From assembly GCF_000766795.1 (NCBI RefSeq), contig NZ_JPDS01000003.1, forward strand, positions 372,001 through 436,000: DNA of 64,000 nt, in the 5' to 3' direction. This DNA comes from Polaribacter sp. Hel1_85. Its GTDB lineage: Bacteria > Bacteroidota > Bacteroidia > Flavobacteriales > Flavobacteriaceae. The position numbers were made by a program, and so were the translations under genes. Positions 1 to 64,000 of this stretch are shown piece after piece. Within the stretch, counting starts at the first letter, position 1. Each line of letters begins with the position of its first letter. Below the pieces are notes generated by a model, which searched no databases, was not told the DNA's origin, and worked only from the letters and a program-made list of their open reading frames with translations.

Positions 1-806
1 CAAAAAAAGATTCTAAAAAGTTACTTACTTGGGCAAAAGAATTAGGCTGCAACTATGTACGTCTTGCTCACTATCCTCACAACGAGCACATGGTTAGATT
101 GGCAGATGAAATGGGTATTTTAGTTTGGGAAGAAAACCCTGTTTATTGGACAATTTCTTGGAAAAATAAAGAAACTTATAACAATGCTAAAAATCAATTA
201 GCAGAAGTAATTAGTAGAGACAAAAACAGAGCTTCAGTTATTATTTGGTCTATGGCAAATGAAACTCCTACAAGTAATGCTAGAAATGCTTTTTTAACCA
301 GTTTAGCCGAATTCACTAAAAAAGAAGATCCTACAAGATTAATTAGTGCTGCCTTAGAACAAAGTGATTATAAAAACAGTAAAACAATTAGAACTATAAA
401 TGATGATTTTGCAGATATTGTAGACGTATTAAGCTTTAATCAATATATTGGTTGGTATGATGGTTTACCAGAGAAAACTGAAAAAATTTCATGGAAAATA
501 ACTCAAAATAAACCTGTGTTAATTTCTGAATTTGGCGCAGGTGCTAAAAAAGGTTTTTATGCAGACAAAAACACACGTTGGAGTGAAGAATTCCAAGAAG
601 AAGTGTATGTAAAAACATTAAAAATGCTCGATAAAATTGATCAACTCCAAGGTTTATCTCCATGGATTTTAGTTGACTTTAAATCTCCAAGAAGAGTATT
701 ACCAGAAATTCAGGATGGGTATAATAGAAAAGGCCTTATTTCTGAAAAAGGTGAAAAGAAAAAGGCCTTTTTTGTATTGCAAAAATTTTATAATTCTAAA
801 GATTAA
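1..806 (+). CDS. GH2 family glycoside hydrolase, C-terminal part
   Basis: The gene is cut by the left window edge; the reading frame is open from base 3 and ends with TAA at 804-806. The visible part is the C-terminal half of a GH2 TIM barrel. It shows RLAHYPHNEHM and GILVWEE, typical of beta-glucuronidases and beta-galactosidases, the acid/base Glu in MANETPT, and the nucleophile Glu in LISEFGAG. Such enzymes release beta-linked galactose, glucuronic acid or mannose from oligosaccharides; the substrate cannot be told from this fragment. No long domain follows the barrel, so it is a short GH2 of the glucuronidase/galactosidase type. It may belong to a polysaccharide locus to the left, separate from the one at 26-64 kb. 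Confidence 0.88.
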   Translation, partial: KKDSKKLLTWAKELGCNYVRLAHYPHNEHMVRLADEMGILVWEENPVYWTISWKNKETYNNAKNQLAEVISRDKNRASVIIWSMANETPTSNARNAFLTSLAEFTKKEDPTRLISAALEQSDYKNSKTIRTINDDFADIVDVLSFNQYIGWYDGLPEKTEKISWKITQNKPVLISEFGAGAKKGFYADKNTRWSEEFQEEVYVKTLKMLDKIDQLQGLSPWILVDFKSPRRVLPEIQDGYNRKGLISEKGEKKKAFFVLQKFYNSKD

Positions 807-849
807 GTACAAATATTAAAATTACTTTTTAGAAAAATAAAATTAATAA

Positions 850-1290
850 CTATGCCTTCTTCATTTTTCCTGTCCAAGTTCTTCCTCCTAAAGTAGATTC
901 ATAGTAAACGTTATTATGTTTTATCTTTGTAATATGCATCGATAACTTTGTACCACTTTTAAATGGAAAATTTGGTAAGTTAGATTCTATAATAGTCATT
1001 GTGCATTCATCTTTTGAAACCCAAGAGATTTTAGATTTTATATAATTTTTTTTATTATTAAAATATTCTATATGCTGAGTTTCACTAAAAATCACTAAAA
1101 CTTCTTCTCCATGATACTTATAAGTAAACTTTTGATTTTCTATTAAAGGGGAAAAAGTAGAATTATTTGTTTCAGTAGAATCATTTTCTTCAATTTCAGC
1201 AACAGTATTCATTGCGTAATCTTGAGCATAAAAGTTTAGCGATAATAAAATTGTTAGACTTAAAAATAATATTTTTTTTAATTTTTTCAT
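850..1290 (-). CDS. Small secreted protein of unknown function
   Basis: 146 residues beginning with a clear Sec signal peptide (MKKLKKILFLSLTILLSLNF, then YAQ as a likely signal peptidase I site). The mature part is short, with beta-strand-like stretches (for example KFTYKYHGEEVLVIFSETQ and GGRTWTGKMKKA). I do not recognise a family. The many aromatic and hydrophobic alternations suggest a small beta-barrel or lipocalin-like fold, which is inference only. It converges with the GH2 gene on its left and is separated by about 150 bp, holding two tandem hairpins, from the oxidoreductase upstream. The start is the only ATG preceding a signal peptide. Confidence 0.6.
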   Translation of the reverse strand: MKKLKKILFLSLTILLSLNFYAQDYAMNTVAEIEENDSTETNNSTFSPLIENQKFTYKYHGEEVLVIFSETQHIEYFNNKKNYIKSKISWVSKDECTMTIIESNLPNFPFKSGTKLSMHITKIKHNNVYYESTLGGRTWTGKMKKA

Positions 1291-1394
1291 AATGGAGGAA
1301 TTTATAAAGTTTAATAAATTTGTTTGTATTTCATACCCAAATCTATGACTTTTTCAAGCACTTGTCAATCCCCAAAAACAGTGAAATTTTTACA

Positions 1395-1433
1395 TAACTG
1401 AAAACAGTTAGTTCTCTAACTGAAAACAGTTAG
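1395..1433. repeat. Two tandem copies of a small hairpin
   Basis: TAACTGAAAACAGTTA at 1395-1410 and CTAACTGAAAACAGTTAG at 1416-1433 are two nearly identical palindromes with a four-base loop, separated by five bases. They lie directly downstream of the stop of the minus-strand oxidoreductase gene (1439) and upstream of the small secreted protein gene. They may act as a transcription attenuator or protein-binding site. No T-run of a classical terminator follows directly. Confidence 0.55.
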
Positions 1434-1438
1434 AAAGA

Positions 1439-2650
1439 TTAATTTTCAATAATTGCTTGCGCACAAATATATCCTCCTGTCCAAGCATTCTGAAAATTAA
1501 AACCTCCTGTAACCGCATCAATATTAAGAACTTCTCCTACAAAAAATAAATTTTTATGCTTTTTACTTTCAAAACGCTTAAAATTAATTTCTTTTAAATC
1601 AATTCCTCCAGCAGTAACAAATTCATCTTTAAAAGTAGTTCTACCATTTGCATTAAAAACACCTTTTGTTAGTTGGTTTGCCAAATGTTCTAATTGAGCA
1701 TTATTTAAATCTGCCCAATTTTGATTTATTCTAATTTCAGCAGCAATTACAAAACGCTCCCACAATCTTTTAGAAATTTCTGTAAATGGCGATTTTAAAA
1801 CCACCGTTTTTCTAGGCTCTTTCTTTTTTAAGTTTAAAAGAACATTTAAAACTTTGTCTGTTGGTCTAGACAACCAATTAACTTGAACATTATATTGGTA
1901 TTTTTTATCAGCTAAAACTCTTGCTCCAAAAGCAGATAGTTTTAAAACTGCTGGCCCACTCATTCCCCAATGTGTAATTAATAAAGGCCCTGAAGCTTCT
2001 AATTTTGTATTTACAATCTTTACAGTTGCATTTGGCACAGAAGTACCTAATAAATCTACCAATCGTTTATCATTAATATTAAACGTAAATAAAGAAGGAA
2101 CAGGTGCTACAATAGAATGATCTAAAGTTTCACATAATTCCCATACTTTTTTAGAACTTCCTGCTGCAATTACTACTTTATCAGCTTCAAAATTTTGGTT
2201 TTTAGTGTTGATAATCCATTTGTTGTCTTGTTGATAAACTGAATTTACACCACAGTTTGTCAACACTTTTATTCCTAACTTATCAACAGCATTTTGAAAA
2301 CAATCTATAATTGCTTGACTTGTATTTGCTTCTGGAAAAACACGATTGTCGGCTTCAATTTTTAAAGGAACTCCTCTTTCTTCAAACCACTCAAAAGTAT
2401 CTCCAGTCATAAATTGATGAAAAGGACCCAACAACTCTTTTTTTCCTCTTGGATAAAATTCTATTAAATCTTTAGGAATAAAACAAGCATGCGTTACATT
2501 ACATCTTCCACCTCCAGAAATTTTAACTTTCTGTAGAACATCTTTTCCTTTTTCTAGAATTGTAATATCTAAATCAGGATTATTTTCTTTGGCATTTATT
2601 GCTGTAAAATATCCTGCTGCTCCTCCTCCAATTATGATTACTTTTTTCAT
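1439..2650 (-). CDS. NAD(P)/FAD-dependent oxidoreductase, HI0933/YhiN family
   Basis: 403 residues, the usual length for the HI0933-like flavoprotein family (often annotated as aminoacetone oxidase family FAD-binding enzyme). The N-terminus carries the Rossmann dinucleotide motif IIIGGGAAGYF, followed at about residue 33 by LEKGKDVLQKVKISGGGRCN, a hallmark of the family. The C-terminus has TAGGIDLKEIN and FVGEVLNIDAVTGGFNFQ, which complete the FAD site. The physiological substrate is unknown. The protein has no signal peptide and should be cytoplasmic. It stands alone on the minus strand, separated from the upstream GHMP kinase gene by an intergenic palindromic element. Confidence 0.9.
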   Translation of the reverse strand: MKKVIIIGGGAAGYFTAINAKENNPDLDITILEKGKDVLQKVKISGGGRCNVTHACFIPKDLIEFYPRGKKELLGPFHQFMTGDTFEWFEERGVPLKIEADNRVFPEANTSQAIIDCFQNAVDKLGIKVLTNCGVNSVYQQDNKWIINTKNQNFEADKVVIAAGSSKKVWELCETLDHSIVAPVPSLFTFNINDKRLVDLLGTSVPNATVKIVNTKLEASGPLLITHWGMSGPAVLKLSAFGARVLADKKYQYNVQVNWLSRPTDKVLNVLLNLKKKEPRKTVVLKSPFTEISKRLWERFVIAAEIRINQNWADLNNAQLEHLANQLTKGVFNANGRTTFKDEFVTAGGIDLKEINFKRFESKKHKNLFFVGEVLNIDAVTGGFNFQNAWTGGYICAQAIIEN

Positions 2651-2658
2651 TTTTTATG

Positions 2659-2770
2659 ATGTCAGTTCGAGTGATTTTGATTTTTTATCAAAATTGTATC
2701 TAGAACTTTTTATTAAATCATCTCGATACAAATTTATTTCATTCTTCAATAAATTCAATCGATATGACAT
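2659..2770. repeat. Intergenic repeat with terminal inverted ends
   Basis: The segment begins ATGTCAGTTCGAG and ends TCGATATGACAT, so its ends are inverted copies, and it contains an internal hairpin (ATTTTGAT, loop of T, ATCAAAAT at about 2673-2693). It fills the gap between the oxidoreductase start and the GHMP kinase stop. Similar GTCAGTTCGAG-type intergenic palindromes are common in flavobacterial genomes. It is likely a REP/MITE-like element and not a gene. Confidence 0.5.
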
Positions 2771-2774
2771 TGTG

Positions 2775-3725
2775 TTATAAAACCATTTCTGAATACTTCA
2801 GAATTGTTTCAAATCCTTTATTTTTAAAATATGTGGGTGTGTCTTTATTTCCTGTAACTAATACAAAATCTCCACCCCAAGCTCCTAAACTTTTTATTTG
2901 ACCAAAATAGTCTGGAAATAAGTTTTCTTTTACGGGCTTCAATTTAATGATTGAACTAATAATTTGTTCGTGTTCTATTATTAAGTCTTCAAATATTTCT
3001 AACGATTTTGCACTTAAAAATGCATCAGAAATCTCTGAAATTCTTTTTATTTCTTTATCAAAATTGATATTACTTTCTCTAAATTTAGCAATACCTTCTT
3101 TAGAATCTTGTTTCTGATTTAAGTGTACAAAAAACAAATTGTCTTTAAAATCAGAATTAAATTCAACCTTTTCTATTTTTGGTGTCATTTCGAGCGCAGA
3201 CGAGATTGTTTTTTCAATTTGATAAAAAACTGGAACATTATTTTGTGCACACGCAATATCGTATCCACTTCCTTTAAAAGAGTTCCAAAGCAATTTAAAC
3301 GCGTCTACTTTTGCCCAAGTTGCAATAGAATTTATTAATGTTGATGAAGTTCCTAATCCCCAATTTCTTGGAAAAGTAAGATTTGTTTTTACTACAAATC
3401 CGTTTTCTGATGCTAAAAAATTTGGGTTTAACTTTTTTGCTTCTTTTAAAATTTCTAATAACGTTTCTGCAATAACTTCACTACTTCCTTCTTTATCAGA
3501 ATTAAAAGTACAGTTTATCAAACGTAGTTTTTTTAAATCAAAAACAGCTTCAAACCAACATTCTCCTGTATGTGTAAAACTTCCCCAAATAATTTCTGGT
3601 TCTTTTATTTTTTCAACAACTAAATCTTGTCCAAATTTTGTAGGAATCGCTAAAGATTTTGCTCCATCTAAAACAAGATACTCTCCTGTTAATAAAAGTT
3701 TTCCGTTTGAGTAATAATTTTTCAA
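2775..3725 (-). CDS. GYDIA-family GHMP kinase (mevalonate-pathway type)
   Basis: 316 residues. The N-terminus YYSNGKLLLTGEYLVLDGA is the first GHMP-kinase motif, RNWGLGTSSTLINS is the ATP-binding Gly-rich loop, and GSGYDIACAQ gives the GYDIA signature of a Bacteroidota kinase family thought to phosphorylate mevalonate or phosphomevalonate. It lies beside and in the same direction as the HMG-CoA reductase gene, which supports a role in isoprenoid precursor synthesis. The likely start is TTG at 3723-3725: the protein aligns from that codon on and no in-frame ATG lies just upstream. A near copy of the locus palindrome is embedded in the reading frame at 3190-3205, where it encodes the segment ISSALEM. 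Confidence 0.85.
   Translation of the reverse strand: MKNYYSNGKLLLTGEYLVLDGAKSLAIPTKFGQDLVVEKIKEPEIIWGSFTHTGECWFEAVFDLKKLRLINCTFNSDKEGSSEVIAETLLEILKEAKKLNPNFLASENGFVVKTNLTFPRNWGLGTSSTLINSIATWAKVDAFKLLWNSFKGSGYDIACAQNNVPVFYQIEKTISSALEMTPKIEKVEFNSDFKDNLFFVHLNQKQDSKEGIAKFRESNINFDKEIKRISEISDAFLSAKSLEIFEDLIIEHEQIISSIIKLKPVKENLFPDYFGQIKSLGAWGGDFVLVTGNKDTPTYFKNKGFETILKYSEMVL
3190..3205. repeat. Half-palindrome repeat inside the GHMP kinase gene
   Basis: TCGAGCGCAGACGAGA differs at one base from the arm TCGAGCGCAGTCGAGA of the intergenic palindromes at 3741-3802 and 16153-16196. Here it is in frame within coding sequence. The flanking GTGTCATT is also typical of the element family. Confidence 0.7.
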
Positions 3726-3740
3726 AACTACTTTGTCTGG

Positions 3741-3802
3741 TCGAGCGCAGTCGAGACCTTTTTTATGATAACTACTTTTTATGACCTCTCGACTGCGCTC
3801 GA
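3741..3802. repeat. REP-like inverted repeat, copy 1
   Basis: The left arm TCGAGCGCAGTCGAGA (3741-3756) and right arm TCTCGACTGCGCTCGA (3787-3802) are perfect inverted copies separated by 30 bases. The arms are GC-rich compared with the rest of the window. The element sits between HMG-CoA reductase and the GHMP kinase, directly upstream of the kinase TTG start. A second copy lies at 16153-16196. Confidence 0.85.
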
Positions 3803-3853
3803 GGAGACATTCTAATTATATAGTTTTCTGCATTTACAGAAAAATCAACCTAA

Positions 3854-5581
3854 TTATAATAAGTTGAATTGTTTAAAATGATGTGTAAAATGCTTTACGT
3901 GGAATTTTTTCCAATATTCATAATCTAATTCTCCAAAAAATGGATGATTTTCTGCTTTTGCAGTTTTAAAATGTGTGTTAAAATCATCTATCTGATGAAA
4001 TAAATCATTAATTGCTTCTCCAACAGAATTAAATTTCAATTCATTTGGTTCTTCAGATAAAATAGGCGTTTTAAAACCAACTTGTAATTCTCCTTCTGTA
4101 TTTAAAAAAGGTTTTCTTCTTGCAGATTTTTCATCAGAAACATAATAATCTGCATCAACCTTACCATTAGAAATTTGTAATAAGAAACTTAAATGTTCAA
4201 TCATTTGTTGCCCATTCATTTTTCCAAAGATTGGTTTTGCATCTTCATTTAACATCGATAATTTAGATCTCACCAAATTTTTATCCAAAAAATTAATCCA
4301 ATTAATAGTTGGTTCTCTTAAAGCATCTATTTTTTCTACAACTGCAGAATGTGTCACTGTTCTTTTATCAAAATAGGCGGTAATTATTTCTTTTTCTTCT
4401 TCAGTAGCGTTAAACTGATTTAAAATATTTTGCAAATGCATTTTCATGTGTCCATGCTGAATTCCCTTAGTAGTTAATGCTCTTAAAGCTGCAAAATTCT
4501 GAGCTAAACCTGCTGCTGCCATAATTTGCATTAAAGTTCTTGCAGATGGCTTTTGCAACATTTCTAGAGATAATTTTGCCATTGGATGCAAAGCAGTTAA
4601 CCCACCAACAGTTCCTAAAGCTAATGGAATTTCAATCCAGAATTTAAAAATTCCATTTGAAATATCACAATGAGATAAACTAGCATATTGACCAGATCTT
4701 GACGCATAAGCATGTGCCCCAGCTTCTACAGCTCTAAAATCGTTACCAGTTGCTAGCACAACAGCATCAACTCCGTTCATAATTCCTTTATTATGGGTTA
4801 CAGCTCTATAAGGTTCTATTTCTGCAATTTTTATTGCTTGCTGAAATTTCTCTGCAAATTTCTGTGGATTATCTCCACCTAATTCTTCAATCTTACAACT
4901 TACTTCTGCTCTTACTAAACATTCTGGAACATAATTAGAAAGAATACTCATCACAATTTCTACATCTTCTTTTTCAAACTTTTTTGCAATCGCTTCTAAA
5001 CAAGAATTTATAAAATTTGCCCCCATTGAATCTTTCGTTTCAAAAGTTACATGCAATTGATAATAGTGCTTTAATTTATCAGTTTTATCAACTAATTCAA
5101 TATCTAAAATTCCACCTCCACGTTTTTCCATATTTTTAGTAATGGAAGAAGTCGCTGCAAATAATTCCGTTTTATTTTTATTGAAATAATTTTCTAATTC
5201 CTTTTTATCACCAGCATACATAAAATGGACTTGTCCAATTTTCGTAGTTCCAATAACCGTAGTTTTAAAACCTCCTCTTGTACTCCAAAATTTACCAACT
5301 AAAGAAGCAGCTGCTACAACAGAACTTTCTTCTACAACCATAGGTATTACATAAGCTCTATCATTTATCACAAAATTTGGTGCAATACCAAAAGGCATAT
5401 AAAAATTAGAAATTGTATTCTCTATAAAGTCATCATGAAGCTGCTGTAAATCAACATCATCATTCCAATATTGAGTAATAATATTTTCAGTATCTGGTTG
5501 ATTATGAAAATAATTTTTAGTTAACCATTTAATCTTTTCAACTTTAGTTAACTTAGAAAAACCTGAAATAAGTTTGTTCAT
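3854..5581 (-). CDS. Class II hydroxymethylglutaryl-CoA reductase with fused C-terminal DinB/DUF1569-like domain
   Basis: 575 residues, about 145 longer than the classical class II enzyme. Residues 1-435 carry the catalytic set of Pseudomonas mevalonii MvaA at nearly the same positions: Glu84/85 in VVEESSVVAAAS, Lys265 in NKGIMNGVDA, Asp281 in ATGNDFRAVEAG and the His of QHGHMKMH near 376. It interconverts HMG-CoA and mevalonate. In bacteria of this group it probably works in the biosynthetic direction, since a GHMP kinase gene follows. Residues about 445-575 begin KPIFGKMNGQQMIEHLSFL and end in a His-rich helix, resembling DUF1569/DinB-type four-helix domains. No signal peptide is present. 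Confidence 0.9.
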   Translation of the reverse strand: MNKLISGFSKLTKVEKIKWLTKNYFHNQPDTENIITQYWNDDVDLQQLHDDFIENTISNFYMPFGIAPNFVINDRAYVIPMVVEESSVVAAASLVGKFWSTRGGFKTTVIGTTKIGQVHFMYAGDKKELENYFNKNKTELFAATSSITKNMEKRGGGILDIELVDKTDKLKHYYQLHVTFETKDSMGANFINSCLEAIAKKFEKEDVEIVMSILSNYVPECLVRAEVSCKIEELGGDNPQKFAEKFQQAIKIAEIEPYRAVTHNKGIMNGVDAVVLATGNDFRAVEAGAHAYASRSGQYASLSHCDISNGIFKFWIEIPLALGTVGGLTALHPMAKLSLEMLQKPSARTLMQIMAAAGLAQNFAALRALTTKGIQHGHMKMHLQNILNQFNATEEEKEIITAYFDKRTVTHSAVVEKIDALREPTINWINFLDKNLVRSKLSMLNEDAKPIFGKMNGQQMIEHLSFLLQISNGKVDADYYVSDEKSARRKPFLNTEGELQVGFKTPILSEEPNELKFNSVGEAINDLFHQIDDFNTHFKTAKAENHPFFGELDYEYWKKFHVKHFTHHFKQFNLL

Positions 5582-5607
5582 TTATTTGGGTATAAAACTA
5601 TCAAGAA

Positions 5608-5615
5608 CAAAGATA
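5608..5615 (-). promoter_or_regulatory. Bacteroidota -7 promoter element for the HMG-CoA reductase gene
   Basis: Read on the minus strand this is TATCTTTG, an exact match to the TAnnTTTG element of Bacteroidota promoters, 26 bases before the start codon. It would give a leader of about 20 bases. No convincing TTG at -33 was seen. Confidence 0.5.
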
Positions 5616-5724
5616 AGTCAAACTATTAAATTAGTAGGGTATATTCAATATTTCTGATTTTTTAAGACATTTTTTGCTGATTTTTCCGTAAACTTGGCAA
5701 AGTTTTATTAAATATAAAGTCTGA

Positions 5725-7944
5725 ATGAAACAAATATATATTTTAGCAGCAATTGTACTTCTTATAAGCTGTAAAGAAAACACCTCTACAACATCAAATT
5801 ATACAACAGGAACTAAAGAAATTACCCTAGAAGAAATTTGGGATGGAACTTTTTCATCAAAAAGAATGAATTCTTTGAATTCTATGAATGGTGATTTTTA
5901 TGCTGTACTAAATACTGACGAGGAAACAAAAGCAAAAACTGTAGATAAATACAGCTATAAAACTTTAGAAAAAGTTGAAACTATTGTGAATAGTAATGAC
6001 ATTAAAGGTTTAGATGGATTTTCTTCTTATAGTTTTAACAATGATGAAACGAAATTAATTTTAGGAACCAATTTCGAAAAGATATTTAGACGTTCTTTTA
6101 AAGGTACTTTTTATGCTTATGATATTGCTTCTAAGAAATTAACAAAAATTGGAGACGAAATTCAAGAACCTGTTTTTTCTCCAGATAATAAAAATGTAGC
6201 ATATGCAAAAAACAACAATCTTTTTATAAAAAATGTTGCTTCAAACAAAATAACTCAAGTTACTAAAGATGGTCAGAAAAACAGTATTATTAATGGAATA
6301 ACGGATTGGGTATACGAAGAAGAGTTTGGTTTTGTAAGAGCGTTTGAATGGAATAAAACAGGAACTCACTTAGCTTTTTTACGTTTTGATGAAAAAAGTG
6401 TCCCTACTTTTTCTATGGATATGGTTGGCAAAGAAAACTATCCTAATCAACAAGTTTTTAAATATCCCAAAGCAGGAGAAAAAAATGCAGATGTAACACT
6501 ACATATGTACAATATTTCTGCAAAAAATAGTAAGAAAATTTCTTTGGGAGATTATGAGTATATACCAAGAATTAAATGGTCTAATAATGATGCTATTTTA
6601 GTTGCAACTACATTAAATCGTCATCAAAATAATTTAAAATTACATAAAGTAAATGCTTTAAGAACAAGTACTACTTTGTTATTAAACGAAACCGACAAAG
6701 CGTATATTGATATTACTGACAACCTTACTTTTTTAGATGATAATAGTTTTATTTGGACAAGTGAAAAAGACGGTTATAATCATATTTATCATTATGATTT
6801 TAATGGAAAACTAATCAACCAAATAACAAAAGGAGATTGGGAAGTAACAAGATATTATGGTTATAATGATAGTAAGAAAACTATTTATTATCAATCTGTA
6901 GAAAACGGTTCTATCAATAGAGGTGTGTATTCAATTGACTTAGAGGGTGAAAATAAAAAATTATTGAGTAATGAAGATGGACAAAACACAGCATCTTTTA
7001 GTAAAAATCTAAACTACTTTATTAACACATATTCATCCACAGAAATTCCACCAGTGTATTCTTTATATACAGGTGAAGGTGAAATGATAAAAGTGGTAAA
7101 AGATAATGTTGCTTTAAAAGAAAAATTATCTGAATACAAAATGAGCCCTAAAGAGTTTTCAACCATTAATATTAATGGAAATGACCTAAATATGTGGATG
7201 GTTAAGCCTGCTAATTTTGATGAAAATAAAAAATACCCAATGTTAATGTTTCAATATTCTGGACCAGGTTCTCAACAAGTTGGAAACAGATGGAATGGAA
7301 GCAATGACTATTGGCACAATATGTTAGCCCAAAAAGGAATTATTGTAGTTTGTGTAGATGGACGAGGAACTGGTTTTAAAGGTGCTGATTTTAAAAAATC
7401 TACTTATTTAAACTTGGTAAAGTATGAAACTGAAGATCAAATTGCTGCAGCAAAAAAACTCTCTAAACGCTCTTATATTGATGAAAATAATATTGGTATT
7501 TGGGGTTGGTCTTTTGGCGGACATATGAGTACAAATGCGCTTTTAAAAGGAAGTGATATTTTTACAACTGCTATAGCTGTTGCACCAGTAACTTCTTGGC
7601 GTTTTTATGACACTGTTTATACAGAGCGTTTTTTAAGAACTCCACAAGAAAACCCTGGAGGTTATGATGACAATTCACCTGTAAATTATGCAGATAAATT
7701 AAAAGGAAACTATTTATTAGTTCATGGAACTGGAGATGATAATGTACATATACAAAACTCTTACAGAATGATAAATTCTTTAATTGAAGCCAATAAACAA
7801 TTTGATATGTTTATTGTTCCAGATAGAACACACGGAATTTACAAAGGAAAAAATACACGTTTAAATTTGTATACTAAAATGACAAATTTCATCGAAGAAC
7901 ATTTAAATAAAGAATCAACTAAATCAATAGAAATAAAAGGATAA
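5725..7944 (+). CDS. S9 family serine peptidase, dipeptidyl peptidase IV-like lipoprotein
   Basis: 739 residues. The N-terminus MKQIYILAAIVLLISCKENT is a lipoprotein signal with Cys at 16. Residues about 90-480 form the beta-propeller (DPPIV N-terminal domain) with the Glu motif WVYEEEFG that binds the substrate N-terminus in DPP-IV. The C-terminal alpha/beta-hydrolase domain carries Ser in GWSFGGHMS (about 596), Asp in GTGDDNVH (about 671) and His in PDRTHGIY (about 703). It should cut dipeptides, preferentially after Pro or Ala, from peptide N-termini at the cell envelope. It is followed after three bases by a POT di/tripeptide transporter, so cleavage and uptake appear coupled in one operon. 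Confidence 0.93.
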   Translation: MKQIYILAAIVLLISCKENTSTTSNYTTGTKEITLEEIWDGTFSSKRMNSLNSMNGDFYAVLNTDEETKAKTVDKYSYKTLEKVETIVNSNDIKGLDGFSSYSFNNDETKLILGTNFEKIFRRSFKGTFYAYDIASKKLTKIGDEIQEPVFSPDNKNVAYAKNNNLFIKNVASNKITQVTKDGQKNSIINGITDWVYEEEFGFVRAFEWNKTGTHLAFLRFDEKSVPTFSMDMVGKENYPNQQVFKYPKAGEKNADVTLHMYNISAKNSKKISLGDYEYIPRIKWSNNDAILVATTLNRHQNNLKLHKVNALRTSTTLLLNETDKAYIDITDNLTFLDDNSFIWTSEKDGYNHIYHYDFNGKLINQITKGDWEVTRYYGYNDSKKTIYYQSVENGSINRGVYSIDLEGENKKLLSNEDGQNTASFSKNLNYFINTYSSTEIPPVYSLYTGEGEMIKVVKDNVALKEKLSEYKMSPKEFSTININGNDLNMWMVKPANFDENKKYPMLMFQYSGPGSQQVGNRWNGSNDYWHNMLAQKGIIVVCVDGRGTGFKGADFKKSTYLNLVKYETEDQIAAAKKLSKRSYIDENNIGIWGWSFGGHMSTNALLKGSDIFTTAIAVAPVTSWRFYDTVYTERFLRTPQENPGGYDDNSPVNYADKLKGNYLLVHGTGDDNVHIQNSYRMINSLIEANKQFDMFIVPDRTHGIYKGKNTRLNLYTKMTNFIEEHLNKESTKSIEIKG

Positions 7945-7947
7945 ATT

Positions 7948-9339
7948 ATGAGTAATACTGTTAAATTACCACATCAAAAAGAACTTTTTGGACATCCAGT
8001 AGGATTATATGTTTTATTTTTCACAGAAATGTGGGAACGCTTTTCTTATTATGGAATGAGAGCATTGTTAGTTTTATATTTAACATCAAAAACTACAGAT
8101 TTAAATCCTGGTGTTGGTTGGTCTCAAGGAGATGCACTTGTTCTTTATGGATGGTATACTGCATTAGTATATATAATGTCTATTCCTGGAGGTATTTTGG
8201 CCGATAAATTTCTTGGTCAGAAAAAATCCGTTATTCTTGGAGCAATTCTTTTAGTAATTGGTCATAGTGTTCTAGCCTATGAAGCAATGTGGGCATTTTA
8301 TACCGGACTTGCATTTATTATTCTTGGTGTTGGATGTTTAAAACCTAATATTTCTACAATGGTAGGTGGTCTTTATAAAAAAGGAGATGTAAGAAGAGAT
8401 AAAGGGTTTACAATTTTTTATATAGGTATTAATGTTGGTGCTTTCTTATCTGGAATAGTTGTTGGTTATGTTGGAGAAGTTCATGGTTGGCATTATGGTT
8501 TTGGTTTAGCAGGAATATTAATGGTTTTAGGTTTAATTCAATTTTTAGCTGGTCAAAAATACCTAGTTCATGTTGGTAATTATTTAGGTAAATCAGATAA
8601 AGCTGAAGATCAAGAAGCTTACAAAAGACCACTTAATAAAGTTGAAAAAGATAGAATTATAGTTTTACTAACTTCTTTTTTATTGATAATTGCATTTTTC
8701 GCTGCTTTTGAACAAGCTGGTGGATTAATGAATATTTATGCTAGAGAAAAAACAAATAGAATGTTAATGGGTTGGCAAGTGCCAGCTACTTGGTTTCAAT
8801 CTTTAAACTCATTTTTTATAATAACTTTAGGTGTTGGAATCGCTGCTTTTTGGGCTAAAAGAAAATTAAAAGGGACTGAAGCCTCTTCATTATATAAAAT
8901 GATTCTTGGTTTAGGTATTACAGGTATTGGGTTTTTATTTATGTCTGCTGCTGCTTCAGAATATGATAGCACAGGAACTTCTGCAATGTATTGGTTAGTT
9001 CTAGCTTATTTATTTCATACAGTTGGTGAATTATGTTTATCTCCAGTATCTCTTTCATTTGTTACAAAATTAGCACCTGCAAAATATGCGTCAATAATGA
9101 TGGGAATCTATTTTGCAACAACCGGTTTAGGAAACAAGTTTGCTGGAATGCTTGGTGAATCTTCTACAGTTTTTGGAGAATATAAAGTTTTTACAGGAAT
9201 TGCAATTTTCTGTGTAGTATTTGCACTGTTAGTATTTATTTTCTTTAAGAAATTAAAATCACTTACTCATGGAGCAGAAGACAATGAAACCGATTTTAGC
9301 ACAAAAGAAGCAGAAGGTTTCGAATTAGCAGACAATTAA
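7948..9339 (+). CDS. POT/PTR family proton-coupled peptide transporter (first copy)
   Basis: 463 residues with about 12-14 hydrophobic helices. The first helix contains FFTEMWERFSYYGMRALL, the ExxERFxYYG proton-coupling motif of the POT family. FTIFYIGINVGAFLSGIV is the second family signature, and the late helix GELCLSPVSLSF is typical. It should import di- and tripeptides with protons across the inner membrane. It starts four bases after the DPP-IV-like gene stop, which fits use of the dipeptides that enzyme releases. A rho-independent terminator follows at 9351-9383. Confidence 0.93.
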   Translation: MSNTVKLPHQKELFGHPVGLYVLFFTEMWERFSYYGMRALLVLYLTSKTTDLNPGVGWSQGDALVLYGWYTALVYIMSIPGGILADKFLGQKKSVILGAILLVIGHSVLAYEAMWAFYTGLAFIILGVGCLKPNISTMVGGLYKKGDVRRDKGFTIFYIGINVGAFLSGIVVGYVGEVHGWHYGFGLAGILMVLGLIQFLAGQKYLVHVGNYLGKSDKAEDQEAYKRPLNKVEKDRIIVLLTSFLLIIAFFAAFEQAGGLMNIYAREKTNRMLMGWQVPATWFQSLNSFFIITLGVGIAAFWAKRKLKGTEASSLYKMILGLGITGIGFLFMSAAASEYDSTGTSAMYWLVLAYLFHTVGELCLSPVSLSFVTKLAPAKYASIMMGIYFATTGLGNKFAGMLGESSTVFGEYKVFTGIAIFCVVFALLVFIFFKKLKSLTHGAEDNETDFSTKEAEGFELADN

Positions 9340-9350
9340 AAATAACATAA

Positions 9351-9383
9351 AAAAACCTCATAAATTTTATTTATGAGGTTTTT
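9351..9383 (+). terminator. Rho-independent terminator after the first peptide transporter
   Basis: A perfect 14-base-pair hairpin (AAAAACCTCATAAA, five-base loop, TTTATGAGGTTTTT) ending in a T-run, 12 bases after the stop codon. It separates the two transporter genes into different transcripts or attenuates the second. Confidence 0.85.
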
Positions 9384-9409
9384 AGATATATATAATTTAA
9401 AACTATTTT

Positions 9410-11188
9410 ATGAATACAGACATAGAAAATCTATTTAAAGACAAGGTAATTGGACATCCATCTGGATTATTTGTATTATTTTTTACAGAAATGTGGGAAC
9501 GTTTTTCATTTTATGGAATGCGTATTCTTCTGGTATTATTTTTAACAGCTCCTTTAATTGGTGATAACCCTGGTTGGGAATGGCCTAGAGAACAAGCTTT
9601 AGCATTAATTGGTACCTATGCTTCCCTTTTATATTTGACCCCAATAGTTGGTGGTTGGGTTGCAGATAAAATTACAGGTTATAAATGGGCAGTTGTTATA
9701 GGTTGTTTTATTATGATGTTAGGTCATGCCTCAATGGTATTTGAAACACAATTTTCTTTGTATTTAGGTTTAGCTTTATTAGTAATTGGTACAGGTTTTT
9801 TTAAGCCGAATGTTACTTCTATGATTTCTGAAATGTATAAAGGAAAAGAGTCTAAAAAAGATGGAGCTTACACCATATTTTATATGGGAGTTAATGCTGG
9901 TGCATTTTTTGGAATGATGCTTTGTGGTTATTTAGCTGAAAACATTGGTTGGTCTTGGGGATTTGGTCTTGCAGGAATTTTTATGTTTTTAGGAATGTTA
10001 CAATTTTGGTTAGCTAAAGGTTTATTTGGAAGTATTGGAGAAAAACCTTCTAAAATACATGAAGTAGAAATCCCACAAAACATTAATGAAGTTAGCCCAG
10101 TTGAAGAAAATCAATCAGAAGGGAAATTAAATCCATTTACAGGTTTAGATAAAATTTTAATTGTGCTTTCCGCTATTGGAGGTGTACTCTATTTATTTAA
10201 TGATCCTATGTCTAAAATAGGGAATATTAATATTTTAGATTTCAAAATTGGAAGTTTAGATGGCTCTAATGTTACAATACTTACTGCTCTAGTTTTATTC
10301 TTATATTTAATAATAACTAGAATTTCAAGATATACAAAAGTAGTTCGAGACAAAATTATTGCTGTTTCTGTTTTCGGAATATTTACAGTATTTTTCTTTG
10401 CTGCTTTTGAGCAATCTTTAGGGTCAATGACCATTTTTGCTAGAGATTATACAGGTAGAGCATTATCTGGTTCTTCTGCAATGGTTTTTAAAATTATAGA
10501 TTTAATTTTAACTGTAGGTCCATTAGCCATTATTACTTGGGTTTTATATTTGTTATTCAAAAAAACATATTCTAAAATACCATTATCTAATATTATTTTA
10601 GCACTAGCATTTATTTCACTTTGGGGGATTGTTGTTTGGAAAGTAAATAGAGAATTTAGCAAAGATGCTACAGAAGTAGGTGCTTCTTGGTTTGGTATTT
10701 TAAATTCTTTCTTTATTATTACGTTAGCACCATTATTTTCTAAATGGTGGGAAAGTAAATACAACCCAAGTGCAGCCATGAAATATGGTTTAGGTCTTAT
10801 TCTTTTAGGTTTAGGATTTGGAGTTTTAGTTATGGGAACAATGGGTATTGAGCAAGGAGCAAAAACAGCTTCTGTAAGTATGTTCTTTTTAATATTTGCT
10901 TATTTATTTCATACTATGGGAGAACTTTGTATATCTCCAGTAGGCTTATCTTATTTAAGTAAACTTGTACCAGGTAGAATGATTGGTTTTATGTTTGGAA
11001 TTTGGTATTTAGCAATTGCAATTGGACAAAAAGCAGCTGGAACAATGGGAGGAATGATTGATAAAATTACTGAAGAATACTCCTTAAGTACTTTCTTTTT
11101 AATATTCACTTTAGTACCAATAGTTGTTGGATTAATATCAATTGTATTAAATCCTTTGTTAAAAAAATTAATGCACGGAGTTAAATAA
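9410..11188 (+). CDS. POT/PTR family peptide transporter (second, longer copy)
   Basis: 592 residues and paralogous to the preceding transporter. It has FFTEMWERFSFYGMRILL near residue 25, FTIFYMGVNAGAFFG-like signature (here TIFYMGVNAGAFFG) near 160, and GELCISPVGLSYLSKL late. It is about 130 residues longer, mainly through a central insertion (about 210-290) with a hydrophilic stretch rich in Glu and Asn followed by added membrane helices, as in many Bacteroidota POT proteins. It should import small peptides by proton symport. The different central region suggests a different peptide preference, which is inference. A terminator hairpin follows at 11214-11250. Confidence 0.92.
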   Translation: MNTDIENLFKDKVIGHPSGLFVLFFTEMWERFSFYGMRILLVLFLTAPLIGDNPGWEWPREQALALIGTYASLLYLTPIVGGWVADKITGYKWAVVIGCFIMMLGHASMVFETQFSLYLGLALLVIGTGFFKPNVTSMISEMYKGKESKKDGAYTIFYMGVNAGAFFGMMLCGYLAENIGWSWGFGLAGIFMFLGMLQFWLAKGLFGSIGEKPSKIHEVEIPQNINEVSPVEENQSEGKLNPFTGLDKILIVLSAIGGVLYLFNDPMSKIGNINILDFKIGSLDGSNVTILTALVLFLYLIITRISRYTKVVRDKIIAVSVFGIFTVFFFAAFEQSLGSMTIFARDYTGRALSGSSAMVFKIIDLILTVGPLAIITWVLYLLFKKTYSKIPLSNIILALAFISLWGIVVWKVNREFSKDATEVGASWFGILNSFFIITLAPLFSKWWESKYNPSAAMKYGLGLILLGLGFGVLVMGTMGIEQGAKTASVSMFFLIFAYLFHTMGELCISPVGLSYLSKLVPGRMIGFMFGIWYLAIAIGQKAAGTMGGMIDKITEEYSLSTFFLIFTLVPIVVGLISIVLNPLLKKLMHGVK

Positions 11189-11213
11189 CAATAAATCCAT
11201 TCAAATAATTAAA

Positions 11214-11250
11214 CAAAAAGAGCTTTATATAAAGCTCTTTTTGTTTTTTT
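11214..11250 (+). terminator. Rho-independent terminator after the second peptide transporter
   Basis: CAAAAAGAGCTTTA and TAAAGCTCTTTTTG form a perfect hairpin followed by a run of T, 25 bases downstream of the stop codon. Confidence 0.85.
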
Positions 11251-11251
11251 G

Positions 11252-11259
11252 TAAATTTG
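11252..11259 (+). promoter_or_regulatory. Bacteroidota -7 promoter element for the first thioredoxin-like gene
   Basis: TAAATTTG matches TAnnTTTG and lies 25 bases before the ATG at 11285. The same octamer occurs before the paralogous gene downstream (11896-11903), so the pair may be expressed together. Confidence 0.5.
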
Positions 11260-11284
11260 GTGTATAATTTTCGACAGATTTAGC

Positions 11285-11803
11285 ATGAATAAATTTTTAT
11301 TACTTTTTTCATTTACACTCTTTCATTTAAATTTAAATGCACAAGAAAGTGTAAAATGGTTGTCTTTTGAAAAAGCTATAATCCTCAACAAGAAAAATCC
11401 AAAACCTATTTTAATTGATGTTTACACAGATTGGTGTGGCTATTGCAAAAAAATGGATTTAAATACTTATGCTAATAAAACAATTTCAGATTATATTAAT
11501 GATAATTTTTACGCTGTAAAACTAGATGGTGAAGAAAAAAAAGATATCATTTATAATGGTCATACGTTTAAATTTCAAAAAGAAGGAAGACGTGGTTATC
11601 ATCAATTGCCTGCCACTTTAATGGATGGTAAATTATCTTATCCAACTACTATTTTCCTCTCTGATAAAGAAGAATTATTAGACAAAATACCAGGTTATTT
11701 AGATAAAAAAATTATGGAAAAAATATTGGTTTATTATTCTGATGAAATCTACAATACAAAAAAATGGGAAGAATTTGTCAAAGATTTTAAAAGTAAATTA
11801 TAA
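11285..11803 (+). CDS. Secreted thioredoxin-family protein (DUF255/thioredoxin_7-like), CGYC
   Basis: 172 residues with a signal peptide (MNKFLLLFSFTLFHLNLNA, then QE). The mature part starts VKWLSFEKAIILNKKNPKPI and has the redox motif DWCGYCKKMD at about residues 48-57, the cis-Pro region PTTIFLSDKEE and a C-terminal helix. It is probably a periplasmic thiol-disulfide oxidoreductase. Partner proteins are unknown. The neighbouring gene at 11929 is a paralog with the same architecture and a CGPC motif, so the two arose by duplication. Confidence 0.85.
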   Translation: MNKFLLLFSFTLFHLNLNAQESVKWLSFEKAIILNKKNPKPILIDVYTDWCGYCKKMDLNTYANKTISDYINDNFYAVKLDGEEKKDIIYNGHTFKFQKEGRRGYHQLPATLMDGKLSYPTTIFLSDKEELLDKIPGYLDKKIMEKILVYYSDEIYNTKKWEEFVKDFKSKL

Positions 11804-11895
11804 ACTTTTTCCTAAATAGTTAAAGCTCTTTTTTATCTGCAAGAATTTAAAAAAACATTCTAAAGAAGTCTACTTTAAATATATTAAATTATCTG

Positions 11896-11903
11896 TAAAT
11901 TTG
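11896..11903 (+). promoter_or_regulatory. Bacteroidota -7 promoter element for the second thioredoxin-like gene
   Basis: TAAATTTG, an exact TAnnTTTG match, 26 bases before the preferred ATG at 11929. A transcript beginning about seven bases later would have a leader near 19 bases, which supports the ATG start over the upstream TTG at 11920. Confidence 0.5.
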
Positions 11904-11928
11904 GCATGTCATTTGCAACTTGAATACT

Positions 11929-12474
11929 ATGAAAAAAATAATACTACTTTTAACAATATTAGCTTTTAGCATTCAAGCTGAAGCACAAAAAATAAATTGG
12001 CTTTCTTTAAATGAGGCTTTAGAACTTCAAAAAGAAAATCCAAAAAAAATAATGATGGATGTTTATACCAATTGGTGTGGACCTTGTAAAATGTTAGACA
12101 AAAATACTTTTCAAAATAAAGATGTTGCAGACTATGTAAATAAGAATTATTATGCTGTAAAATTTAATGGTGAAGGTGATGAGGCTATAAATTATAAAGG
12201 AAATTCTTATGCAAATCCTAATTACGATAAAACGAAAGCAAATAAGAGAAATAGTTCTCATGAGTTTGCAAATCACATAGGAATTAACGCATACCCTACA
12301 ATTGTCTTTATGAGTCAAGAAGGGAATTTAATAATGCCTTTACGAGGATACCAAAGTCCAAATCAATTAGAATTATATTTAAAATTATTTCTAAACGATG
12401 AGTATAAACAAATAACTACTCAAGAAAAATTTGAAGCTTATAACAAAGCTTTTAAGCCAGAATTTAAAAATTAA
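11929..12474 (+). CDS. Secreted thioredoxin-family protein, CGPC
   Basis: 181 residues from the ATG at 11929; a TTG at 11920 is in frame but would only add three residues before an otherwise ideal signal peptide (MKKIILLLTILAFSIQAEAQ). The mature protein starts INWLSLNEALELQKENPKKI and has the thioredoxin motif NWCGPCKMLDKNTF. There is an insertion rich in Asn and Lys before the cis-Pro segment INAYPTIVFMSQEGN. It should be a periplasmic disulfide reductase or isomerase. It is paralogous to the preceding gene. Its stop codon lies only two bases from the stop of the convergent ComEC-like gene. Confidence 0.87.
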   Translation: MKKIILLLTILAFSIQAEAQKINWLSLNEALELQKENPKKIMMDVYTNWCGPCKMLDKNTFQNKDVADYVNKNYYAVKFNGEGDEAINYKGNSYANPNYDKTKANKRNSSHEFANHIGINAYPTIVFMSQEGNLIMPLRGYQSPNQLELYLKLFLNDEYKQITTQEKFEAYNKAFKPEFKN

Positions 12475-12476
12475 CA

Positions 12477-14498
12477 TTATTCATTTTTTATTATATAAGC
12501 TCCTTTTTGGCCTGTATAATGAAATGGAATCTGATTTTTTAAACAAATCTTTTCCCAACGAATTACATAACTTTTATAATTAGAACCATCTGCAATAATT
12601 TGTGATGGTTTTATTTTTTCTATCAATCTTGATAGATTTATTTTTGGCGAATATTGTAAAACTACAACTGGCTCTATCAAGCCAGAAACATTATAAACAC
12701 CCAAACTGTCTATTAATAAAATATTTTTATCTGAAAACCTTATATAGTTTTTAAAATCACTTTTTTCAATTTTTGTAATTCCTTCTGCAACTCTAAAAGA
12801 TTTAATACTGTTTTCTTTTATCAACTTTGAACTATCTAAATCATGTTGTAAAAAAAGTTTTTGCCCTGTTCTTTTTCCGATGATAGAAAATCTACTTTTA
12901 TGAAAAATAATGATTTCTTCTTTTGATTTACTTTCATCCAATTCTAACCAAAAAATACCTTGAACTAATAGAATAGAAATCAAAAAATAAATTAACTTTT
13001 TTGATGACTTTTGAATAAAAAAATAAACACCTAAAAAGATGAAAACATACCAGCATATCATCGCATTAAGTGAAATAGAAATCTCCTTAAGCAAGAATTC
13101 TTCTTGATGAGAAATCCAACTTACAAAAGCATTCATCCTAGAAATTATTTTTCCATAGAAATGGGCTATAAATTGTGGTAATATGTTTAAAAGTGATGTA
13201 ATAATCACCAAAACTCCTCCAACTAAAATAGCACCTAAAAAAGGAATAATAACCAAGTTTGAGGCTAAAAACAATCCTGGAAATTGCTGAAAATAATAAA
13301 TACTTAAAGGTAAAATACCTATTTGAGCGGCTATAGAAACTGTAAATAATTGCCAAAAGAAATCAACAACTTTTATTTGAGGTTGCCAAATAGCATAAAT
13401 TTTAGGTTGTGTCCAAAGAATTCCAAAAACAGCTAGGTAACTTAGCTGAAAACCAACATCAAACAAAAACATAGGTTTTATCAACAATAAAAAAAACATG
13501 GAAGAAATAAATGAGAATTCTACTACATTTTTTCTTCTAAAAGACATTCCGATTGCTAAAAAAGTAAACATGGTAACTGCTCTTACTACAGATGCAGAAA
13601 GACCTGCAACAAAGGCAAACATCCATAATAAAAAAACGATAATGACAGTTTTTAAAAAATTTCCATATTTAATTCTTTCAACAGGTTTAAAAATAAAAGA
13701 CAAAATCAATAAAATAACACCTACATGCAATCCAGAAACGGCTAAAATATGGATTGCTCCTGCTCTTTGATAATCGGTAATTAATTCTTTAGAAATATCT
13801 TGTCTTTGCCCTAATAGCAAGGCATTAATTACTGACAATTCATTATCCTTAAAATTGTATTTCTTTAATGATTCTTGAATTTGAATTCTAAACTTTGCTG
13901 ACAAACCAAACAAAGTCGTTGTTGTTGAATTTAAACTTAAAAACTGATGCTGTTCAATAAATAATTGATGATGAATTCCTTGTTTTGCTAAATAAGATTT
14001 GTAATTAAATTGATGGGGATTTAAAGGTGGAATTAACTCTTTTAAAGCAGGTTTTAAAAGCAGTTTATCATCAACACAAAAACCATTTAATACACTATCA
14101 TTTTTTACATTTACAAGAACCGTTCCTTTTGTTTTATAATTATCAACTTTAATAACTTTAGCTTCAAATTTTTGATAATAATTTCCAGGTTTTAGAATTT
14201 TATGTATTTGCAGAATTACTGTTGAATTATCTTCTAAATAATGTTCATAAAACGATTCATAGTTCCGATCATCATTAATACAAACTGATGAAATCCCAAT
14301 AAAAAAGAATAAAATAAAAGCAATAAATGTTCTAAGAACTCTATTCTTAAAAATCAAAATAAGAATCGTTAAAACACCTAACAACAAAATTGTTTCTACA
14401 AAGTTGAAAGTCCAGAATTGAGTAAAAAATTGGAAACATATTCCAAAAATTCCAAGCACAACAAAGTGCAAGGGCAGATAATTATATAACCTTTTCAT
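12477..14498 (-). CDS. ComEC/Rec2-family DNA-uptake channel protein
   Basis: 673 residues. The N-terminus has three hydrophobic helices and a soluble OB-like DUF4131 region (about 80-190), followed by the polytopic Competence domain with AGAIHILAVSGLHVGVILL at about residue 247, the family signature. In transforming bacteria ComEC carries one DNA strand across the inner membrane. The C-terminal 150 residues occupy the place of the usual metallo-beta-lactamase-like domain and end LKNQIPFHYTGQKGAYII as that domain does, but I see no HxHxDH metal-binding motif, so the nuclease-like part looks degenerate. It is first in neither operon direction: it follows the NlpC/P60 gene after about 40 bases. 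Confidence 0.88.
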   Translation of the reverse strand: MKRLYNYLPLHFVVLGIFGICFQFFTQFWTFNFVETILLLGVLTILILIFKNRVLRTFIAFILFFFIGISSVCINDDRNYESFYEHYLEDNSTVILQIHKILKPGNYYQKFEAKVIKVDNYKTKGTVLVNVKNDSVLNGFCVDDKLLLKPALKELIPPLNPHQFNYKSYLAKQGIHHQLFIEQHQFLSLNSTTTTLFGLSAKFRIQIQESLKKYNFKDNELSVINALLLGQRQDISKELITDYQRAGAIHILAVSGLHVGVILLILSFIFKPVERIKYGNFLKTVIIVFLLWMFAFVAGLSASVVRAVTMFTFLAIGMSFRRKNVVEFSFISSMFFLLLIKPMFLFDVGFQLSYLAVFGILWTQPKIYAIWQPQIKVVDFFWQLFTVSIAAQIGILPLSIYYFQQFPGLFLASNLVIIPFLGAILVGGVLVIITSLLNILPQFIAHFYGKIISRMNAFVSWISHQEEFLLKEISISLNAMICWYVFIFLGVYFFIQKSSKKLIYFLISILLVQGIFWLELDESKSKEEIIIFHKSRFSIIGKRTGQKLFLQHDLDSSKLIKENSIKSFRVAEGITKIEKSDFKNYIRFSDKNILLIDSLGVYNVSGLIEPVVVLQYSPKINLSRLIEKIKPSQIIADGSNYKSYVIRWEKICLKNQIPFHYTGQKGAYIIKNE

Positions 14499-14535
14499 AG
14501 CAAGTTAAAGTTAATCAAAAAAAATTAACTGCTAA

Positions 14536-15015
14536 TTACAAGATTTTTGTGGCTTTTACGAATGCTTTTTTCCAGTATTTTTCTGATAACGAAGAAACAA
14601 TAACACCTTTTGATGTAGTTGCATGCACAAAACGAATTTGTCCATTTTTATGAGAAACTACTAAGCCAACATGATTAATACTTCTTCTTCTATTTGAAGT
14701 TCTAAAGAATAGTAAATCTCCTTTTTTAACTTTATTTAAAGTGGTTTTTCTTCCCTTTTTAGCCATGTCTCTAGAAACCCTTGGTAAATGAATATTTTCA
14801 TTTCCAAAAGCAACAAATACAATTCCAGAGCAATCCATTCCACTTCTTGTTGTTCCACCAAATCGATAACGAACTCCTTTATATTTTAAGGCATTAGCCA
14901 CAATTCTATCAACCTTGGTTGTTGGCTTTTTTTTGTTTTTAACAACTGTTTTAGAAGATGAGCAAGCACTCAACACCAAAGAAAAAACAATCAATAAAAA
15001 CACTATTTTTTTCAA
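14536..15015 (-). CDS. C40-family (NlpC/P60) peptidoglycan endopeptidase lipoprotein
   Basis: 159 residues. The first 17 residues form a lipoprotein signal ending LVLSAC. The NlpC/P60 domain follows, with the catalytic Cys in GMDCSGIVFVAFG and the His in INHVGLVVSHKNG, and a third polar residue region near RFVHATT. Such enzymes cut the gamma-D-glutamyl-diamino acid bond in cell-wall peptides. The start codon is TTG at 15013-15015, eight bases after the lpxB stop; there is no upstream ATG in frame that would keep the signal peptide. The tight spacing suggests cotranscription with lpxB and surE. Confidence 0.87.
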   Translation of the reverse strand: MKKIVFLLIVFSLVLSACSSSKTVVKNKKKPTTKVDRIVANALKYKGVRYRFGGTTRSGMDCSGIVFVAFGNENIHLPRVSRDMAKKGRKTTLNKVKKGDLLFFRTSNRRRSINHVGLVVSHKNGQIRFVHATTSKGVIVSSLSEKYWKKAFVKATKIL

Positions 15016-15023
15016 TCTAAATT

Positions 15024-16133
15024 CTATTTTAAATTACTAACAATTTCTTTCGCTACTTTTTCTGAAGCTCCTTTTCCACCTAATTTAGATTCTAAGTCAA
15101 AATATTCTAAAAATAATTTTTCTCGATGATTATCATCTAGAATCTTAGTTAATTCTGCTTTTAAGTTTTTAGTGTTAAAATCATTCTGAATCAACTCTTT
15201 CACAACTTCTTTATCCATGATTAAATTCACCAAAGAAATAAATTTTAAAGTAATAATTCTTTTTGCAATTTGATAAGAAATATTGCTTCCTTTATAACAA
15301 ACAACTTGTGGAACTTTAAACAATGCTGTTTCTAGAGTTGCTGTACCAGAAGCTACCAAAGCAGTATAAGAAACACTTAATAAATCATATGTTTTATTGT
15401 TGATAAAACTCACTTTTCTGTTTCCTATAATTTTATTGTAAAAACTTAAATCTTGACTTGGAGCCCCTGCAATTACAAACTGGTACTCAGAAAAATCATC
15501 AATTAAAGATAACATTACAGAAAGCATTTTGGTTATTTCTTGCTTTCTACTTCCTGGTAAAAGTGCAATAATTGGCTTATCATTTAAATTATGTTCTTTC
15601 TTAAAAATAGATAAATCGACTTGTTTTCTACCTGCAATTCCATCAATTAAAGGATGCCCAACAAAATTAACTTCGCAACCATGTTTTTTGTAAAAATCCT
15701 TTTCAAAAGGAAGAATCACAAACATTTTATCAATATCTCTTTTTATATCTTTTACTCTACTCGCTCTACTTGCCCAAACTTGTGGAGAAATGTAATAATT
15801 AGTTCTAAAATGGTGTTGTTTTGCCCATTTTGCAACACGTAAATTAAAGCCTGAATTATCAATAAAAATAATAACATCTGGTTTAAATTGGGCAATATCT
15901 TTTTTACAAAATTTAATAAAACCTAATACTTTAGATAAGTTCATTAAAACTTCAAAAAAGCCCATAAAAGCTCTTTCTTTATAATGACTTACTAAAGTTC
16001 CGCCAACATTTTTCATTAAATCTCCACCCCAAAAACGAATATCTGCATTTGCATCTTCTTTGTACAATGCTTTCATTAAATTTGAGCCATGTAAATCTCC
16101 AGAAGCTTCACCAGCAATGATATAATATTTCAT
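15024..16133 (-). CDS. lpxB: Lipid-A-disaccharide synthase
   Basis: 369 residues, the normal length for LpxB. It begins YYIIAGEASGDLHGSNLMKA, the family N-terminal signature, and has LLPGSRKQEITKML in the second Rossmann half and LVASGTATLETALFKVPQVV in the UDP-sugar site. It condenses UDP-2,3-diacylglucosamine with lipid X to form the lipid A disaccharide, as a peripheral inner-membrane enzyme. Its presence shows a Gram-negative envelope. It sits between the small membrane protein gene and the NlpC/P60 gene, and a REP-like inverted repeat occupies its upstream gap. Confidence 0.96.
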   Translation of the reverse strand: MKYYIIAGEASGDLHGSNLMKALYKEDANADIRFWGGDLMKNVGGTLVSHYKERAFMGFFEVLMNLSKVLGFIKFCKKDIAQFKPDVIIFIDNSGFNLRVAKWAKQHHFRTNYYISPQVWASRASRVKDIKRDIDKMFVILPFEKDFYKKHGCEVNFVGHPLIDGIAGRKQVDLSIFKKEHNLNDKPIIALLPGSRKQEITKMLSVMLSLIDDFSEYQFVIAGAPSQDLSFYNKIIGNRKVSFINNKTYDLLSVSYTALVASGTATLETALFKVPQVVCYKGSNISYQIAKRIITLKFISLVNLIMDKEVVKELIQNDFNTKNLKAELTKILDDNHREKLFLEYFDLESKLGGKGASEKVAKEIVSNLK

Positions 16134-16152
16134 AAATTTAATACTTGTCAGG

Positions 16153-16196
16153 TCGAGCGCAGTCGAGACCTTAATAAACCTCTCGACTGCGCTCGA
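16153..16196. repeat. REP-like inverted repeat, copy 2
   Basis: TCGAGCGCAGTCGAGA (16153-16168) and TCTCGACTGCGCTCGA (16181-16196) are perfect inverted arms with a 12-base loop. The arms are identical to copy 1 at 3741-3802. The element lies between lpxB and the upstream small membrane protein gene and could form a stable transcript hairpin or terminator. Confidence 0.85.
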
Positions 16197-16214
16197 GGAG
16201 ATGTTTTAATTCTT

Positions 16215-16502
16215 TTAAATAAATTTTAAAAATAAAGTTGTTAATGCAATCAAAATGATTGCTAACAATACCCCTTTTGCTCTGTTATCTTGTTTCTTTT
16301 TGATAAAAATAAAAAATACAAATAAATTAGGTATTGCTGCCAAAGACAATACTTTTCCGTATAATTTTCCTTCTTTAATTAAATCGATAGTTTCATAAAA
16401 ACCAAATTTAGAGATGTATTCTAAATACAAGAAAATGCCTCCAAATGTTGCAAATAACGAAACTAAAATCCCTATTAAAATGTTCTTTTTTACAGTTCCC
16501 AA
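16215..16502 (-). CDS. Small three-helix membrane protein of unknown function
   Basis: 95 residues with three predicted membrane segments (about 8-29, 52-70 and 77-94) and a charged loop KKKQDNRAKG between the last two. I do not recognise a family beyond a likely conserved flavobacterial membrane protein. The most plausible start is TTG at 16500-16502, which overlaps the last 13 bases of surE; no ATG occurs in frame before the first helix. The overlap and position between surE and lpxB suggest translational coupling in an envelope-related operon. Confidence 0.65.
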   Translation of the reverse strand: MGTVKKNILIGILVSLFATFGGIFLYLEYISKFGFYETIDLIKEGKLYGKVLSLAAIPNLFVFFIFIKKKQDNRAKGVLLAIILIALTTLFLKFI

Positions 16503-17260
16503 GAATTTAATTTTTGAATCATATGATGTGCAGTCATGTCAAACTGAACAGGAACCAAAGAAACATATCCATTTTCTAATGCAAATACATCTGTATCTTG
16601 ACCTTTATCTTTATTAATAAACTCACCAGAAAGCCAATAATATTCTTTGCCCATTGGGTTTTTACGTTTATCAAAAATCTCTTTCCAATAACCATTTGCT
16701 TGTCTACAAACTTTTACTCCTTTAATTTCTTCTTTCTTTAAATTAGGAATATTTACATTTAATATAATGCCTTCTGGAATGCCATTTAATAAAGCATTTA
16801 AGGTAATATTTTTAATATATTCTTCTGATGGTTTAAAATCTGCATGCCATTTAAAATCTAATAAAGAAAATCCAATTGCAGGTATTCCTTCAATTCCAGC
16901 TTCGATTGCAGCACTCATTGTACCAGAATAGATTACACTTATAGAAGCATTAGACCCATGATTAATACCAGAAACACATAAATCTGGTTTTCTATTTAAA
17001 ATTTCATTAATCGCCATTTTTACACAATCTGCAGGCGTACCAGAACAAGTATATTCTAATTGCGGACCTTCATCAATAGTAATAGGATTACAAGTTAAAA
17101 CATTATCAACCGTTATTGCATGTCCCATTCCACTTTGTGGACTATCTGGCGCAACTACAACTACTTCACCAATTTTATTCATTATTCGAATTAAAGCTCT
17201 TAAACCTGGAGCTGTAATTCCATCATCATTTGTAATTAAAATTAATGGTTTGTCTTGCAT
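16490..17260 (-). CDS. surE: 5'/3'-nucleotidase SurE
   Basis: 256 residues. The N-terminus PLILITNDDGITAPGLRALI carries the metal-binding Asp-Asp pair, and VVVAPDSPQSGMGHAIT and CVSGINHGSNAS complete the active site of the SurE family. The enzyme removes phosphate from nucleoside monophosphates in a metal-dependent way and is linked to stationary-phase survival. It is the first gene of the minus-strand run surE - small membrane protein - lpxB - NlpC/P60. Pairing of surE and lpxB genes in Bacteroidota is familiar. Confidence 0.95.
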   Translation of the reverse strand: MQDKPLILITNDDGITAPGLRALIRIMNKIGEVVVVAPDSPQSGMGHAITVDNVLTCNPITIDEGPQLEYTCSGTPADCVKMAINEILNRKPDLCVSGINHGSNASISVIYSGTMSAAIEAGIEGIPAIGFSLLDFKWHADFKPSEEYIKNITLNALLNGIPEGIILNVNIPNLKKEEIKGVKVCRQANGYWKEIFDKRKNPMGKEYYWLSGEFINKDKGQDTDVFALENGYVSLVPVQFDMTAHHMIQKLNSWEL

Positions 17261-17277
17261 GTTTTAAAATTTTAATA

Positions 17278-17285
17278 CAAATGTA
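17278..17285 (-). promoter_or_regulatory. Bacteroidota -7 promoter element for surE
   Basis: Minus-strand TACATTTG matches TAnnTTTG and lies 18 bases upstream of the surE ATG, giving a very short leader. Confidence 0.45.
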
Positions 17286-17519
17286 ATTGATTTTATACTA
17301 TTTTCTTTTTAACATTTTGTAAAGAATAAAAATTCTCTTTTTTATGTAATTTTGTAGTAGATTGAGACTGTATTTTAGGTTTATAAGGTTAAACACAAAT
17401 GGAAATTATTTCTATATATTTTAAAGGAATACATACTTAATAAAAAAATTTGGCATTATTTTAGTAGTTTAGCAAAGCACAACTAGTAATTACAGCATTA
17501 AAATCACGACATAAGTTTT

Positions 17520-19649
17520 ATGAAGACGAAATATAAGATTACCACATTTTTATTAGCAGCACTAATATTTGTAACTAGCATTCAAACTCAAGCATCTAAT
17601 ACAGTTAAAAACTCAGATCCAGAGAAAGATAAAATCTTAGTTTATATTCTAAGAAATATTCTTACAAGAAGTCATTTTGTTGTAAAAGATATGAATGATG
17701 ATTTTTCTGAATATGTTTTTACTGAATTTATTGATGGTTTAGATCCAAATAAAAGGTACTTCACTCAAAAAGATATTAAAGATTTTTCGGAGTTTAAATA
17801 TGAAATTGATAATCAATTATTAAAAGAAGATGTTTCCTTTTATAATTTGGTTTATGAAAGATTTACCCACAAAATTAAAAATGCAAAATCATATTATGGA
17901 GATTTATTAGCACAACCTTTTAACTTTAAGAAAAAAGAAACTATTGATGTAGATTATGAAAAAGTACCCTTTGCAAAAAATGAAAACCAACTTATAAATT
18001 ACTGGCGTAAACAATTAAAACTAAGCACCTTAATTAGAATTCAAGATAAAATTGAAAAACAAAAAGGGAAAGCAATTAAAGATGAAAATTTTAAAGTTAA
18101 GAATTTTAAAGAGTTAGAAAAAGAAGCACGTTTAGAAGTTCTTAAAAACATGGATGATTTATATTTAAGAATTGAAGAATTAGAACATGAGGATTGGTTT
18201 TCTACTTTCTTAAATAGTGTTGTTGGTGCTTTTGATCCACATACAACTTATATGGCGCCAAATATAAAAGAGCGTTTTGATCAAGATATGTCTGGTAAAT
18301 TAGAAGGAATAGGAGCTAGATTACAGAAAAAAGGAATTTATACCCATGTTTTTGAATTAGTTTCTGGAGGTCCTGCATGGAAACAAGGTGAACTAGAAGC
18401 TGGTGATATTATTTTAGAAGTTGCACAAGGAAATAAAAAAGCTTTAGATATTGTTGGTATGCGTTTATCTGATGCAATTAAATTTATAAAGGGCAAAAAA
18501 GGAACTGAAGTTAAACTTACAGTTAAGAAAAAGTTAGATGGTTCTACTAAAGTGATTTCTATTATTAGAGATGTTGTAGAGTTAGAAGAAACGTTTGTAA
18601 AATCTAGTATTGTAGAAAAAAATGGTAAAAAATATGGAATTATAGATTTACCGAAATTCTACATAGATTTTGATGAAAAGAATTATAGAGATTCTGCCAA
18701 AGACATGGAGAAAGAAATTGAAAGATTAAAAAGTGAAGGTGTTACTGGTTTAATTGTCGATTTAAGAAATAATGGTGGTGGTTCTTTAAAAACAGCTATA
18801 GAAATTAGTGGTTTATTTATTAATGAAGGCCCAATTGTACAAGTAAAATATAGAGGTGAGAATCCTATCATAAAAAAAGATATAGACCCAAAAGTTCAAT
18901 GGGAAGGAGCTGTTGTTGTTTTAGTGAATGAATTTTCTGCTTCTGCATCAGAAATTTTTGCAGCAGCAATGCAAGATTATAAAAGAGCTGTAATTATTGG
19001 TGGAAATCAAACTTATGGTAAAGGAACCGTACAAAGTGTATTACCAATCAATCAGTTTACTAAATATGATAAAAATTTAGGAGCTTTAAAAATGACCATT
19101 CAAAAATTTTATAGAATTAATGGTGGCTCAACTCAAATTGAAGGTGTTTATTCAGACATTGCAATACCAAGTAGATATAGTTATATGAAATTTGGTGAAA
19201 GAGATGTAAATGGAGCTTTAGTTTGGGATAAAGTGGATCAAGCTGAATATTCTCAAACAAACTCTTATGAAAATTTTTCTGATGTAATTTATAATAGCAA
19301 GCAAAGAATTGCTTCTGACTCTAAATTTAAATTGATTAACGAATATGCAAAATGGTTAAAGGAAAATCAAGATGACACTTCTTATTCACTAAACTTTAAA
19401 ATTTTCGAAAAAGAAAATGTAGCTCATGAAAAAGGAGCTGAAAAATTTAAAACTGTTTTTGATTATAAATCTGATTTAACTTTTAATTCGCCAGATTATG
19501 AACTTTCTCTAATTAAGAAAGACACTGCATTAGCTGATAAAAGATTGGCATGGCACAAAAATTTATCTAAAGATGTTTATGTTTTTGAAGCTTTAAATGT
19601 GTTAAGTGAATTAAAATTAAGACCAACAAACGTTTTAGTAAAAAATTAA
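17520..19649 (+). CDS. Carboxy-terminal processing (tail-specific) protease, S41A/Prc type
   Basis: 709 residues with a signal peptide (MKTKYKITTFLLAALIFVTS, cut near IQTQA). A long N-terminal helical region (to about 240) precedes a PDZ domain (GIGARLQKKGIYTHVFELVS to about 345), the S41 protease core and a C-terminal DUF3340-like domain. The catalytic Ser lies in NEFSASASEIFAAAMQD and the Lys in GNQTYGKGTVQ about 26 residues later, as in Prc. It cleaves envelope proteins at hydrophobic C-termini in the periplasm. The gene is monocistronic or joined weakly to the thioesterase, with a terminator hairpin at 19672-19702 between them. Confidence 0.94.
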   Translation: MKTKYKITTFLLAALIFVTSIQTQASNTVKNSDPEKDKILVYILRNILTRSHFVVKDMNDDFSEYVFTEFIDGLDPNKRYFTQKDIKDFSEFKYEIDNQLLKEDVSFYNLVYERFTHKIKNAKSYYGDLLAQPFNFKKKETIDVDYEKVPFAKNENQLINYWRKQLKLSTLIRIQDKIEKQKGKAIKDENFKVKNFKELEKEARLEVLKNMDDLYLRIEELEHEDWFSTFLNSVVGAFDPHTTYMAPNIKERFDQDMSGKLEGIGARLQKKGIYTHVFELVSGGPAWKQGELEAGDIILEVAQGNKKALDIVGMRLSDAIKFIKGKKGTEVKLTVKKKLDGSTKVISIIRDVVELEETFVKSSIVEKNGKKYGIIDLPKFYIDFDEKNYRDSAKDMEKEIERLKSEGVTGLIVDLRNNGGGSLKTAIEISGLFINEGPIVQVKYRGENPIIKKDIDPKVQWEGAVVVLVNEFSASASEIFAAAMQDYKRAVIIGGNQTYGKGTVQSVLPINQFTKYDKNLGALKMTIQKFYRINGGSTQIEGVYSDIAIPSRYSYMKFGERDVNGALVWDKVDQAEYSQTNSYENFSDVIYNSKQRIASDSKFKLINEYAKWLKENQDDTSYSLNFKIFEKENVAHEKGAEKFKTVFDYKSDLTFNSPDYELSLIKKDTALADKRLAWHKNLSKDVYVFEALNVLSELKLRPTNVLVKN

Positions 19650-19671
19650 AAAATAATTATTTAATTATAAT

Positions 19672-19702
19672 AAACCTGATAATATAATATTATCAGGTTT
19701 TT
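19672..19702 (+). terminator. Rho-independent terminator after the Prc-type protease gene
   Basis: AAACCTGATAATAT pairs with ATATTATCAGGTTT and is followed by T residues, 23 bases after the stop codon. Confidence 0.8.
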
Positions 19703-19715
19703 AAATACCCAAAAA

Positions 19716-20162
19716 ATGAGCTTTACAGTAACATTTCACACAAAATGGTCTGACTTTGACCCAAACAGACACATGCGTCATACAGCATATAATGACTATG
19801 CTGCAGAAGTAAGAGTAAGATATTTTAGAGATCAAAACTTCTCTATAGAAGAATTTACAAAACACAATATTGGGCCTATTTTATTTACAGAAGAAACATC
19901 CTTTAGAAAAGAAATTCATTTAGGAGAAAACATAACGGTAGATTTTAAACTTTCTGGTTTATCAAAAAACAATGAGCGTTGGAAAATAACACATCAAGTT
20001 TTTAATGAAGCAGGAAAATTATCTGCAATCGTAAAAGTTTACGGAGCCTGGATAGATTTAACTAAAAGAAAGCTAACAGTTCCGCCAAAAGAAGCGCAAC
20101 ATCTTTTTGATGATGCTGAAAGAAGTGAAACTTTTGAAGAAATATTATTAACTAGAAGTTAA
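19716..20162 (+). CDS. Acyl-CoA thioesterase, hot-dog fold (4HBT-like)
   Basis: 148 residues, typical of the 4-hydroxybenzoyl-CoA thioesterase/YbgC group. The N-terminus FHTKWSDFDPNRHMRHTAYN corresponds to the active-site region of the fold, where an Asp and a following His/Asn-containing helix act on the thioester; the C-terminal VYGAWIDLTKRKLTVPP is a beta-strand shared with this family. The substrate acyl-CoA is not predictable. It is cytoplasmic, with no signal peptide. Its only link to neighbours is the terminator on each side. Confidence 0.85.
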   Translation: MSFTVTFHTKWSDFDPNRHMRHTAYNDYAAEVRVRYFRDQNFSIEEFTKHNIGPILFTEETSFRKEIHLGENITVDFKLSGLSKNNERWKITHQVFNEAGKLSAIVKVYGAWIDLTKRKLTVPPKEAQHLFDDAERSETFEEILLTRS

Positions 20163-20167
20163 AAAAC

Positions 20168-20200
20168 AAAAAACCGCCTAAATAATTTAGACGGTTTTTT
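20168..20200. terminator. Terminator between convergent thioesterase and galactose symporter genes
   Basis: AAAACCGCCTAAA and TTTAGACGGTTTT pair with one mismatch, with a T-run on the plus strand and an A-run on the other side, so it may serve both convergent genes. Confidence 0.75.
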
Positions 20201-20223
20201 TATGCTTTGTTAATCCGTAATTT

Positions 20224-21852
20224 CTACCAGAATAAAGAATATAATACTGCAAGTATAATACACACTGCAATAGAACCAATATTAAATAATGGTGTTGTTT
20301 TAAATAATTCTTTTGAAATTTCAATTCCTTTAGGGTCATCTGCACCTTTATTTTGCATATTACTCATTACCATAATTATAACTAAAGTTAAAACTGTGGT
20401 TATTCCCATTTGATGCATCCAAGGCTCAAAAACTGGAATAGGAATGAATTTTAGAGCAAATGCAATTGGAATTGATAAAACTGCTCCCCAAATTGCAGCA
20501 TTGTTTGTAGTTTTCTTCCAAAATAAACCTAATAAGAAAACTGCTAAAATACCAGGACTTACAATTCCTGTATATTCTTGTATAAATTGAAATGCTTGAT
20601 CAATCCCTCCTAATAAAGGTGCAACAATAACAGCAATTAATAAAGCAACTGCTGCAGAAATTCTCCCCACATTTACTGTAGTTTTATCATCTGCATTTTT
20701 GTTGATGTATTGCTTATAAATATCCATAGTAAATATGGTTGACGTAGAATTTAACATAGAAGCCAAAGAAGACACAACTGCTGCTGCTAGTGCAGCAAAA
20801 GCAACACCCTTGAGGCCTGTTGGTAAAAACTGTAATAACCAAGGATATGCTTTATCCGCTTGTTCTGCAGAAGGCATGTTTAACATACCTGCTTCTCCTA
20901 AATTAGCCATAATAGAAGGGTCATTTACCATTACATAAGCTGCAATTCCAGGAATTACAACTATTAAAGGAATAATTAATTTTAAAAATGCAGCTAATAA
21001 AATCCCTTTTTGAGATTCTTTTAAAGATTTAGCTGCTAAAGTTCTTTGAATAATATATTGGTTGAAACCCCAATAATATAAGTTTGCAACCCATAAACCA
21101 CCTACTAATACCCAAATACCAGGTAAGTTTACATAATTATCATTAGATTCTTCTAATATCATATGAAACTTTTCTGGAGCAGCTTCTAACACTTTAGAAA
21201 AACCAGCTAAAACTCCTTCTCCTCCAGAAACAGTATTTAAAGCTAAATAAGTAGTTACTAAACCCCCTAACACTAAAAACACAACCTGTATTACATCTGT
21301 CCAAGCAACGGCAGACAAACCTCCATATAATGAATATGCTGCTGCAAATAAAGCCAAACCAATGATTGCATACATCATATCTACTCCCATAATAGTCTCT
21401 ATTGCTAATCCTCCTAAATATAACACAGAAGCAAGATTTACAAAAATGTATAAGGCTAACCAAAATACAGCTAAAATTGTTTTTAGATTTGTTGAAAAAC
21501 GTTTTTCAACAAACTCAGGAATTGTATACAATCCTTTTTCAATAAAAATTGGTAAAAAATATTTACCAACTATAATTAAAGTTAAAGCCGCCATCCACTC
21601 ATAAGAAGCAATTGCTATCCCTAAAGCAAAACCAGAACCAGACATTCCTATAAACTGTTCTGCAGAAATATTTGCTGCAATTAAAGAAGTACCAATAGCC
21701 CACCATGGTAAAGATTTACTTGCTAAAAAGTAATCTTCTGCATTCTTTTGATGTCCTTTTTTATCACGGGAAACCCATAATCCTACACCTAAAATTAAAA
21801 TGGCATAAGCGATGAAGACAACATAGTCCCACATTTCAAATCCTGCTGTCAT
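20224..21852 (-). CDS. Sodium/galactose symporter, SSS family (vSGLT-like)
   Basis: 542 residues, nearly the length of Vibrio parahaemolyticus vSGLT, which it resembles closely along its length. The residues known to bind galactose in vSGLT are all in recognisable context: Gln in ANISAEQFIGM, Glu in ASYEWMAA, Asn and Tyr in LYYWGFNQYIIQ, Lys in AAFLKLIIP and Gln in FQFIQEYTG. It should import galactose (or glucose) with Na+ through about 14 helices. It diverges from the GntR-type regulator followed by galM-galK-galT, which supports galactose as the substrate. Confidence 0.94.
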   Translation of the reverse strand: MTAGFEMWDYVVFIAYAILILGVGLWVSRDKKGHQKNAEDYFLASKSLPWWAIGTSLIAANISAEQFIGMSGSGFALGIAIASYEWMAALTLIIVGKYFLPIFIEKGLYTIPEFVEKRFSTNLKTILAVFWLALYIFVNLASVLYLGGLAIETIMGVDMMYAIIGLALFAAAYSLYGGLSAVAWTDVIQVVFLVLGGLVTTYLALNTVSGGEGVLAGFSKVLEAAPEKFHMILEESNDNYVNLPGIWVLVGGLWVANLYYWGFNQYIIQRTLAAKSLKESQKGILLAAFLKLIIPLIVVIPGIAAYVMVNDPSIMANLGEAGMLNMPSAEQADKAYPWLLQFLPTGLKGVAFAALAAAVVSSLASMLNSTSTIFTMDIYKQYINKNADDKTTVNVGRISAAVALLIAVIVAPLLGGIDQAFQFIQEYTGIVSPGILAVFLLGLFWKKTTNNAAIWGAVLSIPIAFALKFIPIPVFEPWMHQMGITTVLTLVIIMVMSNMQNKGADDPKGIEISKELFKTTPLFNIGSIAVCIILAVLYSLFW

Positions 21853-21888
21853 AATTGTTATTTTTTATTAAGTTAATTTTATAATGTT

Positions 21889-21896
21889 CAAATATA
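21889..21896 (-). promoter_or_regulatory. Bacteroidota -7 promoter element for the galactose symporter gene
   Basis: Minus-strand TATATTTG is an exact TAnnTTTG match 37 bases upstream of the symporter start codon, about 46 bases from the palindrome at 21942-21957. Confidence 0.5.
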
Positions 21897-21941
21897 TATA
21901 TATTATTTTAAGAATAATAAAAAAAAACGCTCTTTTTTACA

Positions 21942-21957
21942 ACTAGTAGGTACTAGT
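21942..21957. promoter_or_regulatory. Palindromic operator candidate of the galactose module
   Basis: ACTAGTA-GG-TACTAGT is a perfect 7+2+7 palindrome in the divergent region between the symporter and regulator genes. It lies just upstream of the -7 element of the regulator promoter (21979-21986), where the -33 region is expected. Its layout resembles operators of AraR-type regulators, which also join a GntR DNA-binding domain to a sugar-binding domain. Confidence 0.65.
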
Positions 21958-21978
21958 GGGTTTTTGTAATATAATTTG

Positions 21979-21986
21979 TATATTTG
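21979..21986 (+). promoter_or_regulatory. Bacteroidota -7 promoter element for the galactose regulator/gal operon
   Basis: TATATTTG matches TAnnTTTG nine bases before the ATG at 21995. The transcript would be nearly leaderless, which argues against the upstream GTG at 21956 as the start. Confidence 0.45.
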
Positions 21987-21994
21987 TAAACTAT

Positions 21995-22987
21995 ATGATT
22001 CAAGTTAAAAATAAAATAGGAGTTCCTAAATACAAACAAATCATCCACAATATTGAGGATGCAATAAATAATGGAAAACTAAAAAAAGGAGACAAACTAC
22101 CTTCTGTTAATGAAATTAAAAAACTCAATAAACTTTCTAGAGATACGGTTTTAATGGCTTTTAACGAATTAAAAAATAGAGGAATCATTCAATCTGTAGT
22201 TGGTAAAGGATATTATGTTTCTAGTGAAAATATAAATGTACAGCAAAAAATATTTTTGCTTTTTGATGAATTAAATTCCTTTAAAGAAGATTTGTATAAT
22301 TCGTTTTTAGAAAATTTAGAAGAACATATTCAAGTTGATATTTTCTTTCATCATTTTAATGAAACTATTTTTCAAAAACTGATTCAGGATAATGCAGGTG
22401 ATTATAATTCTTATGTAATTATGCCAGCAAATTTTAAAAACACTAGCCAAACTATTCAAATTTTACCAAAAGACAAAGTGTATATTTTAGATCAAATTCA
22501 TGAAGATTTGGAAAACTACTCATCTATCTATCAAAATTTCGAAAAAGCTATTTATACCAATTTAAATACGATTTCAGATTCAATAAAAAAATACCATAAA
22601 CTTAATTTTATAGCTTTAAATCATAATCAACCTAAAAGTTTAATAAAAGGTTTTGTTCAATTCTGTGAAGAAAAAGAAATCCCTTTTGAAATAGTCGAAA
22701 AAACATCAGAACAACCTTTAATAAAAGGAGAATTATTTATAATTCCAGATGATAAAAGCTTACTAAGAATTATCAAAAAAATGAAAAGACAAAGCTTTGT
22801 TTTAGGTAAAGATATTGGTGTAATTTCTTATAATGACACTTTATTAAAAGAAATTGTTGAAGGTGGTATTACAACCATAACTACAGATTTTAATGAAATG
22901 GGAAAAAACTTGGCTCAAATGATTTTGAATAAAGAACAAGAAAAAATAGAAAACCCAAACAAACTTATTATTAGAAACTCAATATAA
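21995..22987 (+). CDS. GntR-type transcriptional regulator with LacI-like sugar-sensing domain
   Basis: 330 residues from the ATG at 21995; an in-frame GTG at 21956 lies upstream of the -7 promoter element and encodes an unlikely hydrophobic prefix. Residues 1-75 are a GntR winged helix (PKYKQIIHNIEDAINNGKLK, KGDKLPSVNEIKKLNKLSRD). Residues about 80-330 look like a periplasmic-binding/LacI-type sensor (IGVISYNDTLLKEIVEGGIT and TTDFNEMGKNLAQMIL near the end), as in AraR. It probably senses galactose or a derivative and represses this operon and the divergent symporter gene through the palindrome at 21942-21957. The next gene begins six bases after its stop. Confidence 0.88.
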   Translation: MIQVKNKIGVPKYKQIIHNIEDAINNGKLKKGDKLPSVNEIKKLNKLSRDTVLMAFNELKNRGIIQSVVGKGYYVSSENINVQQKIFLLFDELNSFKEDLYNSFLENLEEHIQVDIFFHHFNETIFQKLIQDNAGDYNSYVIMPANFKNTSQTIQILPKDKVYILDQIHEDLENYSSIYQNFEKAIYTNLNTISDSIKKYHKLNFIALNHNQPKSLIKGFVQFCEEKEIPFEIVEKTSEQPLIKGELFIIPDDKSLLRIIKKMKRQSFVLGKDIGVISYNDTLLKEIVEGGITTITTDFNEMGKNLAQMILNKEQEKIENPNKLIIRNSI

Positions 22988-22993
22988 AAAACT

Positions 22994-23884
22994 GTGTATA
23001 CAATAAACCACAACTTAGAGGCAAATATATTAGAAGTAAAAAATTCTGATAATACTGTTTTTGGAAAAATCTTCTTAAACCAAGGTGCTAGTTTACAAGA
23101 ATTAACCTTAAATAAAAAAGCAATTATTCAAGATTTAAATCCATTAACCTATGATTCTACTTTTGCTTCTTCAATTCTATTCCCTTTTGCTAATAGAATT
23201 AAAGACGGAATTTATTCTTTTAATAATGAAGAGTTTATACTAGAAAAAAATCAAGAAGAAGAACAAAATGCACTTCATGGTTTTGTTTATAATAAAACGT
23301 TTAAAATTTTATCAAAAAACACTTCAGAAACAAAAGTAAGCATCACTTTAGAATATATTGAAAATGTAAAAACAAAAGGATTTCCTTATAAATACTCAAT
23401 TTTAGTAACCTATGTTTTTAGTGATGACGCTTTAAGCTTAAAAGTTGATGTTAAAAATACTGATGACAAAAATTTCCCTTTTACTTTAGGATGGCATCCT
23501 TATTTTATTAGTGATAGTTTATCTGAAAGTATTTTAAATTTCGATTGTAAAGAAAAGCTAATTATTGGAAAAAGAAATATTACAACAGGTACAGAAAATA
23601 TTCAATCTAAAATATCATTAGATATTAAAGACAAACAATTAGATGATTGTTGGGCTTTAAATTCTGATAAAGTTCAGTTTAAAACTCCAAAATATCAATT
23701 AAATTTTTCTTCTTCTGTAAAAGAGAACTTTTTACAAGCTTACACTCCACCAAGATTAAATACAATAGCTATCGAACCTACAACTGGAGTTTCTGATAGC
23801 TTTAATAATAAAATAGGCCTACAAACTTTACTACCAGGCAAAGAATTCTCTATTACTTGGAAAATAAAAATTAATAATATTTAA
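22994..23884 (+). CDS. galM: Aldose 1-epimerase (galactose mutarotase)
   Basis: 296 residues. It has the conserved His in NALHGFVYN, the second His in TLGWHPYFI and the catalytic Glu in IAIEPTTGVSDSFNN, as in the galactose mutarotase superfamily. It interconverts alpha and beta anomers so that alpha-D-galactose reaches galactokinase. The start is GTG at 22994; the frame is the same as that of the regulator gene and is closed by the regulator stop nine bases upstream, so no earlier start is possible. It is the second gene of the gal operon. Confidence 0.87.
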   Translation: MYTINHNLEANILEVKNSDNTVFGKIFLNQGASLQELTLNKKAIIQDLNPLTYDSTFASSILFPFANRIKDGIYSFNNEEFILEKNQEEEQNALHGFVYNKTFKILSKNTSETKVSITLEYIENVKTKGFPYKYSILVTYVFSDDALSLKVDVKNTDDKNFPFTLGWHPYFISDSLSESILNFDCKEKLIIGKRNITTGTENIQSKISLDIKDKQLDDCWALNSDKVQFKTPKYQLNFSSSVKENFLQAYTPPRLNTIAIEPTTGVSDSFNNKIGLQTLLPGKEFSITWKIKINNI

Positions 23885-23894
23885 CGAAACTAAA

Positions 23895-25043
23895 ATGAGT
23901 GCAACACTAATTAAGGATGTTAAAGATACATTCATCAAGAAATTTAAAACAGAACCTTTATTAATTTTTTCTCCTGGAAGAATAAATATTATTGGAGAAC
24001 ACACAGATTATAATGATGGTTTTGTATTTCCTGCTGCAGTAAACAAAGGAATTGCAGCAGCTGTTCAAAAAAGTGATTCTGGTAACTCTACAGCCATTGC
24101 TTTAGATTTAGACAGTACAATAGAATTTGAATTAGACAAATTAAAACCTTCTAAAGAAGGAAGTTGGGAAAATTATGTTTTTGGTGTTGTTGCAGAAATT
24201 CAAAATAGAAATAAAATTGTTGGAGATTTCAATATTATTTTTAAAGGAAATATTCCTGGAGGAGCAGGTATGTCATCTTCTGCAGCTTTAGAAAATTCTG
24301 TTGTTTTTGGTTTAAATGAATTGTTTGATTTAGAACTAACAAAACATGAAATGATTTTAATATCACAAAAAGCAGAACATAATTATGTTGGTGTTAATTG
24401 TGGAATTATGGATCAATATGCAAGCATGTTTGGAATTAAAGACAATGCTTTGCATTTAGACTGTAGAACTGTAGCATCTAAACCATATAAAATAGATTTT
24501 AAAGATCATCAATTAATGTTAATTAATACCAATGTAAAACACAGTTTGACTGACAGTGCATATAATGATAGACGCTCTGCTTGCGAAAGTATTTCAGAAT
24601 TATTAGGAATTAAAGCATTAAGAGATGCAACTGAGGCAGATTTAGAAACTGTAATAGACAAGGTTACGCCTACTAACTATCAAAAAGCCTTATATGTTAT
24701 TCAAGAAAATGCTAGAACTATTAAAGCTGCTAAAGCTATTGAAGAAAATGATTTAGAATTATTAGGATCTTTAATTTATCAATCTCACGCAGGTTTATCA
24801 GATCAATACAAAGTAAGTTGTGATGAATTAGATTTTCTTGTTGCACAAGCAAAAAAAAACAAATATGTTTTAGGTGCAAGAATGATGGGTGGAGGTTTTG
24901 GTGGATGCACCATTAACTTAATTGCAAAAACGGAAGCAAAATCTTTTGCTGAAACTGCTTCTAAAGCTTACAAAAATAAATTTAACAATGAATGTTCAGT
25001 GTATTTTATTGAACTTTCTGAAGGAACACATATCGTAAAATAA
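23895..25043 (+). CDS. galK: Galactokinase
   Basis: 382 residues, the usual length. The N-terminus contains the galactokinase signature SPGRINIIGEHTDYNDGFVF, then the GHMP ATP-binding loop GNIPGGAGMSSSAALENS, the catalytic-base region GVNCGIMDQYASMFG and the C-terminal GARMMGGGFGGCTINL. It phosphorylates alpha-D-galactose at C1 in the cytoplasm. It lies between galM and galT with short gaps, completing the first steps of the Leloir pathway. Confidence 0.97.
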   Translation: MSATLIKDVKDTFIKKFKTEPLLIFSPGRINIIGEHTDYNDGFVFPAAVNKGIAAAVQKSDSGNSTAIALDLDSTIEFELDKLKPSKEGSWENYVFGVVAEIQNRNKIVGDFNIIFKGNIPGGAGMSSSAALENSVVFGLNELFDLELTKHEMILISQKAEHNYVGVNCGIMDQYASMFGIKDNALHLDCRTVASKPYKIDFKDHQLMLINTNVKHSLTDSAYNDRRSACESISELLGIKALRDATEADLETVIDKVTPTNYQKALYVIQENARTIKAAKAIEENDLELLGSLIYQSHAGLSDQYKVSCDELDFLVAQAKKNKYVLGARMMGGGFGGCTINLIAKTEAKSFAETASKAYKNKFNNECSVYFIELSEGTHIVK

Positions 25044-25062
25044 TTTACTTAGAAACAAAAAA

Positions 25063-26085
25063 ATGAGCAATACAAACTTACAAGATTATTCGCACAAGCG
25101 TTTTAATATTCTTACAGGAGAATGGGTTTTAGTTTCTCCACACAGAGCAAAAAGACCTTGGCAAGGACAAAATGAAGAAGTAAATAACGAGAAAAGACCT
25201 ACACATGATCCTTCTTGTTATTTATGTGCTGGTAACACAAGAATTAATGGTGAAGTAAATCCTGATTATAAAGATGTTTTTGTTTTTACAAACGATTTTG
25301 CTGCTTTACAAAACGATTCGCCAACATTTAATGTAAATGACGGGCTTTTAAAAGCGCAAAGTGAAACAGGTATTTGTAAAGTAATTTGTTTTAGCCCAGA
25401 CCATTCAAAAAGTTTGGCAGATATGTCTGTTTCAGAAATTCAAAAAGTAGTTTTTGCTTGGCAAAAAGAATATACAGAATTATCTGAAAATCCTAAAATC
25501 AATTATGTTCAGATTTTTGAAAATAAAGGGTCAGTAATGGGTTGCAGTAATCCACATCCTCATGGACAAATCTGGAGTCAATCTTCTTTACCAAACGAAG
25601 TCGCTAAGAAAAACATGCAACAATTAAACTACTTCAACAAAAATAACAGTAGTTTATTAGGAGATTATTTAACACAAGAATTAGAAAAACAAGAACGTAT
25701 AATTTTTGAAAATGATGGTTTTGTTGTTTTAGTTCCTTTTTGGGCAATTTGGCCATTTGAAGCTATGATTATTCCCAAAAGACATTTGTCTAATATTTTA
25801 GATATGACTGAAGAAGAAACTTTACAATACTCTGAAGCAATTGCAGTTTTAACAAAGGCATATGATAAAATTTTTAATACTTCTTTCCCATATTCTAGTG
25901 GAATTCATCAAGCTCCAACAGATGGTAATGAAAATAAACACTGGCATTGGCACATGAGTTTTTATCCACCATTATTAAGAAGTGCTTCTGTTAAGAAATT
26001 TATGGTTGGTTATGAAATGTTTGGTACTCCACAAAGAGATATTACTGCAGAACAAGCTGTAAAAATGATAAAAGACTGTTTGTAA
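25063..26085 (+). CDS. galT: UDP-glucose--hexose-1-phosphate uridylyltransferase
   Basis: 340 residues. It shows the zinc-binding Cys pair in SCYLCAGNTRING, the active-site CSNPHPHGQIWSQSS with the nucleophilic His of the His-Pro-His triad, and the late HWHWHMSFYPP motif. It exchanges UMP between UDP-glucose and galactose 1-phosphate. It ends the operon regulator-galM-galK-galT; a strong terminator hairpin follows. A UDP-glucose 4-epimerase gene is not in the window. Confidence 0.97.
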   Translation: MSNTNLQDYSHKRFNILTGEWVLVSPHRAKRPWQGQNEEVNNEKRPTHDPSCYLCAGNTRINGEVNPDYKDVFVFTNDFAALQNDSPTFNVNDGLLKAQSETGICKVICFSPDHSKSLADMSVSEIQKVVFAWQKEYTELSENPKINYVQIFENKGSVMGCSNPHPHGQIWSQSSLPNEVAKKNMQQLNYFNKNNSSLLGDYLTQELEKQERIIFENDGFVVLVPFWAIWPFEAMIIPKRHLSNILDMTEEETLQYSEAIAVLTKAYDKIFNTSFPYSSGIHQAPTDGNENKHWHWHMSFYPPLLRSASVKKFMVGYEMFGTPQRDITAEQAVKMIKDCL

Positions 26086-26125
26086 TCTTAACAAACTTCT
26101 TTGACCCCTGAAAAATATTACAGGC

Positions 26126-26174
26126 ATAAATATAAAAAGGTAGTAATTTAAAATTACTACCTTTTTATATTTAT
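26126..26174. terminator. Strong hairpin terminator after galT
   Basis: A perfect 24-base-pair inverted repeat (26126-26149 and 26151-26174) with core AAAAAGGTAGTAATTT / AAATTACTACCTTTTT. It lies between convergent galT and the sulfatase gene and can work in both directions. Confidence 0.88.
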
Positions 26175-26256
26175 ATTATTTTCTTTTTAAGATTTTTGTA
26201 TTTAGTTCACAAAAATTAGACAACTGCCGTATAAGGTTATTTTCTGTTTTTAAAGA

Positions 26257-27750
26257 TTAATCAACATTTAAAAAAGTTTCTTGACTAAAAGTAAAAACAT
26301 CAGAAGGTGTTCTTGCTTCTTGAAAAAGAGATTCAATTTGTTTGACAACTTTAGGAAACTGTGCTGCAACATTATTTTCCTCACCAATATCATTTGAAAG
26401 GTTATAAAGTTGCATTGGCTTATTTGGTGTTTTTAAAACATTGTATTTTACTGCTTTCCAAGCACCCATTCTAATAGCCTGTCTACCTCCTTTTTCATGA
26501 AACTCCCAATATAAATAAGCATGTTTTTTTTGATTTTTATCATCCCCTAATAGTTCTGGTAAAAATGATATACCATCAATATTGTCAGGAACTTCAACAC
26601 CTGAAATACTTGCAAAAGTTGGAAAAACATCCCAAAAAGCAGAAATATGATTTGATTTGCTTCCAGCTTTTATTTTTCCTGGCCATTTTGCAATCATAGG
26701 TACTCTAATACCACCTTCATACAAATCTCTTTTAGTTCCTCTTAAATTTCCATTACTATTAAAGTATTTAGGATCTGCACCACCTTCTTTATGTGGTCCA
26801 TTGTCTGAAGTGAAAATAATTATAGTGTTATCCGCTATTCCAAGTTCAGTTACTTTAGCCATAATTTCCCCAACCTGTTGATCTAATAAATCTATCATAG
26901 CAGCAAATGCAGCATGAGATTCATTTTGAGATGCATAAGATCCTTTTCTATATTTAGGGCCATCATCAACACCTATAAATTTTTTCTCTGGCAAAAATTT
27001 ATTTCTATATTTTGTCATTAATTCTTCCGGAGCTGCAAGTTCTGCATGAGGAATAATTGACGCAACGTATGCGAAAAATGGTTTTGATTTGTTTTTTTCA
27101 ATAAATTGTAACGTTTTATCATGAATTAAACTTGGGGCATATTCTTTTTTTGATAACCCAGAATTTCCATTTAAAACAATAGAATCTTTATTAGACCATA
27201 AATGATCAGGATAATAATGGTGTCCTAAACGTTGACAGTTATAACCGTAGAACTCATCAAAACCTTGACTTATTGGATCACCTTCAGACCCAGGAAAACC
27301 AAGCCCCCATTTACCAAAAGCTCCAGTTGTATAACCCGCTTTTTTCAATACTTCTGCTAATGTATACGTATCATCTGGAATAGGATATTGACCTTCTGGT
27401 TGAATTTCTTTATTACCTCTAACTACAGTGTGCCCTGTATGCATCCCTGTAAGCAACGCTGACCTTGAAGGCGCACAAACAGTGCTCCCCGAATAATATT
27501 GAGAAAACAACATACCCTGTGTAGCAAGCCTATCTATATTAGGTGTTTTAAATTTTTCTTGTCCATAACAACTTAGATCTCCATAACCTAGATCATCTGC
27601 AAGAATATATATAATATTTGGCTGTTGCTTTTTAACCAAACCTTGACTTATTGCTGTAGAGCTACTCTTCTTTTTTTTACTTAAAAAATTACACGAGACA
27701 AAGAGTATAGCTGAAGCTATAAGTATTATAGGTAAAGAAAATTTAAACAT
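26257..27750 (-). CDS. Arylsulfatase-type (S1) lipoprotein sulfatase
   Basis: 497 residues with a lipoprotein signal (cleavage before Cys20, LFVSCNF). The sulfatase fold starts PNIIYILADDLGYGDLSCYG with the metal-binding Asp pair. The CxPSR site TVCAPSRSALLTGMHTGH has the Cys that is converted to formylglycine, and IIFTSDNGPHKEGG gives the second metal site. It should remove sulfate esters from carbohydrate in the periplasm. It diverges from the hybrid two-component regulator gene across a 445-base regulatory region and belongs functionally to the polysaccharide locus. Confidence 0.93.
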   Translation of the reverse strand: MFKFSLPIILIASAILFVSCNFLSKKKKSSSTAISQGLVKKQQPNIIYILADDLGYGDLSCYGQEKFKTPNIDRLATQGMLFSQYYSGSTVCAPSRSALLTGMHTGHTVVRGNKEIQPEGQYPIPDDTYTLAEVLKKAGYTTGAFGKWGLGFPGSEGDPISQGFDEFYGYNCQRLGHHYYPDHLWSNKDSIVLNGNSGLSKKEYAPSLIHDKTLQFIEKNKSKPFFAYVASIIPHAELAAPEELMTKYRNKFLPEKKFIGVDDGPKYRKGSYASQNESHAAFAAMIDLLDQQVGEIMAKVTELGIADNTIIIFTSDNGPHKEGGADPKYFNSNGNLRGTKRDLYEGGIRVPMIAKWPGKIKAGSKSNHISAFWDVFPTFASISGVEVPDNIDGISFLPELLGDDKNQKKHAYLYWEFHEKGGRQAIRMGAWKAVKYNVLKTPNKPMQLYNLSNDIGEENNVAAQFPKVVKQIESLFQEARTPSDVFTFSQETFLNVD

Positions 27751-28195
27751 TTAAATTAATTTTTATAATAATAATTGAGAAAAAACTCAATCTATATTTA
27801 ATTGATTAAAAATTGAAATAATATAATTATTATGAAATTGATATTGACAAAACTTATTTCTAGAATAACAAATTTTATTAAATTTGCTTACCTACTTATT
27901 GCTTTTTTCGATATCATTGCCTCATGTAATCATGTTATGTAACTTATTACATCAAAACTACAAACATAGACAGAAGCAAGATTCTCTTTTGTTACTTAAA
28001 TTTGTTGCAAAATTCCTTTATGAAAGATAAAAATCTTAATTTGCAACATAATTACCCTTAAGCCACAACATGTTGAATCTATAATGGCTTAGTGGCTTTA
28101 AAAAAAAAAAAAGATATTGTGTATTCGTTAAACCTTTGTTTTTAGACAGCTTTAACACAATGTTTAAATTAAACTATACCCTTATAAATTATTAG
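27751..28195. other. Divergent regulatory region between sulfatase and hybrid regulator genes
   Basis: 445 bases without a gene. It is AT-rich and holds the motif TGCAACATAATTACCC at 28042-28057, a partial inverted copy (TGCAACA on the minus strand at 28003-28009), the palindrome CAACATGTTG at 28066-28075 and a run of 13 A at 28100-28112. These features point to binding of a regulator between the two divergent genes; I see no RNA gene. Confidence 0.55.
28042..28070 (+). promoter_or_regulatory. Shared locus motif, site a (regulator gene upstream region)
   Basis: TGCAACATAATTACCC at 28042-28057 matches the first 16 bases of the sites before the T9SS protein gene (33989) and the GH95 operon (46831, minus strand). 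The TATGATACC half seen in those sites is absent here. Confidence 0.5.
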
Positions 28196-31100
28196 ATGAT
28201 GCAACAAATATTTTTTAGCAATAAAATTTATATATCCGTTTTTATTTTCATACTAAGTTGTACTTGTATTTACTCACAATCAGACAAAACATATTTTCAT
28301 GAACTAGAAATACAAGGTGTCCCTTTTAACAAAAAAGTAAACACATTATTTGTAGACAGCTTCGGGTACCTATGGATTGGAAGTGATACAGGTTTATATA
28401 GATACGATGGAAACAACTTAATTTCATATCAATTAGATGCATTTGATCCACATTCTATACCTAATAATAGTATTAATTCTATTATTGAAGATGATAATAA
28501 AGACTTATGGATTGGAAGTGAAAGTTATTTAATCCATTTTAATAGAAAAGAGAAAAAATTTAAGTGGTTCTACAAAAACATTACTTCTGTTGTATTAAAC
28601 AAGACTGCTAATGGTAACATTTGGGCTAACTTGAGAAATACAGGCTTGGTAGAAATAAAACCTAGTAAAGACTCTGAAAATGTTAATTTTGACACCCAAT
28701 TTAATTATACAGATAATTCAAATTTAATTAAATTTAAGAGGCAAATTAATTCTTTTGTAGAAGATAGTTTTGGAAGACATTGGTTAGGAACTCCAAGGGG
28801 AATTCTAATATTAAACAGCAAAAAGGAATACATTCAAACTAATTTCACAAAAAACATTAAATCAATAAAGCCTTATGAAAATAATAAGATTATAGCATTA
28901 ACTGAAAAAGGTCTTTATATTTTAGGTTACAATAAATCAGATTTTAAAGTTGAGGTTTTAGAGTATTATGATGAATTTATTAAGTCTATCCCATCAAAAT
29001 CAATATCAACTTCATTAACAATAGACTTAAAAAGTAATAATATTTGGGTAGGAACAACTGGAGGATTGTTTAAAGCAATTAGAAAAAATAATACTTATGA
29101 TTTTGTCTCCTTTACAAAAGGAACTTCAAAAGGAGATTTAAAGAGCAATCATATTAGCACCTCTACATTTGACTCAAATGGAAACCTATGGATTGGCTCC
29201 TTAAAAGGAGTAAACAAAAACATAGACAGAACTTCTATATTTAATTACAAAGAGTTAAAAACAACTAATAATAATGAAAATTTTAGTGCAAAAAGAATTT
29301 TTTATCATTCAGAAAACACTATTTTAATTGCAATGAATGATGGTCTCTACAGCTATAATCCAAAATTAAATGATTATTCCAAAATAAAAACTAAACTTAA
29401 AAACATCAGTCATATTTCATATAATTTTGAAAAAAACAAACTTATGTTTTCAAGTGGGACTGTTTTGTATACAACAGAAACTTCTATAAATAAGAAAAAA
29501 ATACAGTTTACTAAAATAAAAAAGTTTAAAAACATAATAACAGACATAGCAATAGTTAGTAAAAATGAAACTTGGGTTGGACTATGGAATGGTGGTATAA
29601 AAATTATTAATTCAAAAAACCAATTATCAAAATTCAAAAAAGGAGTAGAAAAAAAGCTTGCAAATAATCATACATCTACTTTACTTTTTACAGAGGAAAA
29701 TAAATTGTGGATTGGTACTCGTGGAGAGGGGCTTTTTAAGATTGATTTTAATAATGAATCAATAGAAGAATACTTACCAACAATAAAAAACGGATTAACA
29801 TCAAATGCAATCTTAAGCTTACACGAAGATCGTAAAGGAAATATTTGGATAGGAACTAGAGGAGGAGGATTAAACAAGTATGACAAAAAATCAAACAACT
29901 TTAAAAACTTTGGAAAAGCAAACGGGTTAATCTCAAATACAATCTCTGCTATAGAAGAAGATAAAAATGAAAATTTATGGTTGAGTTCTCAAAATGGGTT
30001 AATTCATTTTGATTTAAAAAATGAAAGATTTAGAAATTTCGGTATAGAAGACGGTATAAAAGAGAGTCAATTTGTGTATAATTCTAGCTCGTCAAACACA
30101 TTACAAAATAACATATATTTTGGTTGCCCTGGTGGGTTTTATACTGTTTTTACAGATAAATTCTCTAAAAACACTAAAACTCCCACAACAGTTATAACTA
30201 GCTTTACTACTCTAGGTGCAACAAAAGCGGATCAAACAAACTCAGCATTAAACTCATCTACAGATATTAATATTGACTCAAAAAAAGCAATTACTTTACC
30301 ATACAAGCAAAATAATATTGTAGTTAATTTTTCTTCATTAGACCTAACTTCACCAATCAAAAATGAATATGCTTATAAATTAGAAGGCTTAAACAATTAT
30401 TGGGTTTATACAAATGCAACAAATAGAAATGCAAATTATAACGACCTTTCTCCAGGTTCATATACTTTTAAAGTAAAGAGCTCTAATAGTGATGGTGTTT
30501 GGAATGAGGCTCCTAAAGAATTAAAATTCACTATTAAACCTCCTTTTTGGAGAAGTAATTTGGCGTACTTTGGTTATTTTGTTATTTCAATAATTTTACT
30601 ATTCATAGGTGCAATTTTAATTAGAAGATGGTATCGTTTAAAAAAGAATTTAGTAACAGAGACAATTAGTAGAGAAAAGGACAATGAACATAATAGAATG
30701 AAAATGGTCTTTTTTACCGATATTTCTCATGAATTAAGAACTCCTCTTTCTTTAATTTTTGGAACGATTGAAAAAGTTATAAAAGAAAAAGATTTCACAT
30801 TAAACCCAATAACTTCTCAACGTATTTATAACAACACTCTTAGAATGAGAAGGCTGATAAATCAAATAATGGATATCCGAAAATTTGATGGAGGAAAATT
30901 TAAACTAAGAATCACTAAAAATGATATTGTTAAAGACATAGACATTATAAAAAATGCCTTTAATGATTTTGCTAAAATGTCTAATATTAAATACGATTTC
31001 ATCACTAAAGAACAAAAAATAAAAGGTTGGTATGATGTTGATATCTTAGAAAAAATACTCTTTAATTTATTATCTAATGCTTTTAAATATACGCCTGAAA

Positions 31101-32302
31101 AAGGAAAAATAAGTGTTAATTTAGAATTAGTGGTGGTTAATGTAAAGAATTCTAAAAACCTCAAATTAGAACAAGGAACTTATATTAAGTGTTCTGTTAG
31201 AGATAATGGTATTGGTATACCAGAAAAAGATTTACCTTTTATTTTTGATAGATATTATCAAGCAACAAAAACTTCTGGAAATAATATCCCCGGAACAGGA
31301 ATTGGTATGGAATTAGTTCAAAAACTTATTGAAAGACATCACGGTATAATTTCTGTTGAAAGTGAAGAAAACTCATATACCAAATTCACTTTTATACTTC
31401 CAATAGACAAAAATAAATATAGTGAAGATGAACGTTTTGAAATATCTGAACCACTTAAAAAGAACTTCATTAAAAATTCAGAATTCCAAGTTATAGAGGA
31501 AGTTTCTTTAGCACATGATGCTAAAGCCAAAACAAATAAAAATAAACCTAAAGTTTTAATTGTAGAAGACAATCCTGATTTAAGACAAATGTTAAAAGAC
31601 GAATTGGAAAACAACTTTTATGTTAAAGAAGCTTCTAATGGAAAAGAAGGGTATGATGCAGTTGTAAAAGAAAAACCACAGCTTATAATTAGTGATATAT
31701 TAATGCCTATTGAAGATGGAATATCAATGCTAAAACGTATCAAGAAAAACCCAGAGATAAACAAAGTTCCAATATTTATGCTTACAGCTAAAAACTCTGA
31801 GGAAACAAAAATTGAGTGTTTAAGCTTAGGAGCAGATGATTATATAGAAAAACCATTTAGTCTAGAATTTGTAAAATGGAAAATTAAAAATGTATTAACT
31901 TCTAGAAAACTGCTTAAAGAAAAATATAGCAAGCAAATTAATATTGAACCTTCTGAAATTGAAGTTGATTCAAATAACGATAAATTCATTCGTAAATTGG
32001 TAACGATTATAGAAAACTCAATGAATGACAATCTATTAAGTGTAGAATTCCTTGCATCTGAAGTAGGAATGAGCAGAGCTAATTTGTATAGAAAACTACA
32101 AACTATTTTAAATGACACACCTGTAAATTTCATCAAAAAGATCAGGTTAAAACGTGCAGAACAACTCTTAAAGAAAAACGAACTTTATCTATCTGAAATA
32201 GCTTACATGACAGGTTTTAACAATCAAAAATATTTTGGAAAGTGTTTTCAAAAAGAATACGGAATGAGTCCAACAGAATATATAAAAAAACACACAATTT
32301 AA
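28196..32302 (+). CDS. Hybrid two-component system sensor/regulator (HTCS) of the polysaccharide locus
   Basis: 1368 residues, the standard HTCS plan in one chain. A signal peptide is followed by a periplasmic sensor of Reg_prop beta-propeller repeats (YLWIGSDTGLYRYDG and many WIG-type repeats to about 660), a Y_Y_Y domain (about 690-780), and a membrane helix at about 790-812. The kinase has His near 845 in DISHELRTPLSL, the N box NLLSNAFKYTPEKG and G boxes DNGIGIPEKDLPF and GTGIGMELVQ. A receiver domain (about 1117-1235, Asp in ISDILMP) and an AraC-type DNA-binding domain (about 1265-1368) follow. It should sense an oligosaccharide in the periplasm and activate the surrounding genes. A sulfatase gene starts ten bases after it. 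Confidence 0.96.
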   Translation: MMQQIFFSNKIYISVFIFILSCTCIYSQSDKTYFHELEIQGVPFNKKVNTLFVDSFGYLWIGSDTGLYRYDGNNLISYQLDAFDPHSIPNNSINSIIEDDNKDLWIGSESYLIHFNRKEKKFKWFYKNITSVVLNKTANGNIWANLRNTGLVEIKPSKDSENVNFDTQFNYTDNSNLIKFKRQINSFVEDSFGRHWLGTPRGILILNSKKEYIQTNFTKNIKSIKPYENNKIIALTEKGLYILGYNKSDFKVEVLEYYDEFIKSIPSKSISTSLTIDLKSNNIWVGTTGGLFKAIRKNNTYDFVSFTKGTSKGDLKSNHISTSTFDSNGNLWIGSLKGVNKNIDRTSIFNYKELKTTNNNENFSAKRIFYHSENTILIAMNDGLYSYNPKLNDYSKIKTKLKNISHISYNFEKNKLMFSSGTVLYTTETSINKKKIQFTKIKKFKNIITDIAIVSKNETWVGLWNGGIKIINSKNQLSKFKKGVEKKLANNHTSTLLFTEENKLWIGTRGEGLFKIDFNNESIEEYLPTIKNGLTSNAILSLHEDRKGNIWIGTRGGGLNKYDKKSNNFKNFGKANGLISNTISAIEEDKNENLWLSSQNGLIHFDLKNERFRNFGIEDGIKESQFVYNSSSSNTLQNNIYFGCPGGFYTVFTDKFSKNTKTPTTVITSFTTLGATKADQTNSALNSSTDINIDSKKAITLPYKQNNIVVNFSSLDLTSPIKNEYAYKLEGLNNYWVYTNATNRNANYNDLSPGSYTFKVKSSNSDGVWNEAPKELKFTIKPPFWRSNLAYFGYFVISIILLFIGAILIRRWYRLKKNLVTETISREKDNEHNRMKMVFFTDISHELRTPLSLIFGTIEKVIKEKDFTLNPITSQRIYNNTLRMRRLINQIMDIRKFDGGKFKLRITKNDIVKDIDIIKNAFNDFAKMSNIKYDFITKEQKIKGWYDVDILEKILFNLLSNAFKYTPEKGKISVNLELVVVNVKNSKNLKLEQGTYIKCSVRDNGIGIPEKDLPFIFDRYYQATKTSGNNIPGTGIGMELVQKLIERHHGIISVESEENSYTKFTFILPIDKNKYSEDERFEISEPLKKNFIKNSEFQVIEEVSLAHDAKAKTNKNKPKVLIVEDNPDLRQMLKDELENNFYVKEASNGKEGYDAVVKEKPQLIISDILMPIEDGISMLKRIKKNPEINKVPIFMLTAKNSEETKIECLSLGADDYIEKPFSLEFVKWKIKNVLTSRKLLKEKYSKQINIEPSEIEVDSNNDKFIRKLVTIIENSMNDNLLSVEFLASEVGMSRANLYRKLQTILNDTPVNFIKKIRLKRAEQLLKKNELYLSEIAYMTGFNNQKYFGKCFQKEYGMSPTEYIKKHTI

Positions 32303-32311
32303 ATAAAAATC

Positions 32312-33766
32312 ATGCCTTTAAAAGCTAAAAACCTCCTATTTATACTTCTGCTCCTATTCATTATAAGCTGTAAAAAAGAACAAGAAAAAAAAATAAGAAA
32401 ACCAAATATTATTTTGATTAATGTTGACGATCTTGGCTGGAAAGATCTTGGTTTTATGGGTAGTACTTATTACGAAACTCCAAATATTGACGCATTATCA
32501 AAAGAAGGGCTTGTTTTTAATAATGCTTATGCAGGCGCTGCAAATTGTGCTCCAAGTAGAGCTTGCTTAATTTCAGGTTTAAATACACCTAGACATGGTG
32601 TTTTTACAGTTAGTCCTTCTGATAGAGGAAACATAAAAACTAGAAAACTAGTTCCAATAAAAAACACAAAACACCTTAACAATACTATTTATACACTACC
32701 AGAAATGCTTAAATCTGCTGGATATATAACTGCTAGTTTTGGTAAGTGGCATGTAGGTGATAATCCTTTAAAACAAGGAATTGACTTTAATATTGGAGGT
32801 AGTAGTAAAGGAAATCCAGGTAAAGGAGGGTACTTCTCTCCATATAATATTGATTTTATTAAAAATGGCCCAAAAGGGGAATACCTAACTGATAGACTCA
32901 CCAATGAAGCAATATCATTTGTAGAAAAATTTAAAGACTCAACATTCTTTGTTTACTTGCCATATTATACTGTACACACTCCTATAATGGGAAAAGAAAA
33001 ATTGGTTGAAAAATTTAAAAACAAAAAAGGCTTCAAAGGTCAAAACAACCCAAAATACGCTGCAATGGTTGCTTCAATGGATGAAAATATTGGTAAGCTA
33101 TTGACATCTATAAAAGCAAATAACTTAGAGAATAATACGTTAGTTATTTTCACTTCAGACAATGGAGGTATTCGTGCTATTTCTCATCAAGATCCTTTAA
33201 GAGCCGGAAAAGGATCTTATTATGAAGGAGGAATTAGAGTTCCGTTAATTATAAAATGGCCAGATAGTATTGTACCAAATACGTTTACAAATCAGAATGC
33301 TTCAAATTTAGACTTTTACCCAACATTGCAAAACATAGTTCAACCAGAAAAAAGAGCAACATTATTAGACGGTTTAGATTTAAATTCAGTGTTAAAGGGA
33401 GAACAAATAATCGATAGAGATATATTCTTTCATTTCCCAGTTTATCTTCAAGCTTACAAAAAAGGAAAAGACGAAAGTAGAGATCCTTTATTTAGAACAA
33501 GGCCTGGTTCTGTTATTATTTCAGGAAACTGGAAATTACATCATTATTTTGAAGATGATGCTATTGAACTTTATAATTTAAAAGATGATATAAGTGAAAA
33601 AAACAACATTACTGATTTACATCCTAAAATAACAAACGAACTTTATGAAAAGTTAGAATATTGGCGATTTAAAACAAATGCTCCTATTCCTTCGGAAAAG
33701 AACCCTAGTTATTCTTTAAAATTTGAAAAAAATAAAATAAGTAATATCAACAAAACAGATCTTTAA
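32312..33766 (+). CDS. S1-family sulfatase lipoprotein
   Basis: 484 residues with a lipoprotein signal (LLLLFIISCKKEQ). The catalytic core has PNIILINVDDLGWKDLGFMG and the formylglycine site NCAPSRACLISGLNTPRHG, plus the metal site IFTSDNGGIRAIS. It should remove a sulfate ester from an oligosaccharide at the cell envelope. It begins ten bases after the HTCS gene and is probably cotranscribed with it, an arrangement that can give basal enzyme activity to make the inducer, which is inference. No matching sulfatase-maturation gene lies in the window. Confidence 0.92.
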   Translation: MPLKAKNLLFILLLLFIISCKKEQEKKIRKPNIILINVDDLGWKDLGFMGSTYYETPNIDALSKEGLVFNNAYAGAANCAPSRACLISGLNTPRHGVFTVSPSDRGNIKTRKLVPIKNTKHLNNTIYTLPEMLKSAGYITASFGKWHVGDNPLKQGIDFNIGGSSKGNPGKGGYFSPYNIDFIKNGPKGEYLTDRLTNEAISFVEKFKDSTFFVYLPYYTVHTPIMGKEKLVEKFKNKKGFKGQNNPKYAAMVASMDENIGKLLTSIKANNLENNTLVIFTSDNGGIRAISHQDPLRAGKGSYYEGGIRVPLIIKWPDSIVPNTFTNQNASNLDFYPTLQNIVQPEKRATLLDGLDLNSVLKGEQIIDRDIFFHFPVYLQAYKKGKDESRDPLFRTRPGSVIISGNWKLHHYFEDDAIELYNLKDDISEKNNITDLHPKITNELYEKLEYWRFKTNAPIPSEKNPSYSLKFEKNKISNINKTDL

Positions 33767-33988
33767 TCATAAGTAATTGTAAGCCCTTTTAAACTTAATT
33801 CTAATGAAAATCAACCAATAAATGCAATTATTTATACGGTAACATTTTCCAGTACAGCAAAAGAATGAAATATTAGAAGTTATTAAATTAAGAAGAAATA
33901 AAAAATTAAATTAGTATTATTTAAAATCTGATTTAATAAACACTGGAATTATAAAACATACGCCTTTATAGGCTTAGCTTTATAATAA

Positions 33989-34017
33989 TGCAACATTTTC
34001 ACCCACAATATGATACC
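33989..34017 (+). promoter_or_regulatory. Shared locus motif, site b (before the T9SS protein gene)
   Basis: TGCAACATTTTCACCC, four bases, then TATGATACC. Compared with site d before the GH95 operon (46803-46831, minus strand), the eight-base first block and nine-base last block are identical and the spacing of 12 bases between them is identical. It lies about 30 bases upstream of the -7 element, as in site d. Confidence 0.7.
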
Positions 34018-34047
34018 ATTTTAGACTAAAAAAACTAAGTAATTTTT

Positions 34048-34055
34048 TAACTTTA
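34048..34055 (+). promoter_or_regulatory. Probable -7 element of the T9SS protein gene
   Basis: TAACTTTA differs from TAnnTTTG only in the last base. Its distance from motif site b is within one base of the corresponding distance at the GH95 promoter. The leader to the ATG at 34091 would be near 29 bases. Confidence 0.4.
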
Positions 34056-34090
34056 TACTTTATAAATTCTAATCTTAAAATATAAATAAA

Positions 34091-35242
34091 ATGAAAAAAA
34101 CATTACTATTATTTGTTACAATATTATCTGTAACATTAACGAAGGCACAAGCTATAGGTGATACATTTACAGTAAATGATATTAATTATGAAGTAACCGC
34201 TATTGACCCTACAAACGAGGTACAAATTGTAGGAAATAGTGTTACTACAGATGCATTAACGATACCAGCTACTGTAGATGATTCAGGAACTACCTATAAC
34301 GTTACCTTTATCAAAAATAAATCATTTTCTAATGTAGCAATTACATCTTTAGTTGTTGAAGGTGATACTGAAATTGATTGGCAAGTGTTTAACGCTTGTC
34401 CTAACCTTGTAAGTGCAGATCTTTCTAATATTACTTCAGGTGTTGGTTTAAACTCGTTTGTAAACTGTCCTTTATTGGAAACAGTAGATCTTAGTAAAGC
34501 AACATATATTGGTAAACTATCTTTTAGTAAATGCCCTAAATTAACAACAATAGACCTTAGTAACTTAAAAGAAGTTGGTATACAAGCTTTTTTAAGTGCT
34601 ACTTCACTCACATCTATAGATTTACCTGCAGCAACTGTTCTTGGCGGATTAGCGTTCTGGAAATGCACAAATCTTAGTGATATAAATATACCTGTAATGG
34701 ATTCAATTGCTCCAGGTGCTTTTAATGCTACAGGAATTACAACTTTAACGTTACCTGCCACACTAAACTCTCTTCCAGGGACTAATACATTTAGAAACAT
34801 TCCAGCTTTAGAAGAATTAATTGTAGAATTTGAAACTCCTTTTGTTCTTGAAATAGACGAAGATGGTCTTGATATGTTTTCTCATCAAGCTTTGTACGCA
34901 ACGGCTCCTAAATTAATTGTACCTTTTGGTACTTCTACAGCTTTTGCTGCTGAAAACGGATGGGATATATTTAATATTGTTGAAGCAGATGAAATATTAA
35001 GCTTAGATTCTCAAGCTAAAATATCTTTAAATGCATATCCAAATCCTGTTGTAGATAAATTATACTTTTCTACAAATGATGTTTTTTCTGCAGAAGTTTA
35101 TAATATTTTAGGAGCTAAAGTAAGTTCTCAAAAAGTTACAGATGGTGTAGATTTATCTCAACTTAATAAAGGTATTTATTTTGTAAAAGCTAAAAATAAT
35201 GAAGGTTTAGATTTCAAAACGATTAAAGTTATTAAACAATAA
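34091..35242 (+). CDS. Secreted BspA-type leucine-rich-repeat protein with T9SS sorting domain
   Basis: 383 residues with a Sec signal peptide (MKKTLLLFVTILSVTLTKAQ). Residues about 60-290 are LRR_5/BspA-like repeats, seen in units such as CPNLVSADLSNITSGVG, CPLLETVDLSKATYIG and CPKLTTIDLSNLKEVG. Residues about 305-383 form a type A sorting domain with SLNAYPNPVVDKLYFS and the closing GIYFVKAKN, so the protein should leave the cell through the type IX system and be anchored or released outside. BspA-type repeats mediate binding to proteins or glycans; here it may capture the polysaccharide, which is inference from its position and the shared motif upstream. A terminator follows at 35264. Confidence 0.85.
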   Translation: MKKTLLLFVTILSVTLTKAQAIGDTFTVNDINYEVTAIDPTNEVQIVGNSVTTDALTIPATVDDSGTTYNVTFIKNKSFSNVAITSLVVEGDTEIDWQVFNACPNLVSADLSNITSGVGLNSFVNCPLLETVDLSKATYIGKLSFSKCPKLTTIDLSNLKEVGIQAFLSATSLTSIDLPAATVLGGLAFWKCTNLSDINIPVMDSIAPGAFNATGITTLTLPATLNSLPGTNTFRNIPALEELIVEFETPFVLEIDEDGLDMFSHQALYATAPKLIVPFGTSTAFAAENGWDIFNIVEADEILSLDSQAKISLNAYPNPVVDKLYFSTNDVFSAEVYNILGAKVSSQKVTDGVDLSQLNKGIYFVKAKNNEGLDFKTIKVIKQ

Positions 35243-35651
35243 TTAGTTTTTCTTTAAAATAAGAAGGAGTAACTTTATAGAAAAGTTACTCCTTTTTTTT
35301 ATGCCTTTACTTTGACTAATTCAATTTTATAAAGTATAATTACTTATGCAATTGGCAATCTTAACTAATAGAAATCATTTTAAATCTATCTAAGACATAC
35401 AAATAATAATTATTAAGAAATACTTTTATTATATATAGATCATCTCTTAAAGGTTTAAAAGCCCCCGTTTTTAAATTCACCAACAAAACCTAATAATGGA
35501 AGAATAAGACAATCTTATTAAAGTAAAGACCTTCATATAAAAATTGAAATTATCTAAACATTACAGAATAAACAAGTTAATTTTGGAATTATAAATCATT
35601 CCAATAATAATTATTAATATAAATAGTGTTCTTCTCATCTTTATTATATAT
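35243..35651. other. Gene-free stretch between the T9SS gene and the decayed gene
   Basis: About 409 bases. Its left end carries a terminator hairpin; the remainder is AT-rich with no open frame of note. AATAATAATTATTAA-like sequence occurs twice (about 35404 and 35603) but shows no further structure. It separates the plus-strand regulator block from the long minus-strand run. Confidence 0.5.
35264..35300 (+). terminator. Rho-independent terminator after the T9SS protein gene
   Basis: AAGGAGTAACTTT (35264-35276) pairs with AAAGTTACTCCTT (35282-35294) and is followed by eight or more T. Confidence 0.88.
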
Positions 35652-36212
35652 CTATATAGATGTTAGTTCCCAAAGTCCTTTATAAGGCTGTATCATTCCT
35701 TCTGCATTGGGGGTAATCTCTTAAAGATATTGAAGACTTGATAACGGTTCCTCTATTAAATTCACCGCCATAATAATAGCTGACTTATTTTTAAGCGGAG
35801 CAATTACTTTAAAAGCTTTTTTACCTACATAAGGATCTTGTTCTAAACTTTCTGGTAATGGAACTCCAGGAGCCAATGTTCCTATAATTTCTCCATCTTT
35901 ATACATTAAAGGATTAAGATACGTGTCGTCAATATTTTTAGTTTCATCTGATAGATAAAATAGGTCCTCCAGAAATTGCTCTAGAAACAGCCATTAAACG
36001 TGCTGTTTCTTTAAAACTTGTATGAAACATATCTTGATCTAACCAATGTACATGCCCCAACCAAAGTGCATTGGTAAAGTTTTGTACAATAGTTAAATCT
36101 GTACGATTTAAATCGGTTTTATAATCAACGCTTGATCTAATTACATTGCTATATGTTTTATTAAAAACATTAAAATTCTGAAACATTATGAAACCAAAGA
36201 GCCTCCATTCTA
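35652..36212 (-). pseudogene. C-terminal remnant of a raffinose synthase/Sip1-like (GH36-type) gene
   Basis: Minus-strand reading gives SNVIRSSVDYKTDLNRTDL and ALWLGHVHWLDQDMFHTSF, then AVSRAISGGPI, a pattern of the raffinose synthase/seed imbibition (Sip1) family of alpha-galactoside-active enzymes. At 35957-35960 one extra base (an A run on the plus strand) shifts the frame: the next frame continues YLSDETKNIDDTYLNPLMY. A TAA at 35721-35723 then interrupts, and the same frame goes on as EITPNAEGMIQPYKGLWEL to a stop at 35652. The protein is thus broken by a frameshift and a nonsense codon and lacks most of its N-terminal and central part. It closes the minus-strand enzyme run. Confidence 0.65.
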
Positions 36213-36214
36213 TT

Positions 36215-36502
36215 TCATGAGGCTTTTACTTCAGAAAAAGGACGATAATACATCCCTTTTTGATATTCTGGTAATTTTAAAACAATATCAGCAATAACAC
36301 CGCTATTATTGGGCGTAAGTAATTTTTTTTCTATAGTAAAAACCCCATTTCCTGAAAGATTATTTAAATCTAAAGATTTTGGGATTTCTATTAACTTGTA
36401 ATTGCTTATTTCCTTTTTATACTTTTTTTCATCGCAAGCATTCAAAAGAAATATTGAAAATACTATCAAAAAGATTCTCGAGTTGTTGCTAAAAATTATC
36501 AT
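36215..36502 (-). pseudogene. Lipoprotein N-terminal fragment, probably of the same decayed gene
   Basis: 95 residues: a lipoprotein signal (IFLIVFSIFLLNACDEKK) and a short beta-rich stretch with NGVFTIEKKLLTPNNSG and YYRPFSEVKAS, then a stop at 36215. It directly precedes the Sip1-like remnant on the same strand in a different frame, so it is most simply the N-terminal end of that gene after a large internal deletion. A genuine short lipoprotein is the alternative. Confidence 0.4.
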
Positions 36503-36525
36503 AAAAAATCTAATTATTTTTTCTT

Positions 36526-37611
36526 CTAATATTTTAACACATAATTATTTGTACCATCACTACCATCTAAAGCCACTCCACTAGGGCAATAAAGATATTC
36601 AGGTTCATTATTTGCATCCATTAATAACTGAGGTCTTTCTAACTTCACCTTTTTACCTCCGTAACGTACATTCGCTTCTCTTGGAAAATTGCCTTTCAAA
36701 TAAAAATCTTGATAATTATGAAAACCTGATAAAGGTTCGGCGTTAAATTGAAGTCCATCTTCTGATACCCAAAGTAAACCACCACCTTTTTCTAATATTC
36801 CATGATTGTCTGTAGTCATTAAGCATATTTTATTTCTCCATAAAAAAGCATTCCCATCTTCTATTCTGACTTCATTAGTAGTAATTGGGTCTGGTTGGAT
36901 AACATACGGTCCTTCTAACTTGCTAGAGATAGCAACTCCCATACTCACTTTGCCTTTAGTACCAGATTTCGCTTTAAAATACAAAAGGTATTTTCCATTA
37001 GGATGTTTTATCAAACTAGGGTTGTTAACACCAAGTCCACTGTTTGCACACCAAATAGCAGTATCGCTAGGAGGGCTAAGTAAAGGTGTGTTCTCATTAG
37101 GAACTGCATTCCATGGTCCATGAATACTATTACTTGTTAGCATTCCAATTCGCTGACTTGGTCCATGTTTTTTTGCGCCATCATTAGCTATAAAAACTAA
37201 AACGTATTTATGGTCTATTTTTTTAATACTTGGATTGTGAAAACCAGCAGCATTCCATGTATCATTACCTTTTCCTTTTGCTACAACTTCTACAAATTGA
37301 AACGGTCCTTCAGGTTCTTTTGATACATAATGTGCAATTTCACTATTGTAACGCCATGCTTTTTTAAACGGTGTTTCTGAAGACCATCTTGCAGAAAAAA
37401 GATGAACATTACCTTGCTCATCTCTTATTGGAGAGCTTCCCCAAACGTCATAACCAGGTTCATTGATTGCTTCACCAACAAACTTCCATTGATCAGACAT
37501 GGCAGTTGGAGAGGCTACTTGTTTTATTGCTTCTTTTCTATTATTTTTTTGTGATTGACAAGAAACAATAAATATTGAAAGCAGAATGGTGCTTACTATT
37601 ATTTTTTTCAT
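36526..37611 (-). CDS. Five-bladed beta-propeller glycoside hydrolase-like lipoprotein (GH43/32-like)
   Basis: 361 residues with a lipoprotein signal (ILLSIFIVSCQSQ). The mature protein has blade motifs YDVWGSSPIRDEQGNVHLFS, FHNPSIKKIDHKYVLVF, VNNPSLIKHPNGKYLLYF and RIEDGNAFLWRNKICLM, the WGSSP/HNP/NPS/EDG pattern of five-bladed propeller glycosidases (clan F/J-like). Acidic residues in these motifs are the likely catalytic set. It is homologous to the protein at 54426-55475 and to the C-terminal half of the protein at 46904-48724, so this subfamily was expanded in the locus. I cannot assign it to a numbered family; substrate is unknown. Confidence 0.75.
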   Translation of the reverse strand: MKKIIVSTILLSIFIVSCQSQKNNRKEAIKQVASPTAMSDQWKFVGEAINEPGYDVWGSSPIRDEQGNVHLFSARWSSETPFKKAWRYNSEIAHYVSKEPEGPFQFVEVVAKGKGNDTWNAAGFHNPSIKKIDHKYVLVFIANDGAKKHGPSQRIGMLTSNSIHGPWNAVPNENTPLLSPPSDTAIWCANSGLGVNNPSLIKHPNGKYLLYFKAKSGTKGKVSMGVAISSKLEGPYVIQPDPITTNEVRIEDGNAFLWRNKICLMTTDNHGILEKGGGLLWVSEDGLQFNAEPLSGFHNYQDFYLKGNFPREANVRYGGKKVKLERPQLLMDANNEPEYLYCPSGVALDGSDGTNNYVLKY

Positions 37612-37666
37612 TAATGATTTATTAAAAAAGTTTAGATTATTTAATTCAGAGCAAACTAGTGCTGTT

Positions 37667-39325
37667 TTATTCTGTTATCTTAAATGAAACATGGGTAAAT
37701 GAACCTGTTGTTATGTCTATAAGAAATTGATTTTCTTCTATAGGTTTTATAACAAAAGATTCTCCTTCAGGTTGATCATCATCATCCCATTGTGTTACAG
37801 TTATATTACCATCAATTTTAAAACCATCTAGAATCCCTACAGGGTATTCTTCGTAAAAAGGTGGTATAAAAGTTTTACATGGACTCACAGTGTTAATAAA
37901 AAACACATTTACTTCGTTACCTCTTATATAGGCTCTACTATGAAGCTTCTCCCTACTTAGTACTTCTTCACCATCATGATCTAACATTCTTATAGGTTGT
38001 GAACCAATCAAAGCTTCAGTATATGCTCTGGTAATATAATTCCATGGAGCATTACCTCCAGATAGAGGGTAATCCCACCAGCTTACTAAATCTAATCCAA
38101 GATCAGTCCAATCAAACATACATCCAATAGCAAGTTCAGAAGTCCAAATTTCTCTATCTTTATTGTGGTCAGCACTACATCTAAGAGCATCCCAATGCGC
38201 TTCAGTAGCCCAAGCTTCACGATGTTTATCACTTTGAGCTAGTTCATATTCGTATTTTAAATCTGGATGATTAGTTGTATTATGATGATTCAAATAATAA
38301 TGATTTCCAAATACGTCATAGCTATCTTGTCCATTAATATTGTATAAATCATCAAAAGATCCAGCTTGCCCCAATGGTTTATAGAATTCTGGAGCCACAA
38401 TTTGTGGTACCACATAACCAAGTCTTGCTGTTCTTGCTCTTAATGTATCAACAGCTATCGTAAAATCTGTAACATCCATTCTAGCAGCCTCTTTATCAAA
38501 AGCAACATAGTTTACTTCGTGTCCATGTTCATGCATAAACTCAACATAGTCAACAATCAATTGTGCATATTTTATAGGATTAGGCACAGTTGGCGCCTCT
38601 GTTGTTACCCAATCAGGAAAATACTCAGCTTTGTCTGATGTTAAAACTTTTAAACCTAAAAAAATCATAAAAGGTTCCGTACCATAATAAGATGCTTTAG
38701 CATTTTCTATAGATGTTAAAAGAGTTGTGTAAACACTTTCTACCACCTCGCCTTCTGCAGGATGTCCTCCATAGGCATCACCACAATATAATGGAACTCT
38801 AAGACCATTCATTTTAGCTTGACCTTCACCTTGACCAAAAGCTAATTCTGCATTACTGATATTACCTAAAGTTCCAGCGTTATGATTTAAATCTAACATA
38901 TGGTGTTTTGTAACCCTCCCAAATTTTTCAAGTGGGGATATGGTTGCTTTATTTACATATGTTGCCTCTTCATAATCAACAATTTCCACAGTGTAATCTT
39001 CAAAACCTTCACTAGAATGAAGTCTAAATTTTTCTGTAATGCTCCATTGACCAATTCTTGTATTTGGATTTGGAGTTATTATTGAAACATCATCTGAATA
39101 TTTATAAGTAACAGACGTAATTTCTAACGGATCTTTTACATCGGGTAAGGATATCATTTTAGTATCATTATCTATAACTCCAATAGATTTTTCTCCAGAT
39201 AATAATGTTACATCAAATTGAGTGAAATTCAATTCAATGTTGTCTATTTCCTCATTGTCTGATTCAGGTTTACTACAGTTTACAAATAGTAAAATCATGA
39301 TGATTAACAGATAAATTTTTCTCAT
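37667..39325 (-). CDS. Putative TIM-barrel glycoside hydrolase lipoprotein, tandem paralog 3 of 3
   Basis: 552 residues with a lipoprotein signal (IILLFVNCSKPE-like N-terminus, Cys17). Residues about 30-115 form an Ig-like N-terminal domain (DDVSIITPNPNTRIGQWSIT). The rest looks like a clan GH-A TIM barrel plus C-terminal beta-sandwich: NGLRVPLYCGDAYGGHP, EPFMIFLGLKVL, NYVAFDKEAARM, DVFGNHYYL, WATEAHWDAL and LVSWWDYPLSGG. The Glu of FDKE and the Glu of WATE are placed like an acid/base on strand 4 and a nucleophile on strand 7. It is the most divergent of three tandem copies. I do not recognise an established family; a GH86/GH30-like enzyme is possible. Inferred role: endo-acting cleavage of the target polysaccharide. 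Confidence 0.6.
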   Translation of the reverse strand: MRKIYLLIIMILLFVNCSKPESDNEEIDNIELNFTQFDVTLLSGEKSIGVIDNDTKMISLPDVKDPLEITSVTYKYSDDVSIITPNPNTRIGQWSITEKFRLHSSEGFEDYTVEIVDYEEATYVNKATISPLEKFGRVTKHHMLDLNHNAGTLGNISNAELAFGQGEGQAKMNGLRVPLYCGDAYGGHPAEGEVVESVYTTLLTSIENAKASYYGTEPFMIFLGLKVLTSDKAEYFPDWVTTEAPTVPNPIKYAQLIVDYVEFMHEHGHEVNYVAFDKEAARMDVTDFTIAVDTLRARTARLGYVVPQIVAPEFYKPLGQAGSFDDLYNINGQDSYDVFGNHYYLNHHNTTNHPDLKYEYELAQSDKHREAWATEAHWDALRCSADHNKDREIWTSELAIGCMFDWTDLGLDLVSWWDYPLSGGNAPWNYITRAYTEALIGSQPIRMLDHDGEEVLSREKLHSRAYIRGNEVNVFFINTVSPCKTFIPPFYEEYPVGILDGFKIDGNITVTQWDDDDQPEGESFVIKPIEENQFLIDITTGSFTHVSFKITE

Positions 39326-39336
39326 TATATAGTGAG

Positions 39337-40989
39337 TTATTGTACTATTTTAAATGTAAGTTGAGTTACAGAACCTGTAGGCATATCAATAAGTAGTTGA
39401 TTATCTTCTACAGGTTTTATAACACTATACTCTCCTTCAATACTAGTATCATAGTCTGTATTTTCATCATTAATACTCTCTCTCCATTGCCTTGAAGTTA
39501 CATTCCCATCAATTTTAAACGAATCAAGAATACCTATAGCGTAATCTTCATAAGACATCGGTACTAAACCTGCAGTGTTGGGGTTTATAACGTTAAGTAA
39601 AAACACATTTACTTCGTTACCTCTTAAATAAGCTCTTGTATGAAGTTTACCTTGAGTTAAGGTACTTTCGCCATCATGGTCAATCATTCTAATAGGGGTA
39701 GATCTATGAATAGCATCTGAAAATGCTCTCATAACATGATGTCTAAATTTAGAACCTCCTGATATTGGATAATCCCACCACATAAATGCTTCCATTCCAA
39801 GATCTGCATGATCAAACATTATTCCAAGTGCAGACTCTGCAGAAAAAAGGTCACCATCACCATTCCAATGTGGTTCTGTAGCCCATGCCGGACGTGTTTT
39901 ATCCTTTTGTGAAAGGTCAAATTCATATTTGTATTTGGCAAAACCTTCTTCATTATGATCTCTTTGATAATAGTGATTTCCAAAAACATCATATCTGTCT
40001 TGATACCCTTTATCATATAGTTCATTCATCCAACCATTATTAGTGTCTCCTTGAGGATCCAAAAGTTCTGGAGCTACAATCTTAGGCACTACATATCCTA
40101 ATCTTGCTGTTTTTGCTCTTAAACTATCTACAGCTATTTTAAAATTATCAACACTCATTCTAACTGTTTCTTTATCTATAGCAACAGCATCTATAGTATG
40201 TCCTTTTTGCCCCATAAATGTGATAAAATCAACAATTAATTGCGCATATTTATCAGGATTTGCTACATCAGATTCTTCTGTTGTAACCCAATCAGGGTAA
40301 ATTTCATCTTTATTTGATGTTAATACTTTAATTCCTAGAAAAATTATAAATGGCTCACTTCCACTATAAGCCGCTTTGGCATTAGTTAATGATATTAAAG
40401 GTCTTTCATAAACACTTTCTATTACAACACCTTCCTCTGGATGCCCACCATAAGCATCTCCACAATAAAGAGGAAACCGTATACCATTCATTCCCTTCTC
40501 TCCAAAAGCAATATTTGCAGTAGCAACATTTGATGCTTTAGTTGCATCTCCGTTAAGATCTAACATATGGTATTTTATATAAGTCCCAAATGTCTCAAGA
40601 GGTGCTATAGTTGCTTGATTTTCATATGTAGGCTCTTCATAATCTGATATTTCTACAGTGTAATCTTCAAAAGTTTCACTAGAATGAAGTCTAAATTTTT
40701 CTGTAATTTCCCATTTACCAATCCTTGTATTTGGATTTGGAGTAACTAAACTAACATCATCTGAATATTTATATGTAACAGATTTAATATTAATAGGGTC
40801 TACTATACCAGATAGAGATATGTGATTGTTAACATCATCGATAACCCCTATAGATTTCACTCCAGAGGTTAATGTTACATCAAACTGAGTAAATTTTAGA
40901 TCAGCATTGCTAATTCCTTCATTTTCTGTCTCTTTACTGCAACCTACAAATAGGAAAACGGATGTAAGTAATATATAAATTTTTTTCAT
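39337..40989 (-). CDS. Putative TIM-barrel glycoside hydrolase lipoprotein, tandem paralog 2 of 3
   Basis: 550 residues with a lipoprotein signal (LTSVFLFVGCSKE). It shares the full plan of its two neighbours: Ig-like N-terminal part with DDVSLVTPNPNTRIGKWEIT, then barrel motifs NGIRFPLYCGDAYGGHPEEG, EPFIIFLGIKVL, DAVAIDKETVRM, DVFGNHYYQRDHN, WATEPHWNGDG and FMWWDYPISGG, and a C-terminal beta-sandwich. It is clearly closer to the copy at 41010 than to that at 37667. The gap to each neighbour is 11 to 20 bases, so the three are one transcript. The predicted catalytic Glu pair is conserved. Function is inferred from fold-like motifs and context only. Confidence 0.6.
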   Translation of the reverse strand: MKKIYILLTSVFLFVGCSKETENEGISNADLKFTQFDVTLTSGVKSIGVIDDVNNHISLSGIVDPINIKSVTYKYSDDVSLVTPNPNTRIGKWEITEKFRLHSSETFEDYTVEISDYEEPTYENQATIAPLETFGTYIKYHMLDLNGDATKASNVATANIAFGEKGMNGIRFPLYCGDAYGGHPEEGVVIESVYERPLISLTNAKAAYSGSEPFIIFLGIKVLTSNKDEIYPDWVTTEESDVANPDKYAQLIVDFITFMGQKGHTIDAVAIDKETVRMSVDNFKIAVDSLRAKTARLGYVVPKIVAPELLDPQGDTNNGWMNELYDKGYQDRYDVFGNHYYQRDHNEEGFAKYKYEFDLSQKDKTRPAWATEPHWNGDGDLFSAESALGIMFDHADLGMEAFMWWDYPISGGSKFRHHVMRAFSDAIHRSTPIRMIDHDGESTLTQGKLHTRAYLRGNEVNVFLLNVINPNTAGLVPMSYEDYAIGILDSFKIDGNVTSRQWRESINDENTDYDTSIEGEYSVIKPVEDNQLLIDMPTGSVTQLTFKIVQ

Positions 40990-41009
40990 TTTTGGTTTTA
41001 TTCTTTGTT

Positions 41010-42647
41010 TTATTCTTTAATTTTAAACGTAAGCTGAGTAAAAGTACCTGTTGGTATGTCTAAGAGGAATTGTTTTTCTTCAATTGCATCTACTAAGATA
41101 ACTTCTCCTTCAACTTCTGAACCAACTACTGAATCATCTTGCCATTGTCTCACTGTTACTCTACCATCAATTTTAAAACCATCTAAAATCCCTACCGCAT
41201 AATCTTCATAAGACGCTGGTACTATACCTGCAATATTTGGATTTACAACGTTAATTAAAAACACATTTACTTCATTACCTCTTAAATAAGCTCTAGTATG
41301 AAGTTTACCATTCGTAAAAGTTTCCTCTCCATCATGATCAAGCATTCTAATTGGTATGGAACCAAGTATGGCTCCTGAGTATGATCTCATAATAGGTGAT
41401 TTTATTGTAGTACTACCCTCTATTGGATACCCCCACCACATAAATGCGTCTAATCCTAGATCTGTATGATCAAACATTACTCCAAATGCAGATTCTGTTC
41501 TAAAAATACTTGAATCATTATTCCAGTGTGGCTCTGTGGCCCACTGTGGACGTGTTCTATCACTTTGAGCTAAATCGAACTCATATTTTAATTTAGCAAA
41601 CCCCGCAACAGTATGATCTCTTTGATAATAATGATTTCCAAAAATATCATACCTGTCTTGATATCCTTTATCATATAGCTCATTCATCCAGCCATTACTA
41701 GTGTCTCCTTGAGGGTCTAAAAGCTCTGGAGCTACAATCTTAGGTACTACATATCCCAATCGTGCTGTTTTTGCTCTCAAACTATCCGCAGATATTTTAA
41801 AGTTATCAACACTCATTCTAACAGACTCCTTGTCAAACGCAATTGCATTTATTGTATGTCCTTTTTTGTCCATAAACGCTATGAAATCAACAAGTAACTG
41901 AGCATATTTATCAGGAATAATTCCATCATCATCAGTTGATACCCAGTCAGGATAATACTCATTTTTATTAGAAGTCAAAACTTTAATTCCTACAAAAATC
42001 ATAAAAGGTTCACTTCCACTATAAGCTGCCTTTGCATTTTCAAGAGATTTTAAAGGTTTTGCATAAACATCTTCTACTACTACACCTTCCTCTGGATGTC
42101 CTCCAAAAGCATCTCCACAATAAAGAGGGAATCGGATACCATTCATTTTTTGATTACTAAAAGCTTCAAAAGCAGTGCTTTCTTCTTTAGCTTTATCAGG
42201 GTCGCCATTAAGATCTAGCATATGGTATCTTACAGTAGTCCCAAAAGTTTCTAGTGGAGATATTGTTGCTTGATTTTCATATACAGGTTCCTCAAAGTCA
42301 GGAATTTCTACAGTGTAATCTTCAAAGCTTTCACTAGAGTGAAGTCTGAATTTCTCTGTAATTTCCCATTTACCTATCCTTGTATTTGGATTTGGAGTAA
42401 TGATTGAAACGTCTTCTGAGAACTTATATGAAACAGATACAATTTCTAAAGGGTCTTTTACATCATATAATGAGATGTGTTTGTTATCATTATCAATAAC
42501 TCCAATAGATTTTTCTCCGGATGATAATGTTACATCAAATTGAGTGAAATTTAATTCAATATCACTTATCCCATCATTATCGGGTTCAGCTTTGCTACAA
42601 CTTATAAAAACAAAAATGGTTATAATTAAGATGTAAATTTTATTCAT
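41010..42647 (-). CDS. Putative TIM-barrel glycoside hydrolase lipoprotein, tandem paralog 1 of 3
   Basis: 545 residues with a lipoprotein signal (ITIFVFISCSKAE). After the Ig-like domain come NGIRFPLYCGDAFGGHPEEG, EPFMIFVGIKVL, NAIAFDKESVRM with Glu at about 274, IVAPELLDPQ, DIFGNHYYQRDH, WATEPHWNNDS with Glu at about 372, and FMWWGYPIEGS. The 98-residue spacing of the two Glu fits clan GH-A acid/base and nucleophile. It is the promoter-proximal gene of the trio; the shared locus motif (site c) lies about 90-116 bases upstream. The three copies differ most in loops after the second Glu, which in such barrels shape the substrate subsites. Confidence 0.62.
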   Translation of the reverse strand: MNKIYILIITIFVFISCSKAEPDNDGISDIELNFTQFDVTLSSGEKSIGVIDNDNKHISLYDVKDPLEIVSVSYKFSEDVSIITPNPNTRIGKWEITEKFRLHSSESFEDYTVEIPDFEEPVYENQATISPLETFGTTVRYHMLDLNGDPDKAKEESTAFEAFSNQKMNGIRFPLYCGDAFGGHPEEGVVVEDVYAKPLKSLENAKAAYSGSEPFMIFVGIKVLTSNKNEYYPDWVSTDDDGIIPDKYAQLLVDFIAFMDKKGHTINAIAFDKESVRMSVDNFKISADSLRAKTARLGYVVPKIVAPELLDPQGDTSNGWMNELYDKGYQDRYDIFGNHYYQRDHTVAGFAKLKYEFDLAQSDRTRPQWATEPHWNNDSSIFRTESAFGVMFDHTDLGLDAFMWWGYPIEGSTTIKSPIMRSYSGAILGSIPIRMLDHDGEETFTNGKLHTRAYLRGNEVNVFLINVVNPNIAGIVPASYEDYAVGILDGFKIDGRVTVRQWQDDSVVGSEVEGEVILVDAIEEKQFLLDIPTGTFTQLTFKIKE

Positions 42648-42734
42648 AATTGGTTAGATTTTTTAAACGAAATTAAATTGTGAAAACACTATACTTATTA
42701 ATCGACTAAAATATAATAATAGAGAGATATCCTT

Positions 42735-42763
42735 ATCTCAAAAAAAGGGGGGGAAATGTTGCA
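42735..42763 (-). promoter_or_regulatory. Shared locus motif, site c (before the TIM-barrel trio)
   Basis: On the minus strand TGCAACATTT followed by a run of seven C, then T-rich sequence and GAGATAAGGATATC. The first block is identical to the other sites; the second block is replaced by the C run. A TATATTTT -7-like element lies about 20 bases further downstream. Confidence 0.5.
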
Positions 42764-42851
42764 TTTTTAATAATTAAATTCACCTTTTGTCGTTTCTATC
42801 TCTTTTAATTCATGAACACAAAAAGTTATTACCATAATTAATACAAATACA

Positions 42852-44363
42852 CTATTCAGTTCGTGACCATATATAACTATCATTCAAAAGTTCTTTATAT
42901 CTTATTTCAAGTTCTTTGTACATACGATCAAATACTTCCGGATTTTTGAGAACCAAATCTTCTGTCTCATTAACATCTTGTTTGAGATTATACAACACAA
43001 AATCGGTTAGTACTGCTTCTTTTACAAGATTTTCATTTCCATTATGTATGTTTCTCAACTTAGGCAAATAGCCATCTTTATTTTTAAGTTGAGCCATAAT
43101 TTTCCAATCTCCATCGCGCATAGCAATCACCTGACTGTTTGTAGCATTGTAAAAACTCCACAATAATGGTTTTTCACGTTGCATATCTCCCATGTTTAAC
43201 AATTGAGTTATTGATTCTCCATCCAATGCTTTCATTGGTAAATTAGCCCCAGATAACTCTGAAAAAGTAGGTAAAAAATCTAATGCAGAAATCACTGCGT
43301 TAGAAGTTCCTACAAAAGTCTCTTTTCCTAACCAATTGATAATACAAGGGACTCTAAATCCCGCTTCATTAGTCCATAATTTCATTCCTTTTAAATTGCC
43401 CGAAGAGCCATAACTTTTGTTAGCCTTGGCGTATCTATTTAAAGTTTCTGGGCCATTATCGGAAGTAAAAATAACAAGCGTGTTCTCATCATATCCATTA
43501 CTTTTTAGATATGAGATTAGCCTTCCAACAGCAATATCTACATTTTCTACATTTGCAAAATATTCAGCTTCCTCTCTGGTAGTTGCATACTGAAGATATT
43601 TCTCTACCAGAATTTCAGGTGATTCAACAGGTTCATGTGGTTCATGAAAGGCTACCTCTAAGAAAAAAGGATTGTCTCCTTTCTTTTGTTCAAGCCAATC
43701 GATAGCTTCATCTACAACTATTTGACTACTAAAACCATCTAAAGCACCCACAACTTCACCATTTCTAATAAAGTTATTTGGGTTTTTATGTGTTGGAGAT
43801 GCATTATTATGAGTAGCAAACCAATGTTCAAAACCGAAGAAATCTGGTTGTGGCTGTTCTACAGAATTAAATAAAGAACTACCATGCCATTTTCCTACTA
43901 AACAGGTGTTATAACCAGCTGCTTTTAGGAGCCCTGGAATAGTTTCCTCTTCAGGCCGTAAATGCACAAGATCCTTTAAGTCACCTCTTTGATTTCCCCC
44001 ACCAACAATAAAATCATACACACCAGCTCTATTTGGACTTCTTCCTGTTAATAATCCTATGCGAGAAGGAGAACAAACAGGAGATGTGCTGTAAAAGTCC
44101 GTCAATTTAATACCTGAAAGTGCTAACGAATCAATATTTGGAGTTTTTATATGTGGATGCCCATAAGAGGTAAGGTCACCATATCCCAAGTCATCGCATA
44201 AAAACAGTATAATATTGGGATGCTTGGGGTTTTCTATAATAATATTCGGCTCTTCCGAATCATCGTCTATTGTATTATTTTCCACATCTGTTTCACACGA
44301 AACAAATATTGAGAAAAAGATACTTATTATAACCCTTTTGAAATAATTCATTGATATATTCAT
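42852..44363 (-). CDS. S1-family sulfatase lipoprotein
   Basis: 503 residues with a lipoprotein signal (ISIFFSIFVSCETD; the second Met, four residues in, is an equally possible start). The core has NIILFLCDDLGYGDLTSYGH, the formylglycine site PVCSPSRIGLLTGRSPNRAG and the metal site IFTSDNGPETLNR. It should remove sulfate from the polysaccharide or its oligosaccharides in the periplasm. It starts six bases after the GH95 gene stop, so sulfatase and fucosidase/galactosidase are translated from one message and probably act in sequence. Confidence 0.93.
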   Translation of the reverse strand: MNISMNYFKRVIISIFFSIFVSCETDVENNTIDDDSEEPNIIIENPKHPNIILFLCDDLGYGDLTSYGHPHIKTPNIDSLALSGIKLTDFYSTSPVCSPSRIGLLTGRSPNRAGVYDFIVGGGNQRGDLKDLVHLRPEEETIPGLLKAAGYNTCLVGKWHGSSLFNSVEQPQPDFFGFEHWFATHNNASPTHKNPNNFIRNGEVVGALDGFSSQIVVDEAIDWLEQKKGDNPFFLEVAFHEPHEPVESPEILVEKYLQYATTREEAEYFANVENVDIAVGRLISYLKSNGYDENTLVIFTSDNGPETLNRYAKANKSYGSSGNLKGMKLWTNEAGFRVPCIINWLGKETFVGTSNAVISALDFLPTFSELSGANLPMKALDGESITQLLNMGDMQREKPLLWSFYNATNSQVIAMRDGDWKIMAQLKNKDGYLPKLRNIHNGNENLVKEAVLTDFVLYNLKQDVNETEDLVLKNPEVFDRMYKELEIRYKELLNDSYIWSRTE

Positions 44364-44369
44364 ATTGGT

Positions 44370-46706
44370 TTAATAATTAAATTCTAAAACCTCTCCTTTT
44401 TTAGTATCTATTTCTTTAACGTCATTGTTATATCGTAAATTTAAAGTATTCCCCAACTTAGATTTAATAGTTAAAGTTTTCAGTTTCCCTAACTCCCAGC
44501 TCATATCAATTTCAAACCCCTTTTTAGCAACGATTCCTTTAATACTTCCCGATGCCCAAGCTGAAGGTAAAGCAGGCAATACATGTACTTCTCCATTATG
44601 ACTTTGCATTAGCATTTCTGTAATTCCAGAAACCACTCCAAAATTCCCGTCAATTTGAAAAGGAGGATGCACATCTAAAAGGTTTGGCAATGTAGATTTT
44701 CTTTGCAATGCTAAAATATTTTCATATGCTTTGTTCCCTTCTAATAAACGTGCATAAAAATTAATAATCCAAGCTCTACTCCAACCTGTATGACCACCAC
44801 CTTTAGATAATCTTCCTGCAATTGTTTTTTTAGCAGCTTCAAACAATTCAGGTGTCTTTGTTTTCGAAATTTGATTTGATGGATGTAAAGCATACAAATG
44901 TGAAATATGTCTATGTCCTGGTTCGGCTTCTTTTAGCTCTCCTACCCATTCCAATAACCTACCATCTTTACCAATTTCAAGAGGAGGCATTTGTTCTATT
45001 TTCTGTTTTAAGATAGCACTAAAATCTTGATCTATATTTAAAATTTCTGCAGCCTTGATACAATTATTAAATAATTCAAAAACAATTTCACGATCCATGG
45101 TTGGCCCCATATTCAAAGTAGCTTTTTTACCATCTTTGGTTAAAAAATTGTTTTCTGGAGAAACAGAGGGACCTGTAACTAAAAGTCCTGTTTTAGGATC
45201 TTTCACCATAAAGTCAACAAAAAACAAAGCAGCTTCTTTCATAATAGGATAGGCATATTCTTTTAAATATTCGTTATCTTCGACATATTCATAATGGGTA
45301 AATAAATGTTGACAAGCCCAGGCGGCTCCCATAGGCCACATACCATATCTTGCCTTCCCAAAAGCAGCTGTAGCGTGCCAAATACCACTGGTGTGATGTG
45401 CTACAAAACCTCTAGTATTATATGTCTTTCTTGCGGTAATACGCCCCATTTCACGTAGGTTACCAATGTATTCTAAAAATGGCTCATGGCACTCCGCTAG
45501 GTTTGCCATTTCTGCCATCCAATAATTCATTTGAACATTGATATTGGTATGATAATCTGAATTCCATGGCGGTGTAAATCCTTTTGCCCAAATTCCTTGT
45601 AAATTAGCAGGTAAAGTACCCGGTCTAGAACTACTAATTAATAAATAGCGTCCAAATTGATATTGCAATTGTGTTAAGTAATTATCTGTAGCTCCCTTTT
45701 TTACTTTTTTTAAGCGTACATCTGTAGGAAGCTCGTCTCCATGACTATCAGAAATATTAAAAGAAAGTCTGTTAAATAAAGATTGATAATCAGAAACATG
45801 TCTTTCTAATAACTCTTGATAAGAAGAGTTTGCCATTTTATTGAATGTTTTATGATTTTCCTTTTCAGGATCTAATCCGCGATAATTACTAGAAGCAACC
45901 ACTTTAATTAGGACTTCATCTGCATTGGAAATTATTAACTTTCCGTCTTTAATTTCAGAAGTTCCTCCGTTGGTTTCAAAATGAACAGTGGCATGAAATT
46001 TAACTCCATGACCATTTCCGACATGTTCAGAAAAATCAATACTATTTTCTGATAATGAAATTTTAGTTTGTTTATTTCGTTTCACCCAAGAAGAGATGTT
46101 TATTTTCCCTTGTTTATCTGCAGTGAATTTATACACCATCGCTTTATCAGAAAAACTAGAAAAATACGTTCTTGTATATTGAACATCATCATTTTTAAAC
46201 TTTGTTGTAACAACCGATTTATTAATATCTAATTCTCGCTTATAATTACTAACAGCATCTAAATCAGTAGTTTCAATAAATAAATTCGCTAACATTTGAT
46301 ACGAACTTGTTCCTGTTGGCAAACGATCTGCTAAAATTTTATCTTGTACCATTGCCTCCGCTTCCATATATTTCTTATCGAATAGCAATTTTTGTATGGC
46401 AGCAATATGTTTACCTGCATCTTTTTTGTCTCGGTTATAATCTTTACCACCTGTCCAAATAGTTTCTTCATTTAAACAAATGATTTCCTTTTTAGGCGTA
46501 CCATAAATCATGGCTCCTAAATTTCCATTTCCAATAGGAAGTCCTTGATTCCATTTAGTTGTTGGTTGGTTGAACCAAATTTTTAAAGGAGAAGTTTCTT
46601 TTACTTCTTCTGTTTGATTACAGCTAAAAAAAGTAAAAGCTATTAAGATTAAATAAGCAAACTTCTTTATAAATTTATTGTGGATTGTTATCCAATGTAT
46701 TTTCAT
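44370..46706 (-). CDS. GH95 family alpha-L-fucosidase / alpha-L-galactosidase lipoprotein
   Basis: 778 residues with a signal ending LIAFTFFSCNQ. The N-terminal beta-sandwich begins KIWFNQPTTKWNQGLPIGNG, a GH95 signature. The (alpha/alpha)6 barrel carries the residues known from Bifidobacterium AfcA: two Asn in YHTNINVQMNYW, the acid Glu in VSPENNFL and the Asp in FQIDGNFGVVSG. GH95 enzymes invert the anomeric centre and cut terminal alpha-L-fucose or alpha-L-galactose. It heads a two-gene unit with the sulfatase at 42852, has its own promoter (46764-46792), and is preceded by the best copy of the shared locus motif. Confidence 0.94.
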   Translation of the reverse strand: MKIHWITIHNKFIKKFAYLILIAFTFFSCNQTEEVKETSPLKIWFNQPTTKWNQGLPIGNGNLGAMIYGTPKKEIICLNEETIWTGGKDYNRDKKDAGKHIAAIQKLLFDKKYMEAEAMVQDKILADRLPTGTSSYQMLANLFIETTDLDAVSNYKRELDINKSVVTTKFKNDDVQYTRTYFSSFSDKAMVYKFTADKQGKINISSWVKRNKQTKISLSENSIDFSEHVGNGHGVKFHATVHFETNGGTSEIKDGKLIISNADEVLIKVVASSNYRGLDPEKENHKTFNKMANSSYQELLERHVSDYQSLFNRLSFNISDSHGDELPTDVRLKKVKKGATDNYLTQLQYQFGRYLLISSSRPGTLPANLQGIWAKGFTPPWNSDYHTNINVQMNYWMAEMANLAECHEPFLEYIGNLREMGRITARKTYNTRGFVAHHTSGIWHATAAFGKARYGMWPMGAAWACQHLFTHYEYVEDNEYLKEYAYPIMKEAALFFVDFMVKDPKTGLLVTGPSVSPENNFLTKDGKKATLNMGPTMDREIVFELFNNCIKAAEILNIDQDFSAILKQKIEQMPPLEIGKDGRLLEWVGELKEAEPGHRHISHLYALHPSNQISKTKTPELFEAAKKTIAGRLSKGGGHTGWSRAWIINFYARLLEGNKAYENILALQRKSTLPNLLDVHPPFQIDGNFGVVSGITEMLMQSHNGEVHVLPALPSAWASGSIKGIVAKKGFEIDMSWELGKLKTLTIKSKLGNTLNLRYNNDVKEIDTKKGEVLEFNY

Positions 46707-46763
46707 TCTGATTATTTATTTAGTTGATGTTCCTTTTTATTTTTCATAATTTATGTATTGAAT

Positions 46764-46792
46764 CAAAAGTAAATAAAAGTACGCTCTACCAA
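46764..46792 (-). promoter_or_regulatory. Promoter of the GH95-sulfatase operon
   Basis: On the minus strand TTG (46790-46792), 18 bases, then TACTTTTG (46764-46771): a full Bacteroidota -33/-7 promoter about 58 bases before the GH95 start. Ten bases separate the -33 TTG from motif site d, the usual position of an activator site. Confidence 0.65.
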
Positions 46793-46802
46793 GAAGTACA
46801 AC

Positions 46803-46831
46803 GGTATCATACTTAGTGTAATAATGTTGCA
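46803..46831 (-). promoter_or_regulatory. Shared locus motif, site d (before the GH95 operon)
   Basis: Minus strand TGCAACATTATTACAC, four bases, TATGATACC. It has the same two blocks and spacing as site b before the T9SS protein gene and abuts the GH95 promoter. Confidence 0.7.
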
Positions 46832-46903
46832 TATTACCCCAAAAAAGTAAACTCACCCTTAATTAACTACAGTTAGAACACTGTTATTACGTCATTCAAA
46901 AAC

Positions 46904-48724
46904 TTAATTAGTGCTTTGTAGTGGTATAAAAATAGTATAGGAATCTTTTCCTTTTTTTATAGCAAGACACAAAACCGTTGGTTGATTATTTTCTAAATAA
47001 ACAAAGGGACGTTCCATTCGGTTAGGAATTAAAAAAGAACCATCTTCAAGTTTTATTTTTTTAATAGCAATTTTATAATGCTCTGCTTTTTTCCAATTCA
47101 AACCATCTAAAGAAGTCATTAAACCAATATAAGAATGAGCATGAAAAACCGCATAAAAAACAGCTTGTTCTTTATCATACCACATCGAAACATCTTCTGT
47201 GTCTAAATTTCCTATAACAGGATTCGGTTGCATTACAAAATGACCTTCTGGAGATTTAGAAACGGCAATTGCCTGATTTCTTATAAATCTTTTCTCATTA
47301 GGTTTATCACCTTTAATTATTAAGTAATAATTGCCATCTTTTCCTTGACTAATTGCAGGGTTAACCGTAATATTTGCAATTGGCCCTGAGGGTTCTATCA
47401 TGGCTTTGTCCATCCTTTTCCATGGACCATTAATCGAATTAGAAACTGCTACTCCAGTTCTTTGGTTTTTACGAAGCATTCCTCTATCAGTATCTTTTAA
47501 AGATTTTGTACTTAGCCTAACTAAATCATGATGCGTAAATTCTTTACCTCCTAAATTTGTAGCAATATAATATAGATAGTATTTCCCTTCAAAATATTTA
47601 ATTTTAGGATTATGAGCCGTAATTTCATCCCAAGAACCATTATGACTGCCTTTCAGAACGGTTTCTTTATATTCCCAAGGTCCAATAGGTGTCTTTGAAA
47701 CTGCGTGTGCTATTTCTGAAAAAGTCAACCATCCATTAAAAGTATATTCTCTTTTCCACCTTGAATAAAATAAATGATATTTGCCTTTTTCTCCCTTAAT
47801 AATTGAGCCACCCCAATTGTAATACAAAGAATCACGAAAAATTCCTTCTTTTTTTAAAGGTTTAATTATTTTATTAATATCAAGGGTGTCTTTCGTTTTT
47901 TTCTGACTAAAAATCCAGTTGATCAATTCCTTCTCTTTCCAAGCCAATTCATATGAATTATGTCCTACATCTTTATAAATTGTTAATCGAGCTTTGTTCT
48001 TCTTTTGTTTATACAAAGACGCTATCATATCAGTTGATCCAGAAAGTGGCACTGTTGGGTCTTTATCTCCATGAAAAGCCCAAATTGGAATTTCATTTAT
48101 TTTTTGTGCTATGGATGGATCTCCTGCTCCACATACTGGAACCGCCGCTGCTACAATCTCAGGATAATTCATAACAAAATTCCATGCACCATAACCTCCC
48201 ATTGAAACTCCCATCACATAAATACGTTCTTTATCTACTGAGTTTTCTTTTACAACTTTATCAAATATCTTTTTAACTAATTTCATTGGTTTGCTAAGCG
48301 GAATATCTTTAAGTTTATAAGAACCTTTTTTCCAAGGGACATTTACCCATTGCTGTTTTTTAGGGCATTGTGGCATTAGAATAATACACGGGTTATCTTT
48401 TTGAACATCTTTGTCTATCCAACCTGCAACCCATGGTCGTAATTGTTTTAAGTTGTCATTTCCCCTTGAACCTGCTCCATGAAAAGCAAGAAGCAATGGA
48501 TACTTTTTTTGAGGATTATAATCCGGTGGTAAAAATAATCTATAAGGCATTTTCTCACCATTTTCATCTGTATAAATATAGGCAGTAGAATTCTCTGCAT
48601 AATAATCCTGATGATGTTGTTTAACAACCTCTTTATCTTCAGAGTTTAATCCATCTGAATAAGTAGTTTGAGCAATTGCAAACTGTGTAAATAGGTAAAG
48701 TAATAAAACTGTATTTTTTTTCAT
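46904..48724 (-). CDS. Two-domain enzyme: alpha/beta-hydrolase esterase fused to propeller glycosidase-like domain
   Basis: 606 residues with a signal peptide (MKKNTVLLLYLFTQFAIAQ). Residues about 45-275 are a PHB-depolymerase/prolyl-oligopeptidase-like hydrolase: oxyanion region LLLAFHGAGSRGND, nucleophile Ser in VMGVSMGGYGAW, acid Asp in HGDKDPTVP and His in VGHNSYEL. Residues about 295-606 are a five-bladed propeller like those at 36526 and 54426, with YYNWGGSIIKGEKGKYHLFY, AHNPKIKYFEGKYYLYY and DTEDVSMWYDKEQAVFY. It could remove an acyl group and then cut the same unit. The ester and sugar substrates are unknown. Confidence 0.8.
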   Translation of the reverse strand: MKKNTVLLLYLFTQFAIAQTTYSDGLNSEDKEVVKQHHQDYYAENSTAYIYTDENGEKMPYRLFLPPDYNPQKKYPLLLAFHGAGSRGNDNLKQLRPWVAGWIDKDVQKDNPCIILMPQCPKKQQWVNVPWKKGSYKLKDIPLSKPMKLVKKIFDKVVKENSVDKERIYVMGVSMGGYGAWNFVMNYPEIVAAAVPVCGAGDPSIAQKINEIPIWAFHGDKDPTVPLSGSTDMIASLYKQKKNKARLTIYKDVGHNSYELAWKEKELINWIFSQKKTKDTLDINKIIKPLKKEGIFRDSLYYNWGGSIIKGEKGKYHLFYSRWKREYTFNGWLTFSEIAHAVSKTPIGPWEYKETVLKGSHNGSWDEITAHNPKIKYFEGKYYLYYIATNLGGKEFTHHDLVRLSTKSLKDTDRGMLRKNQRTGVAVSNSINGPWKRMDKAMIEPSGPIANITVNPAISQGKDGNYYLIIKGDKPNEKRFIRNQAIAVSKSPEGHFVMQPNPVIGNLDTEDVSMWYDKEQAVFYAVFHAHSYIGLMTSLDGLNWKKAEHYKIAIKKIKLEDGSFLIPNRMERPFVYLENNQPTVLCLAIKKGKDSYTIFIPLQSTN

Positions 48725-48736
48725 ATTTAAACAACC

Positions 48737-50191
48737 TTATTTCTTAGCTTGAGTAGCCTCTGTCCAATTATCAGTTCTAAAAGAAGATGCTGGTAAAAGG
48801 TTTGTGTCATATAGAGTTCCATTAATCCAATTACGCCACGCATATCTAACAGCTACAGGATTTGTTACTTTATCACTCTTCACTAAGACTTTTCTTCTAT
48901 TCACAATTTTTGATGTGGCAGGATAAAATACTTTATCTGCTCCTGCAATTTCAAAACCTGTTAACGCATCATACGCATACAAACCTTTCTCTGCGTTTTT
49001 AAAACTCAATAGGATTCCTTCATCTTTTTTCTCTAGTGATTTATAAATTGGACCACCATAATCTACAGTCTTATAACCATAGGTTTGATTTAGAGCATTA
49101 AATAATAACCTGTCTGCCACTTCTCTCTTTTTTGGTGGATGAATGCTTTTTTCATCACCAATATCCATTGTAATCGCAATTCCCGAATTCGGAATTAAAT
49201 CTAAACATTGCAATTGTGCTTCTCTAATAAATGCAGTATTATCATTGGTTTGAAATACATCATTGTTATTGTATAAATAAGGCGCAATTTGTACATAATA
49301 AAACGGAAAATCTCCAATTCCCCAACGTGTTCTCCAATCTTTTACCATTGCTGGTAAATACTTTTTGTAATTATTAGGTTCCATACGATTACTCTCTCCT
49401 TGGTACCACAATGCACCTTTTATGGTATAAGAAGTTAAAGGGTTTATCATTGAATTATACAAAAGAGTTGAGACTTGATGTGGTTTTTTCTTAATATTTA
49501 CATTCTCTAAATTAATCGTTTTAAAAAGACTAATTGCTTCTTTACTCATCCAAGATTCAATTTTACTTCCTCCCCAAGAGGTATGAATCATTCCTACAGG
49601 GCAATCTAATACTTCTTGTAATTGCTTACCAAAAAAGTAGGCTATTGCACTAAAATTTAATACACTTTCTGGAGAAGAATCTTGCCAACCAGAAGACTTT
49701 TTAAGTTTTTCTAAAGGTGTTTTTGACGCAACTGTACCAACACTAAAAAAGCGTAGATTTTTATTATTTGACTTCGCAATTGTTAAACCTCCTCCGTATG
49801 TTGGCTGACCATCATACCCCTTAAAAGACTGAAACATATTAGATTGACCTGAACACAACCAAACTTCACCAAATAAAATATTCTCTAATAAAATATCAGA
49901 TTCTTTGCTGTTTATATTGATAAATTGAGGCTCTTTACTATTAGTCGTTTTTACTTCAATTCTCCATTTACCTTTATCATTAGCTTTAAAACTAATCTTC
50001 TTTTTTAACCAAGAAGTTTTTATGGTAATCTTCTCATTTGCATCTGCCCATCCCCAAAGAACAACCGTAGTATTACGTTGCAAAACCATATTTGAGGATA
50101 CAATTGCAGGAAGCTTAACTTCTGCTTTAATTGATTGTTGAAATAATAAATTGAATACTATTATTATGACAATTAAAATAACTTTTCTCAT
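48737..50191 (-). CDS. Sialate O-acetylesterase-type SGNH esterase (first copy)
   Basis: 484 residues with a signal peptide (VILIVIIIVFNLLFQQS region). After an N-terminal beta-domain (VSSNMVLQRNTTVVLWGWAD) the SASA catalytic part has the nucleophile in CSGQSNMFQSFKGYDG, ALWYQGESNRMEPNNY and the late IHPPKKREVADRL containing the catalytic His. Family members remove O-acetyl groups from sugars; sialic acid is only one possible substrate, and no sialic acid genes are present here. It belongs to the tight minus-strand run between the esterase-propeller fusion and the GH117-like gene and is probably a carbohydrate deacetylase. Confidence 0.87.
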   Translation of the reverse strand: MRKVILIVIIIVFNLLFQQSIKAEVKLPAIVSSNMVLQRNTTVVLWGWADANEKITIKTSWLKKKISFKANDKGKWRIEVKTTNSKEPQFININSKESDILLENILFGEVWLCSGQSNMFQSFKGYDGQPTYGGGLTIAKSNNKNLRFFSVGTVASKTPLEKLKKSSGWQDSSPESVLNFSAIAYFFGKQLQEVLDCPVGMIHTSWGGSKIESWMSKEAISLFKTINLENVNIKKKPHQVSTLLYNSMINPLTSYTIKGALWYQGESNRMEPNNYKKYLPAMVKDWRTRWGIGDFPFYYVQIAPYLYNNNDVFQTNDNTAFIREAQLQCLDLIPNSGIAITMDIGDEKSIHPPKKREVADRLLFNALNQTYGYKTVDYGGPIYKSLEKKDEGILLSFKNAEKGLYAYDALTGFEIAGADKVFYPATSKIVNRRKVLVKSDKVTNPVAVRYAWRNWINGTLYDTNLLPASSFRTDNWTEATQAKK

Positions 50192-50261
50192 TTGTTCTTT
50201 TTTTGATAATATGATATAACAACTAATTCTTACGAGTTTCTATATTTTCTATTTAGTTAAA

Positions 50262-51272
50262 TTATTCTTTCATTTCAAAGCGAACTAAATAAGCGAATCC
50301 TTTCTTTTGAATCATTGAAATTCCCCAACCTGGAACTTCAGTTTTCAAATGCCCTTCTTCTAAATGTGGACGATATAACCCTGGTGCTTTCGGTATTCTT
50401 TTTAGGCTGTCTTGCAAAACTGAATAATGCTCACCATCTTTAGCATAATTTATTGTTGCATTAATAGAGGCAAGAGAAGCTATTCCTCCGTCTTTTTGCC
50501 AAATTAATACTTCATGACTTTTGTCTAACAAGTAGCCTTTATGTTTTTTAAAATGACCATCAGGTTTGTCTGCATACGCCACACTCATTTTAGTACGACT
50601 TGGTCCTTTCGTTCCATCAATAATTGATCTTCCTTTATAGAATAACCATATTTTATCATCTCTAACTAATAAACTTGCATCATCAATTCTAAAGCTATCA
50701 AAATCAGAAGCTACAGTACTAATCTCTAAAACCGGATTATTTTCAACTCTTACAAACGGACCATTTGGACTATCTGAAACTGCAAGACCAATAGCAGTAA
50801 TATCTGTTGTAGAGTTACCTTCAAATTCCTTCTTTTCATTTCCTGGAGTTGGTTTTACACCTGTATAATATAAGTAATACTTGCTATTATGAACTAAGAT
50901 ATTTGGCGTAAAAACAGAATGACTGTCAAACGTGCCTTCTTTACCTAGGTCAAGCGCCATTCCTTGCTCTTTCCAAGTATGTCCTTCATCTTGTGATGTT
51001 GCATACCAAATAGTACCCCAATAACCAGATGTTACAGGACTATCCATACGAGTGTACCACATATAATAAGTATCATCTACCTTAATAATATCACTATTAT
51101 CGCGTCTATTATGTACAGTATCTACACCAACTCCTGTTATTTTCTGATATGTAAATTTTACAGAACTTTTTTCAATTGCAACTTCTTTACGAACCTTTGC
51201 CTCTTTTTTAGAAGGTTTACAAGAAATAATGAAACAAACTAATGCTATTAGAATTCCAATTTTTAATTTCAT
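50262..51272 (-). CDS. GH117-like glycosidase lipoprotein (3,6-anhydro-alpha-L-galactosidase family)
   Basis: 336 residues with a lipoprotein signal (ALVCFIISCKPSK). The mature chain matches the GH117 pattern as I recall it from Zobellia AhgA: NRRDNSDIIKVDDTYYMWYT, IWYATSQDEGHTWKEQG, HSVFTPNILVHNSKYYLYYT and KSHEVLIWQKDGGIA. The acidic residue after RR, an Asp in SFRIDDASL and the His of SHEV correspond to the catalytic set of that family. GH117 enzymes release 3,6-anhydro-L-galactose from agar oligosaccharides, though the family has other clades. This is the most specific pointer toward a galactan in the locus. Confidence 0.72.
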   Translation of the reverse strand: MKLKIGILIALVCFIISCKPSKKEAKVRKEVAIEKSSVKFTYQKITGVGVDTVHNRRDNSDIIKVDDTYYMWYTRMDSPVTSGYWGTIWYATSQDEGHTWKEQGMALDLGKEGTFDSHSVFTPNILVHNSKYYLYYTGVKPTPGNEKKEFEGNSTTDITAIGLAVSDSPNGPFVRVENNPVLEISTVASDFDSFRIDDASLLVRDDKIWLFYKGRSIIDGTKGPSRTKMSVAYADKPDGHFKKHKGYLLDKSHEVLIWQKDGGIASLASINATINYAKDGEHYSVLQDSLKRIPKAPGLYRPHLEEGHLKTEVPGWGISMIQKKGFAYLVRFEMKE

Positions 51273-51296
51273 ATAATAAATAATTTAACAAGTAAT

Positions 51297-52763
51297 TTAT
51301 TTGATTTCTTTAGCTATTTTTTTTGCTAAAATCTTATATCCTTTTTGATTAAGATGAATACCATCAACAGTATATTTATATGCTTTTTTCATTAATTTAT
51401 TTACATCAATCAATTTAACATTTTGCTCCTCTGCAATTTCTCTAATGATAGGAATTACCCAATCATATAAATGTTTGATACGTTTTTTTATTTCTGGGTC
51501 TCTACTTTTTGCGTGTTCATAAATTGGTAACGGAGTTAAAACATATATCTCTGCATTTTCATTCTTACGTTTATAAGTATTTATCAGTTTAATATATTGA
51601 CTTTTAAACTCCTCTTGCGGTGTACCAATAAATTTTGTTTTTCTTGTTTTATCTAAACACCATTTTACATTTGCATCGTTTGTACCAAACATAATTAAAA
51701 CAATATCTGGTGTGAATTTTAATGAATTCTTATATTCTTTCTTTTTAAAGTATGGATGATTTGTTCCTTCAATTAATGTTGCCCCACCTTTACCAAAGTT
51801 TTTAACCTGATAATTTTCTCCTAATTTTTCTTGTAAAAATTTTGGATACGTGGCCTCTGTATTACTATCTCCTATGCAAGAAACTTGTTTAATATTTTCA
51901 GCTAGCGTTGGTTTCTCTTTTAAATAACAAAGCTTTTCTAAAAACACATCCGTTTTATATGCAGTTAAATTGAAATATTTATTCCCTGTTCCTTTTCTAA
52001 AAAAATCGCCATTAAAAAACCCATGTCCCATATTATCTACAGCAACTAATTCACAGTCATTTCCTGCTTCTTTCATCAATCTTGTAAAACGTTCTGCATT
52101 TTCAAAAGGCACCGTTTTATCTTTTGTTCCATGAAAAATTAACATTGGTGGCATGTCTTTTTTTACTTGATCCGTTGGGGAAATTTCTGTTTCACGACCA
52201 ACCACTTTTTTAGAACCATACCCTTTTAGGGTAGTGTCTGAAACAGGGTTATAAGCAACAACTGCGTTAGGCACAGAACTTACAGACAAATTCTCATCAA
52301 CATTTTCTAAACCTTTTATTAAGGCTGTAGTTAATGCAACATGTCCTCCCGCAGAACCTCCACTTGCAACAATTTTATTAGGATCAATATTTAATTCTTT
52401 GGCATTTTCTCTAACCCAACGAATAGCAGATTTTCCATCTTCCACACACTCAAATGGAGAAGTACCATGTGTATTTTTCACTCTATACTCTGCTGATATT
52501 GCCAAAATACCTCTAGATGCAAAATATTTGCTTTGTTGATAAAATTGTTTTGGATTTCCTCCTACCCAACCTCCACCAAAAAAGAAGACTATTGCCGCTG
52601 TTGGTTTTTTAGAAATTTCAGGTTTAAAAAGGTGCAGATACAAACTATCTCCATTTACTTTTTTATACAAGACCTTACTGTCTGGAGTAATATTCTGAGC
52701 TCCAATATTAAAAATTGTACAAACTAGAATTAAAAACGTTACTATTACTTTTTTTGAATTCAT
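51297..52763 (-). CDS. Fusion of an alpha/beta-hydrolase carboxylesterase and an SGNH/GDSL esterase
   Basis: 488 residues from the ATG at 52763, chosen because it gives a clean signal peptide (MNSKKVIVTFLILVCTIF, cut near IGAQ); an ATG at 52799 would add 12 polar residues. Residues about 20-270 form an esterase with FFFGGGWVGGN, nucleophile Ser in ASGGSAGGHVAL, HGTKDKTVP and NMGHGFFNG. Residues about 290-488 form an SGNH hydrolase with VSCIGDSNTEATYP, the Asn/Gly block NFGKGGATL, MFGTNDANVKW and DGIHLNQKGYKIL. Both halves have complete catalytic sets, so the protein could remove two different ester groups, for example acetyl or feruloyl-like, from one chain. Confidence 0.85.
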   Translation of the reverse strand: MNSKKVIVTFLILVCTIFNIGAQNITPDSKVLYKKVNGDSLYLHLFKPEISKKPTAAIVFFFGGGWVGGNPKQFYQQSKYFASRGILAISAEYRVKNTHGTSPFECVEDGKSAIRWVRENAKELNIDPNKIVASGGSAGGHVALTTALIKGLENVDENLSVSSVPNAVVAYNPVSDTTLKGYGSKKVVGRETEISPTDQVKKDMPPMLIFHGTKDKTVPFENAERFTRLMKEAGNDCELVAVDNMGHGFFNGDFFRKGTGNKYFNLTAYKTDVFLEKLCYLKEKPTLAENIKQVSCIGDSNTEATYPKFLQEKLGENYQVKNFGKGGATLIEGTNHPYFKKKEYKNSLKFTPDIVLIMFGTNDANVKWCLDKTRKTKFIGTPQEEFKSQYIKLINTYKRKNENAEIYVLTPLPIYEHAKSRDPEIKKRIKHLYDWVIPIIREIAEEQNVKLIDVNKLMKKAYKYTVDGIHLNQKGYKILAKKIAKEIK

Positions 52764-52838
52764 TTTATTATTTAATTTTTTTATCGATTTATTTCTCATT
52801 AAGTATTCTAATTACTTCAGCAAAAGAAACTATAAAAT

Positions 52839-54419
52839 CTAAGGTTTAAATGAATCTGTTCTAAAAGGGTAAGCAGGTAAATTAACTTCGTTTACCAAAT
52901 TAACATTTGGTTTCCCTGTAAACGCATACCGAATGTAAAGTGGCTTCTCTAATTCTGGAACATTCAATATAACTTTCTTTCCTTTTATTTTAGCTTTTGC
53001 AGGAAACCATTTTCCTGAAGCATCTGATAACCAAAAACCTGTTGGAGCTTTACCGTCAATTGTTTTTAATTTTTTAGCATTATCAAAATAGACTACAATA
53101 GTGTTCTTTTTTATTTTCACCTTTTTAATAGTTGGTCCAAGCGCTTTTACTTTTTTATTTAAAACATCATGAAGCGCCATTAAAGACAAACGTTTACCTA
53201 CGGGTAATTTATCTTTTGGATGAATATTTTTTTCATGGCCTAAATCAACAGTATTTATTACAGATGTATATGGTAATTCAATAACTTTTAATTGAGATTC
53301 TCGCATCCAAGCCCAAGAATGAGCATTTGGACTTTTAGGATTGATATTTTTACCAGAATCCAACACTTTACCATAACCAGGAAGCATCACAATTTGAAAA
53401 TACATCTCTTCATTTTCCCAACCTTTTCGAAAGCGTTTAATCCATTCTTTTAATGTTTCATCATATTTTAATATCCCAGAATTTCTAGAAAACCAAGGTT
53501 CTTTAACCATACCATACATAGATTGTGTATTTCTTTCTCCCTGATACCAAACTAAACCTCTACAGGCATAAGGAATTAATGGATGCATCATTGCATTGTA
53601 AAGAACATTTGATTGTCTTCTTAAAAAAACATCATCAGCTTTATTCCAAGGTTTTGGTCCGTCTAAAATTGAAGTTATTTTATTTTTAGTTTTTGTATCT
53701 TCATCAAACTCATCCATCATAATTTTATAATGCGGTACAGTTTCTGTCATATCTCTAGGCATCCAAGCTTCTATAGATGAACTCCCCCAAGAAGTTAAGA
53801 TAATACCCACAGGAACATTTGCAGATTTCTCTAAAAAATAAGCAAAAGAAAATGCAACAGCACTATTTGGGTGTTTAACTTCCCAAATACCTTCGCAAGT
53901 TTCTTGAGGTTCTAATGCAACCGTATTCTTTACTTTAAAGCTTCTTATATTTTTTGCTGATGGAACTAATTTCTTTACTTCTGGAGCACCATTTACAGAA
54001 AATTGCATGTTCGATTGCCCTGAACAAATCCAAACTTCACCAACTAGAATATCTGATATTGTTTTAACTTTTTCATTTAAAGAAGATGAAACAATCATTG
54101 TTTTTGGATCAAAACTTGCTTTTAAGGCACCAAATTTAACACTCCATTTACCATTAGAATCTGTAACTGTTTGTTTTTCTGAATTACCAAGCTGAACCTT
54201 AATAGTTGCTCCCACTTCTGCTTTTCCCCATACAGGAATTAACACATTTTGTTGCAACACCATATGATCTTTAAAAAGAGACCCTAATTGAAATGTTTCT
54301 TTAAAGTTTGTTTTTAAAGTTGACTTTGTTTGTGCAAGACTAGATTTATGGATTAATAAAACAAATAAGATTGATAAACAACGAATCATAATGCTTTTAA
54401 AGCTAAATTTTCTGTTCAT
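52839..54419 (-). CDS. Sialate O-acetylesterase-type SGNH esterase (second copy)
   Basis: 526 residues with an N-terminal signal (MIRCLSILFVLLIHKSSLAQ after a short leader). The beta-domain has LFKDHMVLQQNVLIPVWGKA; the catalytic part has VWICSGQSNMQFSVNG, GLVWYQGERNTQSMYG and KNIHPKDKLPVGKRL with the His. It is paralogous to the gene at 48737 but longer through an insertion around the RSSILDG/KPWNKADDVFL region (about 240-270). It probably deacetylates a different position or size class of the same polysaccharide. It lies seven bases from the stop of the propeller gene at 54426, in one operon. Confidence 0.86.
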   Translation of the reverse strand: MNRKFSFKSIMIRCLSILFVLLIHKSSLAQTKSTLKTNFKETFQLGSLFKDHMVLQQNVLIPVWGKAEVGATIKVQLGNSEKQTVTDSNGKWSVKFGALKASFDPKTMIVSSSLNEKVKTISDILVGEVWICSGQSNMQFSVNGAPEVKKLVPSAKNIRSFKVKNTVALEPQETCEGIWEVKHPNSAVAFSFAYFLEKSANVPVGIILTSWGSSSIEAWMPRDMTETVPHYKIMMDEFDEDTKTKNKITSILDGPKPWNKADDVFLRRQSNVLYNAMMHPLIPYACRGLVWYQGERNTQSMYGMVKEPWFSRNSGILKYDETLKEWIKRFRKGWENEEMYFQIVMLPGYGKVLDSGKNINPKSPNAHSWAWMRESQLKVIELPYTSVINTVDLGHEKNIHPKDKLPVGKRLSLMALHDVLNKKVKALGPTIKKVKIKKNTIVVYFDNAKKLKTIDGKAPTGFWLSDASGKWFPAKAKIKGKKVILNVPELEKPLYIRYAFTGKPNVNLVNEVNLPAYPFRTDSFKP

Positions 54420-54425
54420 CGATTT

Positions 54426-55475
54426 TTATTCAAAACTTATTTTAAAAACATGAGAACTACTTCCATAACCTGGTTTTGTTTGAACACCTGTAGCTAAATA
54501 TAAATATGCAGGTTTATCATCGATAAAAAGAATTTGTGCACGTTCCATATGACCATCTTTTTTCCCTCTGTACGAAATAGCTTCTTTCAAATGTTCTTCA
54601 CCTACATAATGTAGTAAATCTTCATAAGCACGTACTGTTTTTTCAGCAGGAAAAGAAAAACCATCTCCAGATTTCCATAATAAACCACCTCCTCTATTTC
54701 CTAATGAGCCTCTAAAATCTCGACTCATAAGATATACTGAATCCTTCATTGTAAATGCATACGCATCTTCTAGAGGCATTTTTTCTTCGGTTACTCTTGT
54801 AGGTTTTTGATCATAAGGCCCTTCAACTTTATCAGCAATAACAACACCATAAGAGTATACATATCCTTTAGGTTGTTTTCTTACTACAGATTTATGATAT
54901 AAAAGATATTTACCTTTGTATTTTATTAATGATGGATTAGAAACTCCTAACCTAGCTGTATAGTTCCATACTTCAGGGTTTTTCGTTTGTCGTAAAATTG
55001 TTCCGTCTTCTTCCCCTCCTTTTGCAGGTCTCCAAGTATCGTTTAAATCATCGGCAACATACATAACTATACGTTGCGTTTTTAAATTATTGTTTTCGTT
55101 GACGATAAAACAAAGTTGGTATTGCCCATCTATATTACTAATGGTTGGGTTGTGTGGAGAATTGAAAAGACCATTTTTGTCTTCTACAGCAACTCCTACA
55201 TATTTAAAAGGTCCTTCTGGATTATCACTAACATAATGACCAATTTCACAATCTTTAAACCAGCCACTAAAATTTTTCTGGGTTGATGTTGACCATTGTG
55301 CTGCATAAAGGTGCGTTTTTCCTTCCTTATCTTGTATTGGAGAAGAACCCCACACATGCATCCCCGCATTATCTGCAGCTCTACCTACATAATCAATTTT
55401 CATTTTTTTATTTTGCACACTACAACTGAAAAATACAGACAGTAATGTGATTAAAGCGATTTTTAGTAGTTTCAT
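54426..55475 (-). CDS. Five-bladed beta-propeller glycoside hydrolase-like lipoprotein (GH43/32-like)
   Basis: 349 residues from the ATG at 55475, which gives a standard lipoprotein signal (MKLLKIALITLLSVFFSC); an ATG at 55487 adds four residues and cannot be excluded. Blade motifs are GMHVWGSSPIQDKEGKTHLY, SPHNPTISNIDGQYQLCF, VSNPSLIKYKGKYLLYH and PLEDAYAFTMKDSVYLM. These repeat the WGSSP/HNP/NPS/EDA pattern of the gene at 36526, showing common origin. The acidic residues in the first and last motifs are candidate catalytic residues. It is flanked by a SASA esterase and a sulfatase, so it probably acts after removal of substituents. Family number and substrate are unknown. Confidence 0.75.
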   Translation of the reverse strand: MKLLKIALITLLSVFFSCSVQNKKMKIDYVGRAADNAGMHVWGSSPIQDKEGKTHLYAAQWSTSTQKNFSGWFKDCEIGHYVSDNPEGPFKYVGVAVEDKNGLFNSPHNPTISNIDGQYQLCFIVNENNNLKTQRIVMYVADDLNDTWRPAKGGEEDGTILRQTKNPEVWNYTARLGVSNPSLIKYKGKYLLYHKSVVRKQPKGYVYSYGVVIADKVEGPYDQKPTRVTEEKMPLEDAYAFTMKDSVYLMSRDFRGSLGNRGGGLLWKSGDGFSFPAEKTVRAYEDLLHYVGEEHLKEAISYRGKKDGHMERAQILFIDDKPAYLYLATGVQTKPGYGSSSHVFKISFE

Positions 55476-55519
55476 TTTGATAACCATTCTTTTAAATTAT
55501 TCTTTAAGTTATTTATCGT

Positions 55520-57490
55520 TTAATTGGGTAAAGTAGGTGCCCAACCTTTAATTCTTTTCTTTTGAGTTTTGATAAATTTATTCGTTGTTTTAGAATTAAA
55601 CAACTTATTCATTGATAGTTTACCAAAGTTTATAAGAATTCCTCTTGATAAAAATTTAATCTCTTTATTTGTACTATGCTCTGCAATGTATTTAATATCA
55701 TCAATAAAAGGCACGACTAAATCACCTAACTCTTCTAAAGAAGAAAGAGAAAGTTGGTTACCTTTATTCGCTTGCTGAATAAGAATGGAAATACCTTTTT
55801 CTGGTTGCCCCGCTAAAGTAAGTGCTTCTGCAGCTGTTGCCGCTACTGAATTCCACTGGTCATCACATGCTTTCAGTAATTCTTTTGGAATCGTTTTTAA
55901 GTTTCCATAATATGCCATAGAAGCTAACCCTGAAGCTGCCCAGAAACGGAATTCAGGTCGTTCATGTTTCAAATACTTTATAAACACAGCCTTATCTAAA
56001 GTCTTTCCTAAAGATGCTTTCTCTACCAGATTATAAAGTTCATCTAAAGGATAATTTTCTGTTCTTACCCATTCATAAAGTGAAATACCACGACTTACAA
56101 ATTCATCTCTCACAGCCTTTGGGAAAAACCCTAAATCTCGGGTTTCTATAATCTGTTTTGAAGCTTGCTTTCGTAAATTGATTAATATTTCGGCATAAGC
56201 TGGATCATCAGCTAAATTATTCATATTCCAAGGATCATTTTCAGAATCAAATAAAGCCTCGTTTGTTTTCGGTTCATAATAAGATTTGTGTTCTGGTTTG
56301 CAATTACCTTTGTGATATAAATCATCCCAAGCATTTTGAGATGGCATTCCCCATTGAAATGATTGTTTTAAACCATGAACTTTATAAGGCGTATAAAATT
56401 TTATGTAATGAAAATCTCCATCACTAATTGCACGAGAAGGGTCAAAATGAATACCTGTGTTGGTTCTAAAACAATGTGCATATTCACGTTTTTGCGCATT
56501 TGGCCCCATAAAAGGTTTCCCTTGCATATGTTCAGGTATTTTAGCTCCGGCAACATTCAATAAAGTAGGTCCAAAATCAGCAAATTCTACAATCTGATCG
56601 CTTTTATTACCTTGTAATGCAGGCAATAAGTGTTTCCATTTTTCTGGTGCTGATATGATTAATGCCGATCGAAAACCTGTTTCATAAGGAAAAGCTTTTC
56701 CTCGAGGTAAACAACCACCATGATCCGAAAAGAAAAAGATGATAGTATTCTCAAGCAATTTTCGTTTTTTTAAATCATCAATAAAAAAACCAACCCATTT
56801 ATCTGCATCCTGTACACCATCTAGGTGTAATGCATAATCTGCTCGCATTTCTGGTATATCTGGCACATGAGGAGGAAGAACTACATCTTTCGGATTAATT
56901 CTTGATGGCTCTCTATTATCTATAGAAACAGATGTAATGCGACTCATATGAGTTGTCATATTATTAAATTGAGCAAAAAATGGTTTCCCTTTTCTATCTG
57001 CATCATTATAACTAACATTGGGTTTATCTTTAGACAGGTATCCACTCATTTTATCCCAAACCAACGGATAGTATTTTTTTTGAACTCCCTTTGTGATATT
57101 GTAATCGGTTTTACCAGCATTTACACAAAAATACCCCTCCTCACGTAGGTATTGAGGGAAAAAATATTGTTGTGGAACAATATGACTATTTCGATGCCAA
57201 TCATTTCCGTAGGTAGTTGCATAACTACCACTTATTAAAGATGAACGAGCAGGAGAACATTGTGGTCCATTAGCAAATGCATTGTTAAACACCACCCCGT
57301 TTTTTGCCAAATAATTCAGATTAGGAGTTTCTATTGTTTTATTTCCATAAGCAGGGAAAAGATAAGGAGAACTATCCTCAACAACAAGAAACAAAATATT
57401 TGGCTGATTCACATTTTGAGCCTTGCTCCAAATACAAGAAAATACCATTAGTAACAAAGCAAACTTTAATTTAATTTTATAGTTATTCAT
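55520..57490 (-). CDS. S1_8-like sulfatase with C-terminal HEAT-type repeats
   Basis: 656 residues with a signal peptide (FALLLMVFSCIWSKAQ; cut at KAQ, with Cys18 a weaker lipobox). The sulfatase core has PNILFLVVEDSSPYLFPAYG and the formylglycine motif QCSPARSSLISGSYATTYG, with Ala in place of Ser in CxPAR, a form seen in the heparan N-sulfatase-like S1_8 group. IFFFSDHGGCLPRGKAFPYE is the second metal site. From about 510 on, short helical repeats (EFRFWAASGLASMAYYGNLK, NSVAATAAEALTLAGQPEKG) resemble HEAT repeats, which may bind polymer or protein. A 224-base gap upstream without a clear motif separates it from the beta-helix gene. Confidence 0.9.
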   Translation of the reverse strand: MNNYKIKLKFALLLMVFSCIWSKAQNVNQPNILFLVVEDSSPYLFPAYGNKTIETPNLNYLAKNGVVFNNAFANGPQCSPARSSLISGSYATTYGNDWHRNSHIVPQQYFFPQYLREEGYFCVNAGKTDYNITKGVQKKYYPLVWDKMSGYLSKDKPNVSYNDADRKGKPFFAQFNNMTTHMSRITSVSIDNREPSRINPKDVVLPPHVPDIPEMRADYALHLDGVQDADKWVGFFIDDLKKRKLLENTIIFFFSDHGGCLPRGKAFPYETGFRSALIISAPEKWKHLLPALQGNKSDQIVEFADFGPTLLNVAGAKIPEHMQGKPFMGPNAQKREYAHCFRTNTGIHFDPSRAISDGDFHYIKFYTPYKVHGLKQSFQWGMPSQNAWDDLYHKGNCKPEHKSYYEPKTNEALFDSENDPWNMNNLADDPAYAEILINLRKQASKQIIETRDLGFFPKAVRDEFVSRGISLYEWVRTENYPLDELYNLVEKASLGKTLDKAVFIKYLKHERPEFRFWAASGLASMAYYGNLKTIPKELLKACDDQWNSVAATAAEALTLAGQPEKGISILIQQANKGNQLSLSSLEELGDLVVPFIDDIKYIAEHSTNKEIKFLSRGILINFGKLSMNKLFNSKTTNKFIKTQKKRIKGWAPTLPN

Positions 57491-57714
57491 AGTTTCTTAT
57501 ATGTTATATAAATTCTTTTTGAAGCTATTGATATTCCTTAATCAAAAAAATAGATTATTACTTATTATTAAGATAATGTTTGTTTTTTACCTACACCTTT
57601 AGTTTCGTACTTAAAAGTATTGCGAGAAATAATGTTAAACTATCCATATTAGATGTAATTTGATCTTTCATTTATTGATTTTACTTGAGATTATCTCATC
57701 TTTCACTTAAACAA
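57491..57714. other. Longest gap inside the minus-strand enzyme run
   Basis: 224 bases between the beta-helix gene and the S1_8-like sulfatase. AT-rich, with no TGCAACAT motif, no exact TAnnTTTG element on the minus strand and no terminator-like hairpin that I can see. It may still hold an internal promoter for the downstream genes. Confidence 0.4.
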
Positions 57715-60081
57715 TTATAAAAAATCACTACTTAGTTTTATAGTTATTTCTTTCTGATTTCTAATTATTACAACTTTATTACTTCCTTTAGAAGTATTTT
57801 TATCAAAAATGTTTAGGAAATTTGATATATTTTTCACTTTCATATTTGCAAAACCAACAATAACATCACCTGCTCTAAGAGAAGATTTTATCAATTTACT
57901 GTTTTTATTAATCTTAACAATTATAACACCATCTAAACTGTGTGTTCCAAAAGAAGATTGTTCTTCAATGGTTTCTATATTCTTAATTGTTGCTCCTAAC
58001 CATTGTTTGGTTTTTACTTCTTTTTCTTTTTCTGATTGAATTTTTAAATTAGGAATTTTAGGTTGTTTTGCAATTGCTTTCAATTCAGATTTTTGAACAC
58101 CAAATTTATCCATAGGAAAATTTTTAAAGCCGATTTTTAATGCTGGAGAATCATCCTTGACTCTAAAATCTCCTTCTTTTGGATTTATAAACAAAGGATT
58201 TCCAAATAAACTATTTGCATCTGTTTTATTACGTTGTGCTTTTAATAAAGCTTGTTTGTTTGGAAACAAATTATAATCTATGTCTTTACCCCAATCTTTG
58301 ATACGAACATTAGCATATCTCCTCATTACAATATTATTGGTAAACACATCTCCGCTTTTTGTAAACCACACATGTGGATGAAAAGTATTATTCACCATAA
58401 TATTATTTTTAACCGTTCGATAATATCCTTCACGTAATTTTATTCCTCTATTCAAGCATAAATTATTATAAATCTCATAATTTGAAGAACCATCATCTAA
58501 ATCGATATCCCAACCATGATCACATTTAAATCTATTATTTCTAATAATAGTTGTATGCATCGCATCCCACAAAGGCATTTTTGGGTTTTTTGTTACTAAT
58601 TGACTTGATATTTCTCTTTTAGGGTACCAAAAACGGTCACGCCCCCAAGAATTAAAAGATCCATGATCACTCGTTTCTAAAACGGTATTAAATACATCAT
58701 TATATTCAATAATATGTCCCCCCCAAGTACCTTCACTTACATTAATCCCTCCACGAGGCACATCATAAATACTATTATTTTTAACGTGAATTTTCATTGC
58801 CATAGAAATCTGAACACCCGCAACTTGCTTCTCAATACGCCCTATTCGATGGATCAAATTATTCTCTACAAGACTGCTAGAAGGGTATAGTTCGTTTTTT
58901 GGACCAACAATAGTATCCATCTCTTCGATGTCTATTGTTTCAAAATATTGAAATAATGGAGAACGCACTGCTGAAGAATCTCCAACAAAAGAAATGGCTG
59001 ATGCTCCTGAATCGTGAATATAATTTCCTTTAATTTTTGTGTTTCTGTTATATCCGTTTACAAAAATAACGTTACCACCAAGGTTTGTAAATTCACAATC
59101 ATTAATTGTACTATTTTCTGTTGCATCCAGCAATAAAGCTCCTCCTCTATAAATTGTCCAATCACTTCTTAACAGTGGTTCGTAGGTCTCCATAAAAGTT
59201 CTTGAAGCGTGTTGAAATTTTATTCCTGATATACTTATATTTTTTACAGGATTTTCTAAAGTTCCTTTAATTTCTATTAAATGTTTTAAAAGAGTTACTT
59301 CAATTTTAGCTTGATTAACATCAATCTTATTACTTTTCCAAACATATAGTTTATGATTTTTTTTATCTAGATACCACTCTTTTTCACTGTCCAATTCTTC
59401 AAAAATATTTTCTACCATTCTATATTTTGAATGCATTTCTGATGGACGATTATTTTGATGACCTCCTATCAAATTTAATTCTCCGTTTTCTTTAACTGAT
59501 TCTATTTCATAATGAAAACCACCCCAACGCCCTTTATGTAAAGCGTGTACAAAACCACCTATCGGGTTTTTCCATTTTGAAATACGATCTTTATCAATTG
59601 CGTCAGCTGCAAAACCCTGCCAATAACCTCCGTTTTCATCATAGTTAGGATATCTTGCTAAGATTTGTTTTTCACCATTTATAAATAATTGATTAAAATC
59701 TAAATTTTTATCAATAGTAGTTACCAAAATATTGTCAGAAAAATGCTCCCATTTCGTTTCAATAACTTTAGATCCTTTAATAGAAACTTTATCCAATCCA
59801 TCACCAATAATAGAAAGGTTATTTAATTGAGGTGTTATTTCTAAAGTTGAAGTTAAATGATAATCACCTTCTAAAAGATGAATATTGATTTTATCGTTTT
59901 CCTTCTTTTTAATTGATTTAGCACTTTCTAGAGCTTTTTCTATCGTTTTAAAGGGTGTCTCTTTCGCTCCATTATTTGAATTATTTCCTAATGGACTCAC
60001 ATAAATATCTATTTCTTGGTTTTGACAACCAAAACAAATAATAACCAATAAAGACAATACATAAAAAGTTGATTTTTGCAT
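57715..60081 (-). CDS. Right-handed beta-helix enzyme (GH141-like) with C-terminal PDZ domain
   Basis: 788 residues with a lipoprotein signal (LSLLVIICFGCQNQ). The mature protein opens IYVSPLGNNSNNGAKETPFK and has FINGEKQILARYPNYDENGG, a pattern of beta-helix enzymes of the GH141 type (alpha-L-fucosidase or xylanase). Helix rungs follow with many NN and HDSG turns, such as GNYIHDSGASAISFVGDSSA and NDVFNTVLETSDHGSFNSWG. Residues about 690-788 are a PDZ domain (WLGATIKNIETIEE, LRAGDVIVGFANMKVKNISN). PDZ modules bind protein C-termini and may tether the enzyme to a partner. Family assignment is by pattern only; PL-type or GH120-like beta-helix enzymes are alternatives. Confidence 0.7.
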   Translation of the reverse strand: MQKSTFYVLSLLVIICFGCQNQEIDIYVSPLGNNSNNGAKETPFKTIEKALESAKSIKKKENDKINIHLLEGDYHLTSTLEITPQLNNLSIIGDGLDKVSIKGSKVIETKWEHFSDNILVTTIDKNLDFNQLFINGEKQILARYPNYDENGGYWQGFAADAIDKDRISKWKNPIGGFVHALHKGRWGGFHYEIESVKENGELNLIGGHQNNRPSEMHSKYRMVENIFEELDSEKEWYLDKKNHKLYVWKSNKIDVNQAKIEVTLLKHLIEIKGTLENPVKNISISGIKFQHASRTFMETYEPLLRSDWTIYRGGALLLDATENSTINDCEFTNLGGNVIFVNGYNRNTKIKGNYIHDSGASAISFVGDSSAVRSPLFQYFETIDIEEMDTIVGPKNELYPSSSLVENNLIHRIGRIEKQVAGVQISMAMKIHVKNNSIYDVPRGGINVSEGTWGGHIIEYNDVFNTVLETSDHGSFNSWGRDRFWYPKREISSQLVTKNPKMPLWDAMHTTIIRNNRFKCDHGWDIDLDDGSSNYEIYNNLCLNRGIKLREGYYRTVKNNIMVNNTFHPHVWFTKSGDVFTNNIVMRRYANVRIKDWGKDIDYNLFPNKQALLKAQRNKTDANSLFGNPLFINPKEGDFRVKDDSPALKIGFKNFPMDKFGVQKSELKAIAKQPKIPNLKIQSEKEKEVKTKQWLGATIKNIETIEEQSSFGTHSLDGVIIVKINKNSKLIKSSLRAGDVIVGFANMKVKNISNFLNIFDKNTSKGSNKVVIIRNQKEITIKLSSDFL

Positions 60082-60104
60082 AATATTTTTTTGAAGAACC
60101 TTGT

Positions 60105-61712
60105 TTATTTAATGCTATTTATTTTTACTTCACTACCCCACCAATCTTTATTTGGCTGCCAATTTGGAGAAAGCATTTTTTTACGCTGCCTTTCTTGTCC
60201 TGCTAATGACTTCGTTCTTTGTCTTTCTAACCATTTTTCACGAGCAGCTTTATCCCACTCAGCATCAACCTCTGCATAATGCGTATCCATGGATTTTAAC
60301 CAGTCTAAAAGTTGAGTTTCCATTTGTTTTGCAATTTCAGGGTTACTTGCTGAAACATCATTTCTCTCACCTAAATCTACTTCTAAATTGTACAATTCAG
60401 CATTCAAATTCTCCCAATAATAAATCAACTTCCATTTTCCTTTTCTAATGATAGAACTTGGTTCTCCCCCTTGATTCCCATAATGAGGGTAATGCCAATA
60501 CAATGGTCTTTTATCAATATTCTCACCTAATAAAAGTGGCTTTAAACTTACACCATCTTTATGCGCTTCTGGTTTTAATGGCAAGCCAGATAAATCTAAT
60601 AATGTTGGAAATAAATCTACTCCAGATACAGGTACACTAATACTTGCTCCAGTTTGTTTCATCCAAGGAACATCAATAAAATATGGAATTCTAGTTCCTC
60701 CTTCCCATTGATATCCTTTTCCACCTCTTAAAGTCAATTGATTGGTCGAAAAATTATCACCAGAAGTAACACCTCCATTATCCGAAGTAAAAACAACAAT
60801 GGTATTTTTATCTAATTTTAAGTCTGTTAATGTTTTCATTACAGTTCCAATAGCTTCATCAACATGCTCTATTAAACCAGCATAAACAGGGTTATCTTGG
60901 TACTTTCTTGCAGGTAAAACGCGTTCCATTTCAAATCCATCTTCATGGATTCCCATTTTTTCTGCTTTGTTTCTATACTTTGTCCATTTTTCTTTAGTTG
61001 TTTGAATACCTCCATGAACTGCATAAAAAGAAAGGTAAGCTAGAAAGTGACCATCCTTATTTTTTGTTATAAAGTTACTTGTTTCTTGCGCTAATTTCAT
61101 AGACAAATTCAACCCTTTTTCTTCCGGTAAATTTGGTAAAAATGGATTCTTGTATGGAGAAAAATACCCTCCATTTGGGCCTCCAGCGTCGTATCCTCCT
61201 ATATTAACATCAAAGCCATGATCTGTAGGTAATGACCCTTGTTTTTTACCACCTAAATGCCATTTACCTGCAAAAAAAGTAGCGTAGCCTTCCTCTTTAA
61301 AAGCTTCTGCTAATGTAGTTGTGCTTGTATCTAAATGATCTTTATATTCTGGTGGCAACAATTTAGTATAACGTTTACGTTCTTTCCAAGCTTGTCCACT
61401 ATTTCTTTTTCCTTCAAACTGTGTAATTCCGTGTCTTGCTGGGTATTGCCCTGTCATTAAACTTGCTCTAGAAGGACTACAAACTGTACAAGCTGCATAT
61501 CCGTCTGTAAAAACAGTACCCGTTTTTGCAATTTTATCGATGTTGGGCGTTTCATAATACTTACTCCCCATAATACTTAAATCTGCATACCCTAAATCAT
61601 CTACCAAAATGAATAAGATATTAGGTTTTTTAGGAACTTCTACTTTTTTGTCATCCTTTTTACAAGATGAAAACAAAAATAATACTACAATTATTGAAAT
61701 TATATTTTTCAT
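60105..61712 (-). CDS. S1-family sulfatase lipoprotein
   Basis: 535 residues with a lipoprotein signal (IIVVLFLFSSCKKD). Core motifs are PNILFILVDDLGYADLSIMG, the formylglycine site TVCSPSRASLMTGQYPARHG and the metal site VVFTSDNGGVTSGDNFS. The C-terminal tail is long and basic (KWLERQRTKSLAGQERQRKK), which could help hold an anionic polysaccharide. It should remove sulfate esters in the periplasm. It starts five bases after the GH97 gene stop, and the beta-helix gene follows, so the three are one transcript. Confidence 0.93.
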   Translation of the reverse strand: MKNIISIIVVLFLFSSCKKDDKKVEVPKKPNILFILVDDLGYADLSIMGSKYYETPNIDKIAKTGTVFTDGYAACTVCSPSRASLMTGQYPARHGITQFEGKRNSGQAWKERKRYTKLLPPEYKDHLDTSTTTLAEAFKEEGYATFFAGKWHLGGKKQGSLPTDHGFDVNIGGYDAGGPNGGYFSPYKNPFLPNLPEEKGLNLSMKLAQETSNFITKNKDGHFLAYLSFYAVHGGIQTTKEKWTKYRNKAEKMGIHEDGFEMERVLPARKYQDNPVYAGLIEHVDEAIGTVMKTLTDLKLDKNTIVVFTSDNGGVTSGDNFSTNQLTLRGGKGYQWEGGTRIPYFIDVPWMKQTGASISVPVSGVDLFPTLLDLSGLPLKPEAHKDGVSLKPLLLGENIDKRPLYWHYPHYGNQGGEPSSIIRKGKWKLIYYWENLNAELYNLEVDLGERNDVSASNPEIAKQMETQLLDWLKSMDTHYAEVDAEWDKAAREKWLERQRTKSLAGQERQRKKMLSPNWQPNKDWWGSEVKINSIK

Positions 61713-61716
61713 ATCT

Positions 61717-63636
61717 TTAATTTAATTCTGGTCTAATCCACATACAATGACCTCCTCCTGGAGCCATTATTGCTTTAATGACATCTCCTTTTTTAACGTT
61801 TCCTTTTCTTATTTGATAAGCCTCTGGGTTTTTCATACCATGAGTCTCTTTTGTGTCTTCATAATAAATAATAGTATAATTTTCTCCTTCAGCTAAAAAG
61901 TCTAAACTTATGTCTAAAGAAACTCCTTTTTTACTAGCAACAGAGCCAACAAACCACTCCTCACCAAATCTTCTTGCTGTAGAAATATGATCATCGATTT
62001 TACTACTTAAAACTTTACTTTCATCCCATTTACCTACTGGCATTTTCTGAATAAATTCGAATAAATCTGCTTTTTTGCTATATGCTTCTGGCGCATCTGG
62101 CAGACAAACCAATCCACTAAAAACAACCAATGTTCTTGCTGCTTCAGAAACTACTGTTGAGAAATAGGTGTTTTTCTTTTTCGGCCCTTTTAATCTATCA
62201 CCTTTATTAATACCTATTAAATCGAAGTTTCCATTATTCATATCTAAAGCCCCCTGAATTGCATTAATTAATGCCATTTTAATAAAAGTTTCTGGCGTAA
62301 AGGCTTTTCTAGAATCTTGTTGTGCATGACAGTATTCTCTAGTAATTGCATTTGGGAATGTTCTTTCTATTCCTGTAAAAGGAACAGGTGAATCATGAAA
62401 ATCTACTAATAAATGGTTTTTTGCACTTTTTTGAATTGCATCACTTGTAAAAGAAACATTATTCCCCATAAAGCCATATTTAATACCACTCATGCCTAAA
62501 GACTCGAAGTAAGAAAATAATTCATCATCACCAAAATTACCTTTATGTCTATCATAATACAGAATTAGCTTGACGTCTTTTGTTTTTGCATATTTAGATA
62601 CCTTTTCAAGATCTAACTTATCAGTAACATCAAAATGACCTTTTGTTACTTTTGTATACCAATTTGCATCAATTAAAAAGTATTCAATATTTTTTTCTGA
62701 AGCAAAATCAATAAATCTAATATAACTCTCTGTGTCTACTCCGTATACAAAACCATCTGCTGTTTTATAATCATGTACTCTCCAATCCCAAAGCGCTTTA
62801 CCTGGTTGTATCCAAGAAGTATCTTCTATTTGATTAGGAGTTGCTAAATTAAGAGGAATGGTGTTGGTTACTAAATCTCCAATTTTTTCTTCAACTAAAA
62901 TAACACGCCAAGGTGTTGTTACTTTTGTCCCTTTTAATTTTGTTTTATTTGTAGCAGCAAGTATGTTTTTATCTTTATTGAACTTAAATTTTATAGTTCC
63001 AAATTCTGGAGCTACATATAAATCTGATTCTAATATGGATACATAAGAATTATTAGAATTCTTAACAACCAAAGGGGTTTTTAACTTTGGTTGCTTTTTA
63101 ACTTTACTTAATTTATCGATAGAAATTGGCCCTAATGGAGGATTTTCTCCATTTGGGGAATACAGTTTATTAGTACTATTTAAATTATACTCACAGTAAA
63201 AAGTTGCTTCTGTATCTTCATTAAATCCTTCTAACTCATATCTAAAACCAACTCCATTATTAAAAGCACGTACGTATAATTTGGCTTCTACTTTTTCTAA
63301 TAAAACATCTAAAACAAGCTCATTATACTGATTTTTAATTTCGCTAAACTGCCCCCAAACTGGTTTCCAGTTTTCGTCTACACTTTTTATTTCTGTGTTA
63401 ATTATTTTAGCAGAAACATTTGGCAATATTGATATTACAGAAGTATCTACAATTAGTTTATCTTGCCTATATAATTGATACACTAAATTACCTTCTACTT
63501 CCTCTAATACTATATTAATGGATGCGTCTGGAGATTTAATTTGCTTCAATTTTTCTTCTTTGACGCAAGAATTTATAAAAAAAACAATTCCGAGTAAAAA
63601 TAAAAAGACAGTAATTTTTGATTTTATTTTATCCAT
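61717..63636 (-). CDS. GH97 family glycoside hydrolase lipoprotein
   Basis: 639 residues from the ATG at 63636, which gives a normal lipoprotein signal (FLFLLGIVFFINSCVKEE); the frame extends to a TTG at 63660, but that adds eight basic residues. GH97 features are the N-terminal beta-sandwich (SINIVLEEVEGNLVYQLY), KALWDWRVHDYKTADGFVYG and YFLIDANWYTKV in the barrel. Members with retaining mechanism have an Asp in a KIDFM-type strand; here the sequence is GIKYGFMGNN, with Gly there, which favours the inverting, SusB-like mode. Enzymes of the family hydrolyse alpha-glucosides or alpha-galactosides with Ca2+ in the active site. Confidence 0.9.
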   Translation of the reverse strand: MDKIKSKITVFLFLLGIVFFINSCVKEEKLKQIKSPDASINIVLEEVEGNLVYQLYRQDKLIVDTSVISILPNVSAKIINTEIKSVDENWKPVWGQFSEIKNQYNELVLDVLLEKVEAKLYVRAFNNGVGFRYELEGFNEDTEATFYCEYNLNSTNKLYSPNGENPPLGPISIDKLSKVKKQPKLKTPLVVKNSNNSYVSILESDLYVAPEFGTIKFKFNKDKNILAATNKTKLKGTKVTTPWRVILVEEKIGDLVTNTIPLNLATPNQIEDTSWIQPGKALWDWRVHDYKTADGFVYGVDTESYIRFIDFASEKNIEYFLIDANWYTKVTKGHFDVTDKLDLEKVSKYAKTKDVKLILYYDRHKGNFGDDELFSYFESLGMSGIKYGFMGNNVSFTSDAIQKSAKNHLLVDFHDSPVPFTGIERTFPNAITREYCHAQQDSRKAFTPETFIKMALINAIQGALDMNNGNFDLIGINKGDRLKGPKKKNTYFSTVVSEAARTLVVFSGLVCLPDAPEAYSKKADLFEFIQKMPVGKWDESKVLSSKIDDHISTARRFGEEWFVGSVASKKGVSLDISLDFLAEGENYTIIYYEDTKETHGMKNPEAYQIRKGNVKKGDVIKAIMAPGGGHCMWIRPELN

Positions 63637-63666
63637 TCTAATTTTTATTTCTATTTTCAATTGCTA

Positions 63667-64000
63667 TTAATCAACAATAACTTTTACTTGCTTCCAACCT
63701 TCCATACCTTCATTTGTTTGAGTGGCTCCATTAGTACTTCTTCCTTCTAAAATAATTTTCTTTAAAGCCGCTTTTAATTCTGCTGCTTTTTTAGGATTAC
63801 TAGCAATTAAATTTTTAGTTTCACTTATATCATTTTTGATATTAAACAATTGCATTGCCGGTAAATCTAATTTTTTCTTTCTAATTTCTTGAGGTTTTGG
63901 ATAACTCCAACCAGCAGAACCTTGCGTTAGACACAATTTCCAGTCTCCGTGTTTTATTGCAAACGAACCATCTATTGAATGATACACAATATATTCTCTT
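63667..64000 (-). CDS. S1-family sulfatase, C-terminal part
   Basis: The gene runs off the right window edge. The visible 111 codons are the C-terminal end of a sulfatase: REYIVYHSIDGSFAIKHGDW, then KLCLTQGSAGW, MQLFNIKNDISETKNLIASN and a final helix-rich part. The GDWKL and LFN-KND-ETKNL pattern marks the C-terminal subdomain of S1 sulfatases. The catalytic CxPSR site lies outside the window. It is upstream of the GH97 gene with about 30 bases between them and belongs to the same operon. Confidence 0.9.
   Translation of the reverse strand, partial: REYIVYHSIDGSFAIKHGDWKLCLTQGSAGWSYPKPQEIRKKKLDLPAMQLFNIKNDISETKNLIASNPKKAAELKAALKKIILEGRSTNGATQTNEGMEGWKQVKVIVD

Follow-up and report, generated by a model that had tools for sequence, protein, structure and literature searches.

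Enzymes of clan GH-A usually cut beta-D or alpha-L-arabino linkages. Within this clan, GH30 enzymes consist of a catalytic barrel with an appended beta-sandwich, the Asn preceding their acid/base coordinates O2 of the sugar, and several exo activities exist in the family (available part of PMC13431644). GH30 proteins share more than ~30% identity within subfamilies and less than ~28% between them, and AcXbh30A of GH30_10 is a xylobiohydrolase (available part of PMC8453022). The window analysed here, a stretch of 64,000 nucleotides of Polaribacter sp. Hel1_85, encodes a trio of proteins (A, B and C). We consider it probable that these form a new GH30-like branch of retaining beta-glycosidases that are located at the surface, probably act in endo mode and target a sulfated galactose/fucose polysaccharide.

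The three genes are located on the minus strand and are thus transcribed in the order C (41010..42647, 545 aa), B (39337..40989, 550 aa) and A (37667..39325, 552 aa). The open reading frames coincide exactly with the three adjacent paralogous genes of 545-552 codons described in an earlier sequence-only reading. Protein identity was 60% for A-B, 62% for A-C and 71-72% for B-C, making C the closest relative of B, and a genome search with B matched only A, B and C at E 0.001. The type of copy A is common to G034, G051, Flavivirga and Flavicella (79-92% identical). G034 carries one A-type and one C-type copy, the latter a 94% identical ortholog of C; an ortholog of B was not seen in this genome. 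Copy A is thus the widely shared type, and B and C are extra copies, probably for other decoration patterns. The leaders of all three proteins are hydrophobic, end in Cys and are followed by an acidic stretch, which we read as a lipoprotein-type signal. When identity was determined for five segments set by us, the ~60 residues between the second Glu and the beta-sandwich were least alike in each of the three pairs (42%, 47% and 54%). The divergence reported earlier for the part after the second Glu was confirmed for this segment, but not for the beta-sandwich itself, whose divergence is unremarkable (58-66% identity). For five ortholog pairs, pairwise dN/dS was 0.21-0.32, which suggests purifying selection. 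PADLOC gave no match for C.

Residues ~30-120 were scored against PF16341 (DUF4971) with 22.1 bits for A, 14.8 for B and 17.2 for C (42288..42560, minus strand), all under the Pfam gathering score of 31.3; the Flavivirga ortholog L011 exceeded this cut-off (35.6 bits). The Ig-like N-terminal domain proposed before is no more than compatible with the strands in a poor model computed from the family rows alone (A2, pLDDT 39.9), which was not used for further analysis.

For the catalytic part, no Pfam or NCBIfam model assigned A, B or C at its cut-off, and none of these searches gave a strong match to a non-enzymatic family. The Pfam GH30 models PF02055, PF14587 and PF17189 gave no match at E <= 0.1 for the three proteins, and the NCBIfam XynC model scored E 0.002-0.05 with proteins of the window (12.8-17.3 bits, cut-off 650). 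A nine-homolog profile searched against the PDB retrieved 11 sequences up to E 10, eight of which were GH30-type xylanases (E 6.3e-6 to 0.013) and three hemoglobins (E 2.2-2.3). Profile-profile comparison (hhalign) of seven family rows with seven GH30_8-like rows yielded E 1.9e-6 over 261 columns and paired FDKE with QNE, WATE with WMTE and the strand-8 WW of both groups. The same catalytic pairing was obtained for the family without GH30-like rows in the query. Seven control profiles (GH2; three L040 paralogs, one scanned as Glyco_hydro_cc; GH29; GH97; one GH30_5; GH95; sulfatase), which were single proteins or small groups from the studied loci and not curated family profiles, scored E 0.098 or worse. 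This gap shrank upon addition of the distant homologs L016 and L017 (E 0.00076 for the L040 Glyco_hydro_cc group vs 4.6e-12). The single GH30_5 protein was not detected by the family profile (E 0.14), and four GH30_3-like rows were matched over 63 columns only (E 2e-4). Family proteins were 33-34% identical to L016/L017 and 16-19% to GH30-like rows, including the GH30_8-like ones, which would fit a new subfamily as well as a separate family.

Alignments were built with MAFFT. In alignment A6 the nucleophile of a group of larger proteins was misplaced, and inclusion of GH30-like rows fixed its placement in three MAFFT modes; the strand-8 Trp aligned with GH30 in hhalign, not in the MAFFT alignment. 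The 28-row alignment represents 27 different proteins because L019 and L051 are the same G789 protein, and row counts of the tree include this duplicate. Outside the 28 rows are the second G034 copy, the G791 family protein, L028, L057, L064, L066, L067, L071 and the GH30 protein of L043. We labelled proteins of L027-L029, L055-L066 and L043 as GH30_8-like, GH30_3-like or GH30_5 on the basis of similarity; among these, the L043 protein alone was checked by family search (PF14587).

A 422-residue fragment of C was modelled with AlphaFold2 (pLDDT 80.6, pTM 0.81). Strands and helices of the model are arranged in (beta/alpha)8 barrel order, with E151 after strand 145-147 and E249 within strand 245-250 (C fragment numbering). 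The predicted beta-sandwich comprises one strand (3-11) ahead of the barrel and, from residue 308 onward, eight further ones, and GH30 structures align to the model over residues 2-420. Top PDB matches were 4fmv, 3kl0 and 5cxp (Foldseek E about 1e-19), and VIA gave Z 31-32 with rmsd 2.9-3.1 over 349-356 residues for GH30_8 structures. Since the AlphaFold2 input alignment held 11 GH30-like rows, this match is not independent evidence. As modelled, the trio would have a clan GH-A barrel with the acid/base after strand 4 and the nucleophile on strand 7, and the barrel-plus-sandwich architecture of GH30. A TIM barrel, two catalytic Glu and a beta-sandwich had been anticipated from the sequence, and profiles, hhalign and the predicted model support all three. 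The PDB profile search, the profile-profile comparison and the AlphaFold2 match all point to the trio as a remote GH30 relative within clan GH-A. The suggested new family therefore stands insofar as no tested model assigns the proteins, but not as a free-standing one.

By alignment with GH30, the predicted acid/base is E274 in C (FDKE; codon 41826..41828), E274 in B (IDKE; 40168..40170) and E279 in A (38489..38491), and the predicted nucleophile is E372 in C (WATE; 41532..41534), E372 in B (39874..39876) and E375 in A (38201..38203), all on the minus strand. The two Glu are 98 residues apart in B and C and 96 in A; the spacing of 98 previously assigned to the first copy thus applies to C, transcribed first, and not to A, first by coordinate. 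R49, E151, H216, Y218 and E249 (C fragment numbering) are invariant in 28/28 aligned rows, and both Glu, whose loss from homologs had been considered, are kept in all of these rows (27 different proteins) as well as in 9/9 family proteins. The residue before the acid/base, K273 in C (codon 41829..41831, minus strand), occupies the place of the O2-binding Asn of GH30. It is Lys in all nine family proteins found, and Asn in 11/11 GH30-like rows and in both distant homologs L016 and L017. This exchange suggests a negative group, e.g. sulfate, at or near O2 of the subsite -1 sugar, a role of the Lys that we infer. It could also weaken or alter catalysis.

A departure from a GH30-conserved residue right beside the acid/base would also suit degenerate GH30-like surface lipoproteins that bind glycans and do not cleave them, and lipoprotein leaders and triplication fit binders equally well. 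Such a loss of activity is nevertheless very unlikely, given that every aligned row retains the two Glu together with Arg, His and Tyr of the GH-A site, that dN/dS between orthologs is low (0.21-0.32), and that few candidate glycosidases other than the homolog lie near SusC/SusD in the L016/L017 loci.

The KR/RR stretch that follows the strand-8 WW of GH30_8 is opposite an alignment gap in the family. It includes XynC R272 (our count), which we take to have a role in glucuronate binding. Together with the Lys that replaces the O2-binding Asn and the low identity to GH30_8-like rows (16-19%), this gap argues against the trio being ordinary GH30, i.e. a divergent subfamily near GH30_8 whose substrate would be the xylan-like chains of a sulfated xylo-fuco-glucuronan. 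We regard such an assignment as unlikely, even though GH30_8 xylanases provide the best structural and profile matches. Also in its favour, the G034 locus contains a GH43 with a xylosidase-type C-terminal domain, and G051 holds a gene with the same start as this GH43. Moreover, GH30 is listed as one of the families that accompany GH29/GH95 in loci suggested to target fucose-containing sulfated polysaccharides (available part of PMC6298971).

The family is rare. Carriers were 3/58 genomes of the genus and three other genomes. A class-wide search with a full-length profile matched 2/396 genomes, the second (G126) via the N-terminal domain only. Among relatives of G646 and G791, 5/99 and 7/119 genomes matched, respectively, with family proteins in G490 and G791 only. 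The phylum search matched 6/296 genomes, five of them weakly and with only a portion of the barrel aligned (E 1e-6 to 9e-4); three matches from family f5 were read as GH30-like and discarded. The additional matches of a family-level search with the wider profile A6 (21/397) were mostly weak and GH30-like, and were likewise set aside. Viral contigs searched with two N-terminal-domain patterns contained no relative. L012 is identical to the G490 protein, and the G791 family protein is 79% identical to L011. Among the titles listed from the open PMC literature, none names the family.

In the tree, which was midpoint-rooted and computed with a long-branch warning, the larger Flavobacteriaceae proteins L018, L019, L020, L022, L023, L032 and L033 share the family's side of a branch (100/100) apart from GH30-like rows. 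Lys before the acid/base occurs in two branches with the Asn-bearing L016/L017 between them; it therefore arose twice, or once with one loss. Tentatively, a new branch of clan GH-A next to GH30 might consist of the trio and the larger Lys-bearing proteins. Lys instead of the O2-binding Asn would let subsite -1 recognise a sulfate (or other anion) at O2, and the three copies would read different sulfation patterns of a single polysaccharide. Cleavage between sulfated residues would then precede desulfation. We consider this extended reading possible but doubtful.

The genes surrounding the trio are partly conserved. A GH95 protein of alpha-L-fucosidase/galactosidase type (44370..46706, minus strand; Pfam 1e-178) is encoded upstream and a GH43-like lipoprotein (36526..37611, minus strand; PF04616, 36.2 bits) downstream, and this order is kept in G034, G051, L011 and L012. 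A sulfatase (42852..44363, minus strand; Pfam 5e-61) lies between GH95 and copy C; the gap between GH95 and the family gene in the other four loci contains no ORF of at least 180 aa. An S1_20-like sulfatase (26257..27750, minus strand; PDB best matches 7ana/7anb and 7an1/7oqd) has the motif and recognition residues of the 3-sulfo-galactose enzyme BT1636 and is 79% identical to the sulfatase adjoining L016/L017. A hybrid two-component sensor (28196..32302, plus strand; Pfam) is 55-57% identical to sensors of the L016/L017 loci. Galactose genes (20224..26085; Pfam) encode an SSF transporter, a GntR regulator, an aldose epimerase, galactokinase and GalT. Sulfatases made up 5/20 neighbourhood proteins scanned with Pfam, which bears out the description of the locus as sulfatase-rich; further neighbours were GH95, GH97, GH43-like and acetylesterase-like (SASA) proteins. 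Galactose as main sugar is uncertain, since the G034 and G051 loci adjoin fucose and not galactose catabolism genes.

According to our preferred reading, the trio would be surface lipoproteins with a GH30-like catalytic unit, i.e. a (beta/alpha)8 barrel and the GH30 beta-sandwich, which may hydrolyse a beta-linkage by a retaining double-displacement mechanism. Their most likely task would be an early, endo-type cleavage, at the cell surface, of a sulfated polymer with galactose and fucose (or L-galactose). The released oligosaccharides would pass to the sulfatases, acetylesterase-like proteins, GH95, GH97 and GH43-like enzymes of the locus. An alpha-fucan backbone is a poor fit to the linkage preference of GH-A enzymes, and a reading of the trio as alpha-fucanases was dropped for this reason.

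The fold cannot decide between endo and exo action, since the xylobiohydrolase AcXbh30A matches the model closely (VIA Z 28). Exo-acting or side-chain beta-glycosidases of beta-xylosidase or beta-galactosidase type would agree with the exo activities known from GH30, and the divergent segment after the nucleophile might close the cleft. We find this rather doubtful: the GH30_8 enzymes that match the model best are endoxylanases, a surface enzyme would fit well with the lipoprotein-type leader, and the endo-acting GH16 BT2824 is likewise preceded by a DUF4971 domain (available part of PMC7419316).

If the preferred reading is right, an unclassified branch, altered at a sugar-holding residue that GH30 keeps, would be added to the neighbourhood of GH30. 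It would make it simple to test how sulfated sugars may be accommodated at the cleavage site of a glycosidase, and a sulfated marine polysaccharide would gain a candidate endo-enzyme.

Among known systems, GH59 galactocerebrosidase belongs to clan GH-A like the trio, but its structural match is weaker than that of GH30_8 (VIA Z 24). Homolog L016 exceeded the Pfam GH59 cut-off (27.7 vs 27 bits); membership in GH59 was rejected, as L016 passes by 0.7 bits only and L017, A, B and C gave no GH59 hit. The larger Flavobacteriaceae proteins, which are without annotation, share the Lys before the acid/base with the family at 17-20% identity, but carry extra modules (CBM6 in 3/4 scanned, F5/8-type in 4/4, a clear sorting tail in L023). 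GH30_5 endo-beta-1,6-galactanases (Sa16Gal30A; PDB 24td) have the same barrel-plus-sandwich (available part of PMC13431644) and a galactose substrate, and a PF14587 gene is present in the G034 locus; chain 24td was matched weakly by the 28-row profile (E 5e-6). GH30_8 glucuronoxylanases (CpXyn30A 4fmv, XynC 3gtn/3kl0, CtXyn30A) resemble the trio in fold and beta-sandwich and in the positions of both catalytic Glu, the strand-6 His/Tyr and the strand-8 Trp. They differ in that the trio is 14-16% identical to them over structural alignments, has Lys for Asn before the acid/base, lacks KR/RR after strand 8, and combines a DUF4971-like N-terminal domain with a sulfatase-rich locus.

The three tandem genes are open reading frames on the minus strand at 37667-39325 (A, 552 residues), 39337-40989 (B, 550 residues) and 41010-42647 (C, 545 residues). 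Identity among these adjacent paralogs is 60-72%, and B, searched against the whole 3.9 Mb genome, retrieved no fourth copy. Each product begins with a hydrophobic leader ending in a Cys and followed by an acidic stretch; from the sequence, leader and Cys are read as a lipoprotein signal. In all three, residues 30-120 matched DUF4971 under the Pfam cut-off, which the Flavivirga ortholog cleared. DUF4971 is also described ahead of the endo-acting GH16 O-glycanase BT2824 (PMC7419316).

For the catalytic part of A, B and C, no Pfam model matched at E 0.1 except ComJ at the C-terminus of C (E 0.075, below cut-off), and NCBIfam returned very weak XynC (GH30_8) matches. Within E 10, a nine-homolog profile retrieved 11 PDB sequences, of which eight were GH30-type xylanases (E 6.3e-6 to 0.013) and the other three hemoglobins (E 2.2-2.3). 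In profile-profile comparison, seven rows of the family (A, B, C and orthologs) aligned with seven GH30_8-like rows at E 1.9e-6 over 261 columns, pairing FDKE with QNE, WATE with WMTE and WW with WW. With two distant homologs added, the value was E 4.6e-12 over 320 columns. Seven control profiles (GH2, a Glyco_hydro_cc group from L040, GH29, GH97, one GH30_5, GH95 and a sulfatase) all scored E 0.098 or worse against the family-only profile; after addition of the distant homologs, the Glyco_hydro_cc group reached E 0.00076 and the others 0.066 or worse. Matches to four GH30_3-like rows came at E 2e-4 (63 columns) and 1.2e-5 (110 columns).

The part of C that starts at residue 124 (422 residues) was modelled with AlphaFold2 (pLDDT 80.6, pTM 0.81). 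The model contained one strand, then eight strand-helix units, then eight strands. Its top PDB matches were GH30 endoxylanases (Foldseek, E 8e-20), and VIA-align placed it on 4fmv with Z 32.2 and rmsd 2.9 over 356 residues. Because 11 rows of the underlying 28-row alignment were GH30-like, the model backs the sequence evidence and is not independent of it; a model from family rows alone was useless. A GH30-like fold and catalytic pair are assigned to the family with high confidence.

R49, E151, H216, Y218 and E249 (numbered on the 422-residue fragment of C) were invariant in the 28 rows, which represent 27 different proteins. The model places E151 after strand 4 and E249 within strand 7. A Tyr and a Trp are described as conserved at GH30 subsite -1 in a GH30_5 structure paper (PMC13431644). 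The Tyr is likewise invariant in our alignment; the counterpart of the Trp is the strand-8 WW by hhalign, and MAFFT puts the Trp elsewhere. According to the same paper, the GH30 Asn upstream of the acid/base coordinates the sugar O2 in a conserved interaction. Lys replaces this Asn in all nine family members identified (A, B, C, two from G034 and one each from G051, G791, Flavivirga and Flavicella) and in 7/7 different larger relatives. The Asn is kept in both distant homologs (L016 and L017) and in all 11 GH30-like rows. Subject to a long-branch warning, the tree grouped L016/L017 with the family (100/99) and placed the larger relatives outside. The Asn-bearing branch thus lies between two Lys groups, so that the Lys had either two origins or one origin followed by one loss. 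With low to moderate confidence, the Lys may read a sulfate near O2. The larger relatives (L018, L019/L051, L020, L022, L023, L032 and L033) are unannotated ORFs of 686-1175 residues. They combine a GH30-like barrel with F5/8-type modules and, often, CBM6, and their catalytic positions hold KE and DDE/NDE.

A, B and C diverge most in the segment following the nucleophile. As loops are described to set cleft shape in GH30 (PMC13431644), differing sub-specificities are plausible. A is the common type, C occurs also in G034, and B was seen in the window genome only. Of 97 relatives searched, 3 gave matches, the window's own genome included, and all 3 belong to the 58 genomes of the genus. Among 397 genomes sampled at family level, the family proper occurred in three (the window's own, G490 and G791) and the L016/L017 type in two. 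Two short peptide patterns, run against 84,980 species genomes, picked out Flavivirga aquimarina and Flavicella sediminum. Flavicella and G490 share an identical protein, and identity between the G791 and Flavivirga proteins is 79%. This narrow pattern scan and the partial genome samples gave six carriers in total, and the true spread may therefore be wider. Between A-type genes across genera, dS was 0.28-0.39, similar to the 0.33 of the same-genus G051 copy; this comparison, of family genes alone, suggests lateral transfer.

The order GH95, family gene(s), GH43-like was kept in the window, G034, G051 and the Flavivirga and Flavicella loci. GH95 and C are separated by a sulfatase gene (42852-44363) in the window, where 5 of the 20 proteins scanned were sulfatases. 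The Flavivirga locus additionally carries a GH29 alpha-L-fucosidase. L-fucose isomerase, FGGY kinase and class II aldolase genes lie near the end of the G034 locus, and the G051 locus ends near genes whose starts match these. The window genome encodes an L-fucose isomerase of the G034 kind on a different contig; galactokinase, GalT, aldose epimerase and an SSF transporter adjoin its locus.

Further features of these loci were recorded. The window (46904-48724) and Flavivirga each encode a fusion of an esterase with a GH43-like domain; in G034 and Flavicella the two are separate genes. Close to the sulfatases of the G034 locus lies a clear GH30 gene (L043:11701-13215; PF14587, 466 bits), and none like it was seen among the window-locus proteins scanned, which were a subset. 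The [CS]x[PAT][ST]R motif, present in all nine other sulfatases checked, is missing from the sulfatase-family protein at 55520-57490, which may use another motif form or be inactive. At 57715-60081, a beta-helix protein showed a sub-threshold match to the GH141 insertion domain (20.6 bits vs 27); endo-fucanases occur in GH141, according to a paper title. Downstream of the window on the same contig, L040 holds further tandem copies: a pair with F5/8 and sorting-tail domains (550 and 552 residues; L040:5601-8922) and a set of three whose starts are similar (711, 722 and 884 residues; L040:9227-16700), of which one was scanned and carries a Glyco_hydro_cc domain.

The distant homologs, from G646 and G639, are 31-33% identical to the family and follow a sensor kinase, SusC, SusD (both called by Pfam in G646), a sulfatase and a 324-residue protein in small loci. 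The sensor is 55-57% identical to the product of window 28196-32302, and the sulfatase 79% identical to that of 26257-27750. Best PDB matches of the window and G646 sulfatases were BT1622 (7ana) and BT1636 (7an1; codes from PMC10154620), both S1_20. In BT1636, a His is reported to recognise the axial O4 of galactose and Glu and Arg to recognise O2, these latter two being absent from BT1622 (PMC10154612). At the positions taken for these, all three residues are present in the window sulfatase and both distant ones, which makes 3-sulfated galactose a likely substrate component. We took the BT1636 positions to be the His in CQRLGH, the Glu in GPHxEGG and the Arg in GTKRDLYEGG. The 324-residue proteins (L046:8853-9824, minus; L047:9579-10550, plus) are 84% identical and carry FNE and DSE motifs, resembling another small GH-A barrel; the L046 copy had no Pfam match, and the best PDB profile match was an insignificant beta-galactosidase (E 0.21).

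With a lipoprotein-type leader, a predicted retaining GH-A site and a locus that also encodes fucosidase-type enzymes, sulfatases and acetylesterase-like proteins, the family most likely cleaves a beta-linkage of a sulfated polysaccharide containing galactose and fucose; confidence in this substrate is moderate. Confidence in an endo mode is low to moderate, because GH30_8 endoxylanases are the nearest structures to the C model, yet a GH30_10 xylobiohydrolase is close behind. The family would work as GH30 enzymes do, but its proteins score below the cut-offs of the curated GH30 models and have lost the Asn before the acid/base. It is regarded as a probable GH30 variant, not as a GH30 member; by the identity rule given in PMC8453022 it would represent a new subfamily at minimum.
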